Source of the DNA: an uncultured Eubacterium sp. | GTDB lineage: Bacteria > Bacillota > Clostridia > Lachnospirales > Lachnospiraceae | Length of the DNA stretch: 64,000 nt | Direction of reading: 5' to 3' | Assembly: GCA_947089855.1 (NCBI GenBank) | Contig: CAMUML010000008.1 | Span: forward strand, 31,540-95,539 | Shown: one piece after another, positions 1 through 64,000 of the stretch | How the letters are laid out: every line of letters starts with the position of its first letter | Position numbering within the stretch: the first letter of the stretch is position 1 | The notes under the pieces: model-generated | Database searches by the model: none | Told to the model about the DNA's origin: nothing | Seen by the model: the letters and a program-made list of their open reading frames with translations, nothing else | Made by a program: the position numbers and the translations under genes

Positions 1-1867
1 AGCGGCCAGCCTGCTGCAGATAGGCTATGCGGCAGCGGCATCCGGCATCCAGGCAAAAGCAGCGGCATCCGGTTCCAGCGCTGCCGGCCCGCAAGGGCCA
101 AAGTACAACGAAGAAGGGACACAGGTCAGCTATACCAACCTTTATTTTGGCAGCTACCCGCAGGCAGAGGTAACCGGGGATGCCCTGACACCGGCGGTAA
201 CCGGCGCTTCGTACGACAGTTATGGGGATGCATGGGTAGATGGGGTCAAATACCGCCGTATCCGCGCGGCAGATACCAATAACGACGAACAGTTTGGGGA
301 CAGCGCCTACCGGTATTTTAAATGGGAGCGGATCAAATGGCGGGTGCTGGCCAATGATGGTAAAACGCTGTATGTGCTGGCCGATAAAGGGTTAGACTGC
401 CAAAGCTACCATGAAATGGGGGCGGCGGTCACCTGGGCAGACTGTTCCTTGCGCAAATGGCTAAACGGGGCATTTTACCGCACAGCCTTTGACAGCAATG
501 AGCGGGATGCAGTGGTACGCCAGGAAGTCGATAATACCGCTTATGCACAGGGGCAGGCATCCGTTATGCAGCTTCTTGCCGCGGATGGTGCGCAGGCGGA
601 CACAAAAGGCAGCGCCACGCAGGATTATGTCTATATCCTGTCAATGGCAGAAGTATCCAACCAGGCGTATGGGTTCCCGGCAGCCATCCAAAACCCGTCC
701 CCATGCCGCCAGATTATGGCCAGCGATTATGCCTATGCAATGGGCGCACGTTTAGGCGGGCAGGAGCAGGGGCCTGGGGACCAGTGCTGCTGGTGGTGGC
801 TGCGCAACCCGGCCGCAGGAGAGGCGGACGCGAACCGGTATGCGGCGTTAATGGGCAATACCGGATCCTTTTCCCTGTATGGCCTGGTGGAAAACAAATA
901 CCGGGCAGTCGTCCCAGTGCTGCATATCAGCCTGGATTCCGGCGCCTGGCAGCGGGCGGACGATGCATCCAGCGGTTCCGGCGGCGGGGAAGCGGCTGCA
1001 AAGCCACTGACGGTCAGTGCGCCAAATATGCAGCGCAGCCAGAATGTCGCAGCTTTTGATGTGGAAGCGCAAGGCGGGCTTACCAGTGATTACGACTACC
1101 AGTGGTACTATGCCCCTTCCGATACCGGAAGCGGCCACCCGATCAGCGAGTCGGATTATAAGTCCATCGTATGGCAGGGCAAAGCGCTCTATATTGATTT
1201 AAAAGCAGACGATGTGCCGGACGGGCTGTATTTGTACTGTGCGGTTAGCGATGGGCGTACTACGGTGGAAAGCAGCCGTATCTGGTTTTCCAAAAAGAAA
1301 AAGAACCAGACGATTACCTATAACAAAGGGAGCATTGAAAACGGGCAGCTGGTGTATGGGGCTACCGTAAAGTTAAAGGCAAAAAGCAATGGGGCGGCGT
1401 CGCGGATTTCTTATAAGAGCAGTAATTCCAAGATACTGTCGGTGAGTGCGTCGGGAAAGCTGAAAGCTAAAAAATATGGGAAAGCAACGGTTACGATTAC
1501 TGCTTCGGATTCGCCGGTGGATGAGTATGGCAAGACGGCGTTGAAGCTGCCTTTGACGGTTGTCCCGAAACAGGTGCAGGTGACAAGGATTAAGCTTGGA
1601 AGGAATGAACTTGGGAAAGTGTCCAGTGTATATTTGGAATGGAAAAAAGACCGGACGGTGGATGGGTTCCAGTATAATGTGGCTTATAATAAGAATTATA
1701 CGAATAGTACGAATGGGGAGAAAGAAGGGAAGGATCATTTTATGAATTTGAAATATTTGGATGTCAGTAAGGATAAGCTGTATATCCGGGTGCGGACGTT
1801 TAAGAAGGTTGGCAAGAAGGCTTATTATGGGAAGTGGAGCAAGAGTTATATGCTGTCCATTAAGTAG
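1..1867 (+). CDS. Secreted DUF6273 / Ig-like repeat protein (5' end outside window)
   Basis: The reading frame is open from base 2, so the gene starts before the window. The first visible residues are an Ala-rich stretch (QIGYAAAASGIQAKAAASG) that looks like the end of a signal peptide, so probably only about 10-25 residues are missing. Visible residues ~40-315 resemble the DUF6273 family: YFGSYPQAEV, IKWRVLANDGKTLYVL and the W-x(4)-LRKWLNGAFYRTAF block are its typical features. An Ig-like segment follows (~335-430), then a Big_2-like repeat (~440-520, SSNSKILSVSASGKLKAK) and a Fn3-like C-terminus (~525-621). Role is unknown; an extracellular or wall-associated protein is inferred. There is no sorting motif. 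The stop is followed by a run of nine G and a large palindromic repeat. Codon choice becomes strongly G/A-rich in the last 500 bases. Confidence 0.8.
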   Translation, partial: AASLLQIGYAAAASGIQAKAAASGSSAAGPQGPKYNEEGTQVSYTNLYFGSYPQAEVTGDALTPAVTGASYDSYGDAWVDGVKYRRIRAADTNNDEQFGDSAYRYFKWERIKWRVLANDGKTLYVLADKGLDCQSYHEMGAAVTWADCSLRKWLNGAFYRTAFDSNERDAVVRQEVDNTAYAQGQASVMQLLAADGAQADTKGSATQDYVYILSMAEVSNQAYGFPAAIQNPSPCRQIMASDYAYAMGARLGGQEQGPGDQCCWWWLRNPAAGEADANRYAALMGNTGSFSLYGLVENKYRAVVPVLHISLDSGAWQRADDASSGSGGGEAAAKPLTVSAPNMQRSQNVAAFDVEAQGGLTSDYDYQWYYAPSDTGSGHPISESDYKSIVWQGKALYIDLKADDVPDGLYLYCAVSDGRTTVESSRIWFSKKKKNQTITYNKGSIENGQLVYGATVKLKAKSNGAASRISYKSSNSKILSVSASGKLKAKKYGKATVTITASDSPVDEYGKTALKLPLTVVPKQVQVTRIKLGRNELGKVSSVYLEWKKDRTVDGFQYNVAYNKNYTNSTNGEKEGKDHFMNLKYLDVSKDKLYIRVRTFKKVGKKAYYGKWSKSYMLSIK

Positions 1868-1868
1868 A

Positions 1869-1877
1869 GGGGGGGGG
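1869..1877. repeat. Homopolymer run of nine G
   Basis: Nine consecutive G directly after the stop codon of the DUF6273 gene and just before the palindromic element. It is one of four G9 runs found in the window (also 11504, 37645 and 58935). This one has no obvious coding or ribosome-binding role. Confidence 0.7.
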
Positions 1878-1878
1878 A

Positions 1879-2137
1879 GGTGGCCTCCCGGACGCTGCAT
1901 CCAGAAGCTGGGGCTTCCCTGCTATGCCGCTGCGAAATGCAGGAACCTCTAAGCATTCTGTGCCAAGGTTATTGGTACCGGACGGACCGGGGATTGACCC
2001 GCCGTCCGTGGCGGCAATCCCCTTTTCCTGGCATCCATGCCAGGAAATTCTGACAGCGGCAGAATGCTAAGAGGTTCCAGCATTTCTCCGCAGGCATAGC
2101 AGGGAAGCCCCAGCTTCTGGGTGCGGATGTTTTTTTG
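1879..2137 (+). repeat. Long palindromic repeat element, copy 1
   Basis: The core is a 220-bp inverted repeat (1901-2120) whose 26-nt outer arms pair perfectly (left arm starts CCAGAAGCTGGGGCTT). Inside are two smaller hairpins, one closed by GGGGATTG/CAATCCCC and one by CCTGGC/GCCAGG, plus a second pair of imperfect arms containing AAGCATTCTG/CAGAATGCT. A near-identical copy lies in opposite orientation at 63386-63643, also with a 220-bp core, and a one-arm fragment at 44176-44240. The right end reads TGCGGATGTTTTTTTG, so on the + strand the whole structure could end transcription of the upstream gene. No ORF in it looks real. It could be a MITE/REP-type repeat or a structured RNA; its class is unrecognised. 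Confidence 0.8.
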
Positions 2138-2299
2138 TAGCAGTGTATGGGGGTTTTAGCTGAGGCGAGATGCGGGCAGGAGGAGGTTCGTTTGGGAGAA
2201 AGTTTGGTTTGGATGGAAGGATAAGCGGGAAATAGTGGATAAAAAGGGAAATTGGAAACTTTGGCGAAGGAAGTGGTTTAGCAGGATGGTGGGGCTTTT

Positions 2300-3247
2300 G
2301 TGTTAGGGAAAAAGAAGGCGGATAGGAAGAGGAAAGGGCGGATGCAGGGGACGGCTTTGGCGGATGCCAGGATACCGGTGGATGGGTTGTATGCGCAAGA
2401 GATGATTGCTACTGTGCCGTTGGCGGATGGGATGCTGGGTGCGGTGCCGTATCCGGAATTGGAGGTTACGACCCAGCAGCTTGCGGGCAAGCGGAGTGCG
2501 GTGGAAATTGGGACGGCTAGTATTATTGGAAGCAGGAAGTCGCAGCAGGATTCGGTGTTTGGGTATGCGTCGGATGGATATGCGCTGGGGATTGTCTGTG
2601 ATGGTATGGGCGGCCTGTCTGGCGGTGAGGTGGCTAGCCGCGTTGCTTTGGAGAGTTTGGCCGATGCGTGGTTTGCGCAGCAGGATGTTTCGGATATACC
2701 GGCCTTTTTCCGTAGGGAGGCAATCAGTGCGGATGAAAAAGTATACCGGCAGGAAGCGATGGATGGCAGCAGGCTTCAGGCGGGTACGACGATTGTAGCG
2801 GCGGTTGTGCGTAAGAAGGAGCTGTATTGGCTTTCGGTCGGCGACAGCAAGTTGTATTTTATCCGGGGGCAGGAGATCTTGTCGCTGAATGTAGAACATA
2901 ATTATAGAATGCAGCTAAATACGATGCTGCGCCAGGGTAAGCTGACGGCGCAGGAGTATGCGGCGGAAGAGTACCGTGCGGAAGCCCTAACCAGTTATTT
3001 GGGCATAGGAAGCCTGTCGCAGATGGATATTAGTACGAAGGCATATCCGCTGGCGGACGGGGATGTTATCCTGCTGGCCAGCGACGGGCTGTACCGCAGC
3101 CTGAGTGAAGAAGAAATCCTTGCGATTGTAAGAAGGAACGGGCAGGATATGCAGCAGGCGGCGCAGGCTTTGACTGCGGCTGTTAAGGGGCGGAAAAAAC
3201 AGGATAACACTTCAGTAGTCATTTTGCGCATTACAATGGAGAATTAG
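2300..3247 (+). CDS. PP2C-family protein serine/threonine phosphatase
   Basis: Cytosolic metal-dependent phosphatase expected to reverse phosphorylation by the PASTA kinase encoded two genes downstream. PP2C motifs appear in order: SRKSQQDS near residue 78, the metal-binding VCDGMGGLSGG near 102, SVGDSKLYFI near 180, LASDGLY near 260 and QDNTSVVIL near the end; 315 aa is normal for a single-domain enzyme. A GTG at 2300 preceded by GGTGGGG gives the longest form. An ATG at 2342, preceded by AGAGGAAAGGG, is an equally plausible start; the first ~65 residues are not part of the catalytic fold. The stop is two bases from the next start, so it is probably co-transcribed with the FHA gene. The 160 bases upstream, back to the palindrome, are purine-rich with no clear promoter. 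Confidence 0.88.
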   Translation: MLGKKKADRKRKGRMQGTALADARIPVDGLYAQEMIATVPLADGMLGAVPYPELEVTTQQLAGKRSAVEIGTASIIGSRKSQQDSVFGYASDGYALGIVCDGMGGLSGGEVASRVALESLADAWFAQQDVSDIPAFFRREAISADEKVYRQEAMDGSRLQAGTTIVAAVVRKKELYWLSVGDSKLYFIRGQEILSLNVEHNYRMQLNTMLRQGKLTAQEYAAEEYRAEALTSYLGIGSLSQMDISTKAYPLADGDVILLASDGLYRSLSEEEILAIVRRNGQDMQQAAQALTAAVKGRKKQDNTSVVILRITMEN

Positions 3248-3249
3248 AC

Positions 3250-4104
3250 ATGATTTTAAAAAGATGCAATAACGGGCACTATTATGACGGTGAAATCTAT
3301 AAAGAATGCCCGGAGTGTATGGGCGCAGGCCGGCAGCCTTTTATGCAGGCGCCTGCACCGTCCTATGGCGATTATGCGGATGAGGATTCGGTAACCGTAG
3401 CGCTGCCGCGTACCCCATCAGGCAGGAGGCCGGCAGGTGCGGGGGCATTTGACGACGATCCGGCCACGGCTGCGCTGGCTGGGGGCTTATCGGGCAGGAG
3501 GCCGGCAGGCGGGGGTATTTTTGACGACGATCCGGTAACGGCTGCCATGCCGCATACCCCGCCAGGCAGGAAACCGGCAGGTGCGGGTATCTTTGACGAC
3601 GGCCCGGTAACGGCTGCCATGCCACGTACCCCGCCAGGCCAGAAATCGGCAGGTGCGGGCGTGTTTGACGACAGTCCAGCCACGGCTGCCATGCCGCAAA
3701 AGCCGCAAAAACCGGTGCGCAAGCAGGGGCTGAAACCGGTTGTGGGGTGGCTGTTATGTATACAGGGGATGGACATTGGAAACAGCTTTACCGTCCGGCT
3801 GGGCAAAAATTTTATCGGCAGGTCTTCGGAGATGGAAATTGCGCTGCATGGGGATGAAGGTATTGCAATGGAAAAGCATGCCGCGGTTTATTATGTGCCG
3901 AAACAGCGGCGGTTTGCGGTAGAACCGGGGCTGTCCGGGCGGCCGTTTTATGTAAACCGCAATGCGGTTACACGCCCGATTTGGATTAAGCAGCATGATA
4001 TTATAACGCTGGGGAATGCCAGCTTAATGTTTTTCCCGTGCTGTGGGGAGCATTTCAGCTGGGAAGAACTGATCCGAAGGCGTAAGCAAAACCAGGGGCG
4101 GTAA
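3250..4104 (+). CDS. Zinc-ribbon FHA-domain protein with Thr-rich tandem repeats
   Basis: Three parts are visible in 284 aa. Residues 5-24 hold a C-x(3)-H...C-x2-C zinc-ribbon-like motif (RCNNGHYYD..., CPEC) common at the front of Firmicutes FHA proteins. Residues ~45-155 are four ~24-residue tandem repeats, each with an acidic DD[DGS]P[VA]TAA[ML] block and, in most, a PxTP[PS]G block. Residues ~165-275 are a forkhead-associated domain (IGRSSEM, then AMEKHAAV in place of the usual SRxH, then FYVNRN). FHA domains bind phosphothreonine. The gene lies between a PP2C phosphatase and a PASTA kinase, so a role as kinase substrate or adaptor is likely; that the repeat threonines are phosphorylated is inference. 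Confidence 0.82.
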   Translation: MILKRCNNGHYYDGEIYKECPECMGAGRQPFMQAPAPSYGDYADEDSVTVALPRTPSGRRPAGAGAFDDDPATAALAGGLSGRRPAGGGIFDDDPVTAAMPHTPPGRKPAGAGIFDDGPVTAAMPRTPPGQKSAGAGVFDDSPATAAMPQKPQKPVRKQGLKPVVGWLLCIQGMDIGNSFTVRLGKNFIGRSSEMEIALHGDEGIAMEKHAAVYYVPKQRRFAVEPGLSGRPFYVNRNAVTRPIWIKQHDIITLGNASLMFFPCCGEHFSWEELIRRRKQNQGR

Positions 4105-4217
4105 ATACCAGCAACAATCAAATATAGCAGTGTTTACGGTGCAAGGCCGTCTGTGAAAACAGGCTGGATAAGGCCGGGCGCCAAATCAGCAGCAAGGAAA
4201 ACAGGGGGTGGCAGGAT

Positions 4218-6716
4218 ATGGCAAGATGTATGGGCTGTATGGCAGAGATCGCACAGGATGAACGGATTTGCCGCTACTGCGGGTACCAGAAAGGGACAGA
4301 TGTAAAAGAAGCGTATTATTTGCTGCCGGGCACAGTGCTAAAGGAGAAATTCCTGGTAGGGCGGGTGCTTGGCTACGGCGGCTTTGGCGTTACTTATATC
4401 GGATGGGATGGGGTGCTGCACCGCAAGGTGGCGGTGAAAGAATACCTGCCCAGCGATTTTGCAACCCGCAGCTATGGTTCAAGACGGGTAACCGTGTTTT
4501 CGGGGGAGGCCGCGGAGCAGTTCCAGGCGGGCCTGGAAAGCTTTTTATACGAGGCAAGGCGGCTGGCCAAATTTAATACGGTTGCAGAAACCGTGGATAT
4601 TTACGACTGTTTTGAGGAAAACGGAAGCGGGTATATCGTCATGGAGTATCTGGACGGTGCAACGGTAAAGGAAGTGCTGCGCAAACGCAAACGGATTTCC
4701 GTCAGCCAGGCACGCTCGATCGCACTTTCTGTCTTACAGGGCTTGTCTGCCGTACACAAAGAAGGGATTATCCACCGCGATATTGCGCCGGATAATATTT
4801 TTATTACAAAGGCAGGCAAGGTCAAGATCCTGGATTTTGGCGCCGCCAGATATGCGACAGCGGTGCAGTCCAAAAGCTTGTCCGTTATCCTAAAGCCCGG
4901 TTTTGCACCGGAAGAACAGTACCGCAGCCGCGGCGAGCAGGGCCCCTGGACGGACGTCTATGCCCTTGGCGCGACGCTTTACTGTATGATTACCGGCAAA
5001 CGGCCGGAAGAATCGATTCAAAGGCTTGCGGAAGACCATGTCAAGCCGCCGTCTGAATTGGGCATTGAAATTGATGCAAATATGGAAAATGCCATTATGA
5101 ACAGCCTAAATGTCCGCAAAGAATACCGGATCCAGGATGCAGGGGCTTTTTACATGGCGCTGCAGGGTACCGAAGATGTCGAACGTATTATAGAAAAAAC
5201 AGATAAAAAATTAAACTGGAAACTGCCGCTTTGGATGAAATTAACAGCCGCAGCCGCCGGCGTGCTGGTATGCGTCTGTATCGGGCTGTTTGCAACGGGA
5301 AACCTTGGATTTACCAAAAAAGAAATCGCAAGCGCAGACGGTATGGCGGCACTAAGCGGTACCCAGCGCTATGTCCCAAATGTTTCTGGAATGGGCTATG
5401 AACAGGCGCAGGCGTTATTAAAAGAAAAGGATTTAAACCTGATTATTAGCGGCATGAATTATAGCGAACGGATTGAAAAAAATAAAATCTTAAGCCAAAA
5501 GCCAAGGGACGGCGCAGTGGCGGAAGCAGAAGAAACGATCCAGGTAATTATGAGCGGCGGGCAGGAAGAAGTCATGATGCCCGATCTGGCCGGTTTGACC
5601 AAGGAAGAAGCAAAACAGCTGATCGCCGGGCAAAACCTGGTCTGTGGCAAAGGCGGCATCAGTGAAGAATACAGCGATGTCGTGCAAAAAGGCAGGGTCA
5701 TTACACAAAGTATCCCTGCGGAAGAGCGCATCCCTGTCCAGACGGAAATTTCCCTGTCCATTTCGTTAGGCAGTTTATCGGAAGAAACGGCCCTTTTAAA
5801 TGTGCCAGACCTTACCGGCATTACGAAGGAACAGGCTATGAAACGGCTGGGCAAATTAAAGGAGGAACATGGATTTACTTATTCGCTGGGTGAAGTGAAA
5901 AATAAATACAGCACAAAAGTGAAAAAAGGCAAGATTATCAGCCAAAGCCCGAAAGCCGTGGAACAGGTACGTACGAATGAGCCAATCAGCCTTGTAATCA
6001 GCAAGGGGCCGGAGATGGTACAGGTACCGGAACTGGTTTATCTGACCAAGGACCAGGCATTGAAAAAGCTGCAAAAGGCAGGGCTTACCGCAAAGGTTGC
6101 AACCGCTTACAGTGACCAGGCGGCGGCAGGGCTTGTTTTGCAGCAGAGTGTAAAGGCGGATGCGAAAGCGGAGAAAGGCAGCCAGGTGACGGTTACGGTC
6201 AGCCTTGGAAAAGAGCCGGTGCAGCAGGGTACAGGCAGCGGGGCTGGCGCAGGTACGGGCGGCAGTGGAACTGGCACGGGCGGCAGTACAGGCACGGGCG
6301 GCAATACGGGCAGCGCAGGCGCAGGATCTGGCGGCTATACAGGCGGCGCAGCCACAGGGGCTGGCGCAGGTACGGGCGGCAGTGGAACTGGCACGGGCGG
6401 CAGTACAGGTACGGGATCTGGCGGCACTACGGGCGGCACAGGCAGTGGAACTGGCACGGGCGGTAGTGCAGGCACGGGATCTGGCGGCACTACGGGCGGC
6501 GGAGCTGGAAGTGGCGGCACTACAGGCGGCACAGGCGGCAACACAGGCGGAGCCGGAAGCGGCGGCACGGGCGGCACAGGCGGAACCAGGCCTGGCGGCA
6601 ATACCAGTGGAAACGGAAGCGGCGGCAATGCAGGCGGAAGCGCCCAGCCACCGTCAGGCAATACCGGCGGAAACCGGGCGATCCTGCCGGATGGCGGAAG
6701 CTTTATTGTCGAGTAG
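4218..6716 (+). CDS. Membrane Ser/Thr protein kinase with four PASTA domains
   Basis: 832 aa. An N-terminal four-Cys zinc ribbon (CMGC...CRYC, residues 4-21) is followed by a Hanks-type kinase domain (~38-300): G-rich loop LGYGGFG, catalytic Lys74 in VAVKEYLP, catalytic loop HRDIAPDN with Asp188, and DFG at Asp206. One membrane helix lies at ~337-357. Outside are four PASTA repeats (~378-445, 446-515, 520-592, 594-660; PASTA binds muropeptides or lipid II in characterised homologues) and a ~150-residue Gly/Thr/Ser tail ending ILPDGGSFIVE with no sorting motif. HRDIAPDN lacks the usual KPEN lysine, as in a common Firmicutes subgroup. The zinc ribbon is not in classical PrkC/PknB, so no symbol is given. 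The 113 bases before it contain no recognised element; the ATG at 4218 follows AGGGGG. BspA-like gene 1 starts 27 bases after its stop. Confidence 0.9.
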   Translation: MARCMGCMAEIAQDERICRYCGYQKGTDVKEAYYLLPGTVLKEKFLVGRVLGYGGFGVTYIGWDGVLHRKVAVKEYLPSDFATRSYGSRRVTVFSGEAAEQFQAGLESFLYEARRLAKFNTVAETVDIYDCFEENGSGYIVMEYLDGATVKEVLRKRKRISVSQARSIALSVLQGLSAVHKEGIIHRDIAPDNIFITKAGKVKILDFGAARYATAVQSKSLSVILKPGFAPEEQYRSRGEQGPWTDVYALGATLYCMITGKRPEESIQRLAEDHVKPPSELGIEIDANMENAIMNSLNVRKEYRIQDAGAFYMALQGTEDVERIIEKTDKKLNWKLPLWMKLTAAAAGVLVCVCIGLFATGNLGFTKKEIASADGMAALSGTQRYVPNVSGMGYEQAQALLKEKDLNLIISGMNYSERIEKNKILSQKPRDGAVAEAEETIQVIMSGGQEEVMMPDLAGLTKEEAKQLIAGQNLVCGKGGISEEYSDVVQKGRVITQSIPAEERIPVQTEISLSISLGSLSEETALLNVPDLTGITKEQAMKRLGKLKEEHGFTYSLGEVKNKYSTKVKKGKIISQSPKAVEQVRTNEPISLVISKGPEMVQVPELVYLTKDQALKKLQKAGLTAKVATAYSDQAAAGLVLQQSVKADAKAEKGSQVTVTVSLGKEPVQQGTGSGAGAGTGGSGTGTGGSTGTGGNTGSAGAGSGGYTGGAATGAGAGTGGSGTGTGGSTGTGSGGTTGGTGSGTGTGGSAGTGSGGTTGGGAGSGGTTGGTGGNTGGAGSGGTGGTGGTRPGGNTSGNGSGGNAGGSAQPPSGNTGGNRAILPDGGSFIVE
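6220..6690 (+). repeat. Gly/Thr/Ser-coding low-complexity tandem repeat
   Basis: Degenerate tandem DNA (units built from GGCACGGGCGGCAGTAC-like blocks) encoding the extracellular GTGGSGTGTGGST tail of the PASTA kinase. A block around 6236-6290 recurs almost unchanged at 6357-6410. Such arrays change length easily, so tail length is expected to differ between strains. Confidence 0.75.
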
Positions 6717-6743
6717 CGGCCTGGAAGTTTGGAGGATTATGTT

Positions 6744-9700
6744 ATGGGTTTAAAAAAGAAAAGGGCATTGGCCATTTTGCTTGCGCTGTGTATGGCGGCG
6801 GGCCTGGCGGCCTGGCCGGTTCATACAAAGGTAGCCCGCGCGGCGGTATTTGGGGATTACGAATATGAAACAACCAATGGGCAAGTGCAGATTACCGGTT
6901 ATACAGGGTCGGCATCCAGCCTGGCGGTTCCAGGGACAATTGGCGGGCGGACGGTTACAAGTATTAAAAACGGTACGTTTCGGGGCTGTACCAGCTTGAC
7001 GCAGGTGAGTATCCCAAACAGCGTTACCAGCATTGGGGAAGGGGCATTTTACGGCTGCACCAACCTGCGGGAAGCCAATATCCCGGCTGGGCTGACACGG
7101 ATAGAAGGGTATTTATTTGCCGGCTGTAGCAGCCTTACGGCAGTGGAAATCCCGGCTGGCGTAACAAGTATTGGCAGCAGTGCTTTTTCAGACTGTACGG
7201 GACTTTCCGGGGTTAACATTCCAGCTAGGGTAACCAGCATTGGGACAAATGCTTTCTCTGGCTGTACCAATTTGCAGGGGATTGAACTACCTGCAAATAT
7301 GGAAAGTATTGGTGCGGGTGCTTTTGCAGGTTGTGTAGCACTAACAGGGGAGATGTCAGTTCCGGCTGGCATTGGCAGTATCAATGGAAGTGTTTTTGAG
7401 GGCTGTACGGGCATAAGAGCCTTTGAGGTACCAGAAGGGATAACAGGTATAGGTGGGAGTGCTTTTGCAGGTTGTACGGGACTTAGGCATATTGATCTTC
7501 CAGTCAGTTTGATGAGCATTGGAGAATATGCATTTCAGCAATGCATCAATTTGGCGGATGTATATTATTATGGTACACAGCAACAGTGGGAAGCGGTTGA
7601 GATATTAAATGGGGCGGATAATGGGAATTCATACTTATTAAATGCTTCGATTACATATGGTGAGGAACCAGTTGTGGATCCGGAAAGAGATTTTGAATAT
7701 CGGGATTTAGAGGATGGCACAATAGAAATTATCAGCTATAGGGGATATTTAGGTATTGGTACAGTGGTGAATATTCCTGAGGAAATTAATGGTAAACGAG
7801 TAACCAGTATAGGAGAATCGGTTTTTGAAGATGACTCAAGGCTGGCAACAATTAACATACCAGAAAGTGTATTAAGTATCGGGGAGAAAGCTTTTGGTAA
7901 TTGTACTAGGTTATCAGAAATCAGCCTGCCAGAAAGTCTAACCAGTATCGGGCAAACAGCTTTTTATGGCTGTGTAGGCCTTCAGGATATTCATATTCCG
8001 TCTGGTATTACAAGTATTGAGCCATACGTTTTTGCAGAATGCACAGGGCTAACTAGGGTAAGCCTCCCATCCGGTGTAAACCGTATTGGCCAGGATTCCT
8101 TTGCGGGCTGTACCAATCTGGCACAGATCGGCATTCCGGATGGGGTAATGGAAATTGAAAGCTGGGCATTCAACGGCTGTACAGCCCTGCGCGAAGTTCG
8201 CCTTCCATCCGGATTGACTGCCATCGGGGAATACGCATTTTCCAACTGTATTAGCCTGACAGGAATCAATTTCCCGTCCAGTCTGGCCACCATTGGCCGG
8301 GCCGCCTTTTCCGGCTGTACCGGCCTGCGGGAAATCGAGCTGCCATCGGGTATTACAAGTATCGAAAATAATACGTTTTATAACTGCATGGGGCTAACCA
8401 GGGCAAGCCTTCCAGACAACGTTGCCAGCATTGGGGAGTCCGCGTTTTCCGGCTGTGCAGCACTGGCGGAGTTTAGCCTACCAGGCAGGGTAACGTCCAT
8501 TGGAAGGGAAGCCTTCCGTGGCTGTATCCTGCTGGAAAAAATTGACATCCCAGCCAGCGTAACCAGTATCCGGCTGGGCGCGTTCCAGCAGTGCGGCAGT
8601 TTAACCGATGTGTATTATTCCGGCACGAAAGAGCAGTGGAACGGGATAGAAATCAATACGACGGAAAATGAGGACCTGCTCAATGCAAACATCCATTGCA
8701 GCGACGGTACGATTCAAAGCCAGGCACGCTTTTATGATTATGAAACGCTGGACGATGGGGCCATTAAGATTACAAAGTACAAAGGTACCGAAGAAGAAGT
8801 AGCTATTCCGGCGCAACTGGGCGGCAAGCGCGTGGCACAGGTCGGTTCTGGTACGTTTGAAAATGCCGATATAAAAAAAATTACCATTCCTTCTGGCGTG
8901 TCAGTGATAAAAGGGGATGCATTTAAAAACTGTGGCAGCCTTACCGGCATTTTGGTAGACACAGGAAATCAAAACTTTGTATCGGAAAACGGTGTTTTGT
9001 TTACAAAATCAAAGGCGGAACTTATCCGATGCCCGCAGGCAAAAAGCGGCGCTTATGCAGTCCCGTCCGGTGTTGCCAAGGTAGGGGATTTTGCGTTTGA
9101 ATCTTGCAGCGGCCTTACCGAAATTACCGTTCCAGAAGGGGCGGCCCAAATCGGCCTTTCCGCCTTTGCATCCTGTGGAAATTTAAAAAACATCACCATT
9201 CCGGCCAGCGTCACCCAGATAGCGGGTAGTGCTTTTTCCACAGGGGCCGCTGGCAGTACCAAGATCGAACATGTATATTATGGCGGAACCAAAGAGCAGT
9301 GGGAGCAGATCACGGTTACCGGGGACGGGGCCGCTGATGCAGACAGCGTAAGCGGGAAATTGCGTTTATCAGATGCAACGTTCCACTTTAAAGAAGCCCC
9401 GTTGCCAGAGGAACCCGCCGATCCAAACCCGCCGGAAGCAACCACAGCTAAACAGGAACTGGAACGTTTAAAACAAGGCGACCCGCTCGCCCTGGACACT
9501 GCCCTAAGCCCTTACTTATCGGCAGGCCAGATCGACCTGGTAGAAAGCTGCCTGTTTACCTGGCTGGCTGAAATCGACAACACCTTCCAGTATTCCGGCA
9601 GCACCGGGGTCAAGGGGCGCATCCGTAAGAAAGCAGGCATCGACCCGCAGGGGAATTTTGCTTCCGGTACCGAACATGCGATTACGCATATTTCCGTAAC

Positions 9701-11441
9701 GACCGCCTATGGGCCGAAAACCTTTGAGTTTACGCTTGCCCTTGGCAGGCCGGACAACGATGGGAACCTTTATCCGGCTTATGGTGCGATGCATTATGAA
9801 GTGTTAGAAAAGGAAGGTATCCCATCGGATGTGCCAAAAAGCGGCCAGGTGGGGAAAGCTTCCTATGCGGATATGGGGAACTTTATCCAATGTATGGGAA
9901 AGGCATCCGAAGGGTTCCTCCACAGCACGTTCCAGTGGCAGTCGTTAAGCGATGAGCTGACAGCCGGTGTCCTCGTAGATAAAACGGTCGTGGAAGTGAT
10001 CGGGAACCAGGATGTAGCTTTTTCAGACGGCACTTATATGGTCTATGCGCAGCCGCTGTTGGCATATAGCAAAAAAGTTACGGTTTCCTGCCCAGTAGAC
10101 GTATATGTATACGGTATGGACGGCAGCGAAGCAGGTTCGATTGTGGACAACCAGGCGCACCAGACGACCCAAAATGTCCGTTTGGATGTCAACGGGGATG
10201 CCAAAACCGTCTACCTGACCGGGGACGACTATTATATGAACCTGCGCGGCACCGACACCGGGACGATGAAATACGAAGTAGAAGAGATCGCCAACGGCGA
10301 GGTAAAGCGCAACGTACAATTCCTGGAATTGCAGCTGGAAAAAGATATGCAGTATGAAGGGTACGTTTTCCGCCCGTTAAATATCGACCGCAACCTGTAT
10401 GCACTGCGGACTTTGGGCGGTTCCGGCGAAGTCGTTTATCCGGATGCGGATTCCTATGAGCCATTGTTTAAAAAGGTGCAGGGCATGTCCTTAAGCCAGC
10501 AGAATACGTCCTTAAATACGGATAAGACGGTTCAGCTGAACGCCAGCCTGTTTCCATTGGACGCCAGCAACCCAAACTTGCAGTGGATCTCTGACAACCC
10601 GTCGGTAGCATCGGTCGGAAGCGACGGGCTGGTAACCGCAGTCGGCGCAGGGCGCGCTACAATTACGGTTATGACACGTGACGGGAGCTTCCTAAAGGAA
10701 TCCTGCATTATCGATGTCCAGGGAGGGACGGTAGTGCCTTCGCCGGGCCCGGATACGCCGGTACAGCCAACGCCGCCGCAGCCGGATAGACCCGCGCAGC
10801 CAGGCACGTCCACCCAGCCAGGCACGTCTACGCAGCCAGGTACGTCCACCCAGCCGGGGGCCTCTACCGGGACGACACCGCCTTCTACACAGCCGCCGCA
10901 GGCCGAAGGGCCAGTGGTAGCAAAACTATACTATGTCCTGCAGTTCCATGCAAACGGCGGCAGCAACTTAAGCCGCAGGACCATGACGCTGCTGGTCAAC
11001 GACAGCCCAGGCATCCTGCCAAAAGTACAGCGCAAAGCGTATACGTTTGGCGGCTGGTATACCGCACAGGACGGCGGCACACAGGTATCCGGGGACAAGC
11101 CGCTGGATGCGGCGACCACGCTGTATGCGCGCTGGACAAAGACCACAACCCCGCAAAAGCCAAAGCTCTTAACGCTTGTATCCAAGAAAAAAGGGCAGAT
11201 GCAGGTCCACTTCCAAAAAGTATCCGGGGCGGCAGGGTATCAGGTTGCCTATGCTACGGGTAAAAAATTTGCCAGTGCAAATACGAAGAAAAAGCTGGTT
11301 ACGGCCAATAAGAAAACCATAACCGGCCTAAAATCCGGGAAAACCTACTATGTCAAAGTACGCGCATACCGGCTGGATTCTATGGGGAATAAGGTTTATG
11401 GCATATACAGCGCTGTGAAAAAAGCAAAGGTAAAAGCTTAA
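6744..11441 (+). CDS. BspA-like leucine-rich-repeat surface protein 1
   Basis: Secreted protein of 1565 aa. The ATG at 6744 is preceded by GGAGG at 8 bases and opens a signal peptide (MGLKKKRALAILLALCMAAG, end near ARA). LRR_5 repeats (~23 aa, core SIGxxAFxGCxxLTxIxIPxxV) form three blocks to residue ~880; each block opens with a DYEY...DGxIxIxxYxG cap and ends with a DVYYSGTxEQW cap. Next is a ~330-residue domain I cannot name (~900-1232, marked by CPVDVYVYGMDG and LRGTDTGTMKYEVEEIA), then Big_2 (~1242-1329), a TSTQPG linker, a Listeria-Bacteroides (Flg_new) repeat (~1392-1465) and a Fn3-like end. Related proteins bind host or bacterial ligands; the ligand here is unknown. No LPXTG-type anchor is visible. 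It lies 27 bases after the PASTA kinase gene, so the two may be co-transcribed. Confidence 0.87.
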   Translation: MGLKKKRALAILLALCMAAGLAAWPVHTKVARAAVFGDYEYETTNGQVQITGYTGSASSLAVPGTIGGRTVTSIKNGTFRGCTSLTQVSIPNSVTSIGEGAFYGCTNLREANIPAGLTRIEGYLFAGCSSLTAVEIPAGVTSIGSSAFSDCTGLSGVNIPARVTSIGTNAFSGCTNLQGIELPANMESIGAGAFAGCVALTGEMSVPAGIGSINGSVFEGCTGIRAFEVPEGITGIGGSAFAGCTGLRHIDLPVSLMSIGEYAFQQCINLADVYYYGTQQQWEAVEILNGADNGNSYLLNASITYGEEPVVDPERDFEYRDLEDGTIEIISYRGYLGIGTVVNIPEEINGKRVTSIGESVFEDDSRLATINIPESVLSIGEKAFGNCTRLSEISLPESLTSIGQTAFYGCVGLQDIHIPSGITSIEPYVFAECTGLTRVSLPSGVNRIGQDSFAGCTNLAQIGIPDGVMEIESWAFNGCTALREVRLPSGLTAIGEYAFSNCISLTGINFPSSLATIGRAAFSGCTGLREIELPSGITSIENNTFYNCMGLTRASLPDNVASIGESAFSGCAALAEFSLPGRVTSIGREAFRGCILLEKIDIPASVTSIRLGAFQQCGSLTDVYYSGTKEQWNGIEINTTENEDLLNANIHCSDGTIQSQARFYDYETLDDGAIKITKYKGTEEEVAIPAQLGGKRVAQVGSGTFENADIKKITIPSGVSVIKGDAFKNCGSLTGILVDTGNQNFVSENGVLFTKSKAELIRCPQAKSGAYAVPSGVAKVGDFAFESCSGLTEITVPEGAAQIGLSAFASCGNLKNITIPASVTQIAGSAFSTGAAGSTKIEHVYYGGTKEQWEQITVTGDGAADADSVSGKLRLSDATFHFKEAPLPEEPADPNPPEATTAKQELERLKQGDPLALDTALSPYLSAGQIDLVESCLFTWLAEIDNTFQYSGSTGVKGRIRKKAGIDPQGNFASGTEHAITHISVTTAYGPKTFEFTLALGRPDNDGNLYPAYGAMHYEVLEKEGIPSDVPKSGQVGKASYADMGNFIQCMGKASEGFLHSTFQWQSLSDELTAGVLVDKTVVEVIGNQDVAFSDGTYMVYAQPLLAYSKKVTVSCPVDVYVYGMDGSEAGSIVDNQAHQTTQNVRLDVNGDAKTVYLTGDDYYMNLRGTDTGTMKYEVEEIANGEVKRNVQFLELQLEKDMQYEGYVFRPLNIDRNLYALRTLGGSGEVVYPDADSYEPLFKKVQGMSLSQQNTSLNTDKTVQLNASLFPLDASNPNLQWISDNPSVASVGSDGLVTAVGAGRATITVMTRDGSFLKESCIIDVQGGTVVPSPGPDTPVQPTPPQPDRPAQPGTSTQPGTSTQPGTSTQPGASTGTTPPSTQPPQAEGPVVAKLYYVLQFHANGGSNLSRRTMTLLVNDSPGILPKVQRKAYTFGGWYTAQDGGTQVSGDKPLDAATTLYARWTKTTTPQKPKLLTLVSKKKGQMQVHFQKVSGAAGYQVAYATGKKFASANTKKKLVTANKKTITGLKSGKTYYVKVRAYRLDSMGNKVYGIYSAVKKAKVKA

Positions 11442-11454
11442 TAAGCATAGGCAG

Positions 11455-11482
11455 GGCAGCCTGGCCAGCATGCCAGGCTGCC
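11455..11482 (+). terminator. Perfect hairpin after BspA-like gene 1
   Basis: An 11-bp perfect stem (GGCAGCCTGGC / GCCAGGCTGCC) with a 6-nt loop, 13 bases after the stop codon. No T-run follows, so it may be an mRNA-stabilising or attenuating hairpin rather than a full terminator. A damaged version lies at ~18927-18957 after BspA-like gene 2. Confidence 0.45.
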
Positions 11483-11503
11483 GGCCAAACGGGATACGAA
11501 AAA

Positions 11504-11512
11504 GGGGGGGGG
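11504..11512 (+). promoter_or_regulatory. G9 run forming the ribosome-binding region of the SGNH gene
   Basis: Nine G, then CTACA, then the ATG at 11518; no other Shine-Dalgarno candidate is present. The decayed copy of this gene has only five G at the same place (18984-18988), so the run length has varied. Slippage here would change SD strength and spacing. Confidence 0.6.
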
Positions 11513-11517
11513 CTACA

Positions 11518-12696
11518 ATGGAAAAACCGTGCAAAAAGGGCCTGGCAGCAGTGTTTTTATTTGCCTTCCTCACTGCCTTTGTTTCTGTTTATCGTGCAAG
11601 GGCAGCAAAACAGGTACTGGCCGCAAAGAAGCACACCTACCGGCTGTCCACAAGCAGCGTTACGGTAGAACAGGGCGGGAGCATACGGCTGGCGGTAACT
11701 ACAACAAGCGGAGGGAGTGTTGCCGCAAGGCAGGCAACATGGTCGTCCAACAACAGGAAAACCGTAAAAATAGACAAAAAGGGGCAGCTGACCGCATCCA
11801 CACCAGGCAAAGCCAAGGTTACGGCAGCCGTGGATGGGCGAAAACTATCCTGTACCGTAAAAACAGTACGGGCCGGAAACATACAAAACATATTTTGGGG
11901 GACATGGAAAGATAAAAAAGGGAACCAATATAAACTTTCGGATGGGGAGGCAGCATGCAGGCAGCTGCTAAAACAGATTCCAGGCGGCTACCGTTTGGTC
12001 AAAAAAGAGGCATCCTTGTCCATAAACGGCACAAATATCATACACGCCTATATAAAAAAAGGAAACCAGGTTTCTTCGATGGTATTGGCAAAAACGGATG
12101 CCAGCCCCAAAAAGCTCAACGTCTATCTGGTAAAAGGCAGGCATCCAGATTTTTCCAGGTTAAAACAGCCCAAACTGCGCCTTTTATGGGTAACACAAAA
12201 AAAGGTTCCAAAAACATATGTATTTTTGGGTGATTCCCGTTTTGAGGGGATGTCCAGCTGCAATTATAATAAAAAAACAGACCAATATATAGCAAAAGAC
12301 AGCCAGGGGTTACGCTGGTTTCAAGCCCAGCTAAAAAATGCCAGGCGCTATGACAGCGCTTTCACCGTATTTATTATCGGGTTTGGGATTAACGATTTAT
12401 ATAACGCAAAACGCTATGCGGATTATACGAACCGGCTGCACATGAAAGGGGCCGTATATTTTTGTTCCGTAAACCCCGTAGACGAGCGGCTTGGGGCACG
12501 CTACGGCTACCTCGTTACCAACCGCCAGATACGCAGTTTTAACAAAGTGGTCCAAGCAAACGCAAAGCACTATAAAATACTCGATACCTATCAAGCATTA
12601 ACACGTTCCGGGTTTTGCAGTTCGGACGGTGTGCATTATACTGGGGATACCTATGCAAAGCTGTACCGGTATATCAAAGCGAAAGCGGTATTGTGA
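11518..12696 (+). CDS. Secreted SGNH/GDSL-type hydrolase with Big_2-like domain
   Basis: 392 aa. Signal peptide at 1-25 (FLFAFLTAFVSVYRARA), Big_2-like domain at ~40-115 (WSSNNRKTVKIDKKGQLTASTPGKAKVTA), then an SGNH-like domain. Its catalytic blocks are visible: GDSRFEGM with nucleophile Ser240, GFGINDL with Asn292, and DGVHYT with Asp370 and His373. The family removes acetyl or acyl groups from glycans, peptidoglycan or lipids; the substrate here is not known. An in-frame upstream ATG at 11470 falls in the preceding hairpin and lacks an SD, so 11518 is preferred. The next gene is a NodB deacetylase, so the two may act on the same acetylated polymer (inference). A remnant of a second copy lies at 18918-19125. 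Confidence 0.75.
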   Translation: MEKPCKKGLAAVFLFAFLTAFVSVYRARAAKQVLAAKKHTYRLSTSSVTVEQGGSIRLAVTTTSGGSVAARQATWSSNNRKTVKIDKKGQLTASTPGKAKVTAAVDGRKLSCTVKTVRAGNIQNIFWGTWKDKKGNQYKLSDGEAACRQLLKQIPGGYRLVKKEASLSINGTNIIHAYIKKGNQVSSMVLAKTDASPKKLNVYLVKGRHPDFSRLKQPKLRLLWVTQKKVPKTYVFLGDSRFEGMSSCNYNKKTDQYIAKDSQGLRWFQAQLKNARRYDSAFTVFIIGFGINDLYNAKRYADYTNRLHMKGAVYFCSVNPVDERLGARYGYLVTNRQIRSFNKVVQANAKHYKILDTYQALTRSGFCSSDGVHYTGDTYAKLYRYIKAKAVL

Positions 12697-12719
12697 TGCT
12701 TAGGAACTGTAAAGAAATA

Positions 12720-12879
12720 GTTACTTTTCACACCCTGACCAGACACCTGCTGTCTGGTCAGGGCCAAAGAATGCGGCCTGTCATGCATCCGGCCTTTCGC
12801 CAAAGGCGAACTTCCAATGGGCCGGATGCCGTTACTTTTTACAGCACAGCCGCTTTCTGGCTGGGGTGTGAAAAGTAAC
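12720..12879. mobile_element. 160-bp folded palindromic element (MITE-like)
   Basis: Perfect 16-nt terminal inverted repeats GTTACTTTTCACACCC (12720-12735) and its complement (12864-12879) bound an interior with three more perfect stems: GACCAGACA/TGTCTGGTC (12737-12759), GCATCCGGCC/GGCCGGATGC (12785-12829) and TTCGCC/GGCGAA (12796-12810). No transposase. It fills the gap between the SGNH and deacetylase genes and could also act as a bidirectional terminator. Confidence 0.6.
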
Positions 12880-12989
12880 AAGAAATAATCTAGCAAACTT
12901 ACTTGCGTACATTAGAGGCTGGAAATAACTGGTGCAAAACAGTACAATATATCAGGAAGGCATAAATGGCAAAAATAAAGGAGTATTTT

Positions 12990-14399
12990 ATGAAGAAAAA
13001 AGTGTTGACAAAGGTATGTTGTTTGTTTGGGTGCAGTTTGCTTTTAACGATATTTGCAGCAGGGGATACCGTATATGCTGCACAGGAAACGGTGCCGGTA
13101 AAAAGTATCCCAGGCTTATCTGGGCGGGATCTGGAAGCCTGGGCGCAGGCAGGAAAGCAGCAGCCGGAAACGTGGGGAAGCGAAGAAGAAGGCCCGCAAG
13201 GCCCGCAAACGCCTGAAATATCAGAATTAGAAGGCGTTCCAATGAAAATAAAGTTAAAAAAACCCGTTTTAAAGGCAGCTTCCAAACCGGACGGCGTTAT
13301 TAAAATCAGCTGGAAAAAGGTTAAAAACGCAGCGGAATATACCCTTTATCGAAGCACCAGCAAAGAGGGCGGGTTTCAGCAGATTTACCATACCAAAACC
13401 GGTTCCGGCAGCTTCCTGGACAAAAACCGTGACATCGGAAAGCCATACTACTATAAAATGACCATCTATTCCAAAGGCCGTACCGCAAAGGCGGACAGCA
13501 AAGCCGTAAAGGGCTGCCCTTTAGGGAAAGCAGAGCTGACGGGGATCTCCAATTTAGATGGGTCACAGAAATTAGTGCTCCATTGGAAACCAGTCAAAGG
13601 CGCGGACAGCTACCAGGTACTGCGTAAAGACGGGTCAGGCAATTACCAGGCGATAGCCTCCGTATCCGGTAAAAAGACCACGTATACAGACAGCGGCCGC
13701 AATGGCGGGACGGCCTATACCTATAAAGTCTACGCAAAGGATGCCAAAGAAGGCCGGGGCAGCCACAGCAGCCCAAAAAGCCAGATGGCGATCGACAAAA
13801 ACAAAAAAATGATCGCACTGACCTACGATGACGGGCCATCCGCCCATACGCCAACCGTCCTAAAAGCCTTAAAAAAATATGGCGTACATGCGACCTTTTT
13901 CGTAGTAGGCAGCAGCGTAGGCCGCTATCCGGACAGCATCCGCCAGGAAGCCATCCAGGGGTGCGAGATCGGAAACCATACCTATTCCCATAACAACTTA
14001 AGCCGTTTAGGTGCAGCGCAAGTCCAGCAGGCGTTGGCGCGTACCAACGAGGCTGTCCAGCGGTATACGGGTACGAAAGTACGCTTAATGCGCCCGCCAT
14101 ATGGGAGCTTTAGCAAGGCAAACAGCGTTGCAGTAGGGATGCCCGCCATCTTTTGGTCCATCGATACCATGGACTGGAAGACCAGGAGCACTTCCGCTAC
14201 GATTGCATGCGTAAAGAGGGAAGCGTATGATGGGGCAATTGTTTTAATGCATGATTTGCACCAGCCAACAGCCGCCGCAGCTGATGCGGTGGTTAAATAC
14301 CTAAAGGATGCAGGCTACCAGATGGTAACTGTCAGCGAAATGGCAGCTTACCGCGGCGGGCTGGTTAATGGGAAAAGCTATTATAATTTCCGAAGGTAA
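12990..14399 (+). CDS. Secreted polysaccharide deacetylase (NodB domain) with two Fn3-like domains
   Basis: 469 aa from the ATG at 12990 (SD AAAGGAG 6 bases upstream; the ATG at 12966 is in frame but lacks an SD). Signal peptide at ~1-30, then two Fn3-like domains (~90-175 and ~180-268), then a carbohydrate-esterase-4 NodB domain with all five motifs: TYDDGPS (Asp280/281), HTYSH (metal His330 and His334), RPPYG (Arg368), DTMDW (Asp395) and LMHD (His421). The family removes N-acetyl groups from peptidoglycan GlcNAc/MurNAc or from exopolysaccharide, often giving lysozyme resistance. Active residues are intact, so activity is expected; the exact substrate cannot be read from the sequence. Upstream neighbour is the SGNH hydrolase gene, 293 bases away across a palindromic element. 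Confidence 0.9.
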   Translation: MKKKVLTKVCCLFGCSLLLTIFAAGDTVYAAQETVPVKSIPGLSGRDLEAWAQAGKQQPETWGSEEEGPQGPQTPEISELEGVPMKIKLKKPVLKAASKPDGVIKISWKKVKNAAEYTLYRSTSKEGGFQQIYHTKTGSGSFLDKNRDIGKPYYYKMTIYSKGRTAKADSKAVKGCPLGKAELTGISNLDGSQKLVLHWKPVKGADSYQVLRKDGSGNYQAIASVSGKKTTYTDSGRNGGTAYTYKVYAKDAKEGRGSHSSPKSQMAIDKNKKMIALTYDDGPSAHTPTVLKALKKYGVHATFFVVGSSVGRYPDSIRQEAIQGCEIGNHTYSHNNLSRLGAAQVQQALARTNEAVQRYTGTKVRLMRPPYGSFSKANSVAVGMPAIFWSIDTMDWKTRSTSATIACVKREAYDGAIVLMHDLHQPTAAAADAVVKYLKDAGYQMVTVSEMAAYRGGLVNGKSYYNFRR

Positions 14400-14462
14400 G
14401 GCGGACTGTGGAAGAGGGAAAAGCAGGTGTTGATGGATGGGGGATAAGAGGATGGCTGGAAA

Positions 14463-14560
14463 AGGAGAAAGCATCTGGGGATGTTTCGATACCTTAAGGG
14501 GTAACTTCCATATCTGATTATTAATTTTACGAAATAAAAAAAGTTTGAGACAGCAGCCGT
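14463..14560 (+). pseudogene. Deleted remnant of a small LRR gene
   Basis: 14464-14516 matches 19675-19727 inside the intact small LRR gene (shared GCATCTGGGGATGTTTCGAT and GGGGTAACTTCCATATCTG) with a few changes. It is then joined directly to sequence matching that gene's last codons (GAAATAAAAAAA) and 3' flank. Most of the gene is missing. This shows a small-LRR gene once preceded BspA-like gene 2, as one still precedes gene 3. Confidence 0.65.
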
Positions 14561-14677
14561 GGCCCGAAAAGGGCCAAAGGGCCTGCTGACTGCCTGTGGT
14601 GTTTTTACTGTGGTGTGGCAGTGTGGTTCGGTAAGCCGTGGTATTAATACTGCAAAGAGCTTTTGGAGGAAAAGGCC
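14541..14677 (+). promoter_or_regulatory. Leader shared by BspA-like genes 2 and 3
   Basis: About 135 bases here align with 20105-20240, including CCTGTGGTGTTTTTACT, GGTGTGGCAGTGTGGT and the SD block GAGCTTTTGGAGGAAAAGGCC. It opens with a hairpin (CAGCAG...CTGCTG around GGCCC/GGGCC) that could terminate the gene in front, then runs unpaired to the start codon. No clear sigma-A promoter was found; it may be leader RNA. Confidence 0.45.
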
Positions 14678-17600
14678 ATGAAGAGGGGAAGAAGGGTTTT
14701 TGCAATTATAGTTGCGCTGTGTGTTGCAGCGGGGATGGTAACCTGGCCTGCTGGTGGAAAGAAAGTGCGGGCAGCGGTTTCAGGGGACTATGAATATGCT
14801 AATTTAGCAAATGGGACAGTACAAATAACTGAATATATAGGTTCTAGTTCTGTAGTAAATATACCATTAGAAATAAATGGCAAACGGGTAACTAGGATAG
14901 GAGATGAGGCCTTTAAGGATTACGTAGAGTTGACTGAGGTCAGTATTCCAAACAGTGTAGCCGACATAGGAGTTTCTGCTTTCAGTGGATGTAGCGGGCT
15001 GACGGAAATCAATATCCCAAACAGTGTAGCCAGCATAGGAGGTCTTGCTTTCAGTGGATGTAGCGGGCTGACGGAAATCAATATCCCAAACAGTGTAGTC
15101 GGCATAGGAGTTGGTGCTTTCAGTGGATGTAGCGGGCTGACGGAAATCAATATCCCAAACAGTGTCACCAGTATAGAAGGTTCTGTTTTCAGAGAATGTA
15201 GTGGGCTGACAGAAATCAATATCCCAAACAGTGTTACCAGGATAAGAGGTTCTGCTTTCAGAGGATGTAGTGGGCTGACGGAAATCAATATCCCAAACAG
15301 TGTTCTCAGTATAGGAGAGAATACTTTCAGTGAATGTAGCGGGCTGACGGAAATCAATATCCCAAACAGTGTCACCAGCATAGGATACTCTGCTTTCAGT
15401 GGATGTAGTGGGCTGACAAAAATCAATATTCCAAACAGTGTCACCAGCATAGAAAATTATGCTTTCAGTAGATGTAGCGGGCTGACGGAAATCAATATCC
15501 CAAACAGTGTCACCAGCATAGGAGATTCGGCTTTCTGGGGATGTAGAGTGCTGACGGAAATCAATATCCCAAACAGTGTCACCAGCATAGGAGATTCGGC
15601 TTTTAGTGAATGTAGAGTGCTGACGGAAATCAATATCCCAAACAGTGTCACCAGCATAGGAGTTCGGGTTTTTTGGGGATGTACCAGGCTGACAGAAATC
15701 AATATCCCAAACAGTGTCACCAGCATAGGAGTTACGGCTTTCTTTGAATGTAAAGTGCTGATGAAAATCGATATTCCAAACAGTGTCACCAGCATAGGAA
15801 ATTCGGCTTTCAATGGATGTACAGGGTTGACGGAAATCAGTATCCCAAACAGTGTCACCAGAATTGGTGATAGAGCATTTAAGGAATGCAGCAATCTGGC
15901 AGATGTCTATTATTCCGGCACACAAGAACAATGGGATGAAATAGGAATGGGTCTAGAGAATGAGTGCCTTTTAAATGCAACAATACATTTTAATAGTAGT
16001 TCAATGAATGCTCCATCAAAAGATTATGAATATCAACTTTTAGAAGATGAGACAGTGAAAATAACTAGATATACAGGTACCAGTACAGTAGCAAATATCC
16101 CATCTGAAATAAATGGCAAACGGGTAGTTGTTATAGGAGATAGCGCATTTAAGGATAGCGCAGAGCTGACAAAAGTCAGTATTCCAAACAGTGTAGCCAG
16201 CATAGAATATTCTGCTTTCAGTGGATGTAGCAGGCTGACGGAAATCAATATTCCAAACAGTGTCACCAGCATAGAAGGTTCTGCTTTCAGTGGATGTGTA
16301 GGGCTGACGGAAATCAGTATCTCAAACAGTGTCACCAGCATTGGTGAAGGAGCATTTAAGGAATGTAGCAATCTTGCAGATGTCTATTATTCAGGCACAC
16401 AAGAACAGTGGGACGAAATAAGAATAGGTGCCAATAATGAGTGTTTATTAAATACATCAATACATTTTAACAATAGCTCAACAGATACCACGGCACAAGA
16501 TTACGAATACCAGCTTTTAGACGATGGGACAATCCAAATAACGAAATATATAGGATCCAGTACAGTAGTAAATATCCCATCCGAAATAGATGGCAAACGG
16601 GTAATTACTATAGGAAATGAGGCATTTAAGGATTGCACAGAGTTGACTAAAGTGAACATTCCAAACAGTGTCACCAGCATAAACGAGGATGCTTTCAGCG
16701 GATGTAGCGGACTGATGGAAATTAATATCCCAAATAGTGTCACCAGCATGGGTGAAAGTGCGTTTAAGGGATGCAATAATCTGGTAGATGTCTATTATTT
16801 AGGCACACAAGAACAGTGGAATGCCATCAAAATCGGAGAAAACAACGAGCCACTACAAAACGCCACGCTCCACTACCAGGCAGCCCCAGATCCTGACAAC
16901 CCACCGCAAGAAACCCTCCCGCCAGGCACAGCAGACGCCAGGCAGGAATTAGAACGCTTAAAAGCCGGAGATCCCCTCCAGCTGGCGTCAGGCGTTGGGC
17001 AATACTTGTCCGAAGAACAGCTCGACATCGTAGAAAGCTGCCTTTTCACCTGGCTTGCCAATGTCAATTATGCCTACCAGTACGCTGGCAGCGCAGGGGT
17101 CAAAGAGCGTGTCCGCAAAAAAGCAGGCATCGACCCGGAAGGGGATTTTGCAGCTGGTACGGAACGCGCGATTACGCATGTTTCTGTTGAGACTGCCTAT
17201 GGCCCAAAGACCTTTGAGTTTACGCTGGACCTTGGGAAACCAGACAGCAGCGGCAACCTATTCCCGGCCTACGGCACGATGCATTATGAAGTGCTGGAAA
17301 AAAGCAATATCCCATCGGACGTCCCAAAAAGCGGTACAGTCGGCCAATCCTCCTACACAGGCTTAGGGCCATTCGTATCCAGTGTCGGCAGCGCCTGCGA
17401 TAGCTCCCTGCACAGCACCTACCAGTGGCAGTCATTAAGCGACACGCTGGCAGCAGGCGTTTTAATAGACAAAACCACGTCGGAATTGATCGGGAACCGA
17501 AACGGCTCTTTTTCAGACGGCACATTTACCGTATATGTGAGGCCGCTTTTTACATACAGCAAAAAAGTAACCATCGCCTGCCCGGTAGATGTCTATGTAT

Positions 17601-18913
17601 ACGGAATGGACGGCACCGAAGCCGGTTCGATTGTAGGCAACCAGCCGGAATCCAAAAACCGGAATGTCCGCCTGGATGTCAGCGGGGATACCAAAACAGT
17701 CTTTTTAACCGGGGACGACTACTACCTAAACCTGCGCGGTACGGATACCGGCACAATGAAATATGAGGTAGAGGAGATCGCAAATGACGAGGTACGCCGG
17801 AACGTGGAGTTCCTGGAGCTAAAACTGGAAAAAGACATGCAGTACGAAGGGTATGTCTTCCGCCCGCTGAATATTGATAAAAACCTGTATGCACTGCGTA
17901 CCACCGGCAGCAGCAGCCAGGCTGTTTATCCGGATTCCGATTCGTACCAGCCAATCTTTAAAAAGGTGCAGGGCATGTCCTTAAGCCAGCAGAATACATC
18001 CTTAAATACCGATAAAACCGTGCAGTTAAACGCGAGCCTGTTCCCATTGGACGCCAGCAACCCGAACCTGCAGTGGGTTTCCGACAACCCGTCCGTAGCA
18101 TCGGTTGGAAGCGACGGGCTGGTAACCGCAGTCGGCGCAGGGCGCGCTACGATTACCGTTATGACACGCGACGGGAGCTTCCTAAAGGAATCCTGTATTA
18201 TCGATGTCCAGGGAGGGGCGGCAGTGCCTTCGCCGGGCCCAGATACGCCGGTACGGCCATCGCCGCCGCAGCCAGGCACGTCCACCCAGCCAGGGGCCTC
18301 TACGCAGCCAGGCACGTCTACCCAGCCGGGAACCTCGACCGGGACAACACCGCCGACTACGCAGCCTCCGCAAACGGAAGGGCCAGTAGTAGCAAAACTT
18401 TACTATGTCCTGCAGTTCCATGCCAACGGCGGCAGCAACCTAAGCCGCAGGACTATGACGCTGCTTACCAATGACAGCCCGGGCATCCTGCCAAAAGTGC
18501 AGCGCAAAGCGTATACCTTTAGCGGCTGGTATACCGCACAGGACGGCGGCACACAGGTATCCGGAGATAAGCCGTTGGATGCAGCAATCACGCTGTATGC
18601 ACGCTGGACAAAGACCACAGCCCCGCAAAAACCAAAGTCCTTAACGCTCGTATCCAAGAAAAAAGGGCAGATGCAGGTACAGTTTCAAAAGGCATCCGGG
18701 GCTGCAGGGTATCAGGTTGCTTATGCTACAAATAAAAAATTTACCAGTACCAATACAAAGAAAGCGCTAGTAACAGCGAATAAGAAAACCCTAACCGGCC
18801 TAAAATCTGAGAAAACCTACTATGTCAAAGTACGCGCATACTGCCTAGATTCTATGGGGAATAAAGTTTATGGAGTATACAGCGCCGTGAAAAAAGGGAA
18901 GGTAAAAGCTTGA
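14678..18913 (+). CDS. BspA-like leucine-rich-repeat surface protein 2
   Basis: 1411 aa from the ATG at 14678 (GGAGG 8 bases upstream). The signal peptide (MKRGRRVFAIIVALCVAAG) is almost the same as in BspA-like 3. LRR_5 repeats cover ~38-727 in three capped blocks; the first block has fourteen consecutive, nearly identical 23-residue units built on LTEINIPNSVTSIG. Then come the same unnamed ~340-aa domain as BspA-like 1 (~741-1081), Big_2 (~1091-1178), a TQPGTS linker, a Listeria-Bacteroides repeat (~1239-1312) and a Fn3-like end. The unnamed domain and Big_2 are nearly identical in DNA to gene 3, pointing to recent duplication or gene conversion. Extracellular, ligand unknown. Flanked by remnants of a small LRR gene (5') and an SGNH gene (3'). 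Confidence 0.87.
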   Translation: MKRGRRVFAIIVALCVAAGMVTWPAGGKKVRAAVSGDYEYANLANGTVQITEYIGSSSVVNIPLEINGKRVTRIGDEAFKDYVELTEVSIPNSVADIGVSAFSGCSGLTEINIPNSVASIGGLAFSGCSGLTEINIPNSVVGIGVGAFSGCSGLTEINIPNSVTSIEGSVFRECSGLTEINIPNSVTRIRGSAFRGCSGLTEINIPNSVLSIGENTFSECSGLTEINIPNSVTSIGYSAFSGCSGLTKINIPNSVTSIENYAFSRCSGLTEINIPNSVTSIGDSAFWGCRVLTEINIPNSVTSIGDSAFSECRVLTEINIPNSVTSIGVRVFWGCTRLTEINIPNSVTSIGVTAFFECKVLMKIDIPNSVTSIGNSAFNGCTGLTEISIPNSVTRIGDRAFKECSNLADVYYSGTQEQWDEIGMGLENECLLNATIHFNSSSMNAPSKDYEYQLLEDETVKITRYTGTSTVANIPSEINGKRVVVIGDSAFKDSAELTKVSIPNSVASIEYSAFSGCSRLTEINIPNSVTSIEGSAFSGCVGLTEISISNSVTSIGEGAFKECSNLADVYYSGTQEQWDEIRIGANNECLLNTSIHFNNSSTDTTAQDYEYQLLDDGTIQITKYIGSSTVVNIPSEIDGKRVITIGNEAFKDCTELTKVNIPNSVTSINEDAFSGCSGLMEINIPNSVTSMGESAFKGCNNLVDVYYLGTQEQWNAIKIGENNEPLQNATLHYQAAPDPDNPPQETLPPGTADARQELERLKAGDPLQLASGVGQYLSEEQLDIVESCLFTWLANVNYAYQYAGSAGVKERVRKKAGIDPEGDFAAGTERAITHVSVETAYGPKTFEFTLDLGKPDSSGNLFPAYGTMHYEVLEKSNIPSDVPKSGTVGQSSYTGLGPFVSSVGSACDSSLHSTYQWQSLSDTLAAGVLIDKTTSELIGNRNGSFSDGTFTVYVRPLFTYSKKVTIACPVDVYVYGMDGTEAGSIVGNQPESKNRNVRLDVSGDTKTVFLTGDDYYLNLRGTDTGTMKYEVEEIANDEVRRNVEFLELKLEKDMQYEGYVFRPLNIDKNLYALRTTGSSSQAVYPDSDSYQPIFKKVQGMSLSQQNTSLNTDKTVQLNASLFPLDASNPNLQWVSDNPSVASVGSDGLVTAVGAGRATITVMTRDGSFLKESCIIDVQGGAAVPSPGPDTPVRPSPPQPGTSTQPGASTQPGTSTQPGTSTGTTPPTTQPPQTEGPVVAKLYYVLQFHANGGSNLSRRTMTLLTNDSPGILPKVQRKAYTFSGWYTAQDGGTQVSGDKPLDAAITLYARWTKTTAPQKPKSLTLVSKKKGQMQVQFQKASGAAGYQVAYATNKKFTSTNTKKALVTANKKTLTGLKSEKTYYVKVRAYCLDSMGNKVYGVYSAVKKGKVKA
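14925..15890 (+). repeat. Fourteen near-identical 69-bp LRR-coding repeats
   Basis: Tandem array within BspA-like gene 2; each 69-bp unit encodes 23 residues and contains GAAATCAATATCCCAAACAG. Several neighbouring units differ at only a few positions, well below the divergence among LRR units elsewhere in the window, so unit number is likely to vary by recombination. Confidence 0.85.
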
Positions 18914-18917
18914 TCGG

Positions 18918-19125
18918 CAAAAGCCGGACGGGCAGCCAGGCCAACATGCCAATGCCAGGCTGTCAGCCCGGTATGCAAAAGAAGGGGGCTACACAAGGGA
19001 CGCAAACCAGGCGCTGGCCGCAAAAAAACACCTACCGGCTGCCCATAGGCAGCGTTACCATAGAGCAGGAGGCCTGCGGCTAGCAGTAGTTATAAAGACT
19101 ATAAAGACTGGCGGAAGCCTTCTAC
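18918..19125 (+). pseudogene. Decayed remnant of an SGNH hydrolase gene
   Basis: Matches the region from the hairpin after BspA-like gene 1 through the start of the SGNH gene (11445-11725). Recognisable pieces are the hairpin (18927-18957), GGGGGCTACA, GGCGCTGGCCGCAAA, CACCTACCGGCTG and GCAGCGTTACC. The start codon and signal-peptide coding part are lost, a frame-breaking base is missing in the Lys-His codons, and nothing beyond the first ~60 codons remains. The 267-base gap before the next gene is otherwise empty. Confidence 0.7.
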
Positions 19126-19180
19126 AAGGAGAAGAAAAAGTGTTTGGAAAATGGGAAGTTTTTCGGAAAGGAAGAAAAAA

Positions 19181-20107
19181 ATGTTTGGAAAAAGGATTTT
19201 TGGGAAAGGAATTTTAATGAGGGCTGCTGTACTGGCAGGATGCGTTTTACTGACGGCAGGTAGGGTACAGGCTCAGGCGGTGGACAGTGATTTTGTGATT
19301 GAAAAAGGGGTGTTGAAAGAATACCAGGGGTCTGGGACATCGATAACCATTCCAAAAACGGTGAAAGAAATTGGCCCTTCTGCATTCAGAAAGTGCGACG
19401 GGCTCAAAAGCGTCATCATTCCAGGGACAGTTAAGAGGATCAGCAATAGTGCTTTTGAAAAATGCACAGATTTAAAAAGTGTTGAAATAAAAAAAGGAGT
19501 AAAAGAAATTTGGGGGCTAGCGTTTGCAAATTGTTCCAAACTAACAAAAATTACATTTCCAAGCAGTATAAAGGAAATTTCAAGCGAGGCATTTAACAAT
19601 ACACCGTGGCTGAAAAAGAAAAGGGAAAGCCAAAAAGACAAGCTTGTCATTGTCAACCATATACTGCTCAACGGGGAGAAAGCATCTGGGGATGTTTCGA
19701 TTCCAAAAGGGGTAACTTCCATATCTGGCTGGGCATTTTACGGTAATGAGAAAGTAAAAAGCATTAAGTTGCCATCTAGTTTAAAAACGATAGGTTTTGA
19801 AGCATTTGTAAGTACAAAAATAAAAACGATTACCTTTCCCAAAAGTGTAAAAAGTGTTGGCCAGGGCGCGTTATTTGGCTGTGACAATTTAAAAGAAGTG
19901 ATTGTATTAAACCCAAAAGCAAAATTACAGTGGACGGATTCAGGGGCAACCTTATTCGATGGAAGATTTTCCGGGATGTTAGGCGAGAAACTAACGATGA
20001 AAGGGTATAAAAATTCTACAGCGGAGAAAGTTGCGAAATATAATAATAAGCAGGAAAATTATGATAGAAGGTTTAAGAAAATTGAGTTTGTTGAAATAAA
20101 AAAATAA
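19181..20107 (+). CDS. Small secreted LRR_5 (BspA-like) protein
   Basis: 308 aa from the ATG at 19181, preceded by AGGAAG at 6 bases; a longer in-frame start at 19151 has no SD. Signal peptide to about residue 32 (AAVLAGCVLLTAGRVQAQA). About eight LRR_5 units fill the rest (e.g. KEIGPSAFRKCDGLKSVIIPGTVKRI), with one ~35-residue insertion after the fourth (LKKKRESQKDKLVIVNHILL). No Big_2, Fn3 or anchor domain, unlike the large paralogues, so it may be a freely secreted or loosely attached binding protein. Lower GC than its neighbours. A deleted copy lies upstream of BspA-like gene 2, marking it as part of a duplicated unit. Function unknown beyond probable protein or ligand binding. Confidence 0.8.
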   Translation: MFGKRIFGKGILMRAAVLAGCVLLTAGRVQAQAVDSDFVIEKGVLKEYQGSGTSITIPKTVKEIGPSAFRKCDGLKSVIIPGTVKRISNSAFEKCTDLKSVEIKKGVKEIWGLAFANCSKLTKITFPSSIKEISSEAFNNTPWLKKKRESQKDKLVIVNHILLNGEKASGDVSIPKGVTSISGWAFYGNEKVKSIKLPSSLKTIGFEAFVSTKIKTITFPKSVKSVGQGALFGCDNLKEVIVLNPKAKLQWTDSGATLFDGRFSGMLGEKLTMKGYKNSTAEKVAKYNNKQENYDRRFKKIEFVEIKK

Positions 20108-20109
20108 TT

Positions 20110-20168
20110 TGAGGCAGCATCCGTGATCCGCAAAGGTCCAAGGGCCTGCTGCCAGCCTGTGGTGTTTT
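20110..20168 (+). terminator. Hairpin plus T-run after the small LRR gene
   Basis: GGCAGCA (20113-20119) pairs with TGCTGCC 30 bases on, and a TGTTTTTAC run follows. The matching region upstream of BspA-like gene 2 (14551-14610) keeps the stem with different bases (CAGCAG/CTGCTG). The spacing to the T-run is longer than ideal, so termination may be partial. Confidence 0.4.
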
Positions 20169-20240
20169 TACTGGGGTGTGGCAGTGTGGTGCGGTAAGCT
20201 GTGGGATGGATACTGCAATGAGCTTTTGGAGGAAAAGGCC

Positions 20241-23200
20241 ATGAAGAGGGGAAGAAGGGTTTTTGCAATTATAGTTGCGTTGTGTGTTGCAGTGGGGATG
20301 GTAGCCTGGCCTACTGGGGGAAGGAAAGTACGGGCAGCGGTTTTAGGGGACTATGAATATGGTTATTTTGAAGATGGAACGATCAATTTAATGAAATATA
20401 ATGGGACGGATGCAAGGGTAACAGTACCGGAAGAGATAGAAGGAAGGGTCGTGTCTCAGGTTTGGCCTTATGCTTTTGAAAATTGTACAGGTTTAGAAGC
20501 AATTACGCTACCATCAAATATCACTAGGGTGGGATCGGATGCATTTAAAGGCTGCACAAGTTTAACAGAAGTTCATTTTTCAAATAGCATGACTGAAATA
20601 GAATGGGGTGTTTTTGAAGGCTGTACAAGGTTAGGAGCAATTAGTATTCCAGATTATATCACGGCTATAGGAGGTTATGCATTTAAAAATTGTACAGGAT
20701 TGGTTTGGATCAGTATTCCGGATAATGTAACAGAAATAGGGGCAGCGGCTTTCGCAGGCTGTGACAGTTTGGCGGCAATTAGGATCCCAAGTGGGGTATC
20801 CCAGATATATTCAGATACTTTCAAAGGCTGTGTAAACCTGGCGGAAATTAGTATTCCAAACAGAGTAACTATCATAGGGAATGGTGCGTTTGCAAATTGC
20901 GATGGTTTAGAAAAAGTTCATATTTCAGATAGTGTGGAGGATATTGATAATGCAGCATTCAAGGGCTGTACAAGCCTAAAAGAAATCAGTATACCGGACC
21001 ATGTAGCCAACATAGGAAGTTCTACCTTTAGGGACTGCACTGAACTGGGAAAAATTAGTATTCCGGTTAGTGTGGCCAACATCGGGTCAAGTACTTTTTA
21101 TAATTGCAGTAGTTTGACAGATGTCTATTATTCAGGTACACAAGAACAGTGGGATGAAATAAGCATTGGTACCAATAACGAGTGCCTATTAAATGCAACG
21201 ATACATTTTAACAATAATTCAACGGATGTCCCATCACAAGATTACGAATATCAGCTTTTAGATGATGGTACAATTACAATATCTAGGTATATAGGTTCTA
21301 GTCCAGTAGTGAATATACCGTTAGAAATAGATGGTAAACCGGTAGCCAGCATCCAAAATGCTGCTTTTAGAAATTGTGAAAGGGTAAGGGAAATCAGTAT
21401 TCCAGAAAATATTACTAGTATAGGAGCTTCAGCGTTTAATGGTTGTACTAGTTTGACGGAATGCAATATTTTAGGCAGGGTACCTGCGATACGATCACTT
21501 ACTTTTGCAGGGTGTATAAATCTGACGAATATCAATATTCCAAATGGAGTAACTACCATAGGACTTAGTGCATTTAGTGGTTGCGCAGGTTTAGAAGAAG
21601 TTCGTATTCCAGATAGTGTGGAGACCATTGATCCTTCAGCGTTCTATGGGTGTACAAGGCTGACACAAATCAGTATTCCAAACCATGTAACAAATATCGG
21701 GATTTCTTGCTTCATGGGCTGTATTGGACTGGAAAAAATCAGTATTGCAGACAGTGTGGTCAGCATTGGGGGCGGTGCTTTTGAGGGATGCAGCAATCTG
21801 ACAGATGTCTATTATTCAGGTACGCAAGAACAGTGGGACGAAATAAGGATTGCTGCCGATAATGAGTGCCTATTAAATGCAACCATACATTTTAATAGTA
21901 GTTCAACGGATGCCCCATTACAAGACTATGAATACCAGCTTTTAGAAGATGAGACAATCCAAATAACGAAATATATAGGATCCAGTACAGTAGCCAATAT
22001 CCCATCCGAAATCAATGGCAAACGGGTAGTAGTTATAGGAGATGAGGCTTTTAAGGATTGCACAGAGTTGACTGAGGTCAACATTTCAAACAGTGTCACC
22101 AGCATAGGAAATCATGCTTTCGAGGGCTGTATAGGCCTGGCCGAAGTAAATATCCCGAATAGTGTCACCAGTATAGGAACTTTCGCTTTCGAGGGCTGTA
22201 TAGGCCTGACCGAAGTAAGTATCCCGAACAGTGTCACTATTATAGGAGCATGTGCCTTTTCTGGCTGCACAGGCCTGACCGAAATTAGCATCCCAAACAG
22301 TGTATCCTGGATACAAACTGGCACTTTCATTCACTGCACTGGATTAGAAAAAATCAGTATTCCAGAAAATATTACTAGTATAGAAATGTCAGCATTTGAA
22401 GGTTGTACTAGTTTGACAGAATGCAGTATTTCAAGTAGGGTATCTAGAATACAATCACGTACTTTTTTTGGATGTATAAATCTGACGAATATCAATATTC
22501 CAAATGGAGTAACTGCCATAAGCCTTTTGGCATTCGGTGATTGTACAGGCTTGACTGAAATTAGTATACCAAATAGTGTAACTAAAATAGGAGGATCCGC
22601 CTTTGTGCGTTGCACAGGCCTGACCAAAGTCAGCATCCCAAACAGTGTAACTAGCATAGCAGGAGCAGCCTTTGCGGGCTGCACAGGTTTGACCGAAATC
22701 AGTATCCCAACCAATGTCACCCAAATTGGTGAAAGTGCGTTTGCGAGATGCAGCAATCTAGCAGATGTCTATTATTCAGGCATACAAGAACAATGGGACG
22801 CCATCCAAATCGATGAAAACAACGAACCACTACGAAACGCCACGCTCCACTACCAGGCAGCCACAGAACCCGACAACCCGCCGCAAGAAACCCTTCCGCC
22901 AGGCACAGCAGACGCCAGGCAGGAATTAGAACGCTTAAAAGCCGGGGATCCCCTCCAGCTAGCGCCAGGCATTGGGCAATACTTGTCCGAAGAACAGCTC
23001 GACATTGTAGAAAGCTGCCTTTTCACCTGGCTTGCCGATGTCAATTATGCCTACCAGTACGCTGGCAGCGCAGGGGTCAAAGAGCGTGTCCGCAAAAAAG
23101 CAGGCATCGACCCGGAAGGGGATTTTGCAGCTGGTACGGAACGCGCGATTACGCATGTTTCTGTTGAGACTGCCTATGGCCCAAAGACCTTTGAGTTTAC

Positions 23201-25022
23201 GCTGGACCTTGGGAAACCAGACAGCAGCGGCAACCTGTACCCAGCCTACGGCACGATGCATTATGAAGTGCTGGAAAAAAGCGGTATCCCATCGGATGTG
23301 CCAAAAAGCGGTACGGCAGGCCAATCCACCTACACAGGCTTAGGGCCGTTTGTATCCGGTGTCAGCAGCGCCTGCGGTAGCTCCCTGCACAGCACCTACC
23401 AATGGCAGTCATTAAGCGACACGCTGGCAGCAGGCGTTTTAATAGACAAAACTACGTCGGAATTGATCGGGAACCGAAACGGCTCTTTTTCAGATGGTAC
23501 ATTTACCGTATACGTGAGGCCGCTTTTTACATACAGCAAAAAAGTAACCATTGCCTGCCCGGTAGATGTCTATGTATACGGAATGGACGGCACCGAAGCC
23601 GGTTCGATTGTAGGCAACCAGCCGGAATCCAAAAACCGGAATGTCCGCCTGGATGTCAGCGGGGATACCAAAACAGTCTTTTTAACCGGGGACGACTACT
23701 ACCTAAACCTGCGCGGTACGGATACCGGCACAATGAAATATGAGGTAGAGGAGATCGCAAATGACGAGGTACGCCGGAACGTGGAGTTCCTGGAGCTAAA
23801 ACTGGAAAAAGACATGCAGTACGAAGGGTATGTCTTCCGCCCGCTGAATATTGATAAAAACCTGTATGCACTGCGTACCACCGGCAGCAGCAGCCAGGCT
23901 GTTTATCCGGATTCCGATTCGTACCAGCCAATCTTTAAAAAGGTGCAGGGCATGTCCTTAAGCCAGCAGAATACCTCTTTAAATACTGATAAAACCGTGC
24001 AGTTAAACGCGAGCCTGTTCCCATTAGACGCCAGCAATCCGAACTTGCAGTGGGTTTCCGACGACCCGTCGGTTGCATCGGTCGGAAGCGACGGGCTGGT
24101 TACCGCAGTCGGCGCAGGCAGGGCTACTATAACCGTTATGACGCGTGATGGAAGCTTCTTAAAGGAATCTTGTATTATCGATGTCACGGGCGGCACAGCC
24201 AACCCGCCGGTACAGCCGGATACCCCTACGCAGCCAGGCGGTACGCCTTCACAGCCAGACACCCCTACGCAGCCAGGCGGTACGCCGTCGCAGCCAGGTA
24301 CCCCTACGCAGCCAGGCGGCACGCCGTCGCAGCCAGGTACCCCTACGCAGCCAGGCGGCACCACCACGCAGCCAGGCACTTCCACGCAGCCGGGTACGGG
24401 CAGTACAACTACACAGCCGGGCACCACCACGCCAGGCACCCAGCCAAACCAGCCGTCCACGCAGCCGCCACAAGATAACGGGCCGGTTGTAGACAAGCTG
24501 TACTATGTCCTCCAGTTCCATGCGAACGGCGGCATGAACTTAAGCCGCAGGACGATGACGCTGTTAAATAACGACAGCCCCGGCATCCTGCCAAAAGTCC
24601 AGCGCAAAGCCTATACCTTTGACGGCTGGTACACGCAGCAGGACGGCGGCGCGCAGGTATCCGGGGACAAACCGCTGGATGCGGCTACCACGCTTTACGC
24701 ACGCTGGTCCAAGACCGAAGCGCCGGCAAAACCGGCATCTCCAAAGCTTGTATCAAAGAAAAAAGGGCAGCTAAAGGTCACCCTGTCAAAAGCCAAAGGT
24801 GCAGCCGGGTATCAGGTCGTCTACTCCACCAGCAAGAAATTTGCCAAGGCAAATACGAAAAAGATGGTAGTAGGCCAGGGCGGTACCGATAAAAAAACGG
24901 CTACTGGGATAAAGCCAGGCAAAACCTATTATGTAAAAGTGCGGGCATATAGCCTGGACTCGATGGGGAATAAGGTTTATGGCAAATACAGTGCGGTAAA
25001 AAGCATAAAAGTAAAGGCATAG
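20241..25022 (+). CDS. BspA-like leucine-rich-repeat surface protein 3
   Basis: 1593 aa from the ATG at 20241 (GGAGG at 20228-20232). Signal peptide MKRGRRVFAIIVALCVAVG. Three capped LRR_5 blocks (~35-345, ~345-555, ~555-870) end each time with DVYYSGTQEQWDEI-like caps. Then the shared unnamed domain (~884-1223), Big_2 (~1234-1316), a long linker of QPGGTPSQPGTPT repeats (~1317-1415), a Listeria-Bacteroides repeat (~1419-1490) and a Fn3-like C-terminus. LRR units are more diverged than in protein 2, while the unnamed domain is nearly identical at DNA level, so the two parts have different histories. Extracellular; ligand and anchoring unknown. Followed 148 bases later by the cohesin-type gene; that gap holds only its SD. 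Confidence 0.87.
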   Translation: MKRGRRVFAIIVALCVAVGMVAWPTGGRKVRAAVLGDYEYGYFEDGTINLMKYNGTDARVTVPEEIEGRVVSQVWPYAFENCTGLEAITLPSNITRVGSDAFKGCTSLTEVHFSNSMTEIEWGVFEGCTRLGAISIPDYITAIGGYAFKNCTGLVWISIPDNVTEIGAAAFAGCDSLAAIRIPSGVSQIYSDTFKGCVNLAEISIPNRVTIIGNGAFANCDGLEKVHISDSVEDIDNAAFKGCTSLKEISIPDHVANIGSSTFRDCTELGKISIPVSVANIGSSTFYNCSSLTDVYYSGTQEQWDEISIGTNNECLLNATIHFNNNSTDVPSQDYEYQLLDDGTITISRYIGSSPVVNIPLEIDGKPVASIQNAAFRNCERVREISIPENITSIGASAFNGCTSLTECNILGRVPAIRSLTFAGCINLTNINIPNGVTTIGLSAFSGCAGLEEVRIPDSVETIDPSAFYGCTRLTQISIPNHVTNIGISCFMGCIGLEKISIADSVVSIGGGAFEGCSNLTDVYYSGTQEQWDEIRIAADNECLLNATIHFNSSSTDAPLQDYEYQLLEDETIQITKYIGSSTVANIPSEINGKRVVVIGDEAFKDCTELTEVNISNSVTSIGNHAFEGCIGLAEVNIPNSVTSIGTFAFEGCIGLTEVSIPNSVTIIGACAFSGCTGLTEISIPNSVSWIQTGTFIHCTGLEKISIPENITSIEMSAFEGCTSLTECSISSRVSRIQSRTFFGCINLTNINIPNGVTAISLLAFGDCTGLTEISIPNSVTKIGGSAFVRCTGLTKVSIPNSVTSIAGAAFAGCTGLTEISIPTNVTQIGESAFARCSNLADVYYSGIQEQWDAIQIDENNEPLRNATLHYQAATEPDNPPQETLPPGTADARQELERLKAGDPLQLAPGIGQYLSEEQLDIVESCLFTWLADVNYAYQYAGSAGVKERVRKKAGIDPEGDFAAGTERAITHVSVETAYGPKTFEFTLDLGKPDSSGNLYPAYGTMHYEVLEKSGIPSDVPKSGTAGQSTYTGLGPFVSGVSSACGSSLHSTYQWQSLSDTLAAGVLIDKTTSELIGNRNGSFSDGTFTVYVRPLFTYSKKVTIACPVDVYVYGMDGTEAGSIVGNQPESKNRNVRLDVSGDTKTVFLTGDDYYLNLRGTDTGTMKYEVEEIANDEVRRNVEFLELKLEKDMQYEGYVFRPLNIDKNLYALRTTGSSSQAVYPDSDSYQPIFKKVQGMSLSQQNTSLNTDKTVQLNASLFPLDASNPNLQWVSDDPSVASVGSDGLVTAVGAGRATITVMTRDGSFLKESCIIDVTGGTANPPVQPDTPTQPGGTPSQPDTPTQPGGTPSQPGTPTQPGGTPSQPGTPTQPGGTTTQPGTSTQPGTGSTTTQPGTTTPGTQPNQPSTQPPQDNGPVVDKLYYVLQFHANGGMNLSRRTMTLLNNDSPGILPKVQRKAYTFDGWYTQQDGGAQVSGDKPLDAATTLYARWSKTEAPAKPASPKLVSKKKGQLKVTLSKAKGAAGYQVVYSTSKKFAKANTKKMVVGQGGTDKKTATGIKPGKTYYVKVRAYSLDSMGNKVYGKYSAVKSIKVKA

Positions 25023-25170
25023 CGGATTGCAAACCGGAACGGCTAAAATTTTAACGCCAGATGAATTTATGAATGTGGAGATACTTCCATAAACCAACGG
25101 GCAGCGGCAAAATTTACATACAGCAACCCAAAGACAGGAGCAAGCGCACAGCAACAGAAAGGAGACACTT

Positions 25171-26097
25171 ATGAACAAAAAGAAAGCGGCAGCAGCAGGG
25201 CTGTTATGCAGCCTATGGATGGCCAGTATGGCACACATGCAGACGGTTTACGCGGCAACCCCGTCCTTATCGGCATCGGCGGATACCGGCAGCGTAGCGG
25301 CGGGGGATTATGTCAATGTCAACGTAGAGCTTGGCAGCAACCCGTCCATTAGCACGCTCGGGGCAGCGCTGGGCTACGACAGCAGCGTCCTAAAGTATGA
25401 CAGTACGCAATGGAACAGCGGCTTTTCCGGCAGCGATATGCAGATGGCATCCGATACCGGCAGCGAGGTCAACCTGTCTGTGGTATGCGATAACAGCTAC
25501 AGCGCAGACGGCACGGTAGCAACGGTGCGTTTCCAGGCAGTCAAAGATACCGACTCTATCCCGGTCACACTGCAGCTAAGGGATATGGCGGATGCCAACC
25601 TGGCCGAAGTGGGGGACTGCGACGTAACCAGCGCCGTGTATGCGCCAAAGGCACCGGCAGCGCCGGATGAAAACGATACGGTCGACCTGGAAAACCCGGA
25701 CCAGGCCTCCGGTATCCAGATCGAAGATGAAGGCGGGGATACGCAATATCCGGTAGAATACCCGTCTACCCCGGAAGAAGGCGATGACGGCACGCAAACC
25801 CCAGCCGGGGCTAGCGACCTTCCTTGGTCGGCGGAAAGCACATCCGGAGAGGCGCAGGCCGTTGTAGCAAATGCAGACGGAGGGGCTGGCAGCGCCACTG
25901 GCGTATCTGCTTCCTGGCCAGGGGCAGGCACACAGGCGCAGACCGTTGCGGCACGAAGCGCCAGTGGTTCGCGGCCAGATGCCAATTACAAGACAGGCGC
26001 AGGGCTTGGGAACGATATTTACCTAATCGGGGCTGCAGCGTTTGGGGTTGTAACGCTGGTACTCGTAGTACGCAAACGCAGGGACAAGGAATCCTAA
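25171..26097 (+). CDS. Membrane/wall-anchored cohesin-like domain protein
   Basis: 308 aa; the ATG is preceded by GAAAGGAGACACTT. Signal peptide to ~30 (VYAA), then a cohesin-like beta-sandwich domain (~30-150; GDYVNVNVELGSNPSISTLGAALGYDSSVLKY and TVATVRFQAVKD are typical). A long acidic Pro/Ser/Ala-rich stalk follows (~150-270), then NYKTG, one hydrophobic helix (LIGAAAFGVVTLVLVV) and RKRR. That tail has the layout of a sortase signal, but Tyr stands where Pro is usual, so membrane retention is equally possible. Cohesins hold dockerin-bearing partners; a dockerin protein is encoded at 30960. A scaffold role is inferred from these modules; similar domains also occur in non-cellulosomal adhesion proteins. 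Confidence 0.78.
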   Translation: MNKKKAAAAGLLCSLWMASMAHMQTVYAATPSLSASADTGSVAAGDYVNVNVELGSNPSISTLGAALGYDSSVLKYDSTQWNSGFSGSDMQMASDTGSEVNLSVVCDNSYSADGTVATVRFQAVKDTDSIPVTLQLRDMADANLAEVGDCDVTSAVYAPKAPAAPDENDTVDLENPDQASGIQIEDEGGDTQYPVEYPSTPEEGDDGTQTPAGASDLPWSAESTSGEAQAVVANADGGAGSATGVSASWPGAGTQAQTVAARSASGSRPDANYKTGAGLGNDIYLIGAAAFGVVTLVLVVRKRRDKES

Positions 26098-26167
26098 ATA
26101 AACGCAGAGGAGCCTTGTACAGCAAACCACAGGTGCAGGGCTGCCAGCAAAACATGGGGAGGGGATT

Positions 26168-26893
26168 ATGCTTTCATTTGACATTTTATCCAAACCCGGC
26201 GAGCGGGACCATAACGAGGATTATGCCGGAATGCAGCAAAGAGGGGAAGCCTATTGTTTTGTCCTTGCAGACGGCCTGGGTGGGCACGGCGGCGGGGACG
26301 AGGCGTCCCGGATGGTGTCTGAGTGCGTGCTGGATGATTTTGCAGAAAATGGCATTGTATCACAGCGTTACCTGGCGGCACGCTTTGAGGCGGGCCAGCG
26401 GATACTGCTGCAAGAACAACGGCGGCAGCGGCGGATGATGGAAATGAAGACGACGTTAACCGTCCTTTTGGCGGACAGCACCCAAGTATTGTGGGGCCAT
26501 ATCGGGGATTCCAGGATTTATCATTTTAAAGGCCGAAAACTCCATTCCCGGACAATGGACCATAGCGTCCCGCAAATGCTGGTAGCCGCCGGGAAGCTAA
26601 AGGAAAAGAAAATCCGTGGGCATGCCGACCGCAGCCGCCTGCTGCGCGTAATGGGTGTGGAGTGGGAGGAGCCGCAGTATGAGATCGCACAGCCGCAGCC
26701 GTATATGGCCGGCGATGCCTTCCTGCTTTGTTCGGACGGGTTTTGGGAATGGATACAGGAAAAATCCATGCAGCAGCTCTTAAAGAAAGCCGCTTCCCCA
26801 ACAGAATGGCTTTGCAAAATGGAAGCTGACGTATGCAGACATGGAAGCGGGAAACATATGGACAATTATTCTGCGGTTGCAGTATTTTTATAG
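26168..26893 (+). CDS. PP2C-family protein phosphatase, short form
   Basis: 241 aa, close to the minimal PP2C fold. Motifs: GERDHNEDY (residue 11 onward), metal-binding LADGLGGHGGGDEAS (~35-50), GHIGDSRIYHF (~115-125), LCSDGFWE (~190) and a final DNYSAVAVF. All expected acidic metal ligands are present. The ATG follows GGGGAGGGGATT. No signal peptide, so cytosolic. It sits between two genes for secreted proteins, 70 bases after the cohesin gene and 53 bases before BspA-like gene 4. It has no kinase next to it; the nearest candidates are the two membrane kinases at 4218 and 51022. It is only distantly similar to the phosphatase at 2300. Confidence 0.88.
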   Translation: MLSFDILSKPGERDHNEDYAGMQQRGEAYCFVLADGLGGHGGGDEASRMVSECVLDDFAENGIVSQRYLAARFEAGQRILLQEQRRQRRMMEMKTTLTVLLADSTQVLWGHIGDSRIYHFKGRKLHSRTMDHSVPQMLVAAGKLKEKKIRGHADRSRLLRVMGVEWEEPQYEIAQPQPYMAGDAFLLCSDGFWEWIQEKSMQQLLKKAASPTEWLCKMEADVCRHGSGKHMDNYSAVAVFL

Positions 26894-26946
26894 CAGCTAC
26901 GGCATCCAGGCCGGCTGGCGGATGCGGTAGACGAGGAGGCGGGTAA

Positions 26947-29900
26947 ATGAAAAAGAGAAAACGGGCCAGGGCGGCGTTCCTTGCATGCTGTATCGCGGCA
27001 GGCGCCCTCTTTGGGGGTGCCAGGGTAAATAAGGTTAAGGCGGAAATCTTAAGGGACGGCGATTACCGGTATGAAGTCCTATCAGACGGGACAGCGGAAA
27101 TAAAAAAGTACTTAGGTACGCAGGAAGCTGTGGAAATACCAGCGGAAATCGGCGGCAGCCGTATCAGCAGCATTGGGGACAATGCGTTTTCCGGCCATTT
27201 ACAGTTACGGGAACTTACGGTTTTAGCGGAAATTACCAATATTGGCCAGCAGGCGTTTTACAACTGCAGCGGCCTGTCGGAATTTACGATTCCGGCAAGT
27301 GTAGCCAATATTGGCCAGCAGGCGTTTTTAAACTGCACCAGTTTAACGGAAGTTACGATCCCAGCCAGTGCGGTTAATGTAAAACCAAATGCCTTTGCAG
27401 GCTGTACGGGGCTTACGGCGGTCCATGCAGACAGCGCCAGCCAGCATTATTCCTCCGATAACGGCGTTTTGTATAATAAAAACGGGACGGAACTGCTGAT
27501 ATGCCCGGAAGGCAAGGAGGGTACCTATACCATCCTTCCGACCGTGGACAATATCGGGGCCAGCGCGTTTTGGAGCTGCAAACGGCTCACCGGCATTACG
27601 CTCCCAGACAGTGTCAGCAGCATTGGGGCCAGCGCCTTTTACGGCTGCAGCAGCCTTGTGCAGATGACTATCCCTGCGGCTGTGCGCAGTATCGGCAGTT
27701 TTGCGTTTTATGGCTGTAAAAGCCTTACGGAAATGGTAATTCCAAACGGGGTGGGCAGCATTGAACGCAATACGTTTGAAGGGTGTGCAGGGCTGACCTC
27801 CATTACCGTCCCAATTGGCGTTGCTTCGGTCGGGGAAGACGCCTTTAAAGGCTGTAGCCGTTTAAAGGATGTCTATTATTCCGGAAACCGGGTGCAGTGG
27901 GATGGAATGAATATCGCGTCCCAGGACAGCGGCAATAGCACGTTTGTAAATGCGACGGTCCATTTTAGGGATGGGTCGACGATAAATGGGCCGGAGGATG
28001 ATTTTGAATACCGTGTTTTAGACGACGGTACGGTTGGGATTGAACGGTATCTGGGCACAAGCCAGGTAGTTGAGATTCCGGCAGAGATCAACGGAAAAAG
28101 GGTTACCAGTATTGTGGATACGGATGTTTTTGTATCACAAGGATATGACGGGCCGCAGGAAATCGTGCTTCCATATAGTATGGTGAAGCTGAAGCCGTCT
28201 TGTTTTGAAAAATGCAAGACGCTGAAAGCCATCCGCGTCGAAGAAGATAATCCAGCCTATGCTTCGGATCAAGGGGTGTTATTTAACAAACAAAAGACAG
28301 AACTGGTTAAGTGCCCGAACGCAAAATCCGGTACCTATGCGGTCCCTTCCGGCGTAGAAAGTATTGGTGAGCAGGCTTTTTCAGAGTGTATTAATTTGCG
28401 GGCAATTACCCTTCCGGATAGTTTGGCCAGTATGGGGCCATTTGCCTTTAATGAGTGTAAAAATCTGACTAAAATAGCCATTCCATCGAAGGTAACTGGC
28501 ATAGCAGATGGTGCTTTTACAGATTGTACACAATTATCGGAAATTACACTTCCAGAAACATTGCAAAGTATTGGGGATGGTGCGTTTTCGATTTGTGAAA
28601 ATCTGGCAGAGATTAAAATTCCATCAAGTGTGTCCAATATTGGGGACGATGCTTTCCACAGTTGTATCAAATTGAAAAAAGTGGAAATTCCATCCGGTAT
28701 AGTTACAATAGAATTTGGTATGTTTAGCAGATGTAAAAATCTATCAGAAATTACAATTCCTGTTAGTGTAATGATTATACGCGATAGTGCATTTGAGGAT
28801 TGTGAAAATTTAACCGATGTATATTACTCCGGCACAAAAATACAATGGGAAGACATTGCCATTATAGACGAAGGAAACGACCCATTGAAAACCGCCGTAA
28901 TCCACCTAAGCGACGGTACCACAATCAACGGCCCAAAAGAAGATTCCCCAAACCTGGAAAGTGCAAAGCAGGCGCTTGAGACGCTGAAAAACGGCGACCC
29001 GCTTTCACTCGAACGGGATCTGCAAAACTACTTATCGGCCAACCAGCTTGATGTAGTAGAAAGCTACCTTTACACCTGGCTTGCAGAAATCAACTATGCA
29101 TACAAATACCAGGGCGGGGGCGGCGTGAAAAAGCGGATTATGGAAAAAGTGGGGCTTGACCCGGAAGCGGATTTTACGGCAGGCAATGGGCGCGCGGTTA
29201 CGCATGTCACTGCCGATACCAAATTCGGGCAAAAATCCCTTGAATTTACCCTGGATCTTGGGAAACCGGACAGTGCGGGCAACTTATACCCTGCTTACGG
29301 CGCTATGCATTATGAAATTTTAGAGCAGGCAAATATCCCGCAAGGCGTCCCGGTAACGGGCCAGATCGGCAAGACGTCCTATGCGGATATGGGGGCGTTT
29401 ATCGAATCCGTAGCGCTGGCAAACCAGGATTCGCTCCAGGCGACCTACAAAGGAGAGGATCAAAGCGACGAGCTGACGGCAGGCATCTTGATCGACAAGA
29501 CAGTTATCGGCTTGGTAGGGGAAGACAACGCATCTTTTTCTGATGGTGTTTTAAAGGTCTACCTGCAGCCAGTCCTTTCCTATAAAAAGAAAGTAACGAT
29601 CGCCTGCCCGGTAGACGTTTATGTTTACGATATGGACGGCGCCCTGGGCGGTTCGATTGTGGACAATGAGCCAAGCGTGCGTGACCGCAACCTTGCAATG
29701 GAAGTAGACGGGGATACCAAGACCGTTTTTATGGCCCAGGACGACTACTACATTAGCCTGCGCGGCACAGATACCGGCAAGATGTCCTATTCCGTCGAAG
29801 AAATCGCAAACGAGGAAGTCAGCCGTAAGGTCGAGTTCCTGGAGATGGAGCTGGAAAAAGACCTGGAATACACCGGCTACGTCTTTAAGCCGCTCAATAT

Positions 29901-30894
29901 CGACAACCGGCTCTATGCCTTAAAACCTACCGGAAGCCCGGATTCAGCTGTTTATTCCAATTCCGACACCCTTGCGTCAATTTTTAAAAAAGTAACCGGC
30001 CTGTCCCTCAGCCAGTCGGATACTTCGCTGGACGCCAACCAGTCGGTGCAGCTAAACGCCAGCCTGTACCCGGCGGACGCAAGCAACCAAAGGTTAAAAT
30101 GGACGACGGACAATGGCTCTGTCGTATCCGTAGGCAGCGACGGGAAGGTAACCGCAGTCGGGGCTGGACAGGCTGTGATCACGGTAGCGACCCAGGACGG
30201 CAGCAACTTAAAGGCATCCTGTATGATCGTTGTCCCGGACAATTCCGGCGGGAACGTTACCCCGTCGCCATCGCCAAGCCCGTCGCCGTCGCCAAGCCCA
30301 TCGCCAAGCAGCCCGTCGCCTGGCACATCAACAAGCCCGTCGCCATCGCCAAAGCCGGACCCAGAGCCAGCCCCAATGGTCGTGTACTATATCGTAAAGT
30401 TTGATGCAAAAGAAGGCACCAGCCTAAGCCGTTCTACCATGACGCTGCTAAAAGGGGACAGCCTGGGCATCCTGCCGAAAGTAAAGCGGGCGGACTACCG
30501 GTTTGACGGCTGGCACAAGCAGTCCGACGGCACAAAAGTAGACAGTGGGACTGTATTGGACGAGGCCACAACTTTGTACGCCCAATGGACAGCAGTAGCA
30601 AAACCAGGCAAACCCGCTTCGCTAACGCTCAAATCCAAAAAGAGCGGGCAGGTACAGGCCAGTTTCCAGAAAGTAGCAGGCGCGGACGGATACGAGGTTT
30701 CTTATTCCACCAATAAGAATTTTGCGGCATCCAAAACAAAAAAAGTGGATATAACCGTAACATCCGTATTAGCAAAAAACCTCAAAAAAGGCGGGAAGTA
30801 TTATATCAGGGTGCGTGCCTACAGCAAGGATTCCGCCGGGAATAAGATTTATGGCGCCTACAGCGCAGCCAAAAGCGTCCAGGCCAAAAAATAA
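26947..30894 (+). CDS. BspA-like leucine-rich-repeat surface protein 4
   Basis: 1315 aa; ATG at 26947 after GAGGAGGCGGGTAA. Signal peptide (RARAAFLACCIAAGALFGG, end near VKA). Two capped LRR_5 blocks (~30-340 and ~350-655), both with the inserted DNGVLYNKNGTELLICPEGK-type loop seen in many BspA proteins. Then the unnamed domain (~668-1000), here the most diverged of the four copies but with CPVDVYVYDMDG and LRGTDTGKMSYSVEEIA kept, Big_2 (~1015-1097), a SPSPSPSP linker, a Listeria-Bacteroides repeat (~1145-1215) and a Fn3-like end. The distinct linker and divergence suggest an older duplicate than genes 2 and 3. It lies between a PP2C gene and the cohesin-dockerin gene (66 bases before the latter). 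Extracellular, ligand unknown. Confidence 0.87.
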   Translation: MKKRKRARAAFLACCIAAGALFGGARVNKVKAEILRDGDYRYEVLSDGTAEIKKYLGTQEAVEIPAEIGGSRISSIGDNAFSGHLQLRELTVLAEITNIGQQAFYNCSGLSEFTIPASVANIGQQAFLNCTSLTEVTIPASAVNVKPNAFAGCTGLTAVHADSASQHYSSDNGVLYNKNGTELLICPEGKEGTYTILPTVDNIGASAFWSCKRLTGITLPDSVSSIGASAFYGCSSLVQMTIPAAVRSIGSFAFYGCKSLTEMVIPNGVGSIERNTFEGCAGLTSITVPIGVASVGEDAFKGCSRLKDVYYSGNRVQWDGMNIASQDSGNSTFVNATVHFRDGSTINGPEDDFEYRVLDDGTVGIERYLGTSQVVEIPAEINGKRVTSIVDTDVFVSQGYDGPQEIVLPYSMVKLKPSCFEKCKTLKAIRVEEDNPAYASDQGVLFNKQKTELVKCPNAKSGTYAVPSGVESIGEQAFSECINLRAITLPDSLASMGPFAFNECKNLTKIAIPSKVTGIADGAFTDCTQLSEITLPETLQSIGDGAFSICENLAEIKIPSSVSNIGDDAFHSCIKLKKVEIPSGIVTIEFGMFSRCKNLSEITIPVSVMIIRDSAFEDCENLTDVYYSGTKIQWEDIAIIDEGNDPLKTAVIHLSDGTTINGPKEDSPNLESAKQALETLKNGDPLSLERDLQNYLSANQLDVVESYLYTWLAEINYAYKYQGGGGVKKRIMEKVGLDPEADFTAGNGRAVTHVTADTKFGQKSLEFTLDLGKPDSAGNLYPAYGAMHYEILEQANIPQGVPVTGQIGKTSYADMGAFIESVALANQDSLQATYKGEDQSDELTAGILIDKTVIGLVGEDNASFSDGVLKVYLQPVLSYKKKVTIACPVDVYVYDMDGALGGSIVDNEPSVRDRNLAMEVDGDTKTVFMAQDDYYISLRGTDTGKMSYSVEEIANEEVSRKVEFLEMELEKDLEYTGYVFKPLNIDNRLYALKPTGSPDSAVYSNSDTLASIFKKVTGLSLSQSDTSLDANQSVQLNASLYPADASNQRLKWTTDNGSVVSVGSDGKVTAVGAGQAVITVATQDGSNLKASCMIVVPDNSGGNVTPSPSPSPSPSPSPSPSSPSPGTSTSPSPSPKPDPEPAPMVVYYIVKFDAKEGTSLSRSTMTLLKGDSLGILPKVKRADYRFDGWHKQSDGTKVDSGTVLDEATTLYAQWTAVAKPGKPASLTLKSKKSGQVQASFQKVAGADGYEVSYSTNKNFAASKTKKVDITVTSVLAKNLKKGGKYYIRVRAYSKDSAGNKIYGAYSAAKSVQAKK

Positions 30895-30959
30895 GGCAGA
30901 AACGCGAAAAGGCCGGTATGCGTAACAGTTCAATGGGTGGGCAAAAGGAGGAGGCCAGA

Positions 30960-31703
30960 ATGAATAAAATAAAGAAGGTGGCAGCAGCCATACTATGTTT
31001 TACGATTGCCCTGGGCGGGTTATCCAACCAGGCATTTGCAGAAGAAACCAAGTGGGATATTGAAAATACGCTGGATATATCCGACTGTAAACAAGGAAGC
31101 ACCGTTACCATGTCCGTAACCCTAAAAGGCAGCGGCACCGCCGCCGATAAACCACAGGAAATAGCATCCATAAACGGTACGCTGGAATATGACAACAGCC
31201 TGTTTACCGTAGAAAAAGCAGACATCCTGCCAGTAGAAAGCGGCAAAGCACAGAATTGGTCTTTTGACAAGGAAACCGGTACGTTTCACATCCAGTACGC
31301 ATCCAGCATTACCGTACCAAACGACGGGATGCTGCTGCAGATCAAGCTCCACACCGCAGCAGATGCTACGACCGGAAAGACTACACTTTGCGTTACACAG
31401 CTCAAATGGGGCAATGCTGCAGGCCAGGAAACGGAAGTCGAACACCGTGTACCAGCCCGGATTACCATTGCCCAGGCCCAGGAAGAGCCAGAACCAGGAA
31501 CCCAGACAGCCACAGGGGACGTCAACCTGGACGGCAAGGTCAACCTGACAGACGCAAAGCTGGTCATGCAGTATTATAACGGCGCCAAAACGCTGGATAC
31601 CCAGCAGTTGAAAAATGCAGATGTCAACGGGGACGGCAAAGCCAACCTGACAGATGCAAAAATGATTATGAGATATTACAATGGGGAAGTAGCTGGGTTT
31701 TAG
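30960..31703 (+). CDS. Secreted cohesin-like plus type I dockerin protein
   Basis: 247 aa from the ATG at 30960 (SD AGGAGGAGG; an upstream in-frame ATG at 30918 adds a hydrophilic stretch and is unlikely). Signal peptide to ~26 (SNQAFA). Residues ~27-165 resemble a cohesin-like/carbohydrate-binding-module-like sandwich (INGTLEYDNSLFTVEKADIL). Residues ~187-245 are a clear dockerin: two Ca-binding F-hand repeats GDVNLDGKVNLTDAKLVMQY and ADVNGDGKANLTDAKMIMRY, both with complete D-x-N-x-D-G ligands. Dockerins dock onto cohesins; the anchored cohesin-like protein at 25171 is the obvious candidate partner (inference). No catalytic domain is present, so it would act as an adaptor or binding subunit rather than an enzyme. 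Confidence 0.85.
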   Translation: MNKIKKVAAAILCFTIALGGLSNQAFAEETKWDIENTLDISDCKQGSTVTMSVTLKGSGTAADKPQEIASINGTLEYDNSLFTVEKADILPVESGKAQNWSFDKETGTFHIQYASSITVPNDGMLLQIKLHTAADATTGKTTLCVTQLKWGNAAGQETEVEHRVPARITIAQAQEEPEPGTQTATGDVNLDGKVNLTDAKLVMQYYNGAKTLDTQQLKNADVNGDGKANLTDAKMIMRYYNGEVAGF

Positions 31704-31763
31704 GAAAAACCAAACGGGGCTGCGCCAGCCGTTGTAAACAGGGTTACGGCCTTCTGTTAGGGC

Positions 31764-31912
31764 CTGTCACGAAATAAAATGTACCTCTTATGCAGGATTT
31801 TTCTTCGAGAGTGCCAGTCAAAAATCAGGCGCATAGCGGGTTATGTAACTGATTTTTGACTGGTGCTGTCGGAGAAAAAGACAAGCAAGAAGTACATTTT
31901 ATTTCGTGACAG
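31764..31912. mobile_element. 149-bp palindromic element (MITE-like)
   Basis: Perfect 21-nt terminal inverted repeats (31764-31784 and 31892-31912, starting CTGTCACGAAATAAAA) enclose a second pair GCCAGTCAAAAATCAG / CTGATTTTTGACTGGT (15 of 16 match). No coding capacity. It fills the space between the dockerin gene and BspA-like gene 5. The terminal motif resembles the shorter hairpin at 53970-54015. Confidence 0.6.
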
Positions 31913-31971
31913 TTCTTTAGTATTAACAGGGGGCCGTAGCCAGATATAGGGCTGGATAAGGAGGGGGAAGC

Positions 31972-34896
31972 ATGCAAAAGAAATCATGGATATGGTTGGT
32001 TGTTTTCTGTTTCAGCTTGTGTATGGCCTTTGGGTTTATCCATACAGGAAAGGCCCATGCAGGCGTACAGGGCAAGTTTGAGTATGAATACTGGGAGATG
32101 CGGTATCCCAAAGGGACAGTGGAGATTACCGCTTATACAGGGGACGATACGGAGGTAGTTGTCCCAGAAGTTATCGATGGCTATAAGGTAGGTGGGATTG
32201 GCAGTGAAGCATTTAAAAATTGTAAAAATTTAAAGAGTATCCATTTGCCTTCCGGGATCAAACGGATAGAACGCAGGGCTTTTGAGGGCTGCAGCAGCCT
32301 GGAAAGCATAAAGCTTCCATCGGAATTGGACTATATGGATTATCAGGTTTTTTCGGGTTGTACCAGTTTAAAAAATGTGGAATTGCCAGCAAAACTAACA
32401 TTGCTAAGGGGAGGTACTTTTAAAGGCTGCACGAGCCTGGAAAGCATCCGGCTTCCAGTGGGGATTACGGAGGTAACAGGCTGGGAATTTGTCGGCTGTG
32501 ACAGTTTAAAAAGCATTGAGGTAGCCGAGGAAAATTCAGAATATCAATCCATCGATGGGGTATTATATAGTAAGGGCGCAAAATGGCTTATTTGCTGCCC
32601 GGCAGGGAAAGCGGATGGATTTCAATTGTCGGCAGGTACCCAAAGGATAGAGAATGGTGCTTTTGCACCATGTACCAATTTGAAAAGTATTGAGATTCCG
32701 AAAGGGGTAAAAGCTAACGTTGAGTATTTGGGTTTTGACTGCTGCGAAAATTTAACAGAAATCCGGATAGAAGCTGGCCATCCAGATTATAAATCCGAAG
32801 ATGGGATTGTATATTCTAAAGACGGGTCTGAAATATTATGCTGCCCAGCAGGAAAAACGGATGATATAAAGTTTTTGCGGGGAGTCCGTACTATAGGCTA
32901 CGATGCTTTTGTAGGATGTAAAAAAATCAGCAGCCTGGAACTTCCGTCAACCATTACCGAAATAGGGTGGGATGCTTTTTATGGCTGCAGCGGCCTGGAA
33001 CGTATCAGCATTCCATCGACGGTAACAGATTTAAATGGGTCTAGTTTTTCCAATTGTAACAATTTAAAAGAAATTACAATAAGTGAAGGGAATCCAAATT
33101 TTGTCTCGGTAGATGGCATTTTGTACAATAAAGACAAAACTGTTTTAATATGTTATCCTGGCGGCAAGGCCGATGAGGTAAAAATTTTACCAAGTGTTAC
33201 TGAAATTGGAGCGAATGCTTTTTATGGCAGCACCCGCCTGAAAAACCTTGTTTTGCCAACGGGGGTAAAGGTAATAGGGGAACGCGCTTTTGAAGGTTGT
33301 GAGAACCTAACCAATATCCAGCTTCCATATGGTTTAGAAAAGATTGAAATTTCAGCTTTTGCGAGTTGCATGGGCCTTACTAGCTTGGTTTTCCCGGAAA
33401 GTTTGAAGCAAATGAAAGAAACCATTTGTCACAGTTGTCAAAATTTAACCAGCATTTATATTCCATCCAGCATAGAAGAGCTAGACGTTGGCATTTTTTC
33501 TTATTATAACCGTTCGCTCAAAGATGTATATTATGCTGGCAGCAAAGAACAATGGGAGAAAATTTCAAAGACGGCAAACCTTAACCTACCAGAAAACTAT
33601 GATCATGTGACAATCCACTTCAACAGCGTTTTCCCAGGCACAAACCCGCCTGGCCCAACCACGCCCGGCGGCAACCCGTCGCAGCCGCCTGGCCCAACCA
33701 CGCCCGGCGGCAACCCGTCGCAGCCGTCGAACCCATCTACACCCGGCGGCAATCCATCGCAGCCGTCGAACCCGGATACGCCAGGGCAGGTAACACTGAC
33801 TTTTCATGCACAAGGCGGCTCCTATGTACCGGATATAACAATCGCAAAAAATGGAAGCCTGTCCTACCTACCGCTTACATACCGGAGCGGCTATCAGTTC
33901 TTAGGTTGGTACACAGGCCCGGATGGGACCGGGACAGTATTGGCAATCGGCGAAGCGGTCCGCACCAATACAACATATTATGCATACTGGGCCATTGCCC
34001 GCAACCTTTCAGGCATTACCGTTACAGTACGCGGGACGCCCTATGCAGGCAGCGGCACAGCTTCCGTACTGGCCGTTACGGCAGTATATGCAGACGGGTT
34101 TTCCGAGCGGGTATACGATTTTAACGTATCACAGCCGTTCTTGTACGAAGGGTTGAACACGGTTTATGTTACTTGCCGGGGGTTTACGCAGACGGTACCG
34201 ATTGTGGCGGGTGCAACGTCCTCCACAAATACTTCCATAATGAGCATCACGGCATCCTATAACGGCGGGCCAGTCCCAACCGGGTTTTATGGTTCCTTTG
34301 GCGGCCTGGTGGTAACGGCCCACTATGCAGACGGTACCACGCAACAGGTGGAAGGGTATACAATCAGCAATGGCCAGATTCAAAAAGGCGTCAATAAAGT
34401 AACCGCTACCTATATGGGCAAATCTGCAGACTTTTATGTCACAGGCTACCAGTATGCGCCCGTCAACATGGTAAACGTACCTGGGATGCAGGCCATTTGG
34501 GCCCTGGAACAAGCAGACCTGCTGTCGGCATTAAACGGTTTTGTCCCTTCACGGCCCGGTTATTCTTTTGGAGGATGGTATCTGGATGAAGCGTGTAGCC
34601 AAAAAGTCACGCCCGGGATGCCAATTGTTTCCGGAATCCGTGTCTATGCAAAATGGGACACATCCACAAACTGGTCGTTAAACAAGACAAGTATAACGCT
34701 AAAACGTGGGAAAAGAGCCAGGCTTGCCGTCAAAGGGCTAAACAGCAGCCAAGTGCGCTGGAAAACGTCCAATAGCAAAGTAGCTGTGGTAACCGTAAAT
34801 GGAACCATCAAAGCAAAAAAGAAAGGGGCAGCAGTGATAACAGCGGTGACAGAAGATGGGGCAGTACTGACCTGTAAAGTAAAAGTGAAAAAATAA
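31972..34896 (+). CDS. BspA-like leucine-rich-repeat surface protein 5 (different C-terminus)
   Basis: 974 aa; ATG after AAGGAGGGGGAAGC. Signal peptide to ~30 (LVVFCFSLCMAFGFIHTGKAHA). One LRR_5 block (~40-540) with three inserted DGVLYSKG...LICCPAGK-type loops, ending with a DVYYAGSKEQWEKI cap. A TTPGGNPSQP repeat linker is followed by a Listeria-Bacteroides repeat (~602-668), two Ig-like domains (~670-745 and ~755-825), a second Listeria-Bacteroides-like segment (~835-895) and a Big_2-like end (~900-974). It lacks the unnamed ~340-aa domain and Fn3 tail of BspA-like 1-4, so it is a separate lineage. Extracellular; function likely binding, ligand unknown. It is the last intact gene of the surface island. 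Confidence 0.86.
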   Translation: MQKKSWIWLVVFCFSLCMAFGFIHTGKAHAGVQGKFEYEYWEMRYPKGTVEITAYTGDDTEVVVPEVIDGYKVGGIGSEAFKNCKNLKSIHLPSGIKRIERRAFEGCSSLESIKLPSELDYMDYQVFSGCTSLKNVELPAKLTLLRGGTFKGCTSLESIRLPVGITEVTGWEFVGCDSLKSIEVAEENSEYQSIDGVLYSKGAKWLICCPAGKADGFQLSAGTQRIENGAFAPCTNLKSIEIPKGVKANVEYLGFDCCENLTEIRIEAGHPDYKSEDGIVYSKDGSEILCCPAGKTDDIKFLRGVRTIGYDAFVGCKKISSLELPSTITEIGWDAFYGCSGLERISIPSTVTDLNGSSFSNCNNLKEITISEGNPNFVSVDGILYNKDKTVLICYPGGKADEVKILPSVTEIGANAFYGSTRLKNLVLPTGVKVIGERAFEGCENLTNIQLPYGLEKIEISAFASCMGLTSLVFPESLKQMKETICHSCQNLTSIYIPSSIEELDVGIFSYYNRSLKDVYYAGSKEQWEKISKTANLNLPENYDHVTIHFNSVFPGTNPPGPTTPGGNPSQPPGPTTPGGNPSQPSNPSTPGGNPSQPSNPDTPGQVTLTFHAQGGSYVPDITIAKNGSLSYLPLTYRSGYQFLGWYTGPDGTGTVLAIGEAVRTNTTYYAYWAIARNLSGITVTVRGTPYAGSGTASVLAVTAVYADGFSERVYDFNVSQPFLYEGLNTVYVTCRGFTQTVPIVAGATSSTNTSIMSITASYNGGPVPTGFYGSFGGLVVTAHYADGTTQQVEGYTISNGQIQKGVNKVTATYMGKSADFYVTGYQYAPVNMVNVPGMQAIWALEQADLLSALNGFVPSRPGYSFGGWYLDEACSQKVTPGMPIVSGIRVYAKWDTSTNWSLNKTSITLKRGKRARLAVKGLNSSQVRWKTSNSKVAVVTVNGTIKAKKKGAAVITAVTEDGAVLTCKVKVKK

Positions 34897-34942
34897 AGGA
34901 AACAGCGGTTGTCGTTCAAATCAAATGTAATTTACAATAACT

Positions 34943-35005
34943 AAAAGTTGTAAATTGGTAAACTGGAAAATAGCAAACAGGTTACCAGTTTACAACTTTT
35001 TGTTT
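34943..35005. terminator. Long bidirectional terminator hairpin
   Basis: A 23-bp stem with two mismatches (AAAAGTTGTAAATTGG... pairing with ...CCAGTTTACAACTTTT), followed by TTGTTTTG. It lies between the convergent ends of BspA-like gene 5 (+) and the transposase pseudogene (-) and can serve both directions. Confidence 0.65.
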
Positions 35006-35386
35006 TGACCACACATAGAGTTGCATTTTTAGTGAGTAAGCGGTTGTTTTTAAGCATAATACTACTCGCTTCATATTCCAGGCGTTTCTGCCTGTCCTGG
35101 CTGATGGCCTGCAGCTGGCGGTAGGCACTATTGATAAAAGGGTCTTTTTCAGCGATCATGTCAAATTCCTCCTTGTTTTCGGCGTTGATAAACTTTGCCC
35201 ATAATTCAATCTGGCTGCAGCCGTCCCGCAGCCCCAATGGAAGCTTTGGGAGTTCGATCACATGGAACTCCATCTTGTCGGAGAAGGGGAAATGGCGGGT
35301 GTCCTCCAGGATATGGAAGCTGGAATAAAAACCGCCCTCAATTTCAAACAGGATAAAGTCAAGGATGCTGATGCTGACGCATTTTT

Positions 35387-35491
35387 TTATACTGCACACC
35401 AGTTAAATTTACAGTATATCCTGACTGCGGACCGCCGGCCAGGCACTTTCTTGGTTAACATTACTGTATATTCTGGCGGTTTGCAGTATAA
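35387..35491. mobile_element. ~105-bp MITE-like insertion in the transposase gene
   Basis: The ends are imperfect inverted repeats: TTATACTGCACACC at 35387 and GGTTTGCAGTATAA ending at 35491 (13 of 14 complementary). Removing it restores the usual family sequence YNVL-KKCVSISILDF and one reading frame if a 2-bp target duplication (TA) is also removed. No coding capacity. Confidence 0.65.
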
Positions 35492-35889
35492 CACGTTGTA
35501 TTTTTGGCCTTTGCTGGCCTGGTCCGTATATATTTTGGATAGGTAGAACAAAGCCCGGTCGGCCCACACTTTTAATTTTGCCAGCTGGATTTCGGTATCG
35601 ACCTGCGTGCCGTCGTCCAAAAGTACCCTTACGTCAAGGATGCCAAGCTTATCCTCCTCATGGAATTTACGCAGGCAGGGGTTTAGGATACGGGTCTTTC
35701 GAATGCTTGACGGGTCGAGGTGCAGGACAGCGGACAGGAAGCCCGTGCGTGCAGTTTCATCTTCCATGATTTCTTTAAAGGCAAAGTCTATTTTCGGTTT
35801 CATGATAAAAGTATCCATAAAAAGGAACCTTCTTTCAAACTTCCCAGGTTTACGAAAAAGTTTCTATTATTTGTTCCGGTTTTTGTTTT

Positions 35890-35917
35890 ATGATAGCACA
35901 GAAAGCCTGCAAGTCAA
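35890..35917 (-). promoter_or_regulatory. Sigma-A-type promoter of the transposase gene
   Basis: On the - strand, TTGACT (35917-35912) and TATCAT (35895-35890) are separated by 16 bases, ~70 bases upstream of the start codon. The spacing is slightly short but both boxes are close to consensus. Confidence 0.5.
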
Positions 35918-36105
35918 GAAATAATCATTAGGTACTTGTTAGCTGGCTTTTGATTGGTGGAAAATGGCAGAATCCAGAAAATGCTGTTTAGAAAAACATC
36001 CGTATCACTCCAAACAGGTATTTAAAATAGGAAAACAAATAGTTGGCAGCTGCATAAATGATTAGAAAAAGTAGAACAAAATATCCAGGAAAATAGTGTA
36101 CGCGC

Positions 36106-36132
36106 TATCAAAGAGTAACCTACTCTGCGATA
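36106..36132 (+). repeat. Left recombinase-flanking site (imperfect palindrome)
   Basis: TATCAAAGAGTA-ACC-TACTCTGCGATA: two 12-nt arms around a 3-nt centre. 22 bases (36112-36133) are identical, in inverted orientation, to 37520-37541 beyond the recombinase gene. The surrounding 35819-36327 gap (509 bases) is AT-rich and otherwise shows no gene; 36134-36250 is especially AT-rich and could hold a promoter, though I could not fix one. Confidence 0.6.
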
Positions 36133-36327
36133 AAAATAACCTGCAAAAACTATAATTATTTTACAAAATATTCATAATTTTGTCAATTCATATTTATAAA
36201 AAACCAAAAAACCAGTATTTTTTAATATGTATCAATAATGTAGTTTGGATTTAACACCAGTTTTTTGCGCGTTTGCAGGCAACGCAACTGCATTTCGCGT
36301 CAAAAGACTGGTCAGAGGAGGAAAGAT

Positions 36328-37470
36328 ATGCCGCGTAAAGGAGAAAATATTTATAAACGCAAGGATGGACGGTGGGAATTGCGGTTGATCAGCTTTTATG
36401 ACGAGGCTGGCAGGGCACATTATAAGTCATATTATGCGCCGAGTTATAAGGAGGCACGGCAGAAAAAGGCAGAATTGCTCAAGGCTGGCTGGCAGTCCGG
36501 TACAAAACCAGAAAAAAATAAAGAGACATTTAAAGCAATATGCCTACAGTGGCTAGGGCATGTCAGGCCGCTCGTAAAGGAATCTTCTTATGTAAAATAC
36601 CAGTATGCGGTGACAGTGCATATTATACCGGCATTGGGGGACTGGCAGCTATGCGGGATAGACACCCCTAGGATGGAAACGTTTTTCAATGCCCTTTTAA
36701 CCGGGGCGGATACGGCAGGCTGCGGGCTGTCCCCCAAAAGCGTTGCGGATATAAAGTCCATTGTCAGGCAGATTTTTGCGTATGCCGAGTCAAAGGGGCT
36801 GCCTGCAGGGTGCAATATTGAACATATCCGTATCAAGCAGGAGCAAAAACATATCCGTGTCTTGTCGTGTGAGGAACAGGCAATATTGGAAAACTACCTG
36901 CTAAAAGGGGATTCGTATGTCTGTTTCGGCATTTACTTGTGCCTATATTCCGGGATGCGCCTGGGTGAAATATGTGCGTTGCGTTGGGGCGATATTGACT
37001 TGGAGGCAGGTACGGTTTGGGTAGATAAGACGATGCAGCGCATCCGGGATGAGGAGCATACATCTGGAAAGAAAACAAAAGTTGTGGTGACAACAGCGAA
37101 AAGTGCATGCTCCATCCGCAGCATCCCACTGCCTGGGTTTTTGCACGACAAGATAAAACGGATGAAGCTTCCATGCCAGGACAATGCCTATGTCCTAACT
37201 GGTTCAGGTACTAGGTATATGGAGCCGCGCGCTTTGGAGTACCATTTTAAAAAGATTACCGCGGAATGTAAGATTGCAGATTTTAATTTTCATGGGCTGC
37301 GGCATACGTTTGCAACCAGGTGTGTGGAGCTTGGATTTGATATTAAAACGTTGAGCGAGATATTAGGGCATGCAAATGTCAATATTACGCTGAACCGTTA
37401 CGTGCATCCGTCGATGGAGCTAAAGCGGTCAAATATGGAACGGCTGGGCCGGATAACTGCCGTCAGGTGA
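36328..37470 (+). CDS. Tyrosine site-specific recombinase (phage-integrase family)
   Basis: 380 aa from the ATG at 36328, with SD AGAGGAGGAAAGAT (upstream in-frame starts lack one). The N-terminal ~55 residues are an arm-type DNA-binding/AP2-like segment (GENIYKRKDGRWELRLISFYDEAGR), ~60-160 a SAM-like core-binding domain, and ~195-380 the catalytic domain. All catalytic residues are present: Arg211 (SGMRLGE), Lys258, His322 and Arg325 (HGLRHTFA), His348 (LGHANV), and nucleophile Tyr358 (NRYVHP). It therefore should be active. It stands alone, with no excisionase, phage or conjugation genes, and is flanked by inverted copies of a 22-nt sequence, unlike an integrated element with direct att repeats. 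It is 193 bases upstream of the Tad operon start. Confidence 0.9.
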   Translation: MPRKGENIYKRKDGRWELRLISFYDEAGRAHYKSYYAPSYKEARQKKAELLKAGWQSGTKPEKNKETFKAICLQWLGHVRPLVKESSYVKYQYAVTVHIIPALGDWQLCGIDTPRMETFFNALLTGADTAGCGLSPKSVADIKSIVRQIFAYAESKGLPAGCNIEHIRIKQEQKHIRVLSCEEQAILENYLLKGDSYVCFGIYLCLYSGMRLGEICALRWGDIDLEAGTVWVDKTMQRIRDEEHTSGKKTKVVVTTAKSACSIRSIPLPGFLHDKIKRMKLPCQDNAYVLTGSGTRYMEPRALEYHFKKITAECKIADFNFHGLRHTFATRCVELGFDIKTLSEILGHANVNITLNRYVHPSMELKRSNMERLGRITAVR

Positions 37471-37516
37471 CCTGGTCTGTGTTGGGTTTCCTTTGGGTTT
37501 TCCTGGGGCTTTTGGG

Positions 37517-37551
37517 CCATTATCGCAGAGTAGGTTACTCTGCGATAATGG
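37517..37551 (+). repeat. Right recombinase-flanking site / terminator hairpin
   Basis: A perfect palindrome: 16-nt arms CCATTATCGCAGAGTA and complement around GGT, then CATTTTATTT. As RNA it is a strong stem with T-rich tail, so it may end recombinase transcription. As DNA it carries the same 22-nt sequence as the left site in opposite orientation (centre GGT versus ACC). Confidence 0.7.
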
Positions 37552-37644
37552 CATTTTATTTCTGTGGAGTATATGCTTTTATTTGAAAAATATGTATTTA
37601 TTTAAATAGTCAGAAACACTTCTGGAAAAGTGCTGGTGGATATT

Positions 37645-37653
37645 GGGGGGGGG
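37645..37653 (+). promoter_or_regulatory. G9 run in the ribosome-binding region of the first Tad gene
   Basis: Nine G end 10 bases before the ATG at 37664, and no other SD candidate is nearby. A TTG at 37643 overlaps the run and is in frame, in which case the run would be coding. Either way, changes in run length could alter expression of the first pilus gene. Confidence 0.55.
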
Positions 37654-37663
37654 CAGGCCGTTA

Positions 37664-38734
37664 ATGAAAATTAAACTTGCTGTATTTATGTCGGATAAAA
37701 CGTATTTGTCCAGGTTTACAGATATGGTTACGGTGCAGTATGCAGACAAAATAGAGCTATCCGTATTTACGCAGGCAGAAGGTGCAGCTGAAATCATTGC
37801 AAAAAGCAGGCCGGACATTGTGCTAGCAGAACAGGCGTTTTTAGAACAGCTGCCTGTGGGGTCCAGTACCAGTGAATTGGTATGTTTTACGGATCAAAAA
37901 GGCGTCAGGGAGTGGAATGGATACCAGGCGATCTGTAAATACCAGAAGCTGTCAGACATTTACCGGAATATTGCCGCCATTTATGCAGCAAAAATTGAAG
38001 CGGAAGCAATGGTGCTCAAGGGGGATGCTGAAAGCAAAAAGATCATTACCTTTTTTTCCGGGGCAGGCGGCGTAGGCGCTTCCACTGCAGCAGCAGCTTA
38101 TGCATACCGCCTGGCGGAACAAGGGGAGCAGGTGCTTTATTTAAATTTGGAACAGGCAGGGGCAGCGGATCTGTTTTTTTCTGCCGGAGGGGAAGACGAT
38201 TTTGGAAAGGTGATCTATTCGCTGGCTATGGCGGCCGGATCCCCTGCGGTGCGGATGGAAAGTGCATTGCGCCAGGATGCAAGCGGAGTTTATTTTTATG
38301 CGGCCTGTCCGTCGGCGCTGGATATGGCAGAACTTAGCCAGGATATGATGGAACGGATGTTTGAACAGCTTAGTGTCCTGTCGTTGTTCCGATGGATCAT
38401 TGTAGATATGGATTTTCAGCTTGACACTAGGACGTATATGCAGATAGAGCGGTCGTATGCAGTATTTTTTGTTTCGGACGGCAGCGATATGGCGAATGCA
38501 AAGCTGAAACGGAAACTGGATGCCCTGGAAATCATGGCACAGCAACGGGAAAAGATGCTGCTGAACCGTATTTTTATCCTTTATAACCGTTTCAGCAGCA
38601 AAAGCGGAAAGAAGCTGCAGGGCAGTGCGTTTAAAGAAATTGGCGGCATCCACCGGTTTGCAGATGCGGGGGCAGGGGATTTGCTAAAGCTTTTGGCACA
38701 AAGTGAAGTGTTCCAGGAGATACAGCAATGCTGA
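37664..38734 (+). CDS. tadZ: TadZ/CpaE-like pilus-assembly ATPase
   Basis: 356 aa from the ATG at 37664. Residues ~1-115 form a receiver-like N-terminal domain (KIKLAVFMSDKTYLSRFTDM...SRPDIVLAEQ) without an obvious phospho-acceptor. Residues ~125-350 resemble the ParA/MinD fold used by TadZ/CpaE to place the pilus machine at a cell site. The P-loop reads SGAGGVGASTAAAAYAY: the deviant Walker-A lysine (KGGVGK) is replaced, so ATP hydrolysis may be weak or absent, as reported for some TadZ proteins. The Walker-B-like IIVDMDFQLD is present. It is first in the Tad gene run; the tadA-like gene starts 15 bases after its stop. The identity rests on fold features and position rather than strong motifs. 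Confidence 0.8.
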   Translation: MKIKLAVFMSDKTYLSRFTDMVTVQYADKIELSVFTQAEGAAEIIAKSRPDIVLAEQAFLEQLPVGSSTSELVCFTDQKGVREWNGYQAICKYQKLSDIYRNIAAIYAAKIEAEAMVLKGDAESKKIITFFSGAGGVGASTAAAAYAYRLAEQGEQVLYLNLEQAGAADLFFSAGGEDDFGKVIYSLAMAAGSPAVRMESALRQDASGVYFYAACPSALDMAELSQDMMERMFEQLSVLSLFRWIIVDMDFQLDTRTYMQIERSYAVFFVSDGSDMANAKLKRKLDALEIMAQQREKMLLNRIFILYNRFSSKSGKKLQGSAFKEIGGIHRFADAGAGDLLKLLAQSEVFQEIQQC

Positions 38735-38749
38735 AGCGGGGTACTTGTT

Positions 38750-39988
38750 ATGACAAAGGAAGAAGAAAAGAAGCTGATTGACGAAGTGCGGCAGTTTATT
38801 GTGGAATCCTGCCCACTGAGCCAGCTGTCGGACGATGAGCTGGAAGGCCGTATTGAAGCGGCGGTTACCAAAAAGCTGAATGGCCGTTATTGTGCGATCA
38901 GCCAGAAAGTCAGTATTGCGCAACAGGTATATAGTGCCATCCGCGGCCTTGGGATTTTAGACAGTATTTTAAAAGATAATTCTATTACAGAAGTTATGAT
39001 CAATGGTCCTGGCCATATTTTTGTAGAGCGAAACGGAAAGGTGCAAAGGATTGAGGAAACGTTTGAAAACGAAAAACGGCTGGAGGATATTATCCAGCGT
39101 ATTGTAGGGACAGCAGGGCGGGAAGTCAACCAGTCCAGCCCGATCGTGGATGCACGGCTGGAAGACGGATCCAGGGTCAATGTAGTGCTGCCGCCAATTT
39201 CCCTTGTTGGGCCAGTTGTTACGATCCGTAAATTTTCGAAAACGCCAATGACGGTTGGGCAGTTGATAAAATATGGTTCGATTACCGAAAAGATCGCGGA
39301 TGTCCTGCGCATCTTGGTAGAGGCAAAGTACAATATTTTTATTGCAGGCGGTACAGGTTCCGGAAAAACCACGTTTTTAAATGCACTTTCCAATTTTATA
39401 CCGAAAGACGAACGCATTATTACAATTGAGGATTCTGCGGAACTTCAAATTGCTAATATCGCTAATTTAGTCAGCTTGGAGACAAGGAATGCGAACAGTG
39501 CAGGAGTTGGGCAGGTTTCCATGCGGGATTTAATTAAGGCGTCGCTGCGTATGCGGCCGGAACGTATTATTGTGGGCGAAGTGCGTGGTGGGGAAGCGTT
39601 GGATATGCTGCAGGCTATGAATACGGGCCATGACGGTTCCTTATCAACCGGGCATGCAAATTCAACAGCAGATATGTTAAGCCGTCTGGAAACAATGGTG
39701 CTGCAGGGGTCTTCCGGGATGCCGCTTGCAGCGATACAGATGCAGATCGCATCGGCGCTTGACATTATTATCCATCTTTCACGTTTGCGCGACCATACCA
39801 GAAAGACGATGGCGATCACAGAAGTACTGGATGTGCAGAATGGGCAGATTCAATTAAACCCCCTTTATCTTTTTGAAGAAGATGCATCCAGTACGTTGGA
39901 ACATGTATCAGGTGAATTAAAACGCACTGCAAACCCAATGAAAAATACATATAAACTGCGTTTATCAGGATACCGGGCTGAAATTTAA
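38750..39988 (+). CDS. tadA: TadA/CpaF-type secretion ATPase
   Basis: 412 aa, the usual length. It is the hexameric motor that powers extension (and often retraction) of Tad pili at the cytoplasmic face. An N-terminal helical domain (~1-95) is followed by the N2-type region with SITEVMINGPGHIFVERNGK and DGSRVNVVLPPISLVGP, Walker A GGTGSGKTT (Lys206), Asp box ITIEDSAELQ, Walker B IIVGEVRGGEALDMLQAMNTGHDGS, and the His box STGHANS. All catalytic features are intact. The ATG at 38750 has a weak SD (GGGG), as expected for a translationally coupled gene 15 bases after the previous stop. It is the most strongly supported member of the pilus locus. Confidence 0.94.
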   Translation: MTKEEEKKLIDEVRQFIVESCPLSQLSDDELEGRIEAAVTKKLNGRYCAISQKVSIAQQVYSAIRGLGILDSILKDNSITEVMINGPGHIFVERNGKVQRIEETFENEKRLEDIIQRIVGTAGREVNQSSPIVDARLEDGSRVNVVLPPISLVGPVVTIRKFSKTPMTVGQLIKYGSITEKIADVLRILVEAKYNIFIAGGTGSGKTTFLNALSNFIPKDERIITIEDSAELQIANIANLVSLETRNANSAGVGQVSMRDLIKASLRMRPERIIVGEVRGGEALDMLQAMNTGHDGSLSTGHANSTADMLSRLETMVLQGSSGMPLAAIQMQIASALDIIIHLSRLRDHTRKTMAITEVLDVQNGQIQLNPLYLFEEDASSTLEHVSGELKRTANPMKNTYKLRLSGYRAEI

Positions 39989-40025
39989 AGGCAGTCAAGG
40001 GATGGAGTAAAGGAGTGTAAAATAA

Positions 40026-40724
40026 ATGGCAGGGCAAAATAGCGGCTTTGATTTTGCGGTTCCAGGGGAGGAGGAAGCATCTGGGCAGGATATGGTATCA
40101 ATGCCTGCCCAGGAAGCGCCACCCACCAGGCAGGTATCGCTGCTTTGGTTGCTGCAGCACTACAATAAAGAAAATGCTGCGGCTTATAAATTGCAGCGGG
40201 CAAGGAAAAAAGCGGAAAAGCAAGGCCAAAAATCTGGTAAAAAAGCCGTCAGGCAAGGAAAAAAGGAACCTGAAGTACCTGATGCCGACGGGCCTGTTGA
40301 TCCTGCGTCGGCCTCTGGTGCAGCTCCAGCCAGCCGGGGGCAGCGTGTACCGGCAAAGGCCGATAATTTTGGGGAAACTGTCTATATTGAAAGGGACAGC
40401 AGGCCCGGGCTTGTGGGCAGCCAGGCGTTGGTTCAGGCGTCTTTGGAATGTATTGGGTACGGACAAACCGTTGCCCTGGCAAAAGTGCCGTTTTTGATTG
40501 GCCGGAGCAAACAGGGGGTTGATTTATGCATTGCAGATAATAAAACGGTTGGCCGGACGCATGCCGTTATTACCTTCCGTTGCGGACAATACTGCATTAC
40601 TGATTTAAAATCACTAAACCATGTCTATATAGATGGGGTGCCGGTAGAACCAGAAGTAGAAACGCCGATCCACGACGGATGCAGGATTGCATTGGGAAAT
40701 GAAGAGTTTATTTTCCATTTGTAA
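40026..40724 (+). CDS. FHA-domain protein of the Tad locus
   Basis: 232 aa; ATG after AAAGGAGTGTAAAATAA. Residues 1-60 are variable, ~55-80 is a Lys/Arg/Gln-rich helix (AYKLQRARKKAEKQGQKSGKK), and ~115-125 holds GETVYIE, a short acidic Thr motif like the phospho-switch in front of FHA domains of GarA-type proteins. Residues ~145-232 are the FHA domain with LIGRSKQGVDL, GRTHAVITF and LNHVYIDGVPV. No membrane segment, so cytosolic. FHA binds phosphothreonine, possibly its own N-terminal motif or that of the kinase at 51022. Its place between the ATPase and the platform genes suggests phosphorylation-controlled assembly (inference). Confidence 0.82.
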   Translation: MAGQNSGFDFAVPGEEEASGQDMVSMPAQEAPPTRQVSLLWLLQHYNKENAAAYKLQRARKKAEKQGQKSGKKAVRQGKKEPEVPDADGPVDPASASGAAPASRGQRVPAKADNFGETVYIERDSRPGLVGSQALVQASLECIGYGQTVALAKVPFLIGRSKQGVDLCIADNKTVGRTHAVITFRCGQYCITDLKSLNHVYIDGVPVEPEVETPIHDGCRIALGNEEFIFHL

Positions 40725-40782
40725 ACCGGGTGCAAGCAGCATTTGTATTTATAGAAAATTTGTACTTAGAAAGGGATTATTG

Positions 40783-41910
40783 TTGGGTCAAATAAAATTA
40801 GTTTCCATCGCAAACCGGACATTTTTTACATATACCTTATCACCAGACGAAGTATTAGACCAGGCCACATTAGGGATGTTGGAAAATAATATAATTTGTG
40901 GCCTGCTGCCAGTCCATTTCCTGCAAAAAGACGACCAGCGGATTTTAAAATACGATATTACCCAGATGCTGGCTTTTGCAGATTTCCTGCAAGGGGACAG
41001 GGATGGGATGAAGCTGGTGCTGGCTTTCAAGAGTATGGCAGATGCAATTTTAGATGCGCAGGAATATATGATAGAAGAACGCTCGTTTTTGTTTGGGATG
41101 GATACGGTTTATATAGGGCAGGATGGAACCGGGCAGTTGGTATGCCTTCCGGTGGAAAAAAAGCAGGGTGAAGGGTTTGCACAGTTTTGTATGCAGACCG
41201 TACAGCAGCAGGCAGTTGCACGGCATTTAAAAAACGGGCCGTTGGCATCGATTTATACGTATTTGTGCGGCAAAGCATTTTCTGTCAAAGAGTTTTCCAG
41301 CCTGTTAGGCCAGGTGGAACTCCAATCGGCGATCGCCCCAGGCCAGTCGGCCAAGCAGGGAAGCCAGCCTGTGGAACCAGTTATCCTTTCTGGGCGCAAA
41401 CAAACAGGGGCAAAAAAACAGGAGCCAGTAATTTTATCGGGCAAGGGATTAAAAAACCGGCAAAATATACAAGATCCTGTTGGCCACAGGGATGGGAAGC
41501 CGGCCAAAAAGCAAAAGCCGCAGGGGCCGGTGATCCTGTCTGGCAGCGGGCGTGTACAGCAGCCTTTGCCAAAAGGGCAGGAAACCAGGCAGGGTTCGGC
41601 AGGCGCAGGCCAGGCGCAGGGGTGTTTGTACCGGGTTGCTACGAGGGAAAAAATAGCAGTCACAAAGGCTGTATTCCGGATTGGCAAGAGCAGGGAAGGG
41701 AATGATGCCTGTATTCAAGGCAATCATTCTGTTAGCAGGCACCATGCGGTTATTATCCAGCAGGAAGGCTATTTTTATATCGTGGATACCGGTTCGTTAA
41801 ACCATACTTATATTGGCGGGAAAAGGATCCCTGTCAAACAGCCGGTGCCGCTGTCCAATGGGATGAAGATTAGCCTGTCTGACGAAAAATTTATATTTTT
41901 AACGGAATAG
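40783..41910 (+). CDS. DUF6382-type plus FHA-domain protein
   Basis: 375 aa, starting at TTG 40783, 7 bases after AAGGG; longer in-frame starts overlap the previous gene and have no SD. Residues ~1-175 match the N-terminal module I recall as DUF6382 (FFTYTLSPDE, LEYDITQML-like YDITQMLAFADFLQ, SFLFGMDTVYIGQDGTGQLVCLPV), which usually precedes an FHA domain in Firmicutes. A basic, Gly-rich linker (~180-285) carries three PVILSG motifs. Residues ~290-375 are an FHA domain (FRIGKSREGNDACI, SRHHAVIIQ, LNHTYIGGKRI) with the full S-R-x-H core, so phosphothreonine binding is likely. A cytosolic partner of the pilus machine is inferred from context. Confidence 0.8.
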   Translation: MGQIKLVSIANRTFFTYTLSPDEVLDQATLGMLENNIICGLLPVHFLQKDDQRILKYDITQMLAFADFLQGDRDGMKLVLAFKSMADAILDAQEYMIEERSFLFGMDTVYIGQDGTGQLVCLPVEKKQGEGFAQFCMQTVQQQAVARHLKNGPLASIYTYLCGKAFSVKEFSSLLGQVELQSAIAPGQSAKQGSQPVEPVILSGRKQTGAKKQEPVILSGKGLKNRQNIQDPVGHRDGKPAKKQKPQGPVILSGSGRVQQPLPKGQETRQGSAGAGQAQGCLYRVATREKIAVTKAVFRIGKSREGNDACIQGNHSVSRHHAVIIQQEGYFYIVDTGSLNHTYIGGKRIPVKQPVPLSNGMKISLSDEKFIFLTE

Positions 41911-41921
41911 GGGGGAACTGG

Positions 41922-42806
41922 TTGAAAGGGCAAGGGAAAAAGGCAGAGGCAGCAAAGGGTAAGGAAAAAAAGGGGAAGGAGCCGCAGTATTTAAAAACGC
42001 ACTCGGGTATGATAATGCTAAATTACCGGGTCTATCATATGGGAATTTTAGAAAAAGCCTTTTATTTTCTATTGGCATTTGCGGCAGGGGCTTTTGTAGG
42101 CTACCTGTTTTATGGGGGAGTTGGTGCAGATGAATTTGGGGATCCAACCCAATTTACCTATATATGGAATGCAGTAGTTATGGCAGGGGCTGGGATGGCT
42201 GCGGGGGTAGCATTCCTTCCGATCCGGACACAGCAGCTGCGGGTAGCCAGGCAGGATAAACTAAAAAGGCAGTTCCGGGATATGCTGGAAGCAGTGACGA
42301 CATCCTTGGGGGCAGGAAAAAATGTGCCAGAATCTTTTGCAGCCGCTTTTGAGGATTTGCAAAACCAGTATGAAGAAGGCGCTTATATTCTGCATGAATT
42401 AAAGGCCATCAACGTTGGCTTGGCGAATAATATCAATATAGAAGCGCTGCTGGCAGATTTTGGGGCAAGGAGCGGCTGCGAGGATGTTGCTGATTTTGCA
42501 AATGTATTTGAGATCTGCTTCCGAAAGGGTGGGAATATAAAAGAAACCGTGCGCATTACCTATGAAATTATCAGTGACAAAATGAATGTATTGGAAGAAG
42601 TAGAAACCATCGTTGCCGGAAGCAAATCCCAGCAGATGCTGATGCTGTTTATGCCAATTATTTTAATTGCACTGATCAAACTGTCCAGTGCGGAATTTGC
42701 GGCAAATTTTACGACGCCAGCAGGGCTTTTGGCTACAACGGCCGGGGCAGCGACCTTTATTTTGTCCTATTTCGTTGGCAGGCGGGTATTGGATATTAAA
42801 GTATAA
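41922..42806 (+). CDS. tadB: TadB-like inner-membrane platform protein
   Basis: 294 aa from TTG 41922, with GGGGGG 5 bases upstream; the start lies 11 bases after the previous stop. A basic, Lys-rich cytosolic head (1-30) is followed by two membrane helices (~45-66 and ~80-100), the T2SS-F cytoplasmic domain (~115-235; LKRQFRDMLEAVTTSLGAGKNVPESF and FEICFRKGGNIKETV are typical), and two C-terminal helices (~240-262 and ~270-287). With TadC it forms the membrane platform on which the TadA motor acts and pilin is inserted. Normal length for Gram-positive TadB. Confidence 0.88.
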   Translation: MKGQGKKAEAAKGKEKKGKEPQYLKTHSGMIMLNYRVYHMGILEKAFYFLLAFAAGAFVGYLFYGGVGADEFGDPTQFTYIWNAVVMAGAGMAAGVAFLPIRTQQLRVARQDKLKRQFRDMLEAVTTSLGAGKNVPESFAAAFEDLQNQYEEGAYILHELKAINVGLANNINIEALLADFGARSGCEDVADFANVFEICFRKGGNIKETVRITYEIISDKMNVLEEVETIVAGSKSQQMLMLFMPIILIALIKLSSAEFAANFTTPAGLLATTAGAATFILSYFVGRRVLDIKV

Positions 42807-42819
42807 GGAGGGGGCAGTT

Positions 42820-43698
42820 TTGCAGATGGTTTATCCGGCTGATTGGGCCGTACTGGGGTTTGGCGCTGCCGTATTGGCCGTATGGCTGGTGCTGTATGTA
42901 AAGGGCCGCAAATATGCCAGCCTGTTTGACCGGCTGCCTGCGCAAGACTATCCGATGAAAGAACTCTATTTTGTCGGATATGCGCTGCTAAAAGTGGTCA
43001 AGAAAAGCTACAAATCAGCAAAAGACCGGACAAGGCGCAAGCAGCTGGCAGTATTGTACCAGGAAAAATACGCAGAATACTACCTGCGTGCCGTGTATTG
43101 CAAACAGGCTACAATGGCACTGCTGGTACTGGCATTTGCAGCGCCGATGTACTGTATTGCGGAAGGTTCTGTTTTAATGTTTTTTGTAGTAGTAGCAGGC
43201 GCAGGCGGAACGTATTACTATTATGGAGAGACAACCGTATCCAAAATAGAACAAAGGGGGCAGGAGCTATTGTCCGCTTTCCCAAATGTAACGTCAAAAC
43301 TCGCGTTATTGATCAATTCCGGCATGATCTTGCGGGAAGCATGGGAACGGGCGGCAGGGTCAGGAGATGGCCCCCTATACCGGGAAATGCGCGCCAGCAT
43401 CGTACAAATGCGCAACGGGTGGCCAGAAGCTGATGCACTATTCGCATTTGGCCAGCGCTGCATGGTTCCGGAAATTAAAAAATTTACCTCTACTTTGATA
43501 CAGGGGGCAACCAAAGGGAATCAAGAGCTTGCAGCCATGCTGGCCCGCCAGAGCAAAGAAGTATGGGAGTTAAAAAAACAAATGGTACGCAGGCAGGGCG
43601 AAATGGCTAACAATAAGCTGATGATCCCAATTTTTCTTACATTTATCGGTATATTAATTATGGTCATAGTGCCGATCTTTTCCAATCTGGGTGCCTGA
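42820..43698 (+). CDS. tadC: TadC-like inner-membrane platform protein
   Basis: 292 aa. A TTG at 42820 is 5 bases after AGGAGGGGG; the ATG at 42826 is an alternative. First membrane helix at ~8-28 (VLGFGAAVLAVWLVLYV), two more at ~100-145, then the T2SS-F domain (ELLSAFPNVTSKLALLINSGMILREAWERAA; STLIQGATKGNQELAAML), and a last helix LMIPIFLTFIGILIMVIVPIF. Partner of the TadB-like protein encoded immediately upstream (14-base gap). The MANNKLMIPI block before the last helix is usual in TadC. No oddities. Confidence 0.88.
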   Translation: MQMVYPADWAVLGFGAAVLAVWLVLYVKGRKYASLFDRLPAQDYPMKELYFVGYALLKVVKKSYKSAKDRTRRKQLAVLYQEKYAEYYLRAVYCKQATMALLVLAFAAPMYCIAEGSVLMFFVVVAGAGGTYYYYGETTVSKIEQRGQELLSAFPNVTSKLALLINSGMILREAWERAAGSGDGPLYREMRASIVQMRNGWPEADALFAFGQRCMVPEIKKFTSTLIQGATKGNQELAAMLARQSKEVWELKKQMVRRQGEMANNKLMIPIFLTFIGILIMVIVPIFSNLGA

Positions 43699-43733
43699 CC
43701 ATAATGATATAAAAACAAAAAGGAGGATTCAAA

Positions 43734-43967
43734 ATGAATGAATTTATGACAATGGTGTATGTCAATCTGTTAATGTTGGGAAACCGGCTAAAAACCGGGA
43801 TGCAGGAGTTTTTGTATGATGAACAGGGGGATGTTAATATTGTTTCGATTGTAGTGCTGATGGGGATTGCAGTTTTATTAGCGATCCTTTTCAGAGAGCA
43901 GATTCAGTCTTTGCTTGAATCGTTATTTAGTACAATTAGCGGAAATGCAGAAAGTGCTGTTAGTTAA
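43734..43967 (+). CDS. flp: Flp1-like type IVb pilin (major pilin candidate)
   Basis: 77 aa; ATG after AAAGGAGGATTCAAA, the best SD in the locus. A leader of ~31 residues ends DEQG, followed by DVNIVSIVVLMGIAVLLAILF, a single hydrophobic helix, and a short Ser-rich tail. This matches Flp1-type pilins of Firmicutes, cut after Gly by the A24 peptidase encoded at 48790. The Glu at +5 of classical type IV pilins is absent, as is common in this subgroup. A hairpin with T-run 40 bases after the stop would let pilin mRNA outnumber downstream messages. Assignment as the main structural subunit is by size, position and leader. Confidence 0.82.
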   Translation: MNEFMTMVYVNLLMLGNRLKTGMQEFLYDEQGDVNIVSIVVLMGIAVLLAILFREQIQSLLESLFSTISGNAESAVS

Positions 43968-44005
43968 CGGTATAAAACAAAATAGGACAGCAAAACTGCT
44001 AGTTG

Positions 44006-44025
44006 GAAAGCTCCTGCTTTCTTTT
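44006..44025 (+). terminator. Short terminator or attenuator after the pilin gene
   Basis: GAAAGC-TCCT-GCTTTC followed by TTTT, ~40 bases past the flp stop. The 6-bp stem is weak, so partial read-through into the TadE-like gene is likely. The remaining 43968-44298 gap (331 bases) otherwise holds only a repeat fragment. Confidence 0.5.
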
Positions 44026-44175
44026 CTGGCAATATGCTGCTAAAGTACATTGCTTATTTAAGATAGAACGTGTTTGAAACTTCTGCGTAGTTGCTATTTG
44101 ATACAGAATACCATTAAAATACAGAACCGGAAAACCGTTCATGCAAGTGTAACGTTGCCCAATAACAGCCGTATC

Positions 44176-44240
44176 CAGAATGCTTAGAGGTACTTGTATT
44201 TTACAGCGGCATAGCAGGGACCTCACAGCATCTGGATCCG
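44176..44240 (-). repeat. One-arm fragment of the 220-bp palindromic repeat
   Basis: Aligns with the right arm of the copy at 63386-63643 (shared AGAATGCTTAGAGGTAC, ACAGCGG and TAGCAGGGA) and ends near CATCTGGAT. The other arm and both inner hairpins are missing, so it cannot fold as the full copies do. It lies between flp and the first TadE-like gene. Confidence 0.65.
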
Positions 44241-44298
44241 GCATTCAGGCGGCTACTTTGCCCAAACCACACTTTTCAACCATCCAAAAGGACAAAAA

Positions 44299-44946
44299 AT
44301 GAAGGAAAGAAAGAAACAGCAGGAATACGGAGCAGTCCTGATTCTGGAAGCAGTGTTTGTATTCCCAATTATGTTTATCATAGTATTAATTATGCTAATG
44401 GCAGGCGGGGCTTACTACCAGCATGCAAGGGTAGAGCGCCTTGTTATCGAGGCAGCATTGGACGGGGCATCCCAGTGTGAAAACCCAATGTTAAAAAAAG
44501 TCCAGGAAAACGGCAGCGTCCCTACCGGTACTTCTGATACACAAGTTATGCCCTACCGGTACTTATTTACTGGAAACGCCAGGGGAATAGGCGATACGGT
44601 AGAAAGTGAGCTGCGCAGGAAGGTAGAAGGGCTTACTTCCCTGGCTTTTAAGGGGATGGAGCCCCAAAATGTGTCAGTGGCTGTCAAACCCAAAATGTTT
44701 ATCCTGATGTCCAGTTTCCAGGTACAGTGTGAATTTGACATTGTGCTGCCTATCCGGATGATTTTTTCAGATGAAAATATAAAATTCCACTATGCAGTGC
44801 ATATTACCGAGCCAATTGGCGACCCGGCAGAATTTGTGCGCAATGTTTCTACGGTCCAGGATATTTTGGAACAAAACGAGACGGTTTCTAATTTTGCAGC
44901 CAAATTTAAAGAAGCGGCACAAGAGCTGGCTGAGTTTATCAATTAA
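44299..44946 (+). CDS. tadE: TadE-like minor pseudopilin 1
   Basis: 215 aa. A short basic head (MKERKKQQEYG) is followed by a hydrophobic helix AVLILEAVFVFPIMFIIVLIMLM with Glu near the +5 position, as in TadE/TadF pseudopilins, and a mainly extracellular ~180-residue domain. TadE-family proteins are processed by the prepilin peptidase and are needed for pilus initiation. No clear SD is seen just before the ATG (AAGGACAAAAA at best), so translation may be weak, fitting a minor subunit. The DUF5702-type gene follows within ~50 bases. Confidence 0.78.
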   Translation: MKERKKQQEYGAVLILEAVFVFPIMFIIVLIMLMAGGAYYQHARVERLVIEAALDGASQCENPMLKKVQENGSVPTGTSDTQVMPYRYLFTGNARGIGDTVESELRRKVEGLTSLAFKGMEPQNVSVAVKPKMFILMSSFQVQCEFDIVLPIRMIFSDENIKFHYAVHITEPIGDPAEFVRNVSTVQDILEQNETVSNFAAKFKEAAQELAEFIN

Positions 44947-44997
44947 GGCAAGGCAGCAAAAATAGGTATGGGATACAAAGGCGAAAGGGGCAGGAAG

Positions 44998-47900
44998 ATG
45001 GGGAGAGGAAAAAAGAAAAAGGGGCGCCGCGGGACAGTTTCCGTATTTTTGACCATAATTTTAGTACCATGCATTATTGTTACCTGCGCCTTCACCGACA
45101 TCAGCCGGGTGCAGTTAAGCAAAGCAGGGGCGTCTTCAGCGGCAGATCTGGCCTTATATTCGCTTATGGCAAACTACGATGTGGATTTAAAGGATTATTA
45201 CGGGCTGGTGGCTTCCTGCCAGGATATAGGCCAATATTACGATAAGGCCGCAACATATTTTACTGGTATGATGTCCGCGGGCGGCGTTTCCGGGGAAGGG
45301 AGCAGCCTTTTTACGGAGTATCTGCACTCATTGCGCACAGAAGGCGGCGTATCCGATTTTTTGAAAGTAAAGTTCCAGGAAGCGGCTGCAGTGGAACCTG
45401 CGGAACATGCGCAAATGGGGGAAAATGCGGCTTTACTGGAGGATGGAATTGTCGAATTTATGAAATATAGGGGCATAGCCTCCATTTTGAAAAAAGTAAT
45501 GGAACGTTTTAAGCATTTGGATTTAAGCGGTGCGTCGTCCAATGTAGATAAAGATGAACAAATAGTAGAAAAAAAACAAGAATATGTGGAAAAAGAAAGC
45601 ACCCTGCTGCGGGATGCATTGTACAGCTATCTGGCAGTCCACAAATATGAGCAGGCATGGCAGGCAGGGAACCCGGTAAAGGAAAAAGGGTATAGCGGGC
45701 TGGCACAGGATCTGTCCAATCTTTGGCAGGATCTGCAAAAGGCAGCAGAGCTGGCCGTTACTTATTATTTTGCAGATGCCGACCGCATCAGCCAGGTTGC
45801 ATTCCCAACTTATAACAGTGTCAACCAATACCATTATCAAAAAGAACAGGTTGGAATCCGCACCCGGCAGGATGGGAACGTTATTTACTGTATCGATGCC
45901 GACAAACTGGAGGAACTGCTTGACGGCATTGACGAAGCGGCGGATACTGCCCTGGAAGCAGCCGATTCTATCCAAACCCGGTTCCCGCAGTTTACACAAG
46001 GGGCAAACCCGGCTGTCTACTTGCTGGAAGTACAGGATTTGTTTGCGGGAGGCAATGAATGCCGCACGGTTTCTGACCAAATGAAAAAGCTGCTGAAGCG
46101 TTATGCAAAACTAAAGGCGGCGTTGCAATGCGAACCGCTGCCAGAAGACAGCGGGCTGCCAGATGATTGGAAAGGCCAGATACAGGATGCCTGCTCCAAG
46201 ATTAAGGAGGTGCAGAAGGTATTTTCCAACACTGGAAGCAGCGGATATATCACCAGCCTGCGCAGCTATCAGGCCTGTGTGGATACACATTTGTCAAAAA
46301 TAAAAAACAGGTCCTATGAATTTGCAAGCAGGTTTGCCGGAGGGAATGTAACGCTGCAGGCTTTTACTGCACAGATCGCAAGCAGGCTGCCAGAGCTAAG
46401 GAGTGAGCTGTCAGAGCTGATTGGTTTTTTGGATGTAGCGGCCACAGGCGGGAGGATAAAAGTAAATGGCAGAGACCAAATGGTCGTCCCTCTTGATGAC
46501 CTGGTTCAGCAGGCGATCCAATTTAGGAATGCCAGGGAGCAGTGGGGAGCTACAGCTGGGCGGTACCAGACAGATTATGCAAGGCAGGAGCAGGCAGCTT
46601 ACCGGGGAGAAGGCATAGACGATATAGAGCGGGAAAGCGAAGAAATGGCTATGAAGATTGACGGGGATGCAGCCAATGAATTAAAACAGAGGATTACAAA
46701 TATCCGCAATGATATGAAAGGGCTGCTCCAGGCACTGGATAACTTTACCTATGGCGGCCAGAAAGTAGAAACTGTACAAAGCGCCGATACCCTGATTTCC
46801 CTGACACGGACAAAAATGCCAGCACGTAGCAGCCGTTTGCTGGAGCAGAATGCGTCAGATGCCGCCGGGTATTTCCGTGCACTGATAGCACCTGGCACAC
46901 AAGAAGTGTACCGTGCCCCAGCATTAGACAACCGGAAAGAAGGCAACAATCCCGATCTAACCGTACATCCGCCTGGACTGTATGATTATTTTAAAAAGAA
47001 ATTTGAGGGGAAAGACCTGGATAAAATAGACGAAGAAACGCAAAAAAGCAAGCAGCAAGAGGAAGAACGTAAAGAACAGGCAAAAGAAGAAGCAGAGAAA
47101 CAACAAGGGGTAGACAATTCGATTTTAGAAGGCAAGGGGGAAAACATTACTGGCGGGCATGGCGGGCAAGCAGTTACCATAGGGTCGGCTATTTCCAGCA
47201 TTGCCCAGACCGTAGACAACCTGATTCACGGCCGTGCGGAGGAGCTGCGCGACCAGATTTATGTCTGTGAATATATTATGGATATGTTTAGCTATTCTTC
47301 CCTTTACAATGAAGCAAAGTATAAACAGGAGCAAAACCAAAGCCAAAACCAAAATCAAAGCGGGGATGGAGTGCAAACTTCCGACAGCAAGATCCTGTCT
47401 TTGACTAACCGTCAGATTTGTAAAGAAAATAATAAAGCGAATTTGGGGGAAGTGGAGTATATCTTGTATGGAAGCCCTTCGATTGATACAAACCTAAAGA
47501 AATCTTATGAAAATATTTTTCTGATACGGGAAACATTAAACTTGGTTTCTGGTTTTGTACTTTTTTACAATGGAAGCAATAATGAAACAGCGCGGTTGAT
47601 TGAGGCAACAGCAATTGCGACTGCTACGGCAACAGGGGGTGTTGTACCGGTTGCAGCTACAAAATGTGTATTGATCGGCGTGCTTGCTACTACGGAATCG
47701 GCTAAAGATTTAGAACGGCTAAAAAAAGGGCAGCCGGCCGTTTTCTATAAGACGTCGGATGAACAATGGGAGTGCGCTGTCCATAATTCTGGCGGCGGCA
47801 CAGGGCAAAACAGCCCGTCTGGTATGTATTACAGCGATTATATGTATCTATTCTTAATCGTGGGCCTGACATCCAATAGATATTCAGATATGCTGCTGCG

Positions 47901-48129
47901 TGTAGGGGATTTGGTTGAGGCAAATATGCAAAAATCCGGTGGCAGCAATGCGGGCTTTGATTTATCCAAGTCGGTTTGCTACTTTCATTTAAAAGCGATC
48001 CTTCAGGTGGAGCCGCTTATGCTGGCCCTGCCGATTGTCCGGTCGTATAATGGGGCAGATACTACAGGCGTACTGGAAAATTTAGACTGGTGTACTTATC
48101 AGGTGGATTTTTACCGGGGGTATTCCTAA
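44998..48129 (+). CDS. Large TadG-like (DUF5702-type) pilus-associated protein
   Basis: 1043 aa from ATG 44998 (AAAGGGG 7 bases upstream; an in-frame ATG at 44968 has a poorer SD). A Lys/Arg-rich head is followed by one helix, GTVSVFLTIILVPCIIVTCAF, and DISRVQLSKAGASSAADLALYSLMANYD, the N-terminal pattern of TadG-like/DUF5702 proteins. A very long extracellular region follows with mostly helical character: charged coiled-coil stretches at ~580-640 and a Gln/Glu/Lys-rich segment (~680-720, SKQQEEERKEQAKEEAEKQQ). A hydrophobic stretch near ~870-905 may be a second membrane segment. Classical TadG is about half this size. It could form a tip, anchor or stalk for the pilus; this is inferred only from its place between two TadE-like genes. 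Confidence 0.78.
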   Translation: MGRGKKKKGRRGTVSVFLTIILVPCIIVTCAFTDISRVQLSKAGASSAADLALYSLMANYDVDLKDYYGLVASCQDIGQYYDKAATYFTGMMSAGGVSGEGSSLFTEYLHSLRTEGGVSDFLKVKFQEAAAVEPAEHAQMGENAALLEDGIVEFMKYRGIASILKKVMERFKHLDLSGASSNVDKDEQIVEKKQEYVEKESTLLRDALYSYLAVHKYEQAWQAGNPVKEKGYSGLAQDLSNLWQDLQKAAELAVTYYFADADRISQVAFPTYNSVNQYHYQKEQVGIRTRQDGNVIYCIDADKLEELLDGIDEAADTALEAADSIQTRFPQFTQGANPAVYLLEVQDLFAGGNECRTVSDQMKKLLKRYAKLKAALQCEPLPEDSGLPDDWKGQIQDACSKIKEVQKVFSNTGSSGYITSLRSYQACVDTHLSKIKNRSYEFASRFAGGNVTLQAFTAQIASRLPELRSELSELIGFLDVAATGGRIKVNGRDQMVVPLDDLVQQAIQFRNAREQWGATAGRYQTDYARQEQAAYRGEGIDDIERESEEMAMKIDGDAANELKQRITNIRNDMKGLLQALDNFTYGGQKVETVQSADTLISLTRTKMPARSSRLLEQNASDAAGYFRALIAPGTQEVYRAPALDNRKEGNNPDLTVHPPGLYDYFKKKFEGKDLDKIDEETQKSKQQEEERKEQAKEEAEKQQGVDNSILEGKGENITGGHGGQAVTIGSAISSIAQTVDNLIHGRAEELRDQIYVCEYIMDMFSYSSLYNEAKYKQEQNQSQNQNQSGDGVQTSDSKILSLTNRQICKENNKANLGEVEYILYGSPSIDTNLKKSYENIFLIRETLNLVSGFVLFYNGSNNETARLIEATAIATATATGGVVPVAATKCVLIGVLATTESAKDLERLKKGQPAVFYKTSDEQWECAVHNSGGGTGQNSPSGMYYSDYMYLFLIVGLTSNRYSDMLLRVGDLVEANMQKSGGSNAGFDLSKSVCYFHLKAILQVEPLMLALPIVRSYNGADTTGVLENLDWCTYQVDFYRGYS

Positions 48130-48154
48130 TCATAGAAGCAAGGAGGCGGGGCAG

Positions 48155-48799
48155 ATGCTTGAACAGGGGCAGGACGGCAGGATATGCCAGAAAGCGGGGC
48201 AAAAGGGCGCACTTTACATAGAGGCGACCCTTTGCCTGAGTTTTTTCATGTTTACGATATTTACACTGCTGTCGGTAGTGCAGATAGCATATACGCAGTC
48301 CAGGGTAGCCGTTGCGATGGACAGTGCTGCAAAAGAACTTGCCGAATATACCCATGTCTATTATGCTACCGGGCTGGCACAGACATACAACACAGGGGAA
48401 GGCGCAAGTTCCAGGATCTTTAACAAGGTGGCAGAATTCCTGGGGGATTTGGGCGGAGATATAAGTGCAGTCCATAGCGATTTGGGGCAGTTTTTAACAC
48501 AGGCTGGCTCTGCTTTGGCTGGCGACAGCATTGCCCAATGGCTGCAGACCGCGGCAGGCAAATCGCTGGTAAAAATGTTGATGGAGAAAAACCTGGGGGA
48601 CGGCACGCCTGGTTCTGCGGAAACATTTATGAAACGGAACCATATTTTAAGCATGGATATGAATGGGTCAAAGTTTTTGGAAGGGGGAGACGCAGATGTG
48701 TTTATGCGGGTAAATTATGAGGTTCAAGTAGTGCGCCTTTTAAATTTAGATATAAAATTCCGTATGAGCCATTGTGCTTATGCAAAGGCATGGAAATAG
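48155..48799 (+). CDS. TadE-like minor pseudopilin 2
   Basis: 214 aa; ATG after AAGGAGGCGGGGCAG. The head has the processing-type Gly (QKGALYIEATLCLSFFMFTIFTLLSVV) with Glu at +5 relative to a cut after Gly, as in TadE/TadF, then a ~165-residue extracellular domain of low similarity to the first TadE-like protein. The stop overlaps the start of the peptidase gene by 10 bases, so the two are translationally coupled. Having two TadE-type subunits plus a TadG-like one is usual for Tad systems. Confidence 0.76.
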   Translation: MLEQGQDGRICQKAGQKGALYIEATLCLSFFMFTIFTLLSVVQIAYTQSRVAVAMDSAAKELAEYTHVYYATGLAQTYNTGEGASSRIFNKVAEFLGDLGGDISAVHSDLGQFLTQAGSALAGDSIAQWLQTAAGKSLVKMLMEKNLGDGTPGSAETFMKRNHILSMDMNGSKFLEGGDADVFMRVNYEVQVVRLLNLDIKFRMSHCAYAKAWK

Positions 48800-49446
48800 G
48801 GAAACAGTTTTTAGTGTCATTTGGGCTTTCAGGCTTTGCCTGTGCTGTAGGGGCTGTGTCCTTTTGGGTTGGCAGGCAGGAAATAGCAGACGGGCAGCCA
48901 GACGCATGGCCTAGGCACTGGATTGCGGGGATGTGCGTATGCAGCGTGGCTCTGGCAGTTTTTTGGGCCGTTTCCCGGCCAGCAGGATTTTTGGAAATGC
49001 TAAAGATCGTATTGATGGTTGAGGTGCTTTGGGCCTGTGCATGGACAGACTGGAAAGTGTATTTGATTCCTAATAAAGTCTTGCTTTGGAGTTTGGTTAT
49101 ACGTGCAGGCATTTTTGCAGTAGAAGCATTGGTGGAACCACAGGAAGTTTTCAATATGCTGGCCAGTGCCGTAGTGCCAGCGGCAGCGCTGCTGGCAGCG
49201 GGCCTGTTGTGCCGGCTGGTGGTTCCAAAGTCGGTCGGGTTTGGAGATTTAAAGCTATTTGTGGTTTTAGGGCTGTACCTTGGGGCAGCCTATACATGGA
49301 ATGCCATATTTTATACGCTGGCGGCATCGTTTGTTGCCTCGGTATATTTACTAGTTACTAAGCGGGCCTCACGGGCATCTGTAATACCATTTGCGCCGTT
49401 TTTGCTGATTGGCACGCTGGCAGCCGTTGTTTTAAGTGGAGGATAA
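48790..49446 (+). CDS. Type IV prepilin peptidase (A24 family, TadV/CpaA-like)
   Basis: 218 aa from the ATG at 48790, overlapping the previous stop. Membrane aspartyl protease that cuts prepilin leaders after Gly. Both catalytic aspartates are visible: Asp87 in CAWTDWKVYLIPN (family motif D-x(5)-IPN) and Asp153 in SVGFGDLKLF (GxGD). About six to seven membrane helices are predicted by hydrophobic stretches. It lacks the extra N-terminal methylase region of PilD, as expected for Tad-locus enzymes. Likely substrates in this window are Flp1 and the two TadE-like proteins. It ends the core pilus gene set; the next gene starts 12 bases on. Confidence 0.92.
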   Translation: MEIGKQFLVSFGLSGFACAVGAVSFWVGRQEIADGQPDAWPRHWIAGMCVCSVALAVFWAVSRPAGFLEMLKIVLMVEVLWACAWTDWKVYLIPNKVLLWSLVIRAGIFAVEALVEPQEVFNMLASAVVPAAALLAAGLLCRLVVPKSVGFGDLKLFVVLGLYLGAAYTWNAIFYTLAASFVASVYLLVTKRASRASVIPFAPFLLIGTLAAVVLSGG

Positions 49447-49458
49447 GGAGCAGGGGAC

Positions 49459-50802
49459 GTGAAAAAGTTTAGGTTAGGTGTGCCGCTTGTGCTGCTGTTG
49501 CTGTTTGCAGGGTCGGCATATTACATGTTTGACAGCCGGGCTGCTGTGATCGGGCAATATCACACAAAGCTGGACCAGGCAAGGGAATCGGTAAAAAACG
49601 GGGTATTGGCGGATGGGATTGCACAGTATCAGGAGGTATTGGCGATTCAGCCTTCGGTTGCCATTTATACGGAGGTTGGCGACGTATACCTGGATTCGGA
49701 GAATTTACAGGAAGCGCAAAACTGGTATGAACACGAGTTTGCCGCACATTATCCAAATGCGCCAGAGGCTTATGAATATGGCATCCGTGTTAGTTTAGCG
49801 GCAAAAGATTATAAGCGGGCCTTTGAAGCCTATGATCAATGTATCAAACGCGAAGCAGCCTCTGATAAAGTAGAACAGCTGATAAAACCCGTCTGGTATG
49901 CCTACGAATTATTATTCGGCAGCTATGAAGAAACTGGGCCATTTAGCAGCAGGAATGGGTATGCGGCAGTAAAATCAAATGAACGTTGGGGCTATGTGGA
50001 TGCCGATGCCAAAAACCAGCTGAACCCGCTGTACCAGCAAGCAGGTGTATTTACGGATTATGCGCCAGTAGTTGGCCAGGATGGAAGCGCCTGTTATATT
50101 GACGAATCCGGCAATACGAAAATCTCTGCCACACAGTTTAAAGATAAGGATGGCAAGGCAGCCCAAGTACAGCGTTTCCAGCCTATCGTGGATGGCCTGG
50201 TTTTGGCTTATGACGGCAAGGCATGGGCATATTTTGACGCGGCATCTTATCAGGAACGGTTCGGCGGCTATCAGGATGCAACGGTTATTGCAAATGGTAT
50301 TGGTGCCGTTACCAAGGATGGCAAGGCATGGGCCTTAATCGGCGCTGACGGGCAGGAGCTTACCGGCTACGACTACAGGCAGGCGGTTGCAAATGAACGG
50401 GGGGTTATCTGCTGTACCAATGGGCTGTTTGTAGCGCAGGACGGCTACTTTTACCTGGTAGATAAAACGGGCAAAAAAATCAATAGCAGCCGCTATGATA
50501 CGGCAGTGGCGTTTAATGAAAATAGCTGGGCCGCAGTGCAAAAGGATGGCAAATGGATCTTCGTAAATGAATCCGGGAAAGAAAAGGATTTGGGCGATTT
50601 TGAAGAAGCAAAAAGCTTTTCCAACGGCCTGGCAGCGGTAAAGTCAGATGGCCTTTGGGGCTATATAGACCTGGAAGGGAATCTGGCAATTGACTGTATT
50701 TTTTATGGCGCAGGGGCGTTTAACAGTACGGGTGTAGCCTTTGTAAAGCCAACGGATAAGGAATGGAATGCATTAAGCCTGTACCGGTACCATTTTGATT
50801 GA
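49459..50802 (+). CDS. Membrane-anchored TPR and WG-repeat protein
   Basis: 447 aa from GTG 49459, with AAGGAGCAGGGGAC upstream. A signal-anchor helix (VPLVLLLLFAGSAYYMF) is followed by about two or three TPR-like units (~30-135; AQNWYEHEF..., AFEAYDQCIKRE), then six or so WG (KWGYVDxxG) repeats (~155-440; YAAVKSNERWGYVDADAKN, WAAVQKDGKWIFVNESGK, LAAVKSDGLWGYIDLEG). WG repeats form beta-propeller-like surfaces of unknown ligand. It lies between the pilus genes and a membrane kinase and is in the same transcription unit by spacing. Possibly an extracellular assembly or sensing partner of either; this cannot be settled from the sequence. Confidence 0.82.
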   Translation: MKKFRLGVPLVLLLLFAGSAYYMFDSRAAVIGQYHTKLDQARESVKNGVLADGIAQYQEVLAIQPSVAIYTEVGDVYLDSENLQEAQNWYEHEFAAHYPNAPEAYEYGIRVSLAAKDYKRAFEAYDQCIKREAASDKVEQLIKPVWYAYELLFGSYEETGPFSSRNGYAAVKSNERWGYVDADAKNQLNPLYQQAGVFTDYAPVVGQDGSACYIDESGNTKISATQFKDKDGKAAQVQRFQPIVDGLVLAYDGKAWAYFDAASYQERFGGYQDATVIANGIGAVTKDGKAWALIGADGQELTGYDYRQAVANERGVICCTNGLFVAQDGYFYLVDKTGKKINSSRYDTAVAFNENSWAAVQKDGKWIFVNESGKEKDLGDFEEAKSFSNGLAAVKSDGLWGYIDLEGNLAIDCIFYGAGAFNSTGVAFVKPTDKEWNALSLYRYHFD

Positions 50803-50836
50803 GTTGTATCCATTTCATCGGGGAGGGGCGAATATT

Positions 50837-51019
50837 GTGGGTAGCCTAACAAATTTTAATTTCTATTTTTATGGAGGGATCGCAGTTATGGCCTTAGCGG
50901 GCCTTCTATTTGCAGCACAGGCCATTTTTTTTATAGCAAACCGGCAACGGATCAATAAAAAACTGGACGAAGAATACGGCCAGCCGCAAAAATACAACCG
51001 CAAAGGTGGAAGGGGTTAA
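50837..51019 (+). CDS. Small single-pass membrane protein
   Basis: 60 aa from GTG 50837, 8 bases after GGGAGGGG; longer in-frame forms begin inside the previous gene and have no SD. One helix (GGIAVMALAGLLFAAQAIFFIA) and a basic/acidic cytosolic tail (RQRINKKLDEEYGQPQKYNRKGGRG). The stop is two bases before the kinase start, so tight coupling to the kinase is expected. No family recognised; a kinase or pilus accessory subunit is a guess from position. Confidence 0.65.
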   Translation: MGSLTNFNFYFYGGIAVMALAGLLFAAQAIFFIANRQRINKKLDEEYGQPQKYNRKGGRG

Positions 51020-51021
51020 CT

Positions 51022-53916
51022 ATGGCCGTAACAATCGCAGGGATTTACGAAATAGAAAAAAACATTGGTTCCGGCGGCGGCGGTATCGTCTACCTAGGCC
51101 GCCATACCCGCCTGGACAAGCAAATCGTCTTAAAAGCCGACAAGCGCAAACTCAGCGCAGGCACCGAGACGCTGCGCCGGGAAGTAGACCTCTTAAAAGG
51201 GTTAAGCCATACCTACATCCCGCAGGTATATGACTTTGTGCAGGAAGGCGACAAAGTCTATACCATTATGGATTACGTGGAAGGCACCAGCCTGGATAAA
51301 GTATTGGCAAGCGGCCAGCCCATCCCGCAAAAGGACATTGTAAAATGGGCCTGCCAGCTTTTGGAAGCGTTAAGCTACCTCCATAACCAAAAACCGCATG
51401 GGATTTTGCACGGGGATATGAAACCAGCCAATATTATGCTGCGCCCAGACGGCGATATTTGCCTGATCGACTTTAATATCGCACTGGCGCTTGGGGAAGA
51501 CGGCGCCGTCAAAGTCGGGTTCAGCAGGGGGTATGCATCACCAGAACACTATGGCTCCGCCGGGGCGCTGGCCAACCCGTTAGCAGGCACGCAGGGCAAT
51601 GTATCCAATTCAGCCGCTAAGACAGCCGCCGACCATGTCGGGAATACTGAACAGGTCAACCATCCAGCCAGCCGCCAGGCATCCAGCCAGCCGCCTTCCC
51701 GCAGCACAGCCAGCCGCACGTCCGATTCACAAAAACGGATCCTTTTAGATGCACGTTCCGACATCTACGGCCTTGGCGCAACCTTGTACCATCTGTTATC
51801 TGGGCGCCGGCCGGCACAAAACGCTGCCGAAGTCGTCCCGTTAACCGGCTGCTGCAGCCCGCAGATAGCCGCCATTATTAAAAAATCAATGGAGCCTGAC
51901 CGTGAAAAGCGTTACCAGTCCGCAGAAGAAATGCTGGACGCCTTTTTGCACCTTCGGGCAAACGACAGCCGCGTAAAGAAAAACCGGCGGCGCTTCCTTG
52001 GCTTTACCGCAGCGTCCATCCTGCTGTTTTTGGTGGGCGGCGCAGGTACGTTTATTGGGATGAAGCAGGCCGAAAACTACGAAACAGCATTAAAAATGGC
52101 CAGCTATTCCCAGGCATCTTTAGCCGACGGCGATACTGCAGCCGCAGTGAAACAGGCCATGCAGGCGTTGGAAACCGGCGACGGGGTTTTCCGGGCCGAT
52201 GCGCCAGCCGAAGCACAAAAAGCACTGGCAGACGCTTTGGGGGTCTATGAACTTTCCGATGGGTTTAAAGCAGACGGTAAGGTAGAGCTTGCAGCGGCGC
52301 CGTTTGACCTTACGGTTTCACCGGAGGGGACACGGTTTGCCGTTTCCTATGCATACGAAGCCGCAGTATTTTCCGCTGACGGCAGCGGGCCGGTGGCGGT
52401 GCGCGGGCTGAAAAAATCAGCCTTTTCCGATTGCCTGTTTTTGGACGAAGATACGGTCTTATACGCAGGCGGACAGGGCGTCGAAGCCTATAGCCTGGCA
52501 ACAGGTTCCGTCCTTTGGACAGGGGAACCGGCAGCGTATCTGGCGCTTTCCGGCGACCGGAGCGTAGCGGCGGCCGTGGACCCGCAGGCGGACTACGCCG
52601 TTTTATACAATACAGCTGATGGCAAAAAGCTCGCAGAATGCCCGTTTGCCGGGCGGCATATCAAAGAAGGAGCCAATGATATTTACGCCGACCGGGCGGA
52701 CTATATTTTGGAACTGGATAAAACTGGCAAATGGCTAGCCGTCAGCTTTTCCAATGGCGCACTTAGTGTTTTTGACACCTCGGATCCGGATAATGAACTA
52801 ATTTTATATGACAAATCAGACTATGATGTATTTAGCGGCGGTTTTTGCGGGGAACTGTTTGCCTACACAGCGCAAGGCACCGGCCAGAATTTTTTCGGCG
52901 TACTGGATACCAAGGCATTGGAATTAATCGGCAGCAAGGAATCGCGCGACAAAATGATTGTCCAGGCTAATGAAAATGGAATCTGCCTTTCCGACGGGAA
53001 CCTGCTGGCCCGGTTTGCCCCTGATACCCTGGAAGAAACCGAACTGGCCTATACGGAAGGAAATACCATCCAGGGGTATGATGTAGGGAGCCAGTTTACA
53101 ATGGCCGTAACCGATGACCATATGGTTTCCTTTTACGACAACGGGGCAAACCTGGCCAGCCAGATGGCATATGGGCAGGAAAACAGCTTTGTAAAACTTG
53201 CAGACGGCTATGCGCTCGTTGCAAACCGCGAGGAGCCTTTGGTGCGTATTTTAAAACTGGAAAGCCACAAAGAATCTGAGCTGTTTTCATACGATACATC
53301 CTATAAGCATAACGAAGCACGCGTAAGCGCAGACGGTGAATATCTAATGCTGTTTGGCTACGAGGGGTTTTGCACCATTGGCCGTGATGGAAAAAAAGCC
53401 GCCGAGTACCAGCTGCCGGATGCAGGCCAAATCTATGACCAGCAGTTTATCCGGGACGGAGAAACCTCATACCTGGAAGTCATCTGGTACGACGGCACCG
53501 TGCGCCAATACGGTATGGACGGCGCCTTGCTTTCAGAGGAAACACGCGAAACGCCGGACGCAGGGCTGGAAGAAGAATTTCTAACCGGTCAATACCGCAT
53601 CGTTTCCAGGCTGCACGAAGCCCCGCAGGTATACAGCCGAAAAAATGATAAATTTTTATCCGAACTGGAACCCGATGCCGAGCTTACCTATGTAACGCAG
53701 CTGGATAACGGGTATCTTATGACGGAATATGTCGATTCCGCCTTAAGGCGTTATGGCATACTCTTAGACGGGGATCTAAAAAAACTGGCAAAACTGCCAG
53801 ACCTGTGTGATGTATACGGCAATACCGTAGCCTTTGATTATCAAAACGGCAGCATCCGCGCATGCAATATTTATTCTTTAGAAGAATTGGCAGCATTGGG
53901 CAGGGAGTACCAGTAA
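51022..53916 (+). CDS. Membrane Ser/Thr kinase with propeller-like ectodomain
   Basis: 964 aa. The kinase domain (~5-310) has loop IGSGGGGIVYLG, Lys38 in IVLK, Glu in LRREVDLL, catalytic loop HGDMKPANIM (HGD instead of HRD; Asp132, Lys and Asn kept) and DFN instead of DFG (Asp150 kept). The residues needed for catalysis are present, so activity is possible but the regulation is unusual. A ~65-residue Ala/Ser/Gln-rich insert (~180-245) interrupts the C-lobe before SDIYGLGATLYHLLSGRRP. One helix at ~328-348, then a ~610-residue extracellular region with repeated beta-strand units resembling WD40/PQQ-type propellers (FDLTVSPEGTRFAVSY, DKTGKWLAVSFSNGALSVFD). It likely senses something outside and phosphorylates Tad FHA proteins (inference). 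Confidence 0.85.
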   Translation: MAVTIAGIYEIEKNIGSGGGGIVYLGRHTRLDKQIVLKADKRKLSAGTETLRREVDLLKGLSHTYIPQVYDFVQEGDKVYTIMDYVEGTSLDKVLASGQPIPQKDIVKWACQLLEALSYLHNQKPHGILHGDMKPANIMLRPDGDICLIDFNIALALGEDGAVKVGFSRGYASPEHYGSAGALANPLAGTQGNVSNSAAKTAADHVGNTEQVNHPASRQASSQPPSRSTASRTSDSQKRILLDARSDIYGLGATLYHLLSGRRPAQNAAEVVPLTGCCSPQIAAIIKKSMEPDREKRYQSAEEMLDAFLHLRANDSRVKKNRRRFLGFTAASILLFLVGGAGTFIGMKQAENYETALKMASYSQASLADGDTAAAVKQAMQALETGDGVFRADAPAEAQKALADALGVYELSDGFKADGKVELAAAPFDLTVSPEGTRFAVSYAYEAAVFSADGSGPVAVRGLKKSAFSDCLFLDEDTVLYAGGQGVEAYSLATGSVLWTGEPAAYLALSGDRSVAAAVDPQADYAVLYNTADGKKLAECPFAGRHIKEGANDIYADRADYILELDKTGKWLAVSFSNGALSVFDTSDPDNELILYDKSDYDVFSGGFCGELFAYTAQGTGQNFFGVLDTKALELIGSKESRDKMIVQANENGICLSDGNLLARFAPDTLEETELAYTEGNTIQGYDVGSQFTMAVTDDHMVSFYDNGANLASQMAYGQENSFVKLADGYALVANREEPLVRILKLESHKESELFSYDTSYKHNEARVSADGEYLMLFGYEGFCTIGRDGKKAAEYQLPDAGQIYDQQFIRDGETSYLEVIWYDGTVRQYGMDGALLSEETRETPDAGLEEEFLTGQYRIVSRLHEAPQVYSRKNDKFLSELEPDAELTYVTQLDNGYLMTEYVDSALRRYGILLDGDLKKLAKLPDLCDVYGNTVAFDYQNGSIRACNIYSLEELAALGREYQ

Positions 53917-53969
53917 CCAGCCAGGCTTACAAGGCGGTCCGTACACCCTGCCCTTTCACCATAGAGTTA

Positions 53970-54015
53970 GGAACTGCCTGGAAATAAAAGGTACAAATTA
54001 TTTTATGGCAGTTCC
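53970..54015. repeat. Short palindrome related to the 31764 element
   Basis: GGAACTGCC (53970) pairs with GGCAGTTCC (ending 54015), with AAATAAAA / ATTTTAT inside. It resembles the terminal motif of the palindrome at 31764 and may be an internally deleted copy; it could also terminate the kinase message. The rest of 53917-54199 shows only the SD of the next gene. Confidence 0.45.
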
Positions 54016-54199
54016 CTACCATAAAAGCGCCCGATGCCATACAGGGGAGGTGTAAAAAACAGGCGTCTGAAAGCAGCGGGAACTCCAACCGCTGCAAGAT
54101 GCGCACGCTGCCAGCCCTAAAACGGCAGGGCAGCCGTTTCACAGGTAACCGGCCATCCTGGCTTGTTGCCGCAAAAGGAGAAAGAAAGGAGAACACTAG

Positions 54200-57100
54200 A
54201 TGGACAGATTCAAAAAAGGGGTTGCAATCCTGCTGGCAGCCGTGATGTGCATCCCCGCGGGCCTGCCGCTTCCTGCAAAAGCAGGGCCAAAACCCGCCGA
54301 AGATATGGTCAAGTTCAATACCGGCAGTTTTGAATACTGTGTGGTAGACGAGGGCAAACGGGAAAGCTTAGAAGCCGATTTTTCAAAAACCTACGGCGTT
54401 CCGGTAACCGACCATGACCTTTATGAAGATAACAAGGATGCAGCCGCAGCAGCTGAAGAACTTAGCCATTATGTGGCTTATGAGCCGGATGGAAAGTACT
54501 GCATCCAGACAGAAACCGACGCCTTTTTTCCATATGAAGTGCAATTTACTTACAATGGGAAAACCGCCAGCCAATGGTTTATGGATGCTGACGATACCGT
54601 GCAGGTAGGCGGGCACACGTTTTACCTGGATGCCCCGGCTTCCGGGACAGTGGTAACGCAGATGGGCTTTCAGGTAGGCGGAGATACGGTTACGGTATAC
54701 CCGCAGGAAAAAGAGTTTACCAATGATCCAGACAGCTTGGTCCAGGGTACGTCCCTGCTTCCACTGGAGGAACGGCGGCTTACGGTAGACCTTCGTGAGT
54801 ATTCGCCGATAGAGCTTACGAAGGTTGCTGTGGATAAAATCATTACTGGGGAGGATGAACTGCCGGAAAACAGTTCTGTTATGTGGAGATACAGTACAAG
54901 CGATGCGGATTATATGACCAATTCTTTGAAAGATACCTTGGATTTGAGCAAGGATACTTATGATGGAGGATTGTATGGAGTCGAGATGATCATAGGCGAA
55001 AAGGATCAGCTTGCGTCGGACAATATCCGTTATATTGTATCGATCCAATGTAAGGAATCCTATAATTGGCTGCTTGCGGAAATCTGTGCGGATTACGAAG
55101 GACGCCAGCCGCTTACCATTAGCCGCCAGGGGTATTATGATAACAGATATAATTTAAGTGAAGAGGAAATTATTAGAAGTTTTGAGGCCTATTTTAACTG
55201 CCAGCAGGAAGTATATAAAAATGGAAATTTTTTCCTAGGCTTAAAGCTGAATAAAGAGGTTTTTCCGGATCTGGACAGCGCTTCTATCAAAGTGTTTGAA
55301 GGCAAATATTCCGAAGCGCAGCTGCAAGGAGCCCAGGATATTACTGCAAAAATCTGGAATGTTGATATGGCGGCAGAAGGAAGCGGTTATCCGGTAAATG
55401 TACGTAGGTTATCGATCAATGATTGGCAGTGGATCACACTCGTATCCTATGATGAACGCCAAAATATAACCGGATGCCTGCCAGTGCGGCTGGAGCCGTA
55501 TTTGAGTTCTGGATCGATTTCTTGTGAGTGGCTTCAGGAAAAAGAAAATAACATTTACGTTGCGAATTCTCCAGATTATAAGAGGGTAGATGGGGTAACA
55601 GAAGTTACGTATACATTGCACAGCGGGTATCCTGTAGATGGGGAATATAGATGGCAGTTATCTTGGCGTAGAGATGGCGTGAAAAAGAATTCCGAAGTGA
55701 CAGCAGCATATGTGGGCGATTATGGTTCGATTGCCACGGCAGAGTCTGCTGGGGCGGCTGAGGTCAAAGCATCTTTATTCGGAGAAGGATATACAGATGG
55801 ATATGTGGCGGATTACAGCAACGGGGTTCTTTTTTCCATATTTATAGGCCAGGACGATGATCCAAAACAGGAAAAGTACCGCTACCGTATTAAAACCGAG
55901 GCGGGTGCACTGGAAGGCCCAGGCGGGCCAAGCAGTTCTACTTATGTATGGTTTCGTAATGTGGTATCGGATGGAGCGACTATAACATCCTATAATCCAA
56001 TTTCATCTTCAAATCTGGATTCTTATGGCAATGATTATTACGGCAGTAATTTCTATACGTTTTGGATCAATAGAGAAAAAGACGGCAAGCCGGTCGATTT
56101 AACAAACCTGGCGTTGGATTTTGGTAAAAACAAAGGCGTAAGGCTGTATGCAAGCGATAGAACCGACGGAAAAGAGGAAATAAGCCGCGAAAGCTACCAT
56201 GATTTTTCGAAAGGGGCTGTACAGTTTACCGCCGCATCTGAGGATGGAAAAAATCAGGAAAACTATTTTGTCCGGATATTGCAGGCCAATTCCGAAGCAA
56301 ATAATGGAAAACTGTATGTAAACAGCTTCGATGACCCGACTGCAAATACACGGGAAGAATCCGGTACCGTTTATTCCAACCGCGAAGTGCTTTTGGATTC
56401 CTATCATAATAACCGCCACGACATCCTGGCGGCAAATGCCGGGGTTACCACAATGGCGGCACTGAAAGTGGATCTGAATTCTGAATATTTGGATTTAAAT
56501 GATTACTGGACTCTAACCGGCAACCATGACCTGTCGGGGCTACAAACAGTTGAACGCAAAACATCTTACGGGAAAATGGCAAATCTGGCAAAAGTATCTT
56601 TAAAGGCAAAAGAAGGCATCCCATCCGGCGAATACGACTTTGGGACAATGACCTTTACCTCAGAAGATAAAAAGCTGGTAGTACTTACCCTGACTGGTGT
56701 AATCGGTGACCCATGTATTACAACAAAGGAAATCCCGAACCCGACCAAATACATCCCATATGGCATAATGATCATGAACAGCAACAAATACCGATGGAAC
56801 CATGTGTTTTATGAGCTTGTCGACGGCAAGCTGCCAGAAGGGATGGAGCTTTTTGAAAACGGCGAGTTATACGGCGTTCCAAAGGAAGCAGGCGAGTTTA
56901 CGATTACGGTTAAAATGGTAAACAGCAGCGCAAACTTTAAAGATGATACCAAGACCTTTACATTTACCGTTTTGGACAACACAGACGAAAACGTAGACAA
57001 TGCCGAGGATGCCGACTACAAACTGACACAAAGGATTTCTGGTATCTATGATACAACAGCAAATGGCGATTACCTAATAATTGCAGATGGTGTATATGAG

Positions 57101-58492
57101 GAATTTGTAGATGTGTATATTGACGGTGAAAAGCTGGCAAAAGGCACCGACTACCAGGCAGAAACCGGCAGCACCCGCATTACCATCGCAGCACAGTCCC
57201 TGCCAAAATCGGAAGGGACACATACGATCGGTGTCGAATTCCAGAAAAACGGGCAAAGGGGCCAGGTAAGAAAAGCGGGGCAAAATTACAGAGTCAATAA
57301 TAGTTCTAGCAGCGGCAGTGGATCCAGCGGTGGCAGCAGTTCCGGCGGCAGCAGCTCCACAAGCAGGCCAACACCAACCCCTACGCCGACACCGGCTCCA
57401 ACGCCAACCCCTACGCCGACACCGGCTCCAACCCCTACACCAGTACCAACACCAACTCCTACGCCAGTACCGGAACCAGAACCAGAGCCAGTGGTCAGCA
57501 AAGACATCCAATACGCCAAAACCTATACCGTAAAAGCCGGTGATACCCTACGTACCATTGCAAAAAAATATTACGGGAAGGCAAGCAAATGGAAGAAGGT
57601 CTACAACGCCAACAAGGACAAGCTCCCATCTTCCAAAAAGCTGACAGCAGGCACCAAACTGACGGTCCCAGCCATAAACTATACCGTCAAGCCAGGCGAC
57701 ACCCTGCGCAGCATAGCCAAAAAGTACTTTGGCTCAGGCGATAAATGGCAGCAGGTTTACGGCATCAACCAGGACGTGGTCCCTGCCTCCAAAAAACTAA
57801 AAGCCGGTACCAAGCTGGTACTCCCAGTGCCAGTATGCTGCACCATCTATGCAGTAAAAGCAGGCAATACGTTGGAAAGCATAGCCAAAAAATTCTACGG
57901 CGACAGCAGCAAATGGGAGAAGGTCTACAACGCAAACAAAAACAAAATCCCATCCTCCAAGAAGCTGAAAGCGGGAACCTCCCTTTTTATCCCGGCATTA
58001 ACCTATACCGTGAAAAAAGGCGATACCGTAAAGGCAGTCGCGAAAAAATATTTTGGCGCAAACAGCAAATGGCGCTTTATCTACGAAGCCAACCAGGATT
58101 GCGTTACCTCTTCGCTGGAAGTAAAAACCGGCGCAAAGCTGGTACTCCCAGTCCCAGTATGCCGTACCGTCTACCAGGTAAAAGCAAAGGACACGTTACA
58201 AAGCATAGCAAAAAAATTCTACGGCAAACAAAGCAAGTGGAAAACAATCTACAACGCAAACAAGGATAAAGTTACAGCCTCCGGCAAAGTAAAAGCCGGG
58301 CGCAAACTCGTTATCCCAGCAGCAAACCACACCGTAAAAAAAGGCGATACGCTGGAAAGCCTTGCCAAGAAATACTACGGTTCAAAAGAAAAATGGCCAA
58401 AGATCTATAACGCCAACCAGGATATAATACCAGCATCGAAAAAGGCCAGTGCCGGAATGCAGCTGGTAATCCCAGTCCCGGCAGAGTTATAA
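54200..58492 (+). CDS. LysM cell-wall surface protein 1
   Basis: 1430 aa; ATG after AAAGAAAGGAGAACACTAG. Signal peptide to ~30 ([18 protein letters not shown]). Residues ~35-850 form a large, mostly beta-rich extracellular region with no domain I recognise, with conserved stretches such as [17 protein letters not shown] and [16 protein letters not shown]. Residues ~852-929 are a putative-Ig-like fold ([27 protein letters not shown]). After a Ser/Gly then TPTPAPTP linker, six LysM repeats (~1104-1430) alternate between two types, one ending in PA and one in PVPV. LysM binds peptidoglycan or chitin-like glycans, so this protein is probably held on the wall by its C-terminus and displays the large N-terminal region. 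Function of that region is unknown. The gene has a paralogue directly downstream. Confidence 0.84.
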
Positions 58493-58530
58493 AAGCTGCT
58501 ATGGCATAACTCTTAGCCAGTAATCATGTA

Positions 58531-58570
58531 ATATGGTGGAAAGGTAGGAGCAGTCCCCTTTCCACCATAT
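58531..58570 (+). terminator. 14-bp hairpin after LysM gene 1
   Basis: ATATGGTGGAAAGG (58531-58544) pairs perfectly with CCTTTCCACCATAT (58557-58570). Only an AT-rich tail follows (AGAATATTTATATATT), so it is an imperfect Rho-independent terminator. The other ~320 bases of this 361-base gap (58493-58853) contain no gene; a promoter for LysM gene 2 is expected here but no clear boxes were seen. Confidence 0.55.
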
Positions 58571-58853
58571 AGAATATTTATATATTCTAGAAATATACCC
58601 GTTAGGATGTGTTAGTTGTCAATGGCAACCTGTGTAAAGTGCTGGCCATTTGCTTAATGGGTTTATACCTACATATCATGCTGCCAGCTTGTTTTGGCAA
58701 GCAGCGGAACAACAATAGAAGTAAATAGGTAAGTAATGTAAAGTAACAGAACGCAGCAGGGCAGTATGCATGGAGCCTTATACATAAAATCGTTAGTACA
58801 GCCCCAGCATACCATGCCTTGTTATAGCAAAATAAAGAAGAGGGGAATAGAAA

Positions 58854-61800
58854 ATGGGCAAATTCAAAAAATGGGCTGCATTCCTGCTATCAGCTGTGAT
58901 GTGCATTCCAGCCAGTATTCCAATGCCAGTCCAAGGGGGGGGGTGAGCAGCAAGACCCGTCCAGTAACATAATTAAGTTTAACACAGGCAGCTATGAATA
59001 CTGTGTGGTAGAAGAATCGGAACGCGATAGGATGGAATCTAAGTTTTCCGAGACATACGGTGTATCTGTATCAGAATACGGGCAATATGAGGATAACGAA
59101 GAAGCAGTCGCGGCAGCGGAGGAACTCAGCCATTATGTCACTTACGAACCGGATGGCAGCTATTGCATCCAAACGGAAACCGACGCCTTTTTTCCATATG
59201 AGGTACAGTTTACAAGTGGCGGCAAAACAGACAGCAAGTGGTTTATGGACGCCGACGATACCGTTCAGGTAAGCGGACATACGTTTTACTTGGATGCCCC
59301 ATCTACGGGGACAGTTGTGACACGGATGAGCTTGGAGGTAGGCGGGGATACTGTGGATATGTATCCAGAGGCGAAAGAGTTTACTAATGATGCGGATGGC
59401 TTGGTACAAGGGCAATCATTGCAGATGTTGGAAAGACGGGAGCTTGAAGTTGACCTTAGCGGCTATACACCGATAGAGCTTACGAAAGTATCGGTTGCCC
59501 AAGTTTTTATGGGTGAAGATATATCGCCAGAAAGCATCTTTGTTTTGGAAGAAGACATAAATTATAACGGTGGAAATTATAATGATGGAAATTATAACCA
59601 AAGTTTAATTGATGGTACGATTGACTTAAGCTATTATACTAGTTTGGGTGGAGGTATGTTCGCTATTATCGTAGGCGAGGATCAGCTTGCACCCAATAAT
59701 ACCCGTTATAGAGTAAATGTAAAATGCACAAAATCCAAAGATTGGCTTGTACCAACAATCTGCGTAGATAAGGAAGGTAAAAGGGAATTTTTAGAAACCA
59801 GTGCTGAGTATGATGATGCAGGAACTTTAGATTATCATAGAGCCAGGAACCTCACTATGGATTATTGCGGCTCGTGGCAAGGGGATTACTTTATTAGCTT
59901 GAAGCTAAATCCCGATGTATTCCCAGAAATAAACGGGCTTCCTATAAAGGTATTTGAAGGTAAGTGTACAGAAGATCAGCTTTTAAATACTCAGGATGTT
60001 ACAGAGAAAATATGGGATATTGATATGGCGGAAGCCGGGAGTGGTTTCCCGTTGTTGAATGTTAGCGACTTTGAGTCTGTTGAAGAAACATGGGAATGGA
60101 TTACATTTGCTATCTACGATATAAATAATCAAGTAATAGGATGTTTGCCAGTAGAATTAAGAACGAATAATCGTGGTAATTATGATTATAATGATGATGT
60201 GGTTCGTGTTTCTTGTTCTTATCTACGATGGGTTGGGGAAACTGCATTAGTGGAGTCTAGTAGAACTACAAGAATTGTTGACGGTGTAAAAGAAGTTACC
60301 TGTACGTTGTATAGGCAACTTGCTGTAGATGAGGAGTACTGGTTTTCATTTGAATGTCGTAAGGGTCAATATGGTTCAAGTTCATATATTACAGCAGCAT
60401 ATATAGGCAAATATGATTCGATTGCAGAGGCCCAGTCTGCTGGGGCACCTAATAGGAAAAGAGAGTTATTTGAGGATGGATATGAGGCAGACTATAGTGA
60501 TGGCGTTATGTTTACAATATTCATTGGATCTGATAACGAACCTGGACAGAGAAGATTGTGGTACTGTATCAAGACTGAGGTAGGAGATGAGAGTTCTACC
60601 AGTCACTATTTTTCTGCCTATGCGCGATTGGAAGGAGTTGTATTTGGAGAAGCAGATGATGGGATTGGAAAATACTTTATTTCATCCCCCGATTCATATG
60701 GTGATAATAATTATTATACTATTTGGGTAGCTAGAGATGATGGTGAGCCGGTTGATCTGACAAAACTTGCTTTACGTTATACTACAAATTATGGAGGAAA
60801 ACTGTATGCAGGCGATAACACAGATGGGACACCAGAAGTAAGTGGTAAAAGTTTTCATGATTTTTCAAAAGGAATGATGCAGTTTACAGCAGTATCAGAG
60901 AATGGAAAGTATTCTACGAACTATTTTATCAATGTACTACAGGCCAATTCAGAAGATAAGTCTGGGAAGCTTTACATAAACAGCTTAGAAGATACTTACG
61001 CTCAGACATACGAGGAATCCGGCATCATTTATTCCACCCGAGAGGTATTATTGGATTCTTCCCATGACCACCGGCATGACATTATAGTGGCAAATGCAGG
61101 AGTTACATCAATGGCCGCGCTGAAAGTTGACTTGGATTCCGAATACCTGGAATTGGATGATTATTGGAAATTGACAGGCAATCATGCTCTGTCAGGGTTT
61201 AAACGTATCTATCATGATTATGGTTATGATGAGGTAAAGCATCTGGCAATGATACGCCTAAAAGCAAAACAATCCATGCCGCCAGGCGATTATGATTTCG
61301 GCACACTGACCTTTACGTCAGAAGGCAAAAAGCTCCTAGTACTCACCCTAACCGGCGTAATCGGCGATCCATGCATTACCACCAAGGAAATCCCAACCCC
61401 AACCAAATATGTCCCATACGGCATGATGATCATGAACAGCAATAAATACAGCTGGAACCACGTAACCTATAAGCTTGTCGGCGGAAAGCTCCCAGAAGGC
61501 CTAGAACTTCTTGAAAACGGCGAAATATACGGCATCCCAAAGGAAGCAGGCGAGTTTACCATTACCGTTAAAATGACAAACAGCAGCAGCTTTCCACCCG
61601 ATAAAAAAACCTACACCTTTACCGTTAAGGACAATACGGACGAAAACGTAGACAACGCCGAAGATCCCGACTACAAACTCACCCAAAGGATCTCCGGCAT
61701 CAGCGATACCACACCAAGCGGCGACTACCTGATCATTGCAGCCGGAGCCTACGACGAATTTACCGACCTATATATCGACGGCGAAAAACTGGCAAAAGGC

Positions 61801-63225
61801 ACCGACTACCAGTCAGAATCCGGCAGCACCCGCATCACAATCGCATCACAGTCCCTCCCAAAATCCGAAGGCATACATACGATTGGCGTGGAATTCCGCA
61901 AAGGCGGGCAAAAGGGGCAGGTAAAAGCAGCAGCACAAAATTATAAGGTAGACAAAGATACCAGCAGCGGCAACGGTTCTGGTGGCAGCAGTTCCGGAAG
62001 TGGCTCCGGTAGCGGCGGCAACAGTTCTGGCGGCAGCAGCGGTTCCGGTAATGGTAGCAGTGGTTCCAGTGGCGGTAATAGCTCTAGCGGCGGCAGCAGT
62101 TCCAGTGGCGGCAGCAGCTCTACAAACAGGCCAACCCCAGCCCCGACGCCGACTCCAGCCCCTGCGCCGGTTCCTACGCCAACACCAACTCCAGCCCCTA
62201 CGCCAGTACCGGAACCAGAGCCAGTCATTAGCAAAGACATCCAATACGCCCAAACCTATACCATAAAAGCCGGTGATACCCTACGTACCATTGCAAAAAA
62301 ATATTACGGGAAAGCAAGCAAATGGAAGAAGGTCTACAACGCCAACAAGGACAAAATCCCGTCTTCCAAAAAGCTGTCAGCAGGCACCAAACTGACGGTA
62401 CCAGCTATAAACTATACCGTCAAGCCAGGCGACACCCTGCGCAGCATAGCCAAAAAGTACTTTGGCTCAGGCGATAAATGGCAGCAGGTTTACGGCATCA
62501 ACCAGGACGTGGTCCCTGCCTCCAAAAAACTAAAAGCCGGTACCAAGCTGGTACTCCCAGTGCCGGTATGCTGCACCATCTACGCAGTAAAGGCAGGCAA
62601 TACTTTGGAAAGCATAGCCAAAAAATTCTACGGCGACAGCAGCAAATGGGAGAAGGTTTACAACGCAAATAAAAATAAAATCCCATCTTCCAAGAAGCTG
62701 ACGGCAGGAACTCCGCTTTTTATCCCGGCCTTAACCTATACCGTGAAAAAAGGCGATACCATAAAGGCGGTCGCAAAGAAATACTACGGTGCAAACAGCA
62801 AATGGCGCTTTATCTACGAAGCCAACCAGGATTGCGTTACCTCTTCGCTGGAAGTAAAAACCGGCGCAAAGCTGGTACTCCCAGTCCCAGTATGCCGTAC
62901 CGTCTACCAGGTAAAAGCAAAGGACACGTTACAAAGCATAGCAAAAAAATTCTACGGCAAACAAAGCAAGTGGAAAACAATCTACAACGCAAACAAGGAT
63001 AAAGTTACAGCCTCCGGCAAAGTAAAAGCCGGGCGCAAACTCGTTATCCCAGCAGCAAACCACACCGTAAAAAAAGGCGATACGCTGGAAAGCCTTGCCA
63101 AGAAATACTACGGTTCAAAAGAAAAATGGCCAAAGATCTATAACGCCAACCAGGATATAATACCAGCATCGAAAAAGGCCAGTGCCGGAATGCAGCTAGT
63201 AATCCCAGTCCCGGCAGAGGTATAG
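58854..63225 (+). CDS. LysM cell-wall surface protein 2, out of frame at a G9 run
   Basis: The start is ATG 58854 (SD AGAGGGG), giving signal peptide MGKFKKWAAFLLSAVMCIPA like that of LysM protein 1. At 58935-58943 a run of nine G shifts the frame and TGA follows at once. With eight G the frame would read GGGEQQDPSSNIIKFNTGSYEYCVVEE, aligning with protein 1 ([15 protein letters not shown]), and run on to 63225 for about 1457 codons. The body from 59005 is intact: ~1000-residue unnamed region, Ig-like domain (LPEGLELLENGEIYGIPKEAGE), Ser/Gly and TPAP linker, and six LysM repeats nearly identical in DNA to those of gene 1. The gene is either switched off by slippage (phase variation) or carries a sequencing error; it does not look like an old pseudogene. 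Confidence 0.82.
58935..58943 (+). repeat. Coding G9 run (possible phase-variation tract)
   Basis: Nine G immediately after the signal-peptide coding region of LysM gene 2. Nine gives an early stop after 29 codons; eight would restore the full-length frame. This is the position expected for a contingency tract in a surface-protein gene. Confidence 0.75.
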
Positions 63226-63271
63226 CAGCCGGCACAAAAATCCAAAACAAAAAACTTAATAAAGCGTAAAA

Positions 63272-63300
63272 AGGGGAAGGGCCAAAACGCCCCTTCCCCT
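63272..63300 (+). terminator. Rho-independent-type terminator after LysM gene 2
   Basis: AGGGGAAGGG and CCCTTCCCCT form a 10-bp perfect stem around CCAAAACGC, about 46 bases after the stop, followed by ACATTTTC. It is also preceded by an A-run, so it could work in both directions. Confidence 0.65.
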
Positions 63301-63385
63301 ACATTTTCACATCAATAAAACAGGCCACTTACATTCCATACTCAATACGGCAATACTGAAAATGCAACCCCACTCTCCCCACCGC

Positions 63386-63643
63386 CACAAAACAGCCGCA
63401 TCCAGAAGCTGGGGCTTTCCTGCTGTACTTGCGTAGAAATGCTGGAACCTCTTAGCATTCTGCCACCATCAGAATTTCCGGGCACGGACGCCCGGAAAAG
63501 GGGATTGCCGCCACGGACGGCGGGTCAATCCCCAGTTCGTCCGGTACCAGCAACCTTGGCACAGAATGCTTAGAGGTACCTGCATTTCGCAGCGGTACAG
63601 CAGGAAAGCCCCAGCTTCTGGATGCAGCGTCCGGGAGGCCCCC
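63386..63643 (-). repeat. Long palindromic repeat element, copy 2 (inverted)
   Basis: Same element as 1879-2137 in opposite orientation; the core palindrome 63402-63621 is again exactly 220 bp with perfect 27-nt outer arms. Several differences from copy 1 occur in complementary pairs (for example CCTGGC/GCCAGG becomes CCGGGC/GCCCGG; CTTCCC/GGGAAG becomes CTTTCC/GGAAAG), so the stems survive. Flanking CCTCCCGGACGCTGCAT and TGCGG-TGTTTT are shared. No believable ORF. Confidence 0.8.
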
Positions 63644-63675
63644 ACCATCACACACACCCTAGAAAGGGGAATAAC

Positions 63676-64000
63676 ATGAACCGAACCAAAAAAAACAAAA
63701 AGCCAACCACCCTGGCTATCACCATCACCATTACCATCATCCTATCCCTACTACCCAGCACCCCCACCCCAGCCGCCAGCACCCCCAAAGTAGTGGAAAC
63801 CTACACCGGAGAATCAGAAATCGCCCTTTATATCAAAGGCATCCAAGGCGACGATCTAACCGCCACCATCCAAGCAGGCACCACACCCTGCGGCACCGCC
63901 ACAGCCACCAGGCTGTCCGAAACCACCCATCCAGTACAAACCCTCCTTCTGCTAGACCATTCCCAATCCATCCCCAAAGCAGACAGGAAACGCATCCAAA
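63676..64000 (+). CDS. N-terminal part of a VWA-domain surface protein (3' end outside window)
   Basis: ATG 63676 follows AAAGGGGAATAAC. The first 108 codons are visible: signal peptide (Lys-rich head, then LAITITITIILSLLPSTPTPAA), a short strand-rich stretch (SEIALYIKGIQGDDLTATIQAG), then LLLLDHSQSIPKADRKRI. The D-x-S-x-S motif (Asp-His-Ser-Gln-Ser) after four hydrophobic residues is the metal-binding start of a von Willebrand A domain. Such proteins in Firmicutes are usually adhesins or pilus-tip-like. Codons are strongly C-ending, unlike the G/T-rich genes at the other end of the window. The rest cannot be judged. Confidence 0.72.
   Translation, partial: MNRTKKNKKPTTLAITITITIILSLLPSTPTPAASTPKVVETYTGESEIALYIKGIQGDDLTATIQAGTTPCGTATATRLSETTHPVQTLLLLDHSQSIPKADRKRIQ

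Follow-up and report, generated by a model that had tools for sequence, protein, structure and literature searches.

Hin of Salmonella is a serine recombinase. Tyrosine recombinases require a matching overlap region for strand exchange, and overlaps in inverted orientation lead to inversion. In the portion of PMC5903667 that deals with such switches, the RecV switches of Clostridioides difficile (cwpV, flagellar and others) are segments of 154-230 bp, with RecV acting on several non-adjacent switches, and the fimbrial case of Providencia stuartii is a single putative segment of 844 bp, with imperfect repeats of 14 bp. Among the hCom2 invertons, as presented in part of PMC11892184, group 139 comprises 33 invertons, 32 of them from Clostridia, with flipping seen in reads; the group is tied to invertase group 35, a tyrosine recombinase/integrase, and has example repeats of 26 nt and, in another, 14 nt. 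The two group 139 examples given with coordinates in PMC11892184 span about 255 bp each, which is too short to hold a recombinase gene, so that the gene would lie near and not inside the segment.

Here we describe a locus in a window of 64,000 nucleotides, the whole stretch of DNA analysed, from an uncultured Eubacterium sp. of the Lachnospiraceae. The initial annotation had proposed that a lone tyrosine recombinase between inverted sites is an ON/OFF switch for a Tad pilus. We reach a similar reading with the opposite polarity: with a probability of roughly 0.77, the locus is a self-contained invertible promoter cassette whose flip would switch the Tad operon from OFF to ON. In the literature we found no description of an inverton linked to a Tad operon; a replication-slippage switch was met instead.

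The recombinase, its flanking sites and the Tad operon

The recombinase gene runs on the + strand from an ATG at 36328 to a stop at 37470 and encodes a 380-aa tyrosine recombinase with Pfam Phage_int_SAM_3 and Phage_integrase matches. The catalytic set is complete, as first annotated: R211, K258, H322, R325, H348 and Y358 are all present, and each is invariant in the 135-137 members that have a residue in that column (137 aligned). The closest solved structures by sequence, 6en0 and 6emy, whose chains are named Int protein and which we take to be the Tn1549 integrase, match weakly, with 49 bits over the catalytic domain.

The sequences at 36112-36133 and 37520-37541 are indeed identical in inverted orientation at 22 of 22 positions, and the slightly longer stretches 36106-36133 and 37520-37547 are 93% complementary over 28 nt. 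Their cores, AGAGTAACCTACTCT at 36112-36126 and AGAGTAGGTTACTCT at 37527-37541, have the 3-nt centres ACC and GGT that had been described. Judged from the family alignment presented below, the best reading of each site is 27 nt, with 10-nt arms around a 7-nt centre. The left site would occupy 36106..36132, with outer arm TATCAAAGAG, inner arm CTCTGCGATA and centre TAACCTA at 36116-36122, and the right site, inverted relative to the left, 37521..37547, with the same centre on the minus strand at 37531-37537 (7/7 match). The left outer arm differs from the right at two positions (AA for GC), and the left site may therefore be the weaker one. Between the sites, on which the recombinase presumably acts, there are only an AT-rich leader (36133..36327, about 195 nt) and the recombinase gene. 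We searched the host genome (4,075,467 bases, 101 contigs, 90% complete) for the site pattern. Exact AGAGTANNNTACTCT occurs at these two positions only, and the two copies with one mismatch found elsewhere equal the total for a reversed control pattern (2). Thus, the palindrome does not recur at unrelated terminators across the genome, a recurrence that the initial annotation had named as speaking against a switch.

Directly downstream, and on the same strand as the recombinase, which reads toward them as had been noted, the genes from 37664 onward form what, by its component set, is a Tad (Flp) pilus operon. Domain matches assign the first gene, the presumed target, to a TadZ-like protein (37664..38734, +) and the next to a TadA-type ATPase (38750..39988, +). 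The remainder (40026..49446, +) encodes two FHA proteins, a T2SSF protein, a Flp1-like pilin (43734-43967), a TadE/G-like protein with DUF5702 and, at the operon end, an A24 prepilin peptidase (48772-49446); the expected TadB (41922-42806) has no Pfam match and was assigned by place. On the other side of the cassette, a short PDDEXK_2 (Rpn-type) gene (35387..35818, -), matching the first 106 of 229 profile positions only, reads away from it. Just left of the cassette are also two large BspA-type leucine-rich-repeat proteins and a cohesin/dockerin protein (26947-30894, 30918-31703 and 31972-34896). The DNA left of the cassette found no match in 60 relatives.

Matched centres in a family of cassettes

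Relatives of the recombinase were collected from species genomes, viral contigs, and phage and plasmid records. At E<=1e-60, of 397 genomes sampled from the host's family, 69 contain a relative, the host among them. After removal of 12 duplicates (L006, L007, L008, L048-L052, L117, L136, L144 and L146), 121 loci remained, and in 86 of them an inverted site pair surrounds the recombinase. The left site typically ends 170-300 nt 5' of the start codon, and the right site starts about 50-180 nt 3' of the stop. Scored against the recombinase of the window, 87 loci reach 250 bits or more, and both sites were found in 60 of them (one or both in 76); the corresponding numbers for both sites are 3 of 9 between 200 and 250 bits, 2 of 13 between 150 and 200 bits and none of 5 below 150 bits.

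A profile alignment accommodated 76 of the 86 pairs and revealed conserved arms of the form TTTCGYAGAG ... CTCTRCGAAA, with the outer arms conserved at least as well as the inner ones. Within pairs, the left and right arm copies differ at many positions (up to 41 of 76 pairs at the outermost column), and the seven central positions show no left/right difference in any of the 76 pairs. Between loci, these same seven positions include the least conserved columns, down to 0.07 bits, with 62 distinct centres in 76 pairs. Centres that are most variable between loci yet matched within pairs are expected if strands are exchanged between the two sites of a pair. An inverted-match search, by which these pairs had been found, favours matching centres, and the analysis was therefore repeated with the centre masked, each site being located independently and the profile used for each locus being built from the others. 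Among the 117 of 121 loci so treated, all 61 with both sites above threshold showed inverted 7/7 identity of the centres and none showed direct identity; this result covers those 61, the other 56 having one or both sites below threshold. Centres of mispaired loci agreed in 0.8% of cases. A hold-out set of 38 loci (46 new candidates minus 8 duplicates) gave both sites in 19, with centres matching in inverted orientation in 19/19 and directly in none; here, too, the count covers the 19 loci in which both sites passed the threshold, and the remaining 19 had one or both below it. As the family loci are related to one another, these counts are only partly independent.

In a single genome, G180, there are four cassettes with recombinases 70-88% identical to one another and with the same left-site arms. 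Each of the four has a different centre, common only to its own partner site. A genome-wide search allowing up to two mismatches found eight sites, seven of them at the four cassettes, and none for the control pattern. The eighth (C3:97815-97841, locus L203) is an orphan with its own centre, TGGCGTA; within about 2 kb it has no recombinase and no partner with that centre. Other departures from the simple layout were seen at L103, where a second site pair with another centre lies 1.4 kb apart, upstream; at L108, where four right-hand sites form a 32-nt array, two of them with another centre; and at L080, where the left site lies 2.8 kb upstream and the segment would be about 4 kb.

Private matched centres are not needed by a protein-recognised sequence or a terminator and are needed by strand exchange across an overlap region. 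Given the established behaviour of tyrosine recombinases, centres that match in inverted orientation would imply inversion. The geometry proposed for the window, inversion and not excision with the recombinase inside the segment, is thus strongly supported by the family.

Promoter direction, genomic position and orientation

The best sigma-70-type promoter predicted in the region is TTGACA-17-TAAAAT (36158..36186, -; 11/12 match), which lies in the leader and at present faces out across the left site, toward the PDDEXK_2 gene and away from Tad. We compared the best sigma-70-type matches with dinucleotide shuffles in 83 cassettes, that is, the 86 paired loci minus L063 and L140 (weak pairs) and one short-leader locus. 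A promoter pointing outward through the left site was found at p<=0.05 in 63 of the 83, leaving 20 with no significant outward promoter; 49 of the 83 best outward matches contain an exact TTGACA, and in the 63 significant cassettes the -10 box lies a median of 28 nt inside the left site. Inward promoters toward the recombinase reached p<=0.05 in 8 of 83 (about 4 expected by chance), and promoters pointing outward through the right site in 2 of 83. The hold-out loci gave a lower rate with the same bias, 11/19 outward versus 1 inward.

At the other end of the window cassette, the right site is embedded in a predicted terminator-like hairpin (37516..37552, +) with a 17-bp stem and a 3-nt loop, followed by ATTTTATTTC. 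Terminator prediction called an intrinsic terminator at the right site, and no such call came up for the left site on either strand. The full stem exists in the present orientation only, and inversion would shorten it, from -33.4 to -24.5 kcal/mol over equal stretches. In the modelled inversion, the -10 box comes to lie 38 bp before the right-site centre and 168 bp before the tadZ ATG, which is 130 bp beyond that centre. As the outward promoter faces away from Tad and the right site lies within a hairpin, Tad is probably OFF as the cassette now stands and would be ON after a flip. Thus, the ON/OFF switch of the initial annotation retains its inverting geometry and its placement before Tad operons, and its polarity is probably wrong: flipping was said to turn any promoter inside the segment away from Tad, but the sole near-consensus promoter already faces away, and the promoter bias in most of the family and the 17-bp hairpin point the same way.

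We propose that the recombinase would bind the palindromic arms and exchange strands across the 7-bp centre, which has to match. Because the centres are inverted, a segment of about 1,415 bp (centre 36119 to centre 37534), recombinase gene included, would flip. In the present orientation, the promoter at the Tad-distal end would fire leftward and the recombinase transcript would run into the right-site hairpin, with Tad off or low; after inversion, the promoter would drive the Tad operon through the right site. Self-catalysed inversion, promoter activity and an effect on pili are what this scheme predicts from sequence.

Four cassettes precede Tad genes: that of the window and those at L035, L137 and L013. 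A search of the collected loci for TadZ and TadA found no Tad-linked cassettes beyond these. The recombinase at L035 is 50% and the TadA 62% identical to those of the window; at L013, a PP2C-type gene stands between cassette and Tad, with TadZ and a 68%-identical TadA farther along. The recombinase points toward Tad in all four. The outward promoter was scored in three, the L035 contig ending before the left site, and is significant in the window and L137 but not in L013. In the recombinase tree, the window and L035 group together (support 0.989), and L137 and L013 lie elsewhere; these three branches would fit three or more recruitments. Most cassettes have neighbours other than Tad, and these are diverse (126 families among 88 proteins scanned as right neighbours, 7 of which, at L009, L010, L011, L012, L018, L022 and L034, are really left neighbours), which suggests a general switch that some Tad operons acquired.

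Neighbour directions were called by longest ORF. Among 75 cassettes with both neighbours called, the flanking genes diverge in 31, both run with the recombinase in 34, both run against it in 8, and they converge in 2 (p=1e-7 against 25%, an assumed and not genome-derived expectation). At least one of the 8, L137, was miscalled (-/-); its right neighbour is tadZ on the + strand and its setting is truly divergent. The near-absence of convergent settings indicates that the cassettes are nearly always upstream of a gene. Of 42 cassettes in tandem settings (41 without L137), 34 have the promoter facing away from the downstream gene and 8 (7 without L137) have it facing that gene. Either OFF, as presumed here, is the state captured in most assemblies, or the switch follows a different logic; the same tandem bias would also appear if the direction of the recombinase, and not that of the promoter, mattered.

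Several other settings were noted. At L080, L083, L088, L094, L099, L100 and L102, a TnpB/Cas12f-like protein of about 435-455 aa apparently lies directly downstream (on both sides at L094), in downstream DNA that is similar across loci; Cas12f1-like_TNB was confirmed in L100 and L094, and a Cas12f profile in L100. An invertible promoter before a TnpB-like nuclease would be new. A NusG-type antiterminator-like gene (L185:2913-3674) downstream of one G180 cassette recalls the UpxY genes of Bacteroides, which sit behind invertible promoters. Long inverted copies lie outside both sites at L094 (left flank and 5175-5390; 266 nt) and L015 (1115-1280 and 2640-2805; 166 nt); these may be a gene start present twice, as would suit a switch that alternates between two versions of one gene. 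Distant recombinase relatives (31-33%) at L142, L145 and other megaplasmid loci of Enterococcus raffinosus/gilvus precede SecA2/SecY2 (L142) or WxL surface-protein (L145) operons, and some of these loci have inverted repeats of a different kind. One identical cassette (L047-L052 and L136) occurs in common flanking DNA in six genera, as labelled in the records, apparently within a larger mobile element, to which the ribosomal RNA methylase-type gene seen in two scanned neighbours presumably belongs.

The initial annotation had also suggested checking relatives for both orientations. Opposite orientations do occur beside one operon, and the host shows one only: its single assembly has no flipped junction on another contig. 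The right flank of L037 is collinear with the left flank of L041 over about 3.5 kb (pieces 73-88% identical), starting 112 and 119 nt from the site. Both cassettes have the centre TATCCCA, the operon includes a BTAD-type regulator, and L072 is oriented as L041. This looks like one orthologous cassette whose orientation differs between related species. The other flanks of L037 and L041 showed no likeness, and the two loci come from different species (68-73% DNA identity), so the evidence for inversion is comparative and not direct, and separate insertions in opposite orientations would give the same picture. A second opposite case, L089 versus L114 and L108, involves different centres. Altogether, 71 locus pairs with similar flanks comprise 48 in the same orientation, 20 opposite and 3 neither. 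There was no near-identical flipped pair among the nine viral contigs, and the same-context pairs of Enterococcus megaplasmids (L142/L146 and L143/L144) show one orientation, which argues against frequent flipping there.

Two further leads were discarded. An apparent flip between L007 and L098 was an artefact of locus mis-orientation. Contig breaks were examined as a sign of mixed orientation in 80 loci: 7 of 20 upstream ends fall 90-350 nt 5' of the gene (p=0.0002), and only 1 of 13 downstream ends falls 0-260 nt 3' of it (p=0.58). This asymmetry fits AT-rich dropout as well as inversion, and the breaks were therefore not used.

Rival readings and relation to known systems

If the cassette inverts but Tad is now driven by read-through from the recombinase's own promoter, a flip would turn it OFF. 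The common direction of recombinase and Tad in all four Tad-linked cassettes, and a recombinase that points at the downstream gene in 34 of 42 tandem loci, would suit this arrangement; however, inward promoters are few (8/83, with about 4 expected by chance), strong promoters ending at the right site are fewer still (2/83), and in the present orientation the 17-bp hairpin stands between recombinase and Tad. We therefore regard read-through as unlikely. The palindromes might instead be the terminal inverted repeats of a small transposing element, either insertion-sequence-like or a stripped Tn916/Tn1549-type element, of which inversion is not the function. Such mobility would explain the very diverse neighbours, the several copies in some genomes and the occurrence on plasmids and phage-like contigs, and would agree with the Int protein structures being the closest solved ones. 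Yet the centres are identical and inverted in every two-site pair, which forbids simple excision and is not target duplication; the outer arms, moreover, are conserved as well as or better than the inner, and positions between convergent genes are nearly avoided. No empty site was found either: beside the Tad operon of the relative G009, no old site is recognisable, and its TadZ (71%) has another gene, a 311-aa ORF, directly upstream. We consider this origin improbable.

A cassette that once inverted and is now locked in the host, by its altered left outer arm or by selection, would account for the two arm differences at the left site and the single orientation in the assembly. The recombinase nevertheless retains all catalytic residues, the centres are still identical, and many relatives with matching centres have more arm differences, which makes a relict a rather poor prospect. 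It seems scarcely credible that an ordinary integrase is flanked by palindromes that serve only as bidirectional terminators or regulator sites: the right site does score as an intrinsic terminator, but the left was not called as one, the genome holds just two exact copies, and terminators do not need matched, inverted, private centres. The invertible promoter cassette therefore remains our preferred reading of the window locus.

For the family as a whole, we see evenly balanced odds that it is a portable promoter switch of gut Clostridia in which each cassette would come with a recombinase and an outward promoter of its own and with a private, barcode-like centre; several cassettes with the same arms could then flip independently within one genome, and the switch would have been plugged in at least three times before Tad and also before surface proteins, a NusG-type antiterminator and TnpB/Cas12f-like genes. 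The window locus offers a directly testable ON/OFF switch for Tad pili, and the family would represent widespread self-contained invertible promoters. With private 7-nt centres that match within each pair, the cassettes look like naturally orthogonal recombination switches, which would make them interesting both as genetic tools and for gut ecology. If the family reading is true, the joint change of both centres and the movement of the cassettes would be new biology. Short-read inverton callers, if tuned to short segments, could miss this class of about 1.4 kb.

Like the C. difficile switches, as far as these are covered in the cited portion of PMC5903667, the window cassette pairs short inverted repeats with a tyrosine recombinase and stands before genes for surface structures, motility or signalling; unlike them, it carries the recombinase inside its own segment of about 1.4 kb and has a private site centre. 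Group 139 and invertase group 35, as described in part of PMC11892184, may represent a neighbouring or the same enzyme family. With Salmonella Hin and the P. stuartii segment, as outlined in PMC5903667, the window cassette shares a recombinase inside a segment thought to invert beside flagellar or fimbrial genes, and it differs from the P. stuartii segment in belonging to a portable family in Clostridia. The Tn1549/Tn916-type integrases are its closest solved relatives by sequence, though at a weak 49 bits; in contrast to a Tn1549/Tn916-type element, the segment contains no further gene, and its family has inverted matching centres, with direct centres in 0/61.
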